Assembly (NCBI GenBank): GCA_963205015.1
Contig: CAUJKI010000306.1
Span: 1 to 36,425 of the forward strand
Length of the DNA: 36,425 nucleotides
Reading direction: 5' to 3'
From: Pseudomonadota bacterium
GTDB lineage: Bacteria; Pseudomonadota; Alphaproteobacteria; Rhizobiales; Hyphomicrobiaceae
Within the stretch, counting starts at the first letter, position 1. Every line of letters begins with the position of its first letter. Below the pieces are notes generated by a model. That model did not search any database. It worked only from the letters and a program-made list of their open reading frames with translations, and was not told the DNA's origin. Positions 1-36,425 of the stretch are shown piece by piece. Both the position numbers and the translations under genes were made by a program.

Positions 1-89
1 CCGTGAGCTTCGACGCGAGCCGCCGCAAACGCCGCTTCGCGACCTTTGCTGTCGAGGGTCGCGATGATGCCGATCGTCATTTTCATCAT
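1..89 (-). CDS. Tm-1-like ATP-binding domain (UPF0261 family) protein, N-terminus only, truncated by window edge
   Basis: Reverse strand from 89 reads MMKMTIGIIATLDSKGREAAFAAARVEAH..., matching the 'I.(G/A)TLD(T/S)KG.E' N-terminus of UPF0261/Tm-1-like proteins; 42 bp downstream of livF, same strand. Not in the ORF track because it is partial. Confidence 0.72.
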   Translation of the reverse strand, partial: MMKMTIGIIATLDSKGREAAFAAARVEAH

Positions 90-131
90 GCAAACCTAAG
101 AGACGCCGGCAGCCACAAGCGCATCGGAACT

Positions 132-836
132 TCAGATACCCAGATAGCTGCGCTGAATTGTGGTGTCCTGTGCGAGTTGCGCGCTCGTGCCGGAGTGCGC
201 GATGCGGCCATTTTCCAGAACGTAGACGTTTTCGGCCGTCTGCAGCACTTTCATTGCATTCTGCTCGGCCACCAGGATCGTAATGCCATCCGCATTGATA
301 CGCTTCAGGACGTCGAAGATGCTGTCGATGATCAGTGGCGCCAAGCCGAGAGAAGGTTCGTCGAGGATCAGCAAGCGTGGCTGCGCCATCATTGCGCGCC
401 CGATCGCCAGCATCTGTTGCTCACCGCCAGACAAGAGGCCAGCCCTCTGCTGGCGCCTCTCGCGCAGCCGGGGGAAGTACTCCTCCACAAGCTCGAACGT
501 GGCACGGTAGGCTTTGCGCGCGGCCTGTCGGTACGAACCGAGTTCCAGATTGTCTTCAACCGACAATTCCGGAAAGAGCATTCGTCCTTGCGGCACCTGA
601 ATGACGCCAAGCGCGACGATGTCCTCCGGCGCCATACCCTGGATGGGCTTGCCCTCGAAGAGTATCTGACCGCCGGTGACACGGGTGAGGCCGGAGATGC
701 TCTTGATCAATGTACTCTTACCGGCACCATTAGGGCCGAGCAGGCCAGCAATAGCGCCATCTTTCACTTCGAGCGTGATGTCGTGGAGAACGTCGACCGG
801 GCCGTAGCCGGCGACCATGTTTCTGATCTCAAGCAT
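132..836 (-). CDS. livF: Branched-chain amino acid-type ABC transporter ATP-binding protein LivF
   Basis: MLEIRNMVAGYGPVDVLHDI...GPNGAGKST...LSGGEQQMLAIGRAMMAQPRLLILDEPSLGLAP; start placed at 836 (ORF extends to 914), 8-bp overlap with livG. Confidence 0.93.
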   Translation of the reverse strand: MLEIRNMVAGYGPVDVLHDITLEVKDGAIAGLLGPNGAGKSTLIKSISGLTRVTGGQILFEGKPIQGMAPEDIVALGVIQVPQGRMLFPELSVEDNLELGSYRQAARKAYRATFELVEEYFPRLRERRQQRAGLLSGGEQQMLAIGRAMMAQPRLLILDEPSLGLAPLIIDSIFDVLKRINADGITILVAEQNAMKVLQTAENVYVLENGRIAHSGTSAQLAQDTTIQRSYLGI

Positions 837-1605
837 GGGTGGCACTGCCGTGGCCGAGGTAGGCTTCGATGACGAGAGGATCGCGCTGTACTTCCTGCGG
901 GGTGCCTTGTGCAATCTTCTCGCCGTGATCGAGCACGTGGATCATCTGAGCGAGCCCCATGATCACCCGCATATTGTGCTCGATGATCAGTAGCGTCACG
1001 CCAAGCTCACCCGCGATGCGCTTGCACGCGGTGATCACTTCCTGAGCCTCGCTGCTATTCATGCCCGAGGTTGGCTCGTCGAGCATCAGGATGCGCGGCT
1101 GCGCGAGCAAGGCGCGCGCGAGATCGATCTTCTTGAGCGTTCCGAATGGCAAATCTCCGGTCGGGACATCACGAAGTGCGCGGAGATTGAAGATGTCGAG
1201 CATCTTGTCCGCTTCTGCAAAGGCCTTGCGCTCGGCTGCGAACTTCCCGGGGGTGCCGAGAACATCCTGCAGGACGGTCGACGTGCGGTGCGCGAACCCG
1301 CCGGCCACAAGATTCGTGATCACGGTCTGATCGGCGAATGTCTCGGCGTGTTGGAATGTCCGGCCGATGCCAGCCTCGGCGCGTTTGTGAGCGAGCATCT
1401 GGTGGACTGGCTGGCCGTCGATCACGATGCGGCCATCCTGGTGGGGAATGAGCCCCGAGACGGCGTTGATCAGCGTGGTTTTGCCGGCGCCGTTGGGCCC
1501 GATCAAGCCGTGAATCTCCCCCTTGCCGAGAGCCAGAGAGACGTTGGCTACCGCGCGCAAGCCACCGAACGTAACGACGAGATTGTCGATGGTGAAGTAG
1601 CTCAT
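829..1605 (-). CDS. livG: Branched-chain amino acid-type ABC transporter ATP-binding protein LivG
   Basis: Walker A GPNGAGKTTLINAVSG, GRTFQ, LDEPTSGMNSSE; C-terminal LivG-type 'VIEAYLG'. Confidence 0.93.
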   Translation of the reverse strand: MSYFTIDNLVVTFGGLRAVANVSLALGKGEIHGLIGPNGAGKTTLINAVSGLIPHQDGRIVIDGQPVHQMLAHKRAEAGIGRTFQHAETFADQTVITNLVAGGFAHRTSTVLQDVLGTPGKFAAERKAFAEADKMLDIFNLRALRDVPTGDLPFGTLKKIDLARALLAQPRILMLDEPTSGMNSSEAQEVITACKRIAGELGVTLLIIEHNMRVIMGLAQMIHVLDHGEKIAQGTPQEVQRDPLVIEAYLGHGSATHA

Positions 1606-2603
1606 TACACGCCCGCCCCGTGCTTGGAGATTGCCGGCTGGGAGTTCGTCTTACCAGACAAGCGCTGACGGATGCGCGGAACCACGCTGACGAGCCCATG
1701 CGGTATCAGGATCAGGAACGCCAGCAGCAGCACGCCGAACACCAGCTCGTTGTACTCCTTGAAGTCGCGGAGGAGTTCAGGCAGCACCGTCAAAGCTACG
1801 GCACCAACCACCGATCCGACGATCGAACCGAGGCCGCCGACCACGATGATGATGATGTATCGCACCGATGTCCAAAGGCCGAATTCGAGCGGATCGATGA
1901 AACCGACGAGGCTGGCGAACAACCCGCCTCCAATACCGGCGAAGAAAGCAGCCAGCATAAAAGCGATCAGCTTCACGCGTGACAGCGGCATCGCGAGAGT
2001 CTGCGCAACCGATTCACTGTTGCGAATAGCGTCGAATGCACGGCCTGTCGGCGAATTGATGATGGAGTATGCGCACCAGATCGCCAGGAGCGTGATCGCA
2101 AGGATGACGTAGTAGAATGAAAGATCGCTCGCCAAGGTGTAGCCAAAAAGCGCCGGCCTGGATGCCGGCATCCCGCGCACACCGCCGGTAATGCTTGGCA
2201 GCTCCGTGATCAGGAGCTGCGACATCTCGAGAAATCCAAGCGTCACGACAGCCAGATAGAAACCGCGCAGGCGGAGCGCCGGAAACCCAAGTGCAAGGCC
2301 GAACATCGCAGCGATGATGCCGCCCATCGGCAGCGCCACCCAAAACGACAACCCTACCTTGGAAACCAGATAGGTCGTCCCATAGGCACCGATTGCCATG
2401 AACGAAGAGTGGCAGATAGAGATCTGCCCGGCATTGCCGGTCAGCAAGTTGAGGCCAATCGCAATGATGATGTTGATCAGACAGAGTGATGCCAGATAGT
2501 GATGATACGAGCCGAAAGCCAGCGGAGCCGCGATCGCCAGAATCAGCAGCACGCCGAGAGCGAAGTGCGTCGGCGTGAACTTCCATGATGCTTGCTCAGA
2601 CAC
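1605..2603 (-). CDS. livM: Branched-chain amino acid-type ABC transporter permease LivM
   Basis: Multi-TM with GLNLLTGNAGQISICHSSFMAIGAY and VVGGLGSIVGSVVGA motifs; GTG start at 2603 preferred (ORF extends to 2633), giving an 8-bp overlap with livH. Confidence 0.92.
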   Translation of the reverse strand: MSEQASWKFTPTHFALGVLLILAIAAPLAFGSYHHYLASLCLINIIIAIGLNLLTGNAGQISICHSSFMAIGAYGTTYLVSKVGLSFWVALPMGGIIAAMFGLALGFPALRLRGFYLAVVTLGFLEMSQLLITELPSITGGVRGMPASRPALFGYTLASDLSFYYVILAITLLAIWCAYSIINSPTGRAFDAIRNSESVAQTLAMPLSRVKLIAFMLAAFFAGIGGGLFASLVGFIDPLEFGLWTSVRYIIIIVVGGLGSIVGSVVGAVALTVLPELLRDFKEYNELVFGVLLLAFLILIPHGLVSVVPRIRQRLSGKTNSQPAISKHGAGV

Positions 2604-3495
2604 GCCGGGCCTCCGCGGTGCCGAAAATGCCATGCGGACGCACGAGCAGAATGAACATGAGCAGGACGAACGCTGTGATGTCCTTGAACAGGCCGCCGAA
2701 ATAGACGCCGCCGAAGATCTCGAGCAAGCCGAGGATAAGCCCGCCGATCAGACACCCGAAGAGGCTGTTGAAGCCACCGAGAATAGCGGCGACGAAACCC
2801 TTGAGGATGACGTTGCTCATTTCGGCCGAGACGCCGACGACGGGTGTCATCAGGATGCCGGCAAGCGCTGCGAGCGCGGTACTGACTGCCAGCGTCAGCG
2901 TGAAGATGCGGCTGACGCGAATACCCATAAGCTGCGCGGCGGACGTGTTCTGCGCCACGGCTTGCATCGCCTTGCCGACGAGATTCTTGCGAAAGAACAA
3001 CGCCAGCATCCCCATGATCGCAAGCGAGCAACCGGTGATCCAGGCGTATTGCGGGTTGATGTTGATGCCGCCGATCTGCAGCATAAGATGGTCGAGCGGT
3101 GAGGAGAACGTCGAGACCGCCTCCTGCCAGGAAATGCGGAGCGCATTCTTGATGATCAGGCCGATCGCCAGTGTGGCGACGACGACAGTGAAGTGCGGAG
3201 CGCCCAGTAGCGGGCGCAAAAGCGCACGCTCCATTATGCCACCGATGATGGCAGTGGTGAGCAGCGTCAGTATGAAGACCTGCCAGTAGGGTAGACCCAC
3301 AACGATCGAGTAGAAGAGCGCGATGTAGGCGCCAAGGGCCACAAGCTCGCCTTGAGCGAAGTTGAGAATGCCTGTTCCCTTGTTGGCCAGGACCAGACCA
3401 AGGCCGACGAGCGCATAGATGCTCCCCGAGCTCAAGCCGGCCACCACCAACTGAACGAAGTCTGAAAATCCCATAGCATTGCCCTTGACGGCCAT
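2596..3495 (-). CDS. livH: Branched-chain amino acid-type ABC transporter permease LivH
   Basis: LSSGSIYALVGLGLVLANKGTGILNFAQGELVALGAYIA, LivH signature; true start may be an internal Met (MGFSDF). Confidence 0.92.
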   Translation of the reverse strand: MAVKGNAMGFSDFVQLVVAGLSSGSIYALVGLGLVLANKGTGILNFAQGELVALGAYIALFYSIVVGLPYWQVFILTLLTTAIIGGIMERALLRPLLGAPHFTVVVATLAIGLIIKNALRISWQEAVSTFSSPLDHLMLQIGGININPQYAWITGCSLAIMGMLALFFRKNLVGKAMQAVAQNTSAAQLMGIRVSRIFTLTLAVSTALAALAGILMTPVVGVSAEMSNVILKGFVAAILGGFNSLFGCLIGGLILGLLEIFGGVYFGGLFKDITAFVLLMFILLVRPHGIFGTAEARRV

Positions 3496-3559
3496 CTGCA
3501 GGCGTCACGGAGCGGGCTGACAGCCCGCCCCGGAACCCGTCGGAAGCAATCGCTCCCAA

Positions 3560-4780
3560 TCACTTCTTATAGTTGGCGAGCACTTCGCTCTCGCGCAGCG
3601 GCGACCACTTCAGGGGCACCCAGTGGCCAGCAACGACGATCATGATCTGCTGGGTCAGGTTGCCGATGTGATGCCAATTGGTGAATGTGCGCGGCGTCGC
3701 GATTTCGCTCACGCGGTAGTCCTTGACCTGCTCGAGTGCGTCAATGAACTTCTCTCGCGTCAGATCACGACCGGCCTTCTTAAGCGCCTCGGCAATGACG
3801 TAGACCTCGGTGTAGCCCCACACGTCGAACAGGTTGGGGCGACCTTTCGGCGCATTGGGATTCATCTTTGCCCAAGCCTCGCGGAACTTCACCATGTCCG
3901 GGTTTCCGGAGTCCAGGAATGCGCCGGCACCCCACAGGCCGAGCAGCCCCTCGGCATTTGGGCCAAGATTGGTGATCAGCGTGTTGTCGACTGATGAGGG
4001 CGCCACCATGATCGGCTGCCGCAAGCCAAGCTCGCGCGCCTGTCTGATGAGGATCGAGACTTCCGGTACCTGACCGATCGCAAAGAGCAGCTCCGGATTG
4101 CTCTGCTTGACCTGCAGGAGCTGCGGCGTGAAGTCCTTGTCGCCGACCTTGAATTCGGCCCGCATGAGCGGCTTCACACCGTACCACTTGTTCAGGATCT
4201 TGACCGTCTCGTCACCTTCGGTCTTCAGGTTCTCCTCGACGCCGCTGAGGATCGCGACGCGCTTCACCTGAAGGAAGTCGTTGAAGAACTCGGCATTGAG
4301 TTCGCCGAAGCGAACGGTCTCGGTCGTTGCACCGCGGAATAGGTAGCGGTTGAAGGGGTTGGTGACGGCAGGCGCCGAAGCGATCGTGATGTAAGCCGGC
4401 ACCTTGGCCTGGCGCAAATATTCGATCGTGCCAACGGTCGGGTTGCTACCCGAGATGCCGTTGATCATGAATACCTTGTCTTGCTCGACCAGCTTCTTGA
4501 CTGCCGCCAGAGCACGGCTCGGCGAGAAGCCGTCGTCCTCGAAGATCATCTTGAGCTTGCGGCCGTGGATGCCGCCCGCCTCATTAATCTCCTTGTAGGC
4601 AAGCTCGGCTCCTGCCTTGCCGCCAAGCCCCAAGAACGTCGCACCGCCTGTTATAGGGCCGTGCGAGCCGATCAGAATGGTGTCGTCCGTCACGCCGACC
4701 TCGGCAGCTATGGCTGTCGAGCTCGACAGCATCGCGGCCACAGCCACGATACTCCGAAGTGTCTTGCGAATTGCACGCAT
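3560..4780 (-). CDS. Liv/HAAT-type ABC transporter substrate-binding protein
   Basis: Signal peptide MRAIRKTLRSIVAVAAMLSSSTAIAAEVGVTDDTILIGSHGPITGGATFLG; periplasmic binding protein (Peripla_BP_6 type). The ORF's first ~177 codons (to 5311) are antisense noise; start at 4780. Confidence 0.9.
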   Translation of the reverse strand: MRAIRKTLRSIVAVAAMLSSSTAIAAEVGVTDDTILIGSHGPITGGATFLGLGGKAGAELAYKEINEAGGIHGRKLKMIFEDDGFSPSRALAAVKKLVEQDKVFMINGISGSNPTVGTIEYLRQAKVPAYITIASAPAVTNPFNRYLFRGATTETVRFGELNAEFFNDFLQVKRVAILSGVEENLKTEGDETVKILNKWYGVKPLMRAEFKVGDKDFTPQLLQVKQSNPELLFAIGQVPEVSILIRQARELGLRQPIMVAPSSVDNTLITNLGPNAEGLLGLWGAGAFLDSGNPDMVKFREAWAKMNPNAPKGRPNLFDVWGYTEVYVIAEALKKAGRDLTREKFIDALEQVKDYRVSEIATPRTFTNWHHIGNLTQQIMIVVAGHWVPLKWSPLRESEVLANYKK

Positions 4781-4872
4781 CGTATCCTCCTTGGCTCCCC
4801 TGGGTACCGCACGGATCACGGCGCAATGAGCCCGCCTCGATCCTTTTGTTGGTGCGTCGCCTCTTGCGGTGT

Positions 4873-5655
4873 TTAGAGCGACGTCAGGATTCCGCCGTCG
4901 ACCGTGAAAATGTGGCCATTGATGTAGCGGCCGGCCTCCGACGAGAGGTAGACCACCAGCGGCCCGAGATCCTCGGGCTTGCCCCAGCGCCGCAACGGAA
5001 TCTTGTCCTTCAGCGTATTGTAGATCTCCGGCCGATCGAGAAGCGCCCGATTGAATTCGGTCTCGTACATGCCCGGCGCAATGATGTTCGTGCGGATGCC
5101 ATGAGGCCCGAGTTCGACGGCCAACGCCTTTCCGAGTGCGGTCGTCGCACCCTTTGCCGTCGTGTATGGCGCGATCGTGCCGCGCACGCTCTCGATAACG
5201 ATCGAGCCGATCATGATGATCGATCCGCTCTTGCGATCGATCATGTGTCGCGCAACGGAGCGCGTCACGAGGAATGAGCCGGTGACGTGCACATCCATGA
5301 CGGAATGCCACTCGGCCAGCGTGAAGTCGACGAACGGCTTGCGAAGCTGATTGCCGGCGTTGTTGACCAGAATGTCGATCTGTTTGTGCTGCGCGACAAT
5401 GTCAGACACCGCCTTGTCGACTTCGCCCTCCGACGTGACGTCGAACTCCGACGCCGAGCACGAGAGGCCCTGACTGCGCAGCTCATCGACGGACGCGTTG
5501 AGGCTTTTGGCATCACGATCGTTCAGGACGACATGAGCGCCAGCCGCCGCCGCGGAGCGTGCATAGGCAAAGCCGATACCCCGCGCGGCGCCGGTAATCA
5601 GTGCGACTTTTCCTTTGAGCGAGAATGTCTCGGTGTGAAGGGCGTGCTGGCTCAT
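4873..5655 (-). CDS. SDR family NAD(P)-dependent oxidoreductase
   Basis: KVALITGAARGIGFAYA (GxxxGxG), LVNNAGN, catalytic Y-x-x-x-K in APYTTAKGA, C-terminal VYLSSEAGRYINGHIFTVDGG. Confidence 0.93.
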   Translation of the reverse strand: MSQHALHTETFSLKGKVALITGAARGIGFAYARSAAAAGAHVVLNDRDAKSLNASVDELRSQGLSCSASEFDVTSEGEVDKAVSDIVAQHKQIDILVNNAGNQLRKPFVDFTLAEWHSVMDVHVTGSFLVTRSVARHMIDRKSGSIIMIGSIVIESVRGTIAPYTTAKGATTALGKALAVELGPHGIRTNIIAPGMYETEFNRALLDRPEIYNTLKDKIPLRRWGKPEDLGPLVVYLSSEAGRYINGHIFTVDGGILTSL

Positions 5656-5706
5656 GCTACTGCTCCGTCAAGTCGGGTAAAAGTGCCGTGGATTTGCGTT
5701 TTTTTG

Positions 5707-6546
5707 TCATGCGACCGGCGTACCGCCGGCTCGGAGATTTTTGAATCGCTGCACCTGCTGAACGATGGCCCGCTCGGCTGGCAGACGCTCGATGCTCGAG
5801 GCGCCGAAGAAGCCGACGACCCCATTCGTTCGCGCAAGCACATAAGCAGCGTCGTCGGGTTCGGCGATCGGCCCGCCGTGGCAGAGAACCAGGATGTCGT
5901 TGCGCACGCGTTTTGCCGCATCCTGGATCGCCTGAATCCGCACGACAGCGTCGTCGAGTGTTACGGTCGTCTTGGCGCCAATGCGCCCGGATGATGTAAG
6001 CCCGACGTGCGCGACGATGAGGTCGGCACCGGCATGCACCATCGCCTCCGCCTCGCCTTCGTTGAAAACATAGGGGCAGGTCAGCAGATCCAGCTCATGT
6101 GCCGTGCGGATGACATCCACCTCGCGATCGAAACCCATGCCGGTTTCTTCGAAGTTCTGCCGGATCGCGCCGTCCACCAGCCCGACGGTGGGAAAGTTCT
6201 GAATACCCGCGAAGCCGATGTCGCGCAGCTCCCGCAGGAACTGCGGCATGAGGCGGAACGGATCGGTGCCGCATACGCCGGCAAGGACCGGCGTCGATTT
6301 GACGAGCGGCAGCACCTCGCCGGCCATCTGCATAACGATTGCGTTTGCATCGCCATACGGCATGAGGCCGGCCATGGATCCGCGCCCGGCCATGCGGTAG
6401 CGGCCGGAATTGTAAATGATGATGAGATCGGCACCGGCCATCTCGGCGCTGGTGGCGGAAAGGCCGACGCCTGCACCGCAGCCGATCAGGGGCTCGCCGC
6501 GACTTATGGATCGGCGGAAACGGTCAAGTATGGCCTGACGGCTCAT
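5707..6546 (-). CDS. Phosphoenolpyruvate hydrolase-family TIM-barrel protein (Tm-1 C-terminal-domain-like)
   Basis: [68 protein letters not shown]...VCGTDPF...[19 protein letters not shown]: diagnostic of this family. Confidence 0.88.
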
Positions 6547-6781
6547 TTCACTCGTGCTTTCACGTGAGGAGCAGCAATCGACGGGCTTATCGGGCGCAAA
6601 GGCCGGAGGCTGGCCGAGCGGGCCAGTCAATCAAAACACACATCTCGACCGATTATTGCGGCGTAGAGAAAACTGTCCTTGCGGACTCGCTCGCCAGGTA
6701 AATAGGCATGTTTTCCTCCGCTGCTATTGTGATTATCATGCGTCTGGTGAAAGAACTTGCAGTGTGAACATTCGCGAGGCC

Positions 6782-7630
6782 ATGGGTATAGTGCACGGCA
6801 ACCTACTCGAAACACACCTTATCGGGGATGACACGCGTCAGTGGATCGTAAGGGGCGAAGACTGCCCCGCGTTGCGTCAGCGACATATCTCCCACGTCGG
6901 TGTTGGAGATGCTGCTGTGCCCTATCGGATCGTGCGCACGAGCCTCAGCGGCGCCTATCTTCATGCCTCCCTGGGCGGCGAAGGGCGCATCCTGCTTGAC
7001 GGTCGCTGGCGACCCCACAAACGCGGCATGACTTCGCTGGCGCCAGCGCTTGCGCTGCACGCCTTCCATGCCATCCCCTCACAGCGCTGGCAGTACTGCT
7101 GGGTGCGCTACACGTTCGACTCGCCGAGATCGAAGCTCGGCGTGCTGAGCCCGGTCATCACGGCTTTCGATGGAGAGCCGATCCGTCACGCAATCATGGG
7201 TCTCTCACATGAAATGCAGGGTGCGGGCAATGCCGCCAGTTGTGCGCTGTGGGTCGATCTCATAGAGCGCTACGTCGATCGCTTTGCCGAGCCTTGGCAA
7301 GATGAAAGGCGACTGCGACTCCTGTGGATGAAGGTGCAGTCGGATCTCGCGCACGCCTGGACGCTCAAGAAGCTTGCAAGCCTTGCGGCATTGAGCACCG
7401 AGCACCTTCGCCGACGCTGTCAGCGCAGCATGGGCCGCAGCCCCATGCAGCAGCTTGCGGTTCTACGAATCCAACACGCTGCCCATATGCTGGCGACAAC
7501 AGACGAGAAGATCGAGGTGGTTGCCCACAGCGTGGGTTACCAGAACCCTTTCGCCTTCTCGAACACCTTTAAAAAAATCACCGGCCTGCGCCCGTCTCAC
7601 TTCCGCGCGCACAAGCGCAGCAACGCTTGA
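6782..7630 (+). CDS. AraC-family transcriptional regulator
   Basis: C-terminal HTH_18: LKKLASLAALSTEHLRRRCQRSMGRSPMQQL...VAHSVGYQNPFAFSNTFKKITGLRPSHFR; divergent from the Tm-1-like/liv operon. ORF extends upstream to 6554; start uncertain. Confidence 0.88.
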   Translation: MGIVHGNLLETHLIGDDTRQWIVRGEDCPALRQRHISHVGVGDAAVPYRIVRTSLSGAYLHASLGGEGRILLDGRWRPHKRGMTSLAPALALHAFHAIPSQRWQYCWVRYTFDSPRSKLGVLSPVITAFDGEPIRHAIMGLSHEMQGAGNAASCALWVDLIERYVDRFAEPWQDERRLRLLWMKVQSDLAHAWTLKKLASLAALSTEHLRRRCQRSMGRSPMQQLAVLRIQHAAHMLATTDEKIEVVAHSVGYQNPFAFSNTFKKITGLRPSHFRAHKRSNA

Positions 7631-7695
7631 ATGTTTCAGATCTCTGCTGCTATGCAAACCACAGCAGCGCATGACTGCGATGGAAAGGAAACCGC

Positions 7696-7995
7696 ATGAT
7701 CACGGAAGTCGCGTTGTTCGACCTGAAGCCGGGTATGGAGGCACAATTCGAAGCGGGCGTGAAAGCCGCCATGCCAATCTTCAAGCGTGCAAAGGGATGT
7801 CGCAGCTTCAAGCTCGTTCGCTCGATCGAGAAGCCGAGCCGCTATCGCATGCTGATCGAATGGGACACGGTTGAGAACCACACAGTCGATTTCCGAGGCT
7901 CTCAGGACTATCAGGATTTTCGCAAGCTGGTCGTCGAGACATTCGCTGCACTTCCTGATGTCGAGCATACCGAAACGGTCGGAGCCACCTTCTGA
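7696..7995 (+). CDS. Dabb/ABM-type alpha-beta-barrel dimeric protein (stress-responsive or monooxygenase-like)
   Basis: ~100 aa MITEVALFDLKPGMEAQFEAGVKAAMPIFKRAKGCRSFKLVRSIEKPSRYRMLIEWDTVENHTVDFRGSQDYQDFRKLV; typical dimeric alpha/beta barrel fold sequence. Confidence 0.75.
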   Translation: MITEVALFDLKPGMEAQFEAGVKAAMPIFKRAKGCRSFKLVRSIEKPSRYRMLIEWDTVENHTVDFRGSQDYQDFRKLVVETFAALPDVEHTETVGATF

Positions 7996-8206
7996 GCGCC
8001 GCCCAAAGTGGGCGCCGCTTGCCGTGCGCGCGACCTGAGGCGAGGATCAAAGCGGCCCGCGGCGACGAGGGCGGAACCTACCGGCGGCGGCTGTCGCCGA
8101 TCCCAGCAAGATGCTTTCCGAAAATTGGCTCGTTATTTCGCCGCCGACGCATGGCGATGATTGCGCAAACTGACGCGCCGACCATCTCCATGTGACATTG
8201 AAATGA

Positions 8207-8225
8207 GCATAAAGGAGTCTTATGA
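8207..8225. promoter_or_regulatory. Putative LysR-type box GCATAA-N7-TTATGA upstream of the lysR gene
   Basis: GCATAAAGGAGTCTTATGA; same arms and 7-nt spacing as the perfect box at 15348-15366. Confidence 0.5.
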
Positions 8226-8292
8226 AGTCCGGACGTCACGCCGGCGCACGTTGTAGGATCCAATTCTTGAATGCCGCCCGAGAGCGCCGACA

Positions 8293-9195
8293 ATGATGAC
8301 AATGCGGCACATGGAAGTGTTCCATGCAATCATGGTGACGGGCTCGGTTACGGGCGCCGCCCGCATGCTCAACATCTCCCAGCCGGCCGTAAGCGCAACG
8401 CTCAAGCACTGCGAAGCTCGCTTGAAGATGCTGCTTTTCGTAAGAATTGGGGGCAGGCTGCAGCCGACGCCTGAAGCGCGAGCGCTGTTTCCTCACGTCG
8501 CGGCAATTTCGGGACGTGTTGATGCCACCGGCCGTCTGGTCCAGGACCTCGCAGGCGGACGCCTCGGCACATTGTCGATCGCGGCGAACACCACCCTCGC
8601 CAACGGCTTCGTGGCCAAGGCCGTCGCCGAGTTCATAAACGAACGTGAACTCGTGCGCGTGTCTCTTCAGGCAGAAGCCGGCGCCCTCAACATCGTCGAT
8701 CGCGTCATCAGCCAGGAAGCGGAGCTTGGGATCGCCTACGCGCCGCTGTCCGATTCTGAGGTGCATACGAGCGTTCTGACGACATCGAATATCGTCTGCG
8801 CCGTGCCAAGGCGCCATCCTCTGGCCAAGCAACGCTCGGTAAGCGCTCGTGAGCTGAAGGACTATCCGATCATCACGTATCTCCCTCGGACCGCCATGCG
8901 CGCCGACATCAGCCGTGCGTTCGGAAAGATTGACTGGTCTGCCAATCTGCGAGCCGAGACCAATCAGTCGATCACCAGCTTGATGATCGCCTTGCACGGC
9001 GGCGGAGTCGCCGTGGCCGAGCCTCTCCTCCTATCGTCTCTCCCGATGCATGGTCTCGTCGCAGTGCCTCTCAAACCGCGCATCACGGTCGAGATTCTGC
9101 TGCTGCGGCATCGATCGATCCCGCATTCCATTACGATGGTCGACTTCATCAAGAAGCTGAGAGATATCGTCAAAAATACCCAGATCCACGACTAG
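8293..9195 (+). CDS. LysR-family transcriptional regulator
   Basis: N-terminal HTH MRHMEVFHAIMVTGSVTGAARMLNISQPAVSATLKHCEARLKMLLFVRIGGRLQPTPEA plus LysR substrate-binding domain. Confidence 0.93.
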   Translation: MMTMRHMEVFHAIMVTGSVTGAARMLNISQPAVSATLKHCEARLKMLLFVRIGGRLQPTPEARALFPHVAAISGRVDATGRLVQDLAGGRLGTLSIAANTTLANGFVAKAVAEFINERELVRVSLQAEAGALNIVDRVISQEAELGIAYAPLSDSEVHTSVLTTSNIVCAVPRRHPLAKQRSVSARELKDYPIITYLPRTAMRADISRAFGKIDWSANLRAETNQSITSLMIALHGGGVAVAEPLLLSSLPMHGLVAVPLKPRITVEILLLRHRSIPHSITMVDFIKKLRDIVKNTQIHD

Positions 9196-9200
9196 AGTCT

Positions 9201-10490
9201 TCAGACGCTAGGATCCGGAAGCGGTGTAGCGGCGGCAATGCCATCAACAAAGGCTATGGCATCGAATGCGCGCGCCGGAATGTAGTCGCTCGTCGGCTCC
9301 AAATGCGAACGCATGGATTGCGACGTCTGCGTCCACTCGAGATCGCCAGGCATCGCGAGCAAAAACTGCTGCTCACCGACTTCCTCGAGCGCAGCATCGA
9401 TGCTGGCGAGCGACGATCGTCGCCGACGATTCTTCTCCGCTGGAATATCAACGAGCCCCGGCCCTTCGCCTGAGAGCCGTCCGACGCCGACCGCAGAACC
9501 AATCGCGACGTAATCGGCGCCATACCACTGCGCGAGACGGTCGCCGAGCGTGGTCACCAGTTCCTCACTATCGAAAGACCTGAAGGGCTCCTTCGCCATG
9601 TGGATGTTGTGCCCGAAGATGATGGCCTTTGAGCCTGGACGGTCGTCCAGCACCCAGGCGACATTTTCCGAGAAGGCCAAATCCCGCTGGTGATTAGCCT
9701 CGCGCGGCGACGTCAGACGCGCGCCGAGAATATCGCAAGCCTGAACGACCATAAGAGCATCGCGCACGATCGAACGAAACTCTGCCTTCGAGCTCGCGAA
9801 AGCATACGTCTTCTGGAGTTCTTTCAAACGGCTTACTATCGTGCTGAAGATCGAGCGAAGACGGCCTCGGTCTGACGGACCAAGCTCAACGAAGACCTCG
9901 CTGGCCCCCCAGATGGCCGCGCGACTGGTACTGCTCAGCGGCACGGCTTCGAACCGACGCGCAATGCGCTCGATGAACGCCAGATCGTCGGCCGCAAGGA
10001 CAGCATCGACGCGCGCGAAGTAGGCCGGCACGGCCGAAAGGGCGGCTGTCGGCGGAACACTGTCCATCCCACAGATACTGACGCGCTGATGCGGTGGGCG
10101 AGCGGTATTGTACTCCCGCAGCCAGAGCAGAAAATCCGCCGTCTCCCGGTTCAGCCACATTGCTTGCCCGAGATGGCGCAGCACCAGAGCCGGATCGCTC
10201 GGCTCCCCCTTCACGAAGGCGTCGACGCGGCCAGCCCCGGAGACACTGCCTTCGAAAATCAGGACGTCAAACGAGCGATGCTCGATCAGGTACCGAACCA
10301 TTCGGTTCCGGAAGGCGAGGAGCTGGCGCGCGCTATGCCAGCTCTCTCCGATGCCGACGACACGCGCCTCGCCCGCGATGCCATCGAGTGGAGCAAGATC
10401 CGCAACGCTATCGAGAAGAGCGAGACTGCGGACCGGCGCTTTCGTGGCCCTCGCCCGCTGTATGAACTGCTCTCGTGAGGAACGGGTCAT
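9201..10490 (-). CDS. Erythromycin esterase family protein (Ere/succinoglycan biosynthesis-like)
   Basis: VVGIGESWHSARQLLAFRNRMVRYLIEHRSFDVLIFEG... and AIIFGHNIHMAKEPF: Ere-family G-E-x-x-H and G-H-N-x-H motifs. Confidence 0.82.
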   Translation of the reverse strand: MTRSSREQFIQRARATKAPVRSLALLDSVADLAPLDGIAGEARVVGIGESWHSARQLLAFRNRMVRYLIEHRSFDVLIFEGSVSGAGRVDAFVKGEPSDPALVLRHLGQAMWLNRETADFLLWLREYNTARPPHQRVSICGMDSVPPTAALSAVPAYFARVDAVLAADDLAFIERIARRFEAVPLSSTSRAAIWGASEVFVELGPSDRGRLRSIFSTIVSRLKELQKTYAFASSKAEFRSIVRDALMVVQACDILGARLTSPREANHQRDLAFSENVAWVLDDRPGSKAIIFGHNIHMAKEPFRSFDSEELVTTLGDRLAQWYGADYVAIGSAVGVGRLSGEGPGLVDIPAEKNRRRRSSLASIDAALEEVGEQQFLLAMPGDLEWTQTSQSMRSHLEPTSDYIPARAFDAIAFVDGIAAATPLPDPSV

Positions 10491-10518
10491 GCCTGTCCTT
10501 GACCTCGCGGGTGCCGCG

Positions 10519-11493
10519 TCACTGAATGTTGAGATGATGCGCGATCGGGAAGAACATCTGCCGCCATGTCTCCGGCCGCTTCTTGATGATGCCCGCCTTG
10601 TGCATGAACGACAGGTACTTCTCCACGCCCGAAACCTCGACGGTGTAGATGATGTTGTTCTTGTCCAGGATCTGCTTGCGCAGCACCTCCGGCTTTTCCG
10701 GCTCGCCCGTTATCTCGATATAAGCGGCGATGGCTTTGTCCGTCTCCTCGTAGATCATTCTGTTCGCCTCGTTCAGCGCATCGAAACTGGCCTGCGTGAT
10801 CAGCGGGTTTTTCGACACGAAGTCCTCACGTGCTACGACGATATTGGTCGCCAGAACGTCGTAGATGGTGCGAATGCGCGGATCTGCGATCTCGCGATCA
10901 TGAAAGGGGGAAGATGTTGCGTGCACCGTGATCGCGCTCGAGGCATCGAGCAGCGCTGCGACCGAATCCGCGTGCGTCATCGGAACCATAAGGGAATTGA
11001 ACTTGCCCCAGTTCTCGAACCCGAGCAGTCGCGCGACCTCCATCTGGAACTCGAGCGCCGGCGTCGAGATGATAATCGACGGAAGCGCAATTCTGTCGTT
11101 GTCGCTGAGATCGGCCAGCGACTTGAGATTTGGATTTCGCGTATTGTAATGCAGGCGATACGATACCCATCCGGCGAGCCCCTTGACCTTTCCGCCGGTC
11201 TTGTCCCAAAGCAGCGCGCTTGCCGCGACGCCCGTTGCGGCGATGTTTACCGAACCGGACAGCAGTGCCTCGTTCAGGGCGGTGCCGCCCGTCATTTGGG
11301 GCCACGAAACCGTGAGCTTTGGCACGCCGAGCTTGGTCGCGTGCTTCTCGATTAGCTTGTGCTTCTCCATGACCGCGAGCGCGACGGAGAAATTGCCCGG
11401 CTGGCGCGCGATGACGATCTTGTCGACCTCCGCCGAAGCACTGTGGGCAAAGCTGCAACTCACGATCGCGGCCGCGATACACCGACGTATCAT
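10519..11493 (-). CDS. NitT/TauT-type ABC transporter substrate-binding protein
   Basis: Signal peptide then VDKIVIARQPGNFSVALAVMEKHKLIEKHATKLG...LNEALLSGSVNIAATGVAASALLW; SsuA/TauA/NMT1-like. Confidence 0.87.
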   Translation of the reverse strand: MIRRCIAAAIVSCSFAHSASAEVDKIVIARQPGNFSVALAVMEKHKLIEKHATKLGVPKLTVSWPQMTGGTALNEALLSGSVNIAATGVAASALLWDKTGGKVKGLAGWVSYRLHYNTRNPNLKSLADLSDNDRIALPSIIISTPALEFQMEVARLLGFENWGKFNSLMVPMTHADSVAALLDASSAITVHATSSPFHDREIADPRIRTIYDVLATNIVVAREDFVSKNPLITQASFDALNEANRMIYEETDKAIAAYIEITGEPEKPEVLRKQILDKNNIIYTVEVSGVEKYLSFMHKAGIIKKRPETWRQMFFPIAHHLNIQ

Positions 11494-11568
11494 TGCTTCC
11501 TCCTGATTTTGCTGATTTCACCCTCGTGGCGAGGGCGTTCTGCCGCTGAGATGCCATCGCGCAGCCAA

Positions 11569-12432
11569 TCACTGACGCGCTTGCTCTCCCCACTTCTTCA
11601 CGGTTCTGCTTTCTATGGCGCCGAAGACCACGTATTCGACGATGAGACCGATCAGTATGATCGTGAGCAGTCCGGCAAAGACTGCCGGTATCTCAAGCCT
11701 GTTGCGGTTCTCGAAGATGAACCAGCCGAGACCACCCCGCCCGGAGCTCACGCCAAATACGAGCTCAGCTGCAATCAGTGTGCGCCACGCAAAAGCCCAC
11801 CCAATCTTCAATCCCGCCAGGATTGACGGGAAGGCGGCGGGCACGAGGATGCGCCAGACAAAGGATAGGCCGCGCAGCTCGTAGTTCCTGCCCACCATCC
11901 GCAGCGTTTGCGAGACGTTCCTGAAGCCCGTCAACGTGCTGAGCGCGACCGCCCACAGCACGGAGTGCACGATCACGAATATGATGCTGCCCATGCCTAG
12001 ACCAAACCAAATCAGTGCCAGGGGGAGGAGCGCAATGGCCGGCAACGGGTTCAGCATGGCCGTCACTGTTTCGAGGAATACAGTGCCGAACTTGCTACTT
12101 ATGGCGAGTATGGTCAGCGCCGCCGCGAGGACGATACCCGTTGAATAGCCTATGGCCAGATACTCGAGCGATGTCACAATGCGCTCCGGCAGTGTGCCAC
12201 TCAAGAGCAGCTCAAACATGGTGACGATCGTTTCGGACAACCGCGGAAACACGAGGCTGTTGTCCAGGAAGATCGCATAGCCCTCCCACAGGCCTGCCAA
12301 CACGATCAGCACCGCGGCTCTTTTGGCACCTGCGCTGGCAAGAAGCTGCCCGCTCCAGCCAATGGGCTCGACCGCCGCGGCTGGGGCGGTGTCAACCTCG
12401 TCCAAACGGTAGTCCGGGAAGATACTGTTCAT
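11569..12432 (-). CDS. NitT/TauT-type ABC transporter permease
   Basis: BPD_transp_1-type inner membrane protein, MVGRNYELRGLSFVWRILVPAAFPSILAGLKIGWAFAWRTLIAAEL (EAA loop); 4-bp ATGA overlap with the ATPase gene. Confidence 0.9.
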   Translation of the reverse strand: MNSIFPDYRLDEVDTAPAAAVEPIGWSGQLLASAGAKRAAVLIVLAGLWEGYAIFLDNSLVFPRLSETIVTMFELLLSGTLPERIVTSLEYLAIGYSTGIVLAAALTILAISSKFGTVFLETVTAMLNPLPAIALLPLALIWFGLGMGSIIFVIVHSVLWAVALSTLTGFRNVSQTLRMVGRNYELRGLSFVWRILVPAAFPSILAGLKIGWAFAWRTLIAAELVFGVSSGRGGLGWFIFENRNRLEIPAVFAGLLTIILIGLIVEYVVFGAIESRTVKKWGEQARQ

Positions 12433-13229
12433 TGGCTATCCTTCATGAATAGCACTTTGTGGACTTCCTTCTCGAGAGCCAGCGGGGATCCGTATCGCGC
12501 GATGGCTCGATCCACGTCGTCGATCTCCGATCTGACGCGACCCGGATGAGCCGAGAGAAGGAGGATTCTGTGCCCTAGTCGAATTGCCTCAGCGATCGAA
12601 TGGGTCACGAAGAGAACAGTGACCTTGGTGCTGTTGCAAAGCTCGAGCAGCTCGTCCTGCATCGTCCGACGCGACAGAGCATCGAGCGATGCAAACGGCT
12701 CGTCCATCAGCAGAATGTCCGGCTTCATCGCGAGCCCGCGCGCGATCGCAACTCTCTGCTTCATCCCGCCCGACAGCATATGCGGGTAGCTGTTGACCGC
12801 CCTGCTCAGCTTCACCTTGTCGATGTATTCACGCGCCATAGCCTCCGCGTCTCGCGCGGAATATCGCCGGGCAACAATGAGTGGGAACATCACGTTCTGG
12901 ATGACCGTCTTCCAGGGTAGAAGCTGATCGAATTCCTGAAACACCATGATCCGATCCGCACCGGGGCCCTCGACCCGCCTGCCGTTCACTTCAATCGTTC
13001 CGCTCTCCGGCTTCATGTAGCCGCCCACCGCCTTCAGCAGGGAGGACTTCCCGCAGCCGGACGGCCCCAGCAGAATGCAGCGTTCCCCGGAGTTGACGGA
13101 AAAACTCACCTTTTCGGTCGCGCTGATGGTTGCTTCCGCCGTCTTGTACTTGAGGGTGACATCATTGACGCGGAGCAACGGTGCGGAACCGGCCCCTGCC
13201 GCCTGACTGACGCTTACATGGTCAGTCAT
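12429..13229 (-). CDS. NitT/TauT-type ABC transporter ATP-binding protein
   Basis: LGPSGCGKSSLLKAVGG, LSGGMKQRVAIARGLAMKPDILLMDEPFASLDALSRRTMQDEL, SsuB/TauB-like; start at 13229 or 13262. Confidence 0.92.
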   Translation of the reverse strand: MTDHVSVSQAAGAGSAPLLRVNDVTLKYKTAEATISATEKVSFSVNSGERCILLGPSGCGKSSLLKAVGGYMKPESGTIEVNGRRVEGPGADRIMVFQEFDQLLPWKTVIQNVMFPLIVARRYSARDAEAMAREYIDKVKLSRAVNSYPHMLSGGMKQRVAIARGLAMKPDILLMDEPFASLDALSRRTMQDELLELCNSTKVTVLFVTHSIAEAIRLGHRILLLSAHPGRVRSEIDDVDRAIARYGSPLALEKEVHKVLFMKDSQ

Positions 13230-13362
13230 TGCGATCCGGTCCAATGTTTGAACTTCTCCCATGGAGCGGCGCTTTCCCAGATGTTCAGCACGATCTTCGT
13301 GCCCGCGTAAAACATCGCTATATGATGTCATGACGAACGCACCAGACCCGAGCCCCGCTTCA

Positions 13363-14229
13363 TCATGCGCTCTGCCTGCTGGCGGCGGGCTTTCTTCCAG
13401 GGATACCCGCGTCGGCGTAGGCTTTATGATGCATATCCCTGATCATAGGCAGCACATGGTCGACATCGACGATAATGTTGCCGTGCGCAGATGCGATGAT
13501 CGAAGGCTTATGCTCGTCAATGAGCTCGTCCATTTCCTTCAGCAGCCTGTCCGGATCGACGAACCGGCTCCAGTGCAATGCAGCTCTGATAATGAAATTG
13601 CCGAGCTCGACATTGACACCCGATCCGAGCTCCGTGCTCGTCAGCGTGCATTCCCCGGGCCGATGAAGAGGCTCATCAAGCATCGGGTTTTGCGATCCCG
13701 CGTGTAGGAACGCGAAACCGTCCGCCACGAACATTATTCTGTGCGTCTCCTCGAATGCCCACAGTGAACTTGGAAGGTCCTTCAGAATGGCGGGTACGAA
13801 CCTGAGCTTCAGACCGCCGAGATCGACAGCATCCCCGATGGATACATTGAGCGCTCGCCCACGGGTTTCAGGATAGTAGAGGCCATAGTCCCTCACGTCC
13901 CCGATCAGGGAGCAGGAAGGATACTCGTCGAGAATGTTCGGGATGTTGGCGCAGTGAGGTACCTCAGGATGCGTCGGGAATAGATAGTCCAGACTTCGCC
14001 CGCCGAGTGCGATATTCAGCTGCGCCTTCAACGAGTCCCAGTGCCGAGGCATGCCGGTATCTATGAGGAGAGTTTTCTCTTCTCCCTTGAGCAGGAACTG
14101 GTTCAGGTGAATGTGCATGATCTCTGCCGTCACACTGATCTTCAGGCAGTTGCCGAACCAGAAAATGTTGGGTGCGATTTCCCGCGGGAAGGTATTGCGC
14201 TCGTACTTATGCCCTTGACCATCAGCCAT
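13363..14229 (-). CDS. Flavodiiron-like MBL-fold protein with partly degenerate metal motif
   Basis: EKTLLIDTGMPRHWDSL...FPTHPEVPHCANIPNIL...VADGFAF...ASAHGNII; canonical HxExDH read as H-P-E-V-P-H. Start at 14229 overlaps upstream stop (TAATG). Confidence 0.8.
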   Translation of the reverse strand: MADGQGHKYERNTFPREIAPNIFWFGNCLKISVTAEIMHIHLNQFLLKGEEKTLLIDTGMPRHWDSLKAQLNIALGGRSLDYLFPTHPEVPHCANIPNILDEYPSCSLIGDVRDYGLYYPETRGRALNVSIGDAVDLGGLKLRFVPAILKDLPSSLWAFEETHRIMFVADGFAFLHAGSQNPMLDEPLHRPGECTLTSTELGSGVNVELGNFIIRAALHWSRFVDPDRLLKEMDELIDEHKPSIIASAHGNIIVDVDHVLPMIRDMHHKAYADAGIPGRKPAASRQSA

Positions 14230-15032
14230 TACCGCAGCCCTTCCTTCTCGAGTACGTCCAGTACGAGATTGAGATGTCTGTCCACAACATCGCGTCCCAT
14301 CAGAACGCAGCCATGCGTCGGGGCAATCGTCTCGATCCGGCGGGCGGAAAAGACCTTCCTCACCCAGTCGCCGAGGGGCGCGGTATCTGCTTTCGGGATC
14401 CACCAGAATTTGGCGAGGATATGCTCCCTGGCGCTTTCGTAGGTCGTCTTGTCCAGCGTCGAGGACGTGATGATTGGAGGTGCTTCCGGCGACAACACGT
14501 CCGTATGGCTGAACACATCACTGGAGAAGAGCGTTCCCGTCTCCGCATCGAAGAACCAAACGGTGAGCAGCATTCGGAACTGAGCGAGAAACATCTCCAG
14601 GACAGGAGGATCTCCGACCGTGAAGCTGGCAGGTGCTCCGAAAGGAAATGTCGTGAGCTTTACGGACTGCGCAACGAGCGATGAGTAGTCGTCGAACGGA
14701 TTCGCGACCGTCGCCGTAACAAGCTCGTTGATCGGCACATTCTCATGTATCGCGAGCAGGTTTCCGGCGCACTCCGGCTCCGAGCGCGTCAGGCAAGCAA
14801 TGACGTAGTTGCCGTCTTTGATTTCACGTGTAACCGCCGGTACGATATTCGATTGATGACACGCCACCCCCGTGTCGATCAGCACGTGTGCCTTGGGCTT
14901 CTTCAGAAGATAGCAGCTGACGGGCTGGAAGAGGTTTGGCTTGATCGGCGCCCAGCTCGCCTGCCCGTCCAGCGCGATCGAACCGCCCAGGCGCATTATT
15001 GTGCCATTCAGGTTGTGTTGGCGTGCGTTCAT
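14229..15032 (-). CDS. Flavodiiron-like MBL-fold protein with strongly degenerate metal motif
   Basis: AHVLIDTGVACHQSN...LTRSEPECAGNLLAI...FFDAETGTLFSSDVFS...IAPTHGCVLMGRDVV; HxExDH replaced by R-S-E-P-E-C. Confidence 0.78.
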   Translation of the reverse strand: MNARQHNLNGTIMRLGGSIALDGQASWAPIKPNLFQPVSCYLLKKPKAHVLIDTGVACHQSNIVPAVTREIKDGNYVIACLTRSEPECAGNLLAIHENVPINELVTATVANPFDDYSSLVAQSVKLTTFPFGAPASFTVGDPPVLEMFLAQFRMLLTVWFFDAETGTLFSSDVFSHTDVLSPEAPPIITSSTLDKTTYESAREHILAKFWWIPKADTAPLGDWVRKVFSARRIETIAPTHGCVLMGRDVVDRHLNLVLDVLEKEGLR

Positions 15033-15347
15033 CAGAAGTCTTTCCGCTCCAGCCGGTAGTTCTTCGACCGCTCCCGTTGAAATCGTGTTGGAGGCAGCCG
15101 GAATTTCGGATCTATCAGGATCGCTCTTTAGCGGCCCCTGTGCAGTCAGCGTCGGCTGATGTTGTCGCTGCGCAAAGCAGCTCAGCCGCGGGCCTCCACC
15201 AGGACTCGAAGGAATGGGTCATCAGCTTCCGAGCTTTGCCGGACCCGATTGCCGTTTCCTTCAGCACGTCCTCCTGGAAGCCTTATTATTATCGAGCGAA
15301 TGTTCTCGCTTCCTGCTTAGAAGTTCCAATCGTGATTTTTATGTCAT

Positions 15348-15366
15348 GCATAACTTCTCTTTATGC
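15348..15366. promoter_or_regulatory. Perfect inverted repeat GCATAA-N7-TTATGC (LysR-type T-N11-A box)
   Basis: GCATAACTTCTCTTTATGC upstream of the MBL/ABC/Ere operon. Confidence 0.55.
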
Positions 15367-15384
15367 CAGGATATCCCTATTCGC

Positions 15385-15403
15385 ACGTCGTTCAGAACGA
15401 CGT
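15385..15403. repeat. 19-bp inverted repeat, 9-bp arms with 1-nt centre
   Basis: ACGTCGTTC-A-GAACGACGT in noncoding DNA. Confidence 0.85.
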
Positions 15404-15432
15404 CGTGTCTCGCGATCCGCCATGCCGCGCTA

Positions 15433-15447
15433 TCCCTGTATCAGGGA
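15433..15447. repeat. Inverted repeat TCCCTG-TAT-CAGGGA
   Basis: Perfect 6-bp arms, 3-nt loop. Confidence 0.7.
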
Positions 15448-15632
15448 GCATTATGGGTACGATGTTATCGAAGTGGCGCGCGAGCTGGCGCCCAATGGCG
15501 GCTCGTGCTCGAGCATGTCGAGATCACGCATCTAAGGCTTCAGAGAGATGAGAGGCACACCGGCCGCGCAATCCGCAGCAGCAAACAATCACCCTGCTCG
15601 GCCAGCAGGAATGAGGGCTTTCGGAACGTCGC

Positions 15633-17141
15633 TCAATCGGCGCTCTGGAATACTTCGTCGCGACTCTTGCGGATGGCAGGCAGGACAGCGATCAGCACAA
15701 GCAACGCCGCCAATGCAAGCAAACCGGCGCTGAGAGGACGGTTCAAGAACGTCATGAACTCGCCACCCGAGATGACCAGCGCCTGGCGCAGCTTCTCCTC
15801 CAGCAGTCTGCCGAGGACGAAGCCGAGCAACAATGGAGCGGGCTCGAACCCGAACTTGATAAGGGCGTATCCAAAGAGACCAAAGCCCACCGTCAGGACA
15901 ACATCGAAAGCCGAGTTGTTGACCGAGTAGATACCGATGCAGCAGAAAAGCAGGATCGAGGGGAACATCAGTCGGTAAGGTACTTTGAGGAAGCGCACCC
16001 AGAGACCGATCAGCGGCAGATTGATGACGAGCAGCATCAGATTGCCGATCCACATCGACGCGATCATGCCCCAGAAGAGCTCCGGCTGCTTCGTGATGAT
16101 CTGCGGCCCAGGCACAATTCCATGGATGGTCATGGCACCGACCATGAGCGCCATCACCGCATTGGGCGGGATGCCGAGCGTGAGCAACGGAATAAAGGAC
16201 GTTTGCGCGCTGGCATTATTGGCCGACTCCGGACCTGCCACGCCCTCGATAGCACCCTTACCGAAACGTGAAGGGTCTTTAGCCAGCTTCTTCTCGAGCG
16301 TATAGGAGGCAAAAGGCCCAAGTACAGAGCCATTGCCCGGCAAGAGGCCGAGCAGGCCCCCGAGGAGCGTGCCGCGCGCGATCGGCATTGCAGACTGCCC
16401 GAAGTCGGCACGGCTCGGCAGCAGGTTCCCGATCCGCGCCTTCATGATCTCCTGACTCTGATCCGTTTCCAGATTGCGCAAGATCTCGGCAAAGCCGAAC
16501 ATGCCCATGGCAATGATTGCCACATCGATACCGTCTGCAATCTCATTCCAGCCGAATGTCAGCCGGTCTTGGCCTGTCTCCAGGTCTACGCCCACCGTGG
16601 AGAGCAAAATGCCGACCAGAATGATCGCGATCGTTCTCCTCACAGAGCCGTGCGCCAGGACGACGGCGAGCATGAGACCGAGCACCATCAACGCGAAGTA
16701 GTCTGCGGGCCCGAACAGCAGCGCCATGCGCGTCATTGGTCCTGCCAAGCTGGCAATGATGAGCGTCCCAACGCATCCCGCAATGAAGGAGCCGATGGCA
16801 GCGATACCGAGAGCGACGCCTGCGCGACCCTGCTTGGCCATCTGGTGGCCGTCCAATGTCGTCACGACCGCGGACGCTTCGCCAGGAATATTGACGAGAA
16901 TGGCCGTTGTCGAGCCACCGTACTGGGCACCGTAGTAGATGCCCGCCAGCATGATCAGCGCACCAACCGGATCGAGGCCGAAGGTGATCGGCAGCAGCAT
17001 GGTGATGGTGGCAATGGGGCCGACACCCGGAAGCACACCGACAAGCGTGCCAATGAGGCAGCCCAGAAAGCACAAGGTCAAGTTCTGCAGCGACAGCGCT
17101 ACACTCATGCCAAGCAAGAGGTTGTCGGAAAGGTCGATCAT
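15633..17141 (-). CDS. tctA: Tripartite tricarboxylate transporter large permease TctA
   Basis: GVLPGVGPIATITMLLPITFGLDPVGALIMLAGIYYGAQYGGSTTAILVNIPGEASAVVTTLDGHQMAKQGRAGVAL: canonical TctA. Confidence 0.96.
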   Translation of the reverse strand: MIDLSDNLLLGMSVALSLQNLTLCFLGCLIGTLVGVLPGVGPIATITMLLPITFGLDPVGALIMLAGIYYGAQYGGSTTAILVNIPGEASAVVTTLDGHQMAKQGRAGVALGIAAIGSFIAGCVGTLIIASLAGPMTRMALLFGPADYFALMVLGLMLAVVLAHGSVRRTIAIILVGILLSTVGVDLETGQDRLTFGWNEIADGIDVAIIAMGMFGFAEILRNLETDQSQEIMKARIGNLLPSRADFGQSAMPIARGTLLGGLLGLLPGNGSVLGPFASYTLEKKLAKDPSRFGKGAIEGVAGPESANNASAQTSFIPLLTLGIPPNAVMALMVGAMTIHGIVPGPQIITKQPELFWGMIASMWIGNLMLLVINLPLIGLWVRFLKVPYRLMFPSILLFCCIGIYSVNNSAFDVVLTVGFGLFGYALIKFGFEPAPLLLGFVLGRLLEEKLRQALVISGGEFMTFLNRPLSAGLLALAALLVLIAVLPAIRKSRDEVFQSAD

Positions 17142-17162
17142 CTACGCGCCAATCTCCGCCGC

Positions 17163-17720
17163 TTATCGCGAAATGGCCATCACCAGTCCCTTGATCGCCA
17201 CCTTGAGCGCGTCGTACGGACCGTGCAGGAAGCCAAGTATGTCCCTGGGATCGAACGGGATCGGCAGGCTGAGAAGCTCCTTGAACAGGAGGCCGCAGAA
17301 CAGCGTTGCAACGATCGCCGCAATCACCGCCTCGACAAAGCGCGTGCTGCGATCGGCAAGGGCTGCAACGAGAAACGCCAGAGGCCCCGCGATGACAAGA
17401 CCCAACGGACGAACGGCGAACGCGAACAAGAGAGCCGCGCTCAGCAGCAATAGGGGCCCCCGAACGCCCCATCGCGCGAGGCCGTCTCCGAGGACGACAA
17501 AGCTCTGCAGCGCAAGGATGCAGCCGAACGCACCGACCAGCACGGCCACAACCTTGGGCATCATGCCTGCACCGATATCAGAGAGCTGGCCCAAAGACAG
17601 CGAGAACGTGCCGGCATAACCGACAACCGCGATGGCGATGAGGAACAGCCCACCGGCAAGATCGAGCGGTGAGCGTATCAATGGGCCTACGCGCTCGCGC
17701 TCAGGGGAAGGGTCAGACAT
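17163..17720 (-). CDS. tctB: Tripartite tricarboxylate transporter small permease TctB
   Basis: ~185 aa, four predicted TM segments, LSLGQLSDIGAGMMPKVVAVLVGAFG; directly upstream of tctA. Start MSDPSPERERVG at 17720. Confidence 0.85.
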   Translation of the reverse strand: MSDPSPERERVGPLIRSPLDLAGGLFLIAIAVVGYAGTFSLSLGQLSDIGAGMMPKVVAVLVGAFGCILALQSFVVLGDGLARWGVRGPLLLLSAALLFAFAVRPLGLVIAGPLAFLVAALADRSTRFVEAVIAAIVATLFCGLLFKELLSLPIPFDPRDILGFLHGPYDALKVAIKGLVMAISR

Positions 17721-17837
17721 CGTTCGCGCGTGCTCCGCACACGGTGCCGCCAGCCGGGATAACGACAGTCGTCCGGCATGACATGATGGCGTTGCGTCCA
17801 GCCTAGCGAGACCTTGCGCAGCTGCGTCCCGCACCCT

Positions 17838-18797
17838 TCACTGCTTTTGCTTCGGCAAGCCCTGGATCACTTCGCTCCAGATCTCGTACTCTTTCTTGAG
17901 CCACCGCTGGAATTCCTCGGGTGTGGCGTCGCTGACATCGACGCCGAGCTTACCGAACGCGTCGATGACGCTCTGGTCCCGGCGGACTTTGTCGATGGCT
18001 GCCTGCAGCTTCGCAACGATCGGAGCTGGTGTTCCGGCAGGCATGAACACGCCCGTATAAGTTTGCGCCACGAAGTCGTAGCCAGACTCCTTCAGTGTCG
18101 GCACATCCGGCAGGAACTGACTCCGCTTGTCCGATGTAACGGCCAAAGCGCGCAGCGTCCCGGCCTGGACTTGAGGCAATGCCGTAATCATTGCGTCGAA
18201 GTTGAAGTCGATGTGGCCACCGATTACATCGTTGGTTGCAGGCGCATTGCCGCGATAGTGAACCGTCTTCCACTTCACGCCGAGCTTCGCCTGCATCAGC
18301 TCGCCGATGAGGTGATGAATGGTAGCGGCGCCCGGCGTCGAGGTGGAGAGATCCTTTGTCTTCGCCAGCTCGATCAGCTCGCGCGGCGTTGTCGCTGGAA
18401 CCTTCGGATTGACCTGCATGACAAGGGCCGAGACCGAAAGGCCCGCTACGGTCGTGAAATCCTTGTCCCAGGAGAATGTCTGCTTCGCGTACGTCAGCGG
18501 CGTGAGCTGGATGGCGTTAGTACCCGTGATCAGCATCGTGTAACCATCCGGCTCGGATCTCGCGACGAATTCCGACCCGACCAGACCCGAAGCGCCTGGC
18601 TTGTTCTCGACGACGAAGGGCTGTCCGAGCAGTTGCTCGAGCTTGATGGCGACGATGCGTGCGGAGGTTCCGGCGTTGCCGCCCGCAGGATAGGGCACGA
18701 TGACTTTGACGGGCCGCGTCGGCCAGTCCTGCGCCACTGCCGGAGTCAGCAACGAGCAGGCAAGGAGCACGCTCCCGAGGATTCTTGAGATCAGCAT
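17838..18797 (-). CDS. tctC: Tripartite tricarboxylate transporter substrate-binding protein (TctC/Bug family)
   Basis: WPTRPVKVIVPYPAGGNAGTSARIVAIKLEQLLGQPFVVENKPGASGLVGSEFVARSEPDGYTML: canonical Bug signature. Confidence 0.95.
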   Translation of the reverse strand: MLISRILGSVLLACSLLTPAVAQDWPTRPVKVIVPYPAGGNAGTSARIVAIKLEQLLGQPFVVENKPGASGLVGSEFVARSEPDGYTMLITGTNAIQLTPLTYAKQTFSWDKDFTTVAGLSVSALVMQVNPKVPATTPRELIELAKTKDLSTSTPGAATIHHLIGELMQAKLGVKWKTVHYRGNAPATNDVIGGHIDFNFDAMITALPQVQAGTLRALAVTSDKRSQFLPDVPTLKESGYDFVAQTYTGVFMPAGTPAPIVAKLQAAIDKVRRDQSVIDAFGKLGVDVSDATPEEFQRWLKKEYEIWSEVIQGLPKQKQ

Positions 18798-18871
18798 TTA
18801 TTCCTCCCGAGTACTTTTCTCGATAGTGATGTTGCAGCGGGCGGGGGGTCAACGGAGCCTAACCGCAGAAA

Positions 18872-18886
18872 TTCCATTCAACGGAA
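18872..18886. promoter_or_regulatory. Putative IclR-type operator TTCCA-N5-CGGAA upstream of tctC
   Basis: TTCCATTCAACGGAA, resembling 20925-20939 (TTCCATTTGGTGGAA). Confidence 0.4.
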
Positions 18887-18945
18887 AAACGGCAGACACA
18901 CCCTCAACCAGGCATAAACTCGCTCAGCAGGTGCTCGCGACGGCG

Positions 18946-19815
18946 CTAAGTGAACCCGAAGAGGCGCTCCGGATTCTCGACAAGTATCTTGCGTTGTTGC
19001 CGCTCGTCGGGAACGCACGTGAAGAGGAACTCCAGGATGTCCGCATCGTTCGGGACTGGCTTAGTGGACAGAGGATGTGGCCAATCGCTTGCCCAGATGA
19101 CGCGGTCGGGAGCCGCTTCGACGAGTGCACAAGTGACCGGAATGACGTCGTCCCAGCAACTGTCGCTTTTCGATAGGCGGTAGCCGTTCGAGAGCATGAG
19201 CCAGAAGTTGCCCCGGTCGAGCAGCTCGAAGATCTTCTTCAAGTTGGGCATTGGCCGCACCGGATCGAGATCCGTTCGGCCCATGTGATCGATGACGATC
19301 GGTATGTCATCGATGCTTTCGAAGTGGGAAGCGATCTCAGCCATGCCGCCGGCAGGCGGTTGAAGCTTCACAACCCAGCCCAACTCACGAACCCGTGCCA
19401 TCGTGTTACGGATGCTCGTACCGGAAGGCACCAAGTTCAGTGCATTGAGAAAGTTGAAGCGCGCAACGCGGATGCCGCGATCGTGCAAATCGCGCAGCTC
19501 GGCATCACTCACGCTCTCGTTGATGACCACACAGCCTTTGTAGTTTGGTCCCGCGGTGGCCAGCGCATCGAGCAGCGCCCGATAGTCGGTGCCGTAGCTC
19601 GTCGGCTGGACGAGAAGGCCTCGTTCGATCCCGAGCGCGTGATGCATGCGCAATGCCATGTCGAGTGTTGCCGTCGGCATGACATAGGCAGCGCCGCTGC
19701 GCATGGGATAGCGGTCAGTGGGACCGAATACATGCAGTTGGCAGTCGCACGCCCCTCGCGGGGGGCGTGGCTTCACCCATCTCGGATTGGGATCAAAGGA
19801 CTCGTATTTCTTCAC
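18946..19815 (-). CDS. Amidohydrolase family protein (2-pyrone-4,6-dicarboxylate lactonase-like)
   Basis: RGACDCQLHVFGPTDRYPMRSGAAYVMPTATLDMALRMHHALGIERGLLVQPTSYGTDYRALLDAL ... IVIDHMGR ... WASDWPHP. Confidence 0.88.
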   Translation of the reverse strand: MKKYESFDPNPRWVKPRPPRGACDCQLHVFGPTDRYPMRSGAAYVMPTATLDMALRMHHALGIERGLLVQPTSYGTDYRALLDALATAGPNYKGCVVINESVSDAELRDLHDRGIRVARFNFLNALNLVPSGTSIRNTMARVRELGWVVKLQPPAGGMAEIASHFESIDDIPIVIDHMGRTDLDPVRPMPNLKKIFELLDRGNFWLMLSNGYRLSKSDSCWDDVIPVTCALVEAAPDRVIWASDWPHPLSTKPVPNDADILEFLFTCVPDERQQRKILVENPERLFGFT

Positions 19816-19936
19816 GTCTTCATGTTCCTCACTTGTATACGTCAGACAAAATCGGCGCGCTGAGCCAATCGCCCGGCCCGGCCCGTGAACACGATGTGTG
19901 GATTGCTCGCCCGCGCGCCGGACGCCGAAACCGCCT

Positions 19937-20704
19937 CTAGATCATCTTGATGCGAGCAAGCTGAGAGGAAAGCTTGCGCGATTTGGCGAGCAGGAGATCG
20001 GCAGCAGCCTGCTCGTCGGATGGCTTCGGGTTCGCCGTCGCAACGGCAAGATTGCCAAGAATTCTCTGCTCGGCACCAACCACAGGCGCGGCGACCGCCA
20101 CGATATCGTGCGAGATGATCTCGCCGCGAGAGCTGTCGTATCCGCGTGTACGTATACGCTCGAGCGTTCGACTCAAGGATGCACGTCCAGGCGCCGCCTT
20201 TCCCGTAACCGGGCATGGAGGCGCTGACCGGCGCACTGTTTCCACCACATCTGGCGGCAAGTGCGCCAGGATTACCCGCCCTGCTGCACCCCACATGAGC
20301 GATTGATGATTCTGCAGTGCTATCCTGTTCAAGGCAGAACCGCGCGGATCGTATCTCACGACGGGGATGCGACGATGGCGTGTCGGCACATAGAGCGAGA
20401 GAAGGCAGGTCATGTTGAGCTGCTGTGCAATGTCCTGCATGATCGGGCGCGCGACCTCGGCCAAGCGAACCTTTGCGCTGACGATCATGCTCATGCGAAT
20501 GAGCTCTGCGCCGATGCAGTAGCGCCGTTGCGTCCAGCGCTCGATGATGCCGTGTCGCACAAGCTGATCCAGGAGCCGATGCGCCGTCGAGGCAGGCAGC
20601 CCGGAGCGCTCCACGATCTGCTTCAATGAGAGGACGGTCTGCCCCTCTGAGAAGGCTTGGAGAATGAGGACCACGCGTCCCACAAGGTTGCGTGTTTCGT
20701 CCAT
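19937..20704 (-). CDS. IclR-family transcriptional regulator
   Basis: N-terminal wHTH VVLILQAFSEGQTVLSLKQIVERSGLPASTAHRLLDQLVRHGIIER plus IclR effector domain. Confidence 0.92.
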   Translation of the reverse strand: MDETRNLVGRVVLILQAFSEGQTVLSLKQIVERSGLPASTAHRLLDQLVRHGIIERWTQRRYCIGAELIRMSMIVSAKVRLAEVARPIMQDIAQQLNMTCLLSLYVPTRHRRIPVVRYDPRGSALNRIALQNHQSLMWGAAGRVILAHLPPDVVETVRRSAPPCPVTGKAAPGRASLSRTLERIRTRGYDSSRGEIISHDIVAVAAPVVGAEQRILGNLAVATANPKPSDEQAAADLLLAKSRKLSSQLARIKMI

Positions 20705-20923
20705 GGCATGAGCACTTGTCCAACGTCGGCCTTGCAGGGTCGATCATAGCTTCTGCCATGGTTGCGTACCAGCACCGCATGGAGTGTGCGTCGGAAGGCG
20801 CGACCGCCAGTGCCAATCGCCGCTGCCGGCAAACGCACGGCAGACTGTACGACTCCCTCCGCCGGAAGAGCCTTCTACATGGCGCATCGCACTCAACCCG
20901 CGCAACGGCGCCGCCCCTTGGAT

Positions 20924-20940
20924 ATTCCATTTGGTGGAAT
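20924..20940. promoter_or_regulatory. Putative IclR-type operator ATTCCA-N5-TGGAAT
   Basis: ATTCCATTTGGTGGAAT, perfect 6-bp arms, in the divergent iclR/dienelactone hydrolase intergenic region. Confidence 0.5.
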
Positions 20941-21045
20941 TTGATGGTCACGCGGTCGTTGAACTTCGGATTGGCGTCATAGCAAGATGGTCAAGGCCTG
21001 CGAGACGACAGGCAGCACGATGGAAGCGCGCACCGAGAGGCAGCC

Positions 21046-21780
21046 ATGCAAGAGCGCCACGTTCCCGTCCCCACACCCGACGGTCCGATGGACACGTTCA
21101 TCGCTCAGCCGGATGGTGCCGGTCCCTTTCGAAGCGTCGTCATGTTTCAGAACGTCGGTGGTCTCAGCGAAACCATGCGCATCATGGCGCGTCGTGTCGC
21201 CGAGAAGGGCTATCTCTGTGCCATTCCGGATCTGTACTTCCGCCTCGGCAAGATCGTGCTCGATCCGGACAGCAAGATGCCCGAGGTACTGCAGATCCGG
21301 CAGATCGTGCTCACCACCCTGAAGAATGAGCGCGTTATGCAGGATACGCGCGCGCTGCTGCGCTATCTCGACGATGATCTGAAGGTGAAGCCCGGTCCCA
21401 AGGGCACCATCGGCTACTGTGGCGGTGGACGCTTCTGCGTTCTTGCCGCTGGGACCTTTCCCGAGCACTTCGCAGCCACCGGCTCGCTGTTCGGCACTAG
21501 GTTCGTTACCACGTCAGCAGACTCGCCCCATATCGTCCTGCCGCGCATTCGCGGTGAGATCTATGTGGGACATGCCGAGCATGATCATCACATCACGCCG
21601 GCCGAGCAGCAGGAATTCAACACGCTTCTCAAGAAGTGTCCGGTCGTTTCGGAGATCGAAACGCACCCCGGCACGGAGCACGGCTACGCTTTTCCTGGCC
21701 GCGTCGTCTACAATCAGCGTGCCGCAGAGCGCTCCTGGGAGCGGATCTTCGCGATGTTCGAGCGGCAGCTTCCCTTGTGA
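21046..21780 (+). CDS. Dienelactone hydrolase family protein
   Basis: GYCGGGRFCVLAA (nucleophile Cys), VGHAEHDHHITP (acid), GTEHGYAF (His): DLH triad motifs. Confidence 0.9.
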   Translation: MQERHVPVPTPDGPMDTFIAQPDGAGPFRSVVMFQNVGGLSETMRIMARRVAEKGYLCAIPDLYFRLGKIVLDPDSKMPEVLQIRQIVLTTLKNERVMQDTRALLRYLDDDLKVKPGPKGTIGYCGGGRFCVLAAGTFPEHFAATGSLFGTRFVTTSADSPHIVLPRIRGEIYVGHAEHDHHITPAEQQEFNTLLKKCPVVSEIETHPGTEHGYAFPGRVVYNQRAAERSWERIFAMFERQLPL

Positions 21781-21816
21781 GTCCTGTTGGGCGGGTGAAC
21801 AAATGGCAATCCGGAA

Positions 21817-22593
21817 ATGAGCATGCGAACGTCGATCGAGGACTGCGCGGAATGGCTCGAGCGTCAGCTCGCCGGCCCTCCTCCCTATATCGATATTCTC
21901 GAGCGCGAACCCGAGCTGACCGCCGAAGAAGCCTATCGCATCCAGTTTGCGCTGATGCGCCGCCTTGCGCCCAAGCATGGCATCGTAGGCTACAAGGCTG
22001 CCTATACCAGCAAGGTTCAGCAGCAGGCCTACGGCATGACGGAGCCGATGATCGGCACACTGCTGCGGTCAGGCCTCTTCCCCGAGGAAGTGCCGCTGCG
22101 CCTCATAGAGGGCTCCAGAACAGTGGTGGAGCCTGAAGTCGCCGTGGTTCTCGAGCGCGATGTGCGCGGCCCGGGCATTACGGCGCAGGCGCTTCCCGCT
22201 GCGATCGCCGGATATCTGCCGGCGATCGAGATCGCGGTTGCGCCGCAGAAGGGGCGCAGCAAGCAGATGGGCATCGCGCTGCACAAAGTGACGGGTGGCA
22301 TTGTCGTCGGGCAGCAGATCACACGGCCAGCGAACCTGGATCTCGCGCTCGAAGGCGTGATCGCCGGCATCAACGGCGAACACGTGGCATCTGGCACCGG
22401 TGTCGAGGTTATCGGCAATCCGCTGAACGCCGTCGCGTTCATCGCCAACAAGCTCGCCGAATTCGACATGGCACTGCCGGCCGGATCGATCATCATGACG
22501 GGCTCGGTTGTCGCAGGCTTTCCGGTCAAGAGCGGAGACGACGTGAGCATCGCGTTCACGCACCTCGGCCGTCTCGACGTCCGCTTCGCATAG
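21817..22593 (+). CDS. 2-keto-4-pentenoate hydratase (MhpD) family protein, copy 1
   Basis: GYKAAYTSKVQQQ, VEPEVAVVLERDVRG, SGTGVEVIGNPLNAVAFIANKLAEFDMALPAGSIIMTGSVV. Confidence 0.9.
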   Translation: MSMRTSIEDCAEWLERQLAGPPPYIDILEREPELTAEEAYRIQFALMRRLAPKHGIVGYKAAYTSKVQQQAYGMTEPMIGTLLRSGLFPEEVPLRLIEGSRTVVEPEVAVVLERDVRGPGITAQALPAAIAGYLPAIEIAVAPQKGRSKQMGIALHKVTGGIVVGQQITRPANLDLALEGVIAGINGEHVASGTGVEVIGNPLNAVAFIANKLAEFDMALPAGSIIMTGSVVAGFPVKSGDDVSIAFTHLGRLDVRFA

Positions 22594-22605
22594 AGGTTGC
22601 TCTTC

Positions 22606-23403
22606 ATGGCCAAAGAACTGAATGCGGAAATCGAGGCGAAGCACGGCGCGCTCCTCGACTGGCTCGAGCACCACATCTTCGACACACCACGCTGCCCCGA
22701 CGTACTGGAGCGGCAGCCGGACGTGACGGTGGCGGACGCCTATCGCCTGCGTGCCGCACTCGTCGAGAGGCGCATCGCAAAGGGCGATCGGCTGCTCGGC
22801 TACAAGGTTGCGGGCTCCAGCCGGTCGCTGCGTGCCGACGAGCATATCGAAGGCCAGATTACCGGCTGCCTCATGGCGTCCAACTTCTACGAGGACGGCG
22901 CCACCGTTCCTGCGGGTGGCTACAGCCGGCTCGCCATGGAGGGCGAGATCACCGTGCTGATGAAGCATGCATTGCGCGGCCCCAACGTCGGCTTGACGGA
23001 CGTCCTGCGCGCTGCTGCAGGCGCGTACGCATCGATCGAGCTGATAGCCAGCAACCGCAGCGGCAGCTCGCTGCAGACACGCATCATCGACGGCAAGTTC
23101 TCGGGCGCGTACGTGCTTGGTCGCAAGCTCGTCGCCTTGGATGGCATAGATCTACGCCTTGAAGGCATGGTCGCCTACCGCAACGGTGCCGCCATGGGCT
23201 CGGCTACCGGTATCGAGGTGATGAGCAATCCACTCAATGCCGTGGCGTTCGTGGCCAACAATCTCGCCGAAGTCGGTCTGCAGCTCGAGCCAGGGATGCT
23301 CGTCATGACCGGCTCGCTGCTCGCAAATCTCCCCGGTGCGCCGGGGGAGCGCTACACCATGGACTTCACACGGCTTGGAAGTGTCTCGGCCACGCTTGGC
23401 TGA
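22606..23403 (+). CDS. 2-keto-4-pentenoate hydratase (MhpD) family protein, copy 2
   Basis: GYKVAGSSRSLRAD, MEGEITVLMKHALRG, SATGIEVMSNPLNAVAFVANNLAEVGLQLEPGMLVMTGSLL; ATG at 22606 preferred over TTG at 22597. Confidence 0.88.
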   Translation: MAKELNAEIEAKHGALLDWLEHHIFDTPRCPDVLERQPDVTVADAYRLRAALVERRIAKGDRLLGYKVAGSSRSLRADEHIEGQITGCLMASNFYEDGATVPAGGYSRLAMEGEITVLMKHALRGPNVGLTDVLRAAAGAYASIELIASNRSGSSLQTRIIDGKFSGAYVLGRKLVALDGIDLRLEGMVAYRNGAAMGSATGIEVMSNPLNAVAFVANNLAEVGLQLEPGMLVMTGSLLANLPGAPGERYTMDFTRLGSVSATLG

Positions 23404-23512
23404 GCCGCACATTGCTTGCGCGGCAAGAATGCGCGGATAGCCGCCATGCACAGTTGTTCCGTCCGCCGTTTCGGCCTTGTAGCGCTCGATCTAGTGCGGG
23501 ATGGCGGGCTGC

Positions 23513-25186
23513 TCAGGAGCGATCGGCCATCTCCGTCTCAAGGGCGCGGGCCTGCGCAGGATAGTGACTCCGCACATACTCGAGTGACGTAAGACCAGCG
23601 TCGAGGTCGGCGCGGATCCGAGCCAGGGTGCGGCGCTCGGGCGGGCCGAACCCGCCACCGCCGGCCTCCTCCAGCACGATAACCGATCCGGGCGTCACGT
23701 CGCGGCGGGACTTTGGCGCGACGGCAGCCCCGTCGAGTGAAAGCACACGCAGCGCCCCATCGATACCACCGGCAAACCCACGCGCAGGGCGACTGGTCCG
23801 CGAGGCGAAGAAAGCCGCATCGACCGGGGCATCGGTGTCGTTGCGTAACTCGACCACCTGCCCGGCACCGCCCTGGAAGGTGCCCGCGCCGCCGCTGTCG
23901 ACGCGCCATTCCTTACGCAGAAACGTGATGCCGGTGTTCTCCTCCCAGATCTCAACGGGAATGCCGATCATGTTCGACGGCCCTGGCAGCACCGGACGCC
24001 CATCGAGGTCGGCAAAGGCGCCATACCCGCCGGAGGTAAACAGAATGTAGGAATAGTCACGGCCCTGAGGCGAGCGGCCGCGAAAATTGATCTGGCAGAT
24101 CATACCGCTGTCGGCCTGAACCTGCATCGGGACCACATCCGCGAGCGCGCCGAACACCAGCGGCGCCACGTAGTGACCGAGGATGTGACGACCGCCCGTG
24201 GCATAGGGGCGCTTCGCGTTGAGAATGCAGTTGTCAGGCGCAGCGATGGTGACGAAGTCGAGCACCGCCTGATTGTTGGGGATGTTCGGCGCGACGATGG
24301 TCTTGAAGGTGAAGTAGCAGTACGCGCGCGTGTAGCAGAGCGGCACATTGATGCCGCGATTGACGACGGGCGAGGTGCCGGTGAAGTCGAACGTGAAGCG
24401 TTCCGGCGAAATGGAAATCTGGACGGCGAGGTTGATGAGCGCGTCGTCCTGGACGCCCTCCACTGACAGCGATCCGGCAACCTTGCCGCAGGGCAGCGTG
24501 CGCAACACCTCTGATATAGCGTTGCGAGTCAGGTCAAAGATCGCGTCAGCCGCTCCTACCGTGTCGACCAGCCCGTATTCGGCAAGCAGATCGTCGATGG
24601 CCGCGGCCGCCACGTTGCAGGCTGCAACGTTGGAATAAATATCGCCAATGACCAGGTCCCGGAAGCGCACATTCGCCTCAATGAGGTCGAACACGAACTT
24701 GTTCGGCTCTCCGCGCACGAACAGCTTCACCGGCGGGATACAAATGCCCTCCTCGTAGTTGTCGCGCGCACCAGTGCCGTAGCCGATACCGCCGATATCG
24801 GCCAGATGCGACACCGACAGCGCATAAGCGACGAGGCGACCGTTGCGGAAGATCGGCTTGACAATGTTGACATCGTAGACGTGACCGGTGCCGATCCAGG
24901 GATCGTTGGTAAGAAGCACGTCACCGTCGGCCAGGGTGTCCGCCGGGATGTGTTCCAGCATGCCGGAGAGCGTCGCGGGTCCGGTGCCTGTGAACGAAGG
25001 TACGCTCGCCGTTCCTTGCGACAGGAAGCGGCCCTTCGCATCGAACAGCATGCAGGAGTAGTCGCCGCTCTCGCGCACCATGGTGGAGAACGAGGTGCGC
25101 ACAAGCGCCGAGACCATCTCGTCGGCGATGGAGACGAACCGCGACCAGATGATGCCGGCGTCGATGGGATCGAGCTTTTCTTGCAT
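23513..25186 (-). CDS. hyuB: Hydantoinase B/oxoprolinase family protein
   Basis: LDPIDAGIIWSRFVSIADEMVSALVRTSFSTMVRESGDYSCMLFDAKGRFLSQGTASVPSFTGT...LTNDPWIGTGHVYDVNIVKPIF. Confidence 0.95.
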   Translation of the reverse strand: MQEKLDPIDAGIIWSRFVSIADEMVSALVRTSFSTMVRESGDYSCMLFDAKGRFLSQGTASVPSFTGTGPATLSGMLEHIPADTLADGDVLLTNDPWIGTGHVYDVNIVKPIFRNGRLVAYALSVSHLADIGGIGYGTGARDNYEEGICIPPVKLFVRGEPNKFVFDLIEANVRFRDLVIGDIYSNVAACNVAAAAIDDLLAEYGLVDTVGAADAIFDLTRNAISEVLRTLPCGKVAGSLSVEGVQDDALINLAVQISISPERFTFDFTGTSPVVNRGINVPLCYTRAYCYFTFKTIVAPNIPNNQAVLDFVTIAAPDNCILNAKRPYATGGRHILGHYVAPLVFGALADVVPMQVQADSGMICQINFRGRSPQGRDYSYILFTSGGYGAFADLDGRPVLPGPSNMIGIPVEIWEENTGITFLRKEWRVDSGGAGTFQGGAGQVVELRNDTDAPVDAAFFASRTSRPARGFAGGIDGALRVLSLDGAAVAPKSRRDVTPGSVIVLEEAGGGGFGPPERRTLARIRADLDAGLTSLEYVRSHYPAQARALETEMADRS

Positions 25187-25197
25187 TCTGTAGGGCC

Positions 25198-27318
25198 TCA
25201 GCGGCGGGATCGGATATCGGCGAGGATGTCGAAGCTCTCGGTGACTGTGCCCCGAGCGAAGCGCGGCAGGTAGATCGTGGTGTCATTTTCCTCGATGAGC
25301 GCACCGCCCTCGATCGTATCACCCGGACGCAATGCGTAGCGATCGTACACGGCAAGCTCGGCGGCCTCCCCGGTACCAGTGTCGAGAATGCGCCGCGGGG
25401 CTTTGATCTTGCGAGTGGTTGTCCCCGCATTCGCATAGCGGAAGCGGGAAAGATCGCAGAGCTTGTCGCGAACCATGATCTGCACGGTCCAATTGAAGAT
25501 CTCGATGACGTAGTCCGGGAAGATCACTCCGAACACAGCGCGATAGGCGCGATGGAAGGCCTCACGAATGGTGGCAGAGTCGCACGTTGCGATATCGTCG
25601 ATGCCGACGTCGATCTCGTAACCCTGGCCGACATAGTGCATACCGAGCGTCAGGACGACGTCAGCGCCTGCGGCCGCCAGCGCTCGCGCGTTGGCATCGC
25701 CTTCGATCAACGCACGAACCTCCGCGCTGACGCGGCCCGCCGGTAACGTGTCGAGGCGCAGTGCATTTGTCTTCTGCAGCGTGAGCCCTTCGCGGCCAAC
25801 GAAGAGCCCGAACGCGGAGGAGACGCCGGCGCCAAACGGAAACGCTACGGTCTTGATACTCAAGGTGCGCGCGATCTCGGCTGCATGGAGAGGTGCCGAG
25901 CCGCCGGTACATACGAGCGCGTAGCGCCGATAGTCGATGCCGAGCTCACCCGCGTGCACCCGGAAGGCGCGCGCAACGTTCTCATTGACTGTCTCACGGA
26001 TGCCGCGGGCGACGCGCTCGAGCGAGGTGCCAAGGCGATCCGCCAACGACTGGATGACGGCTTGGGCGCGGCTGCGCTGCACAACGATGCCGCTGTTTGC
26101 AAAGTTCTCCTCGCTCAGATAGCCAAGCGCGACGTTGGCATCGGTCAGCGTCGCCGCTGTACCGCCGCGGTCGTAGCAGGCCGGTCCCGGGTCGGCGCCG
26201 GCGCTCGACGGGCCGACGGCAATTGCGCCGCGGTCATCGATGGTGGCAATGCTGCCTCCGCCCGCGCCGATCTCGATCAGATCGATGGCAGGGATCATGA
26301 GAGGAAGCCCGCTGCCCGGCTGGAACGTGCCGACGCGCGCAACCTCGAGCGATCGCTGCACGTGAAACGCCCCGTGGGTCAGAAAAGCACCCTTCGCCGT
26401 CGTACCACCCATATCGAAGGCCAGCACGTTGGAAAGGCGCACCGCGGCATCACCGGCGACCGGTTGCGGCAAGTCAATGCGGGCCGCGATCTCCTGCGCG
26501 GCCAGGACGCCGGCGGCTGGGCCGGACTCGATCATGCGAATGGGATAGCCGACACATCGATCGAACTCCAGCGGCAGACCCGAGGAAGTCATCATCAGCG
26601 CGCGCCCCGCAAAGCCCCCTTCTGCCAGCGCCAGCCGGAGGCGGCCGACGTAGTCCGCCAGCAGCGGCATGGTGTAGGCGTTGATGGTACAGGTGGTCCA
26701 GCGCTCATACTCACGCTGAGTTGGCGCGACGGCCGCCGAGCAGGAGACGTAGGCGTTGGGAAACGCTTCCCGGATCCAGTCGCGCACGATCTCCTCGTTG
26801 GCCGCATTGCGATACGAATGGAGGAAGCATACCGCGAAGCTGCGTACATCATGGCGCTCGGCGAGCGCGATCAGTTGCGCCATGAGCGCTGCCTTATCCG
26901 GGGCGCGCGCAACCTCGCCCGCGGCCGATACGCGCTCGTCGACCGCGAGGCGAAGATCCCGCCGGCCGACCGGATCGGGAAAGCGCAGCTTGAGATCGGT
27001 CAGATTGTAGCGATGCTCGCGTCCGATCTCGAGGAGATCGCGAAAGCCCGCGGTATGCAGCAGGATGAAGTCGCTGCCTTTACGCTCGATGACGGCGTTG
27101 GTTATGATCGTGGTCGCGTGCAGGAAGAGATCGGCAGACCGCAGATCGAGCGCGATGCGCTGCGAGAGCTTTTCAACGCCCTGCAGGATGGCGCGTTCGG
27201 GGGAGTGCGGCGTCGTCAGCACCTTGTCGGTAAGCACCACCCGTTGCTGATGATCGAGCAGAACGAAATCGGTGAACGTGCCGCCGATGTCGACCGCGAG
27301 AGAGAATTTACTGCTCAT
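25198..27318 (-). CDS. hyuA: Hydantoinase A/oxoprolinase family protein
   Basis: AVDIGGTFTDFVLLD...FDMGGTTAKG...GAGGGSIATID...GPASAGADPGPACYDRGG-like motif; start MSSKFSLAVDIGGTFTD at 27318. Confidence 0.95.
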   Translation of the reverse strand: MSSKFSLAVDIGGTFTDFVLLDHQQRVVLTDKVLTTPHSPERAILQGVEKLSQRIALDLRSADLFLHATTIITNAVIERKGSDFILLHTAGFRDLLEIGREHRYNLTDLKLRFPDPVGRRDLRLAVDERVSAAGEVARAPDKAALMAQLIALAERHDVRSFAVCFLHSYRNAANEEIVRDWIREAFPNAYVSCSAAVAPTQREYERWTTCTINAYTMPLLADYVGRLRLALAEGGFAGRALMMTSSGLPLEFDRCVGYPIRMIESGPAAGVLAAQEIAARIDLPQPVAGDAAVRLSNVLAFDMGGTTAKGAFLTHGAFHVQRSLEVARVGTFQPGSGLPLMIPAIDLIEIGAGGGSIATIDDRGAIAVGPSSAGADPGPACYDRGGTAATLTDANVALGYLSEENFANSGIVVQRSRAQAVIQSLADRLGTSLERVARGIRETVNENVARAFRVHAGELGIDYRRYALVCTGGSAPLHAAEIARTLSIKTVAFPFGAGVSSAFGLFVGREGLTLQKTNALRLDTLPAGRVSAEVRALIEGDANARALAAAGADVVLTLGMHYVGQGYEIDVGIDDIATCDSATIREAFHRAYRAVFGVIFPDYVIEIFNWTVQIMVRDKLCDLSRFRYANAGTTTRKIKAPRRILDTGTGEAAELAVYDRYALRPGDTIEGGALIEENDTTIYLPRFARGTVTESFDILADIRSRR

Positions 27319-27319
27319 T

Positions 27320-28330
27320 TCAACCGGCAAGCTTTACTGAGAAGCGCGCTTCCAGACCCGACAGACTGCGCAATTCGCTCTCGGAGTAGTCGATTCCGTC
27401 CGCTGTCTGGCGAGACATCTTTTCCAGCTCCGGTTGCCCCGGCCACATCACCTTGGCAAAACCTTCGGCGGGAGGACAGTCCTCGATTTCCTGCCGCAGC
27501 CGTCCGGCAGCCTCGAAGTAGCCTGCCGGATCGATGAAGCGCTTGAGATCCACGGCGACGATGAACCAGTTGAGCTCGTGTGGCGTGCCGAGCGCCGCAT
27601 CACCGAACAGCTCGGCGATGAACCCCATGCCATAACCTTTCGCGCCGGCGGAGGGAAGCATGGCACCACCATCGTAAAAATCGCGTGCGTCGTTGGTGGG
27701 TCGACCATTATTGTCAATGATCCAGCCGTCCGGAACTGGCGTGTTGTTGGTGCGGAACACAAGCAGCTTGCCTTGTGCCGTCGCCGACGTCGCGAAGTCA
27801 CTGGTGGTCGCGCGCGTCTCGTCCAGAGGCAGGCTGAAGGCATAAGGGTTGGTGTCAAAGACGCCTTTGCGTCCACCGAAGGGCGCGACTTCCTTGAGCT
27901 TCTTGTTGCCGCCGCCACCAAATACGAAGCCCCACATGAACTCGCGCGCCAACATCTCACTGTAGGCGCCGATGCGTCCAGTATGCGCGCAATTGACGAT
28001 GGCGGCGCCGGCGATGCCTACGCTTCGCGCCAAAGCGGTGAGATCGGGCAGAATTCGATGAAAGCCGACGATGCCGAAGTTCTTGTTGGCATCCATGCGC
28101 AGCAGGTTCGGCGCCACCTGCTTGCAGCTCACCTCGGCCTTGTTGGCAATGTAGCCTGCATCGATCTGGTCGACGTACTTGATCATTCTGAGGAGTCCGT
28201 GCGAGCGCACGCCGCGCAGATCAGCATCGGCAAGATGCGCGGCGACGACGGCAGCGTCGCCTGCCGACGTTCCAAGCTTCAACAGAACGTCCTTGCAGAA
28301 CTCCTCAACGCGCGTCGCGGCGACCTTCAT
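27320..28330 (-). CDS. Ldh family oxidoreductase (malate/L-lactate/ureidoglycolate dehydrogenase-like)
   Basis: AAHLADADLRGVRSHGLLRMIKYVDQI ... FDTNPYAFSLP ... GAKGYGMGFIAELFG. Confidence 0.92.
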   Translation of the reverse strand: MKVAATRVEEFCKDVLLKLGTSAGDAAVVAAHLADADLRGVRSHGLLRMIKYVDQIDAGYIANKAEVSCKQVAPNLLRMDANKNFGIVGFHRILPDLTALARSVGIAGAAIVNCAHTGRIGAYSEMLAREFMWGFVFGGGGNKKLKEVAPFGGRKGVFDTNPYAFSLPLDETRATTSDFATSATAQGKLLVFRTNNTPVPDGWIIDNNGRPTNDARDFYDGGAMLPSAGAKGYGMGFIAELFGDAALGTPHELNWFIVAVDLKRFIDPAGYFEAAGRLRQEIEDCPPAEGFAKVMWPGQPELEKMSRQTADGIDYSESELRSLSGLEARFSVKLAG

Positions 28331-28411
28331 TTCCCTGCCTCTGCGGTGATCGTGCTGTAGCTCGCTTCATGTTTCGCTCGTGCACCGGAAAAGGCGCTGG
28401 AGCACATTGGT

Positions 28412-28429
28412 ACATTATATATAATGCAT
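28412..28429. promoter_or_regulatory. Putative GntR operator ACATTATATATAATGCAT upstream of ldh-hyuA-hyuB
   Basis: Contains 12-bp perfect palindrome ATTATATATAAT; 17/18 match to 32259-32276. Confidence 0.72.
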
Positions 28430-28521
28430 CGACGAGGTGCAATCGGAGCGAGGCGCGACGGTTTGATGCGTTCCGGAAAAAGAACGGAAGAAAATGGTTG
28501 GGCCCAGCGTGGCGCTTGGCG

Positions 28522-29244
28522 CTACGTGCTCGCGCGCTTAGCGGCGGGCACCGTGTCGAGCGCGGCCTTGAGCCCGCTCTCCAGATGTTTGCGATGCGCT
28601 TCGATGCAACCCTTCAGGTCGCCATCCTCCAGCCGCGCGATGAATTGGGAGTGCTCGGCGACCGAAGCTGCAAGGCGCTTCGGCTTGCTCCACAATGCAT
28701 AGAACGAGAACGACGACTTCACGTACTCGATGCAAGAGATCAGCGCCTCATTCTGCGCCTGCGAGAAAACGATATAGTGGAACTGCCGATCAAGCGAGTT
28801 GATCGTCTCAAGCTCCGTACTTTTTATGAGCTGCTTGAGATTGGAGTTGACGAGCTTGAGCTCGGCGATGGTCGACTTCTCGATGTTGCGGAACGCCAGT
28901 CGAATTGCATCCAACTCGAGCAGGAGGCGGACATGATAGATGTCCGAGAGCCGCTCGGCGTCAACATCCTTTACCTTGATGCTGTGGTGGGAGTGACGCT
29001 CGATCAGCCCAGAGCCGGCAAGCTGGATGATGGCTTCGCGGATCGGCGTGACACTAAGATTGAGGTCCTCCCCGATCCGCCGTTGGCTTACGACCTCGCC
29101 GGGCTGATAAAAGCCGTTCTGAATGGCGTTGCGTATCGCCTCGGCGGCGAATTCCCGCTTTGTGAAGAATTTTGCGTTGTCCACCGCTTGAAACCTGTCC
29201 GCTACCGATAAGTCCCCTCGGCCAGGCCGCCCGGCGCCCCACAT
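28522..29244 (-). CDS. GntR-family (FCD-type) transcriptional regulator
   Basis: EAIRNAIQNGFYQPGEVVSQRRIGEDLNLSVTPIREAIIQLAGSGLIERHSHHSIKVKDVDAERLSDIYHVRLLLELDAIRLA. Confidence 0.92.
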   Translation of the reverse strand: MWGAGRPGRGDLSVADRFQAVDNAKFFTKREFAAEAIRNAIQNGFYQPGEVVSQRRIGEDLNLSVTPIREAIIQLAGSGLIERHSHHSIKVKDVDAERLSDIYHVRLLLELDAIRLAFRNIEKSTIAELKLVNSNLKQLIKSTELETINSLDRQFHYIVFSQAQNEALISCIEYVKSSFSFYALWSKPKRLAASVAEHSQFIARLEDGDLKGCIEAHRKHLESGLKAALDTVPAAKRAST

Positions 29245-29250
29245 ATCATC

Positions 29251-30549
29251 TTACAAATTCCGTGGTAGCCAGAGAACTACTTCCGGGAATAGCGCCATGG
29301 CAAGCGTGAACAGGATCATGATCACAAGATAGGGAAACGTGGCGCGGGTGATGAACCCGAGACTTTCGTCCGTCAGTCCCTGGATCACGAACAGGTTGAA
29401 GCCGACCGGGGGATGGATCTGGGCCATTTCCACCACGAGCACGATAAAGATGCCGAACCAGATCGGATCGAAGCCGGCCGCCGTTACGATCGGCAGCGCC
29501 ACCGGCAGCGTCATGACGATCATGGAGAAGCCTTCCAGGAAGCAGCCCAGCACTAGGTAGAAGATGACCAGCACAACGATGAGCGCGAAAGGGGAAAGGT
29601 CCAGCGATTGAACAAAATTCGCGATCGCGCGCGGAATTCCGAGGAAAGCGGCGGCGCTGCCAAGGATGGAGGCCCCTAACACGATCAGAGCGATCATGGC
29701 GCACGTAAGCACAGCACCGATCGCGATTTGATGCAGCGCCTCGCGCGTGAGCTCACCCTGCACGGCAGAGATCAATAGAGCGCCCACCACACCGATCGCG
29801 GCCGCCTCAGATGGCGTGGCAAGGCCTCCGTACATCGTGCCGAGCACACATAGGATGAGGATACAGGCGGGGGCCAGGTCTTTGAGGGACATGAAGCGCT
29901 CGCCCCATGTGACCCCGCTCAAGGCGCGCTCGGCCTCCGGCACGAAATCCTTGCGGATCGTTGAATGGATCATCACCCATGCCATGAAGCACGCCGCGAG
30001 CAGCAGACCAGGAATGATGCCGGCCGCGAACAGCTTGAGGATGGAAACCTGGGCGAGCACGCCATACACGATCATGATGCTCGACGGCGGGATCAGGAAT
30101 CCCAGCGTGCCGGCGCCAGCGAGACTACCGATGGCGATCTTCTTGTCATAGCCCCGCTTGAGCAGTTCGGAGAGCGCCACGCGACCGACCACCTGCGTCG
30201 TGGCGGCCGAAGATCCCGATATCGCAGCGAAGATCGAGCAACCGATGACATTGACGTGCAGCAGGCGCCCTGGCAGCAGACCCGCCCACGGCGCGAGACC
30301 GTTGAAGAGCGAGCGCGACAGGCGCGTGCGAAACAGCACCTCACCCATCAAGATGAATAGCGGCAGCGCCAGGAGTTCCTGCGTCGTCAGGATGTTCCAC
30401 GTATACTGCGCTACCAGCTTGTCGACCGGCAGATCGCGGAAGACGAGCAGGAGGAGGGTGCCAGTCAGCGCCAACGCCAATCCGACCCAGACGCCGATGG
30501 CGAGTGAGCCGAAAAGAATGGCGAACATCGAGCTGACGACAAGCAGCAT
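29251..30549 (-). CDS. dctM: TRAP transporter large permease DctM
   Basis: ~432 aa multi-TM, PLFILMGEVLFRTRLSRSLFNGLAPWAGLLPGRLLHVNVIGCSIFAAISGSSAATTQVVG. Confidence 0.95.
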   Translation of the reverse strand: MLLVVSSMFAILFGSLAIGVWVGLALALTGTLLLLVFRDLPVDKLVAQYTWNILTTQELLALPLFILMGEVLFRTRLSRSLFNGLAPWAGLLPGRLLHVNVIGCSIFAAISGSSAATTQVVGRVALSELLKRGYDKKIAIGSLAGAGTLGFLIPPSSIMIVYGVLAQVSILKLFAAGIIPGLLLAACFMAWVMIHSTIRKDFVPEAERALSGVTWGERFMSLKDLAPACILILCVLGTMYGGLATPSEAAAIGVVGALLISAVQGELTREALHQIAIGAVLTCAMIALIVLGASILGSAAAFLGIPRAIANFVQSLDLSPFALIVVLVIFYLVLGCFLEGFSMIVMTLPVALPIVTAAGFDPIWFGIFIVLVVEMAQIHPPVGFNLFVIQGLTDESLGFITRATFPYLVIMILFTLAMALFPEVVLWLPRNL

Positions 30550-30605
30550 GGCGTGTCCTTAGGGACGTGAAGCAACAGGGCGCGCTAGCATGAAAGCGAT
30601 GCGCG

Positions 30606-31214
30606 TCACGACTTGCGGATGGCCTCGCCCGCTGTCGCAAAGGCAGGTACCTCCAGCGGCAGGTTGGCCATTGCCCGCACGGCACGCGCCAGGAATTGCA
30701 GGCTCATCAGCAGCACGCCGAACGTGACAACCGCCTGCGGAATCCAAACCGGCGTGCCACTGGCGATGGAGCGCTCGTCGAGGGAATAGGACGTCAGCGT
30801 GAAATGCAGCAGCGCCCAGGTGAAGAACGCACAGAATGCCACCGCAATAAGCGACACCAGAACTTCCACCGCCCGACGCGCACCCGGCGACAGCCGGGAG
30901 AGAAGAATGCGCACGCGGATGTGGCCGCCACTGCGGAGAGTCATGGCGGCTCCGAAAGTGAATGTGGCCGCCATCAGATAGGAGCTGTACTCCCACGCGA
31001 TCGGCAGGTCCGGGGGCAGCCACGGCACGAACGTCGACAGGATCCGCGTCGCCATCCCGGCGATCATGAAGGCGGTCAACGCGGCAAGACATAGGGCGCC
31101 AAGCCAGCCGTCCAGTCGCGTCAGAGCATCGATGGTGTCCAGTGCGAGGGCTAGCGGACTGCGTCGGATCCGGCCGTCAGGCACGGCGTGCTCTCCGGCT
31201 TGTTCCCGACGCAT
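30606..31214 (-). CDS. dctQ: TRAP transporter small permease DctQ
   Basis: 4-TM protein between dctP and dctM, WEYSSYLMAATFTFGAAMTLRSGGHIRVRILLSRLSPGARR; start at 31214 preferred. Confidence 0.9.
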   Translation of the reverse strand: MRREQAGEHAVPDGRIRRSPLALALDTIDALTRLDGWLGALCLAALTAFMIAGMATRILSTFVPWLPPDLPIAWEYSSYLMAATFTFGAAMTLRSGGHIRVRILLSRLSPGARRAVEVLVSLIAVAFCAFFTWALLHFTLTSYSLDERSIASGTPVWIPQAVVTFGVLLMSLQFLARAVRAMANLPLEVPAFATAGEAIRKS

Positions 31215-31246
31215 GTCCAACGCCTCCTGCTGCGCGCTGTCCGCGA

Positions 31247-32230
31247 TCACTTCTTGACCACGGCGCGGTACTTCTCGATGATTTCCCGCCCGGCAGGAAC
31301 CTGAGTGATGAACGCGTCCCACTTCGGTGTCGCCTTGGCGATCATGAAGGTGCGCAGTGCGTCGTTAGCCTGCAGCATCTTCACGCCCTTGTCGGACAAG
31401 AGCTTCAGTTTATCGGCATCCTCCTGCTCGGCGGCCTTCCAGAACTCCGGCTCGAGCCGCTTGGCAACATCCTCGATCGCCTTCTGCTGATCGGGCGTGA
31501 GCTTCTTCCAGGCAGCGAGATTGACGGTCACCATGTCAAAGTTCGACTGCCAGTTCACCAGATGACAGAAGCTCGTGAAGTCCCAGAACTGACCGTCGAC
31601 ACCGGACGAGCTCGACGTGGTGACGCTGTTGATGACGCCAGTTGCGAGTGCGGGCACGACCTCGCCCCACGGCATCTGGGCAGGTGACGCGCCGAGCTCG
31701 CGGAAGAAGTCGCTGCCATTGCGGTCGACGGTGCGGATCTTCAAGTTGCGAAACTCCTCGGGCGCCTTCACCTCCGTCTTGGCGAAGATGTTCTGGCCTG
31801 GCCAAGGCACCATGTAGAGGATCTTCTGATTGTGCTTCTGAGCGATGCGATCATAGGCGGGGCGTGCAATGTCCGTGATCGTACGCATCTCCGCCGGGTT
31901 CGAGACGAGATAGGGTAGCGATGCGATGCCGAGCAGCGGCTCTACGCCGACCTGCTGGTTGAGAAGCATGGTGCCGACGGGAACCAGCCCGTCACGGATG
32001 GCAGCGAGCATCTCCGGTCCCTTGAACCCCAGCGCGCCACCGGCCTGTACCTTGATAGTGACTTGACCCTTGGTGGCAGCGGCGACCTCGGTTGCGAACC
32101 GTTCGGCGCTCTTGGCTTGGTAGTTTCCGGGCGGATAGGCGACAGCCATGTCCCAAGCCTGTTGCGCGTGGGATGTCGCGCTGCCCAGCATGAAAACCGC
32201 ACCAGCGATAATGAGAGTTCGTCTGTCCAC
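31247..32230 (-). CDS. dctP: TRAP transporter solute-binding protein DctP
   Basis: Signal peptide VDRRTLIIAGAVFMLGSATSHAQQAW...SAERFATEVAAATKGQVTIKVQAGGALGFKGPEMLAAIRDGLV...PWPGQNIFAKTEVKAPEEFRNLKIRT; GTG start at 32230 is likely. Confidence 0.9.
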   Translation of the reverse strand: MDRRTLIIAGAVFMLGSATSHAQQAWDMAVAYPPGNYQAKSAERFATEVAAATKGQVTIKVQAGGALGFKGPEMLAAIRDGLVPVGTMLLNQQVGVEPLLGIASLPYLVSNPAEMRTITDIARPAYDRIAQKHNQKILYMVPWPGQNIFAKTEVKAPEEFRNLKIRTVDRNGSDFFRELGASPAQMPWGEVVPALATGVINSVTTSSSSGVDGQFWDFTSFCHLVNWQSNFDMVTVNLAAWKKLTPDQQKAIEDVAKRLEPEFWKAAEQEDADKLKLLSDKGVKMLQANDALRTFMIAKATPKWDAFITQVPAGREIIEKYRAVVKK

Positions 32231-32258
32231 ATCCGCCTCCGTTGACGCGCATCTTGAG

Positions 32259-32276
32259 ACATTATATATAATACAT
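32259..32276. promoter_or_regulatory. Putative GntR operator ACATTATATATAATACAT between dctP and dapA-like gene
   Basis: 17/18 identical to 28412-28429; centred in divergent promoter region. Confidence 0.72.
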
Positions 32277-32409
32277 TGAACATCGCAAGAGGCGAAAGAC
32301 GCGCACTTCGGCAAGGACGACGATGAATGTGTCGCCTCGTGCATGAAGATCGTGCAGCCACGTGTCGCCTACGGTGATGCCGATCCTTGAACCGGAGACG
32401 AGACAGAGC

Positions 32410-33309
32410 ATGTCAAAGGAATTCACGCCGCGCGGGATCTACACGGCGATCGTCACACCCTTTACCGCGGCGGACAAACTCGACGAGCCGAGCTTTCGCA
32501 GGTTGATCGACTTTCAGATTGCCGAAGGCGCAGCCGGCCTGCTCGTCATCGGCGGCAGCGGCGAGTTTGTCAGTCTCACTCCGGCTGAGCGTCGCCGCGC
32601 AGTCGAGGTTGCCATCGATCAGACAGCCGGACGCATTCCGGTCATCGTTGGCGCACTGGCGCCTGGAACGAAGGAAGTGCAAGAGACCGTACGGCACGCA
32701 GCCACTGCCGGCGCCAGCGCGGTGTTGGTTCTTCCAGCCTACTACATAAAGCCCAGCGCCGCCGGCATCCAGGAACACTACGCGCGTGTGGCTGACACCG
32801 CATCTATTCCCATCGTCGCGTATAACAATGCCGGCCGGACCGGCGTCACATTGGACGTCCCCATTCTGGAGAAGCTCGCCACTATTCCCAATATCGTCGC
32901 GCTGAAGGAATGCGAGCGGGACGTGGCCGTGATCTCCTCCAAGATCAGCGCAGTCGGCGACCGGATTGCGATTATGTCGGGCGACGACGATCTCGGCTTG
33001 CCCTCGTTCTTGCTGGGCTGCCCCGGCGGCATCTTCACGACAGCGAACCTGGTGCCGGCCTTCCACCGCGGCCTGTTCGAAGCGGCCGTGAGTGGCAATG
33101 TGGCGTTGGCGCGCAAGGCGCACTACACGATATTGCCGCTGATCGAGGCGCTCTATACCGCCAACCACCCAAGCCCGCTGAAGGATGCCATGGAGTTGAT
33201 CGGGCAGCCCGTCGGCCGCGGCCGCTCGCCGCTGCAGCGCGGAAATGCCGATAACCTGAAGCGCGCGGAGGCCGCGCTGAAAAAGATTGCTGCAGTCTCA
33301 TTCAAATGA
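32410..33309 (+). CDS. Dihydrodipicolinate synthase/N-acetylneuraminate lyase family aldolase
   Basis: GIYTAIVTPFTAADKLDEPSFRRLIDFQIAEGAAGLLVIGGSGEFVSLTPAER ... LPAYYIKPS ... YNNAGRTGV ... ALKE. Confidence 0.92.
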   Translation: MSKEFTPRGIYTAIVTPFTAADKLDEPSFRRLIDFQIAEGAAGLLVIGGSGEFVSLTPAERRRAVEVAIDQTAGRIPVIVGALAPGTKEVQETVRHAATAGASAVLVLPAYYIKPSAAGIQEHYARVADTASIPIVAYNNAGRTGVTLDVPILEKLATIPNIVALKECERDVAVISSKISAVGDRIAIMSGDDDLGLPSFLLGCPGGIFTTANLVPAFHRGLFEAAVSGNVALARKAHYTILPLIEALYTANHPSPLKDAMELIGQPVGRGRSPLQRGNADNLKRAEAALKKIAAVSFK

Positions 33310-33447
33310 GAACGATCTGCCGCTGTATTGAGAACTAACTCCTGCGGCGGTACGGCAAGGGTAGCCTCCTCGGGCACTCATTGATAGCGCCCGATGTCGA
33401 CCTTTCGCCGCCCGCCGCAGAGCAACGTACGTTACCGCCCTCAATTT

Positions 33448-33466
33448 ATCATTGCCCAGCAATGAT
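33448..33466. repeat. Perfect hairpin ATCATTGC-CCA-GCAATGAT
   Basis: 8-bp arms, 3-nt loop, in the dapA-like/DASS intergenic region; no clear T-tract. Confidence 0.75.
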
Positions 33467-33548
33467 CCTCTCACCTTGACTCTGCTCAAGGTTTCTTATT
33501 GCCATTGCTGCGATCCTCTTCGGCGATAGCTCGCGAGAGGATTGATCG

Positions 33549-35009
33549 ATGACAATATCGAATGAAGGGCGACTCCCTGCGTCAGGAGAAACGCAGCCTC
33601 TTCCGTCATGGGGGCGGCAAACCTGGGGGCTGCTCGCCGCCCTTGCGGTGATGGCGGCGCTTCTGCTCGTGCCGACGCCGGAAGGCCTGCCCGTGGCCGG
33701 TCATCGTATGCTGGCGGTGCTCGCTTTCGCCGTCATCGTCTGGATGACGGAAGCGCTCGACTATGCCGTCTCTGCCGTGGTTATCGCGGCCTTGATGGCC
33801 TTCCTGCTCGGTCTCTCGCCCAATCCAGCGAATCCACAAACGCTGATGGGCACGAGCGCCGGCCTCGGCTTGGCCTTCAGTGGATTCGCCAATACGGCGC
33901 TGGCGCTGGTGGCGGCGGCGCTTTTCCTCGCTGCGGCCATGACGGCGACCGGCCTCGACAAGCGCATCGCCCTCGTCGTCCTCTCGCGTGTCGGCACCGA
34001 GACGCGCCAGGTAGTGATGGGTGCGATCCTCGTCGGATTCATCATGGCCTTTCTCGTGCCCTCGACGACGGCGCGCGTCGCATGCCTGGTGCCCATCATG
34101 CTCGGCATCATTGCCGCTTTCGGTGTCGACAAGAAAGGCGCCTTCGCGGGGATGCTGATGATTACGACGGTCCAGACAGCGAGCATCTGGAATGTCGGCA
34201 TCAAGACGGCCGCCGCGCAGAACATGGTCGCAGTCGGCTTCATGGAACGCACGCTGCACCAGACCATCACATGGCTCGAATGGCTTATTGCCGCTGCTCC
34301 CTTTGCGGTGGTCATGTCGATCGCTCTGTATTTTGTGATGGCCTGGATGATGCCACCTGAGGTGCGGGAAGTGCCAGGTGGCCGCGAAGCGATCGGCAAG
34401 GCGCTGCGCGACCTCGGTCCCATGAAGCGCTCCGAAAAGAAGTTGCTCGCGATCTCGCTTGCGCTGCTCGGTTTCTGGTCCACGGAAGGCGTGCTGCATC
34501 GCTTCGATACATCCTCCACGACCGTCGCCGCTGTGGCGCTGATGTTCCTGCCGGGTATCGGCATCATGACCTGGAAGGACGCCCAGCCGCGGATTCCGTG
34601 GGGCACGATCGTCCTGTTTGGTATCGGGATCAGTCTCGGGACGGCGCTGCTTCAGACGCGAGGAGCAACGTGGCTCGCCGATATCGTGGTTGCCGAGTTC
34701 GGCCTCAAGAATGCCACTGCGTTTTTCATTCTGGGTGTGATGAGTCTCTTTCTCATTGTTATCCACCTCGGCTTCGCCAGCGCGACGGCGCTCGCCTCTG
34801 CCATGATTCCGATCATCATTGCCGTGCTTCAAAGTGTGGCAACGCCCGGCATGAACATCGTCGGCATGACGATGTTGCTTCAGTTCGTCGTGAGCTTTGG
34901 ATTCATACTCGTCGTCAATGCACCGCAGAACATGGTCGCCTACGGCACGGAAACATTCGAAGCGAAGGATTTCATACGTACCGGCCTCGTGCTGAGCATT
35001 CTCGCCTAG
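33549..35009 (+). CDS. DASS/SLC13-family anion symporter, apparently truncated at C-terminus by TAG
   Basis: VLAFAVIVWMTEALDYAVSAVVIAALMAFLLG ... LVPSTTARVACLVPIMLGII ... APQNMVAYGTETFEAKDFIRTGLVLSILA*; reading on gives ALVMLLAATYWRWLGYV* to 35063. Confidence 0.88.
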   Translation: MTISNEGRLPASGETQPLPSWGRQTWGLLAALAVMAALLLVPTPEGLPVAGHRMLAVLAFAVIVWMTEALDYAVSAVVIAALMAFLLGLSPNPANPQTLMGTSAGLGLAFSGFANTALALVAAALFLAAAMTATGLDKRIALVVLSRVGTETRQVVMGAILVGFIMAFLVPSTTARVACLVPIMLGIIAAFGVDKKGAFAGMLMITTVQTASIWNVGIKTAAAQNMVAVGFMERTLHQTITWLEWLIAAAPFAVVMSIALYFVMAWMMPPEVREVPGGREAIGKALRDLGPMKRSEKKLLAISLALLGFWSTEGVLHRFDTSSTTVAAVALMFLPGIGIMTWKDAQPRIPWGTIVLFGIGISLGTALLQTRGATWLADIVVAEFGLKNATAFFILGVMSLFLIVIHLGFASATALASAMIPIIIAVLQSVATPGMNIVGMTMLLQFVVSFGFILVVNAPQNMVAYGTETFEAKDFIRTGLVLSILA

Positions 35010-35238
35010 GCGCTCGTAATGCTGCTGGCTGCGACGTATTGGCGTTGGCTCGGATATGTCTGATAGGCCGCACCCGCGATCAAAGAGATGTAGAAGAAAA
35101 TCTTATGTCCAAGATGCAAACCGCACTGGGCGTGCTCAAGGTGGCCATCAGGCCGCGCCGAGCCTATTCTTCCGGTACTGACCGCTCGGGCCTGGCCGCC
35201 GCGCGCACGAGACTACGGGCTACATCGAGAGATCTCGG

Positions 35239-36312
35239 ATGAAGATTGGCTTTGCATCACACCGCACCTCCATCGCCATTGCCGCTATCATACTGGCAGT
35301 CGCGTATCTCGCGTGGGGACGTTTCTCAGGCAGCGGCCTCCCTGCCGGCATCGCCAGCGGTAACGGCCGCATTGAGGCCGTCGAGATCGATGTGGCAGCC
35401 AAGGCGGCCGGGCGAATCAAAGAGATCCTGGTCAACGAGGGTGATTTCGTCGAGGCAGGGCAGGTGCTCGCCCGCATGGATACCGATCAACTCGAGGCTC
35501 AGCGCCGACAAGCGGAGGCGCAGTTGAAGCGCGCAAGGATCGGCATCGATACGGCCCGCAGTCTTGTCACGCAACGCGAGGCAGAGCGCACTGCCGCAGG
35601 AGCCGTCATCGCACAACGCAAAGCCCAGCTCGATGCAGCTCAGCGCAAGCTAGCGCGATCCGAGGAGCTGGCACGGCGCGAGACGGTCTCCCAGCAGGTG
35701 CTCGATGACGACCGGGCTGCAGAACAAGGTGCACGCGCAGCCGTTGCTGCCGCTGAAGCGCAACTTGCCGCGTCGGAAGCGGCAATCGGCTCGGCAAAGG
35801 CACTGGTCGTCGATGCCGAGGCTGCCGTGGATGCCGCGCAGGCCGCAATCGAGAGCATCACCACGGACATCAATGACAGCAGGTTGAAATCGCCACGTGC
35901 TGGGCGCGTACAGTATCGCGTCGCTCAGCCGGGAGAAGTTCTGTCTGGAGGCGGCCGCGTGCTCAACCTCGTCGATCTCGAGGACGTGCACATGACCTTT
36001 TTTCTGCCGACCGCGCAGGCCGGCCGCATAGCCATCGGCGCCGAAGCGCGGATCGTCCTCGATGCCGCGCCTGAGTACGCCATTCCCGCCAAGATCAGCT
36101 TTGTCGCCAACGTCGCACAGTTCACGCCCAAGACGGTGGAGACGGAGGAAGAGCGTCAGAAACTCATGTTCCGGATCAAGGCGCAGATCTCACCGGAGCT
36201 GCTGAAGAAGTACATTCAGCACGTCAAAACCGGCCTGCCAGGCATCGCCTATGTCCGGCTGTCGCCCGACGCCGCGTGGCCCGCAAAGCTGCCGGCAAAG
36301 CCCCTGCAATGA
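35239..36312 (+). CDS. HlyD-family membrane fusion/secretion protein
   Basis: GNGRIEAVEIDVAAKAAGRIKEILVNEGDFVEAGQVLARMDTDQLEAQRRQAEAQL ... DSRLKSPRAGRVQYRVAQPGEVLSGGGRVLNLVDL. Confidence 0.93.
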   Translation: MKIGFASHRTSIAIAAIILAVAYLAWGRFSGSGLPAGIASGNGRIEAVEIDVAAKAAGRIKEILVNEGDFVEAGQVLARMDTDQLEAQRRQAEAQLKRARIGIDTARSLVTQREAERTAAGAVIAQRKAQLDAAQRKLARSEELARRETVSQQVLDDDRAAEQGARAAVAAAEAQLAASEAAIGSAKALVVDAEAAVDAAQAAIESITTDINDSRLKSPRAGRVQYRVAQPGEVLSGGGRVLNLVDLEDVHMTFFLPTAQAGRIAIGAEARIVLDAAPEYAIPAKISFVANVAQFTPKTVETEEERQKLMFRIKAQISPELLKKYIQHVKTGLPGIAYVRLSPDAAWPAKLPAKPLQ

Positions 36313-36425
36313 GCACGATGTCACTCCCGGCGGATCGCGGTTGGGCACCTGTCGTCCGGATCGAGAATGTCAGTCTGTCGTACGGCAGGACGCGCGCGCT
36401 GGACGCGGTCACGCTTGATCTTCCC
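36309..36425 (+). CDS. ABC transporter ATP-binding protein, N-terminus, truncated by window edge
   Basis: MSTMSLPADRGWAPVVRIENVSLSYGRTRALDAVTLDLP; ATGA overlap with the HlyD gene. Confidence 0.82.
   Translation, partial: MSTMSLPADRGWAPVVRIENVSLSYGRTRALDAVTLDLP

Follow-up and report, generated by a model that had tools for sequence, protein, structure and literature searches.

Recurrent linkage of bacterial Tm-1-like genes with Liv-type importers points to catabolism of an imported small molecule

Tomato Tm-1 and plant Tm-1L (3wrw, 3wry; PMC5028733) are built from the same two domain families, UPF0261 and PF09370, as a pair of bacterial proteins, and both the co-evolution of these families and their fusion in plants have been published (PMC5028733). 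In plants the two domains form a single fused polypeptide, which inhibits tobamovirus replication, whereas in bacteria they are encoded by separate genes in a metabolic setting. The identification of the two bacterial families with the halves of Tm-1, made in a preliminary description of the DNA analysed here, agrees with that paper and with our structure search, in which UPF0261 finds a match in the N-terminal domain of tomato Tm-1. The UPF0261 gene BMEII0128/BAB2_1127 is among the attenuation-linked genes of Brucella in a mouse mutant screen (PMC2364660, PMC12613988). Another example is SMa1334 (398 aa) of S. meliloti, which by its size and neighbours is probably a UPF0261 gene; its insertion gave no symbiotic phenotype, and no expression in nodules was detected (PMC3462710). 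Our literature search on these families found no function for UPF0261, PF06792/PF09370 or bacterial Tm-1-like proteins.

Two other solved proteins are close to the pair. Mll9387 (2p10) has the same PF09370 family and fold as the gene described below, and its name, putative phosphonopyruvate hydrolase, is an annotation only. Saro_1862 of Novosphingobium aromaticivorans (PDB 9mpy), which UPF0261 also matches in the structure search, belongs to the UPF0261 family and was solved with acetovanillone bound. It is reported that acetovanillone catabolism in N. aromaticivorans begins with MarK, a single-component kinase (PMC13101465, 2026). By our own reasoning Saro_1862 is probably MarK; if so, the UPF0261 family includes at least one kinase of small molecules. 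The biochemical role of the families, called unclear in the preliminary description, is less open than was claimed, since a UPF0261 protein has been crystallised with acetovanillone. The acetovanillone dikinases HpeHI and AcvAB (PMC9618137, PMC12167813) also start aromatic catabolism by ATP-dependent phosphorylation. Their likeness to the Tm-1-like pair is by analogy; HpeHI is an ATP-grasp and swivel-domain dikinase, a protein type different from both UPF0261 and PF09370.

The window, that is, the whole stretch of 36,425 nucleotides analysed here, begins with a minus-strand run in the order PF09370, SDR, livK, livH, livM, livG, livF and a truncated gene (Table 1). All of these genes are found where the preliminary description had placed them. 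The run consists of eight genes on one strand, separated by gaps of 51, 83 and 64 bases, three overlaps and a gap of 42 bases. A pattern scan found no terminator-like sites between the genes of the run, and the sites found overall did not exceed the number expected by chance. We infer that the run is co-transcribed. The PF09370 match is above the family cut-off and full length (positions 2-267 of 267). LivM as called overlaps LivH, and its true start may be more internal. The divergent AraC-type gene, whose true start is probably downstream of the called one, may be a candidate regulator of the run from PF09370 to UPF0261.

Table 1. Genes of the minus-strand run at the left end of the window and the divergent regulator
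Feature	Position	Strand	Support
Probable UPF0261/Tm-1-like gene, first 29 codons, cut at contig end	1..89	-	UPF0261 N-terminus profile
LivF-type ATPase	132..836	-	ABC_tran E 5.5e-31
LivG-type ATPase	829..1605	-	ABC_tran + BCA_ABC_TP_C; nearer LivG than UrtD
LivM-type permease	1605..2633	-	BPD_transp_2 E 2.5e-41
LivH-type permease	2596..3495	-	BPD_transp_2 E 3e-27
LivK-type periplasmic binding protein (Peripla_BP_6)	3560..4789	-	Pfam E 7e-55
SDR oxidoreductase, gluconate-5-dehydrogenase-like	4873..5655	-	Pfam adh_short_C2 E 2e-62
PF09370 'PEP hydrolase-like' TIM barrel, Tm-1 C-terminal half; heads the run	5707..6546	-	Pfam E 9e-128, 425 bits
AraC-type regulator, divergent from the run	6554..7630	+	HTH_18 E 1e-19

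The importer is a complete HAAT (Liv-type) ABC system: a binding protein, two BPD_transp_2 permeases and two ATPases exist in this single run. It does not qualify as an E. coli-type LivKHMGF system for branched-chain amino acids, as its proteins score below the NCBIfam cut-offs (LivF 237.7 of 441 bits, LivG 220 of 362, LivM 221.9 of 366, LivK 103 of 477). A specificity for urea or amides was also considered, LivF of the canonical cluster described below being nearer to UrtE, but it was rejected for the window importer, whose LivF scores 237.7 bits against the LivF profile and 216.6 bits against UrtE. The SDR has hexonate and gluconate dehydrogenases as its closest solved structures and scores under the NCBIfam equivalog cut-offs shown. 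Other transport genes are found further along the window. The stretch 10519-14403 holds an ABC-type permease (11569-12432), an ATPase (12429-13331), a possible binding protein with no Pfam match (10519-11493) and a metallo-beta-lactamase-fold protein (13363-14403), and TctA and TctC genes of a tripartite tricarboxylate transporter lie at 15633-18797.

The product of the truncated gene, read from 89 to 1, is MMKMTIGIIATLDSKGREAAFAAARVEAH. These 29 residues score 28.6 bits (E 9e-8) against a home-made profile of the UPF0261 N-terminus, built from the loci fetched for this study, while the best of 2000 shuffles scores 7.2; the gene therefore appears UPF0261-like, as had been proposed. It carries the motif TLDSKG, compared with TLDTKG in relatives. 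The window opens at the left edge of a contig (G000:C306:1) in a draft of 687 contigs, and neither half of UPF0261 (PF06792 and PF23189) is found elsewhere in the draft. The remainder of the gene and the sequence downstream of it are therefore unassembled. The Tm-1-like pair of the window is likely truly split around the importer, which falls short of proof because a second PF09370 gene could sit past base 1. Such a gene would make the pair unsplit: the gene at 89 would start a second, ordinary UPF0261-PF09370 pair after livF, and the PF09370 gene at the head of the run would be an extra paralogue. We consider this arrangement possible if doubtful; the usual order elsewhere is livGF-UPF0261-PF09370 (e.g., in G010 and Thermomicrobium roseum) and the sequence beyond base 1 is absent from the assembly, but the draft holds just one PF09370 gene, the one in Table 1. 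The question touches gene order only, and an unsplit pair fits a catabolic module as well.

Among 149 related genomes, PF09370 is found in 28 and UPF0261 in 27. Counting from our tables, UPF0261 lies directly upstream and on the same strand at 22 of the 26 places with a full-length PF09370 gene; the four exceptions are the window itself, G116, one place in G102, and G001, where a contig break falls between the genes. At about two dozen loci, and in T. roseum, liv genes are followed by UPF0261-PF09370. LivH/LivM-type permeases are found near Tm-1-like genes at about 30 of 66 loci, versus 2 of 20 control stretches of 20 kb from the same genomes, the neighbourhoods of the relatives being inspected over up to 20 kb; note that these counts are descriptive and carry no test, because the loci are kin to one another. 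The link between the Tm-1-like pair and the importer is thus conserved and recurrent in relatives. This part of the preliminary description was borne out by the neighbourhood survey; what differs is the arrangement, since in relatives the two genes are normally adjacent rather than bracketing the importer.

The recurrent cluster reads livK, AraC, livH, livM, livG, livF-UPF0261, PF09370, a flotillin-like gene, one or two SRPBCC genes, coxM, coxS, a split coxL and a MadB-type AAA ATPase. In 20 open reading frames (e.g., L079 9630-11843, minus strand) LivF is fused in frame to a complete UPF0261 protein, and for one fusion Pfam confirms ABC_tran, UPF0261 and UPF0261_C in 737 residues. A molybdenum hydroxylase of the CoxL2 subfamily is found in 14 of the 149 relatives, all 14 of which have Tm-1-like genes. 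In 11 of these genomes it lies inside the cluster that adjoins the pair. G102 carries it about 12 kb away from a lone PF09370 gene whose UPF0261 partner lies elsewhere. In G001 and G111 a short contig of its own holds the gene, so that its position relative to the pair is not judgeable. A literature search of incomplete coverage found no published description of the LivF-UPF0261 fusion or of the molybdenum hydroxylase cluster.

Another example comes from a different phylum. T. roseum has livHMKGF-UPF0261-PF09370 with genes of the molybdenum hydroxylase family downstream. Directly after its Tm-1 pair (L100 11635-20816) are genes for PEP-synthase-like proteins, a fumarylacetoacetate hydrolase and proteins of the molybdenum hydroxylase family, a set that may be regarded as reminiscent of phosphorylation-initiated aromatic catabolism. 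Many other Tm-1 pairs, in Rhizobiaceae, Streptomyces and Rubrobacter, have no HAAT importer beside them. The rhizobial pairs adjoin sugar-type ABC importers and other oxidoreductases, and therefore the pair probably serves several substrates. Larger open reading frames (about 580-620 aa) with a divergent PF09370 domain also occur near ordinary Tm-1 pairs (L102 6812-8638, L090 16624-18480, L092 16533-18284).

Like the conserved clusters (e.g., L079 and L084) and the T. roseum locus, the window has a Liv/HAAT importer directly upstream of what appears to be a UPF0261 gene, with PF09370 in the same run, and it shares an AraC-type regulator with the clusters of its relatives. UPF0261 and PF09370 are direct neighbours in the conserved clusters, in which LivF and UPF0261 often form one fusion protein; in the window PF09370 comes first. 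Flotillin, SRPBCC, CoxMSL-like molybdenum hydroxylase and MadB-type ATPase genes belong to most of the conserved clusters, and the window instead carries an SDR and a different Liv subtype. The AraC protein of the window resembles that of the canonical cluster solely across the helix-turn-helix, and its Liv proteins are 23-47% identical to the Liv proteins beside Tm-1 pairs elsewhere. No match to the window LivK at E<=1e-80 exists in the 149 related genomes except itself. Among plasmids, the window LivK, LivM and SDR reach 30-48% identity at best (LivK about 30%), with no informative ligand or synteny.

The LivF tree groups the Tm-1-linked LivF of the clusters, together with that of T. roseum, in one clade and places the LivF of the window and of G010 among ordinary LivF. 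A single clade of all Tm-1-linked LivF, a group set by gene linkage and not by the tree, is rejected (AU p 3.9e-5), so that importers were recruited at least twice; a single recruitment event common to the window and G010 gave p 0.10. The importers beside Tm-1-like genes are thus of independent origin. The PF09370 protein of the window is 70% identical to that of T. roseum and 58-59% identical to those of its own genus. It is not part of the clade that the related genomes form, which suggests lateral acquisition, and is nearest to T. roseum and Rubrobacter, on a long branch whose exact place is unsure. The CoxL2-subfamily hydroxylase is not found in the source draft genome, whose assembly is incomplete. 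With its LivF outside the clade and CoxL2 absent from the draft, the window was rejected as a member of the conserved cluster, and its importer and SDR differ from those of the conserved clusters. The positions of LivF and PF09370 in their trees imply independent assembly, so far in one genome; since the conserved module has a different Liv subtype and a molybdenum hydroxylase, we regard the window as an independently assembled variant.

The contig appears to belong to the source genus. A block of 9.8 kb (23532-33313) matches one contiguous stretch in the same-genus genome G003 at 87% identity, making contamination unlikely; the left end of the contig lies outside this block. The block includes genes for hydantoinase A/B, Ldh_2 and a TRAP DctM permease. 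G003 itself has neither Tm-1-like family.

A laterally acquired Tm-1 pair may also, by chance, have come to flank an ordinary importer operon for branched-chain amino acids, with which it shares no substrate. The source genome has at least 23 LivF-like genes, liv permeases occur in 2 of the 20 control stretches of relatives, and the window LivK, LivF and PF09370 have no close syntenic relatives. Because the exact arrangement is known from one genome with so many LivF-like genes, chance proximity is not negligible. We nevertheless hold it to be unlikely, as eight co-directional genes are spaced by gaps of at most 83 bases and an importer of the same kind is independently linked to the pair elsewhere.

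Leads on function come mainly from structure. The PF09370 fold is akin to that of isocitrate-lyase/PEP-mutase-type enzymes. The window protein is 57-59% identical to Mll9387 in the fold alignment (E 2.5e-105 by sequence), and after 2p10 the fold search places methylisocitrate lyase, PDX1 and PanB next, which suggests that the chemistry may be of the lyase or aldolase type. The structure models behind these searches drew on 4-6 sequences (mean pLDDT 80-82), and their top matches are known family members, as expected. For UPF0261, 9mpy is 27-40% identical to the sampled proteins and a quick tree places it outside the pair-linked clade, so that a kinase function may not transfer to the pair-linked proteins.

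PF09370 was formerly named TIM-barrel signal transduction, and the pair might be a ligand sensor or regulator of the imported compound instead of an enzyme; the larger open reading frames with a divergent PF09370 domain could then be regulatory fusions. This is very unlikely in our judgement. The pair co-clusters with catabolic oxidoreductases and importers, the PF09370 group of the window is single-domain with many invariant polar residues, and a UPF0261 relative binds an aromatic growth substrate (9mpy).

The explanation we favour, with reasonable though not high confidence, is that the run is an import-plus-catabolism module for an imported small molecule. LivKHMGF would import the molecule, and UPF0261 would phosphorylate it, or a metabolite of it, with ATP, a step proposed because of 9mpy with its bound acetovanillone, probably MarK. 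The PF09370 TIM barrel would serve as the lyase or hydrolase that cleaves or rearranges the activated compound, the SDR would supply an oxidation or reduction step, and the divergent AraC gene may control the module. Both activities and the order of the steps are inferred. A more specific version, which we think quite unlikely, has UPF0261 as an importer-coupled kinase that phosphorylates the substrate on entry and so traps it for the PF09370 lyase; the kinase would be built into the ABC importer in the LivF-UPF0261 fusions and coupled by proximity in the window. We know of no ABC importer with uptake by phosphorylation.

To our knowledge, no clear role has so far been assigned to the bacterial proteins from which the plant antiviral Tm-1 descends. 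The operon of the window does not by itself reveal the substrate of the pair, as had been hoped. The recurrent importer link and the fusions suggest that the two proteins are enzymes that break down a small molecule brought in by the importer. The independent importer links, the LivF-UPF0261 fusion and the occurrence of CoxL2, in the set searched, only with Tm-1-like genes make a catabolic role directly testable, and the ligand of the periplasmic binding proteins is a candidate for the substrate of the Tm-1-like pair or its precursor.
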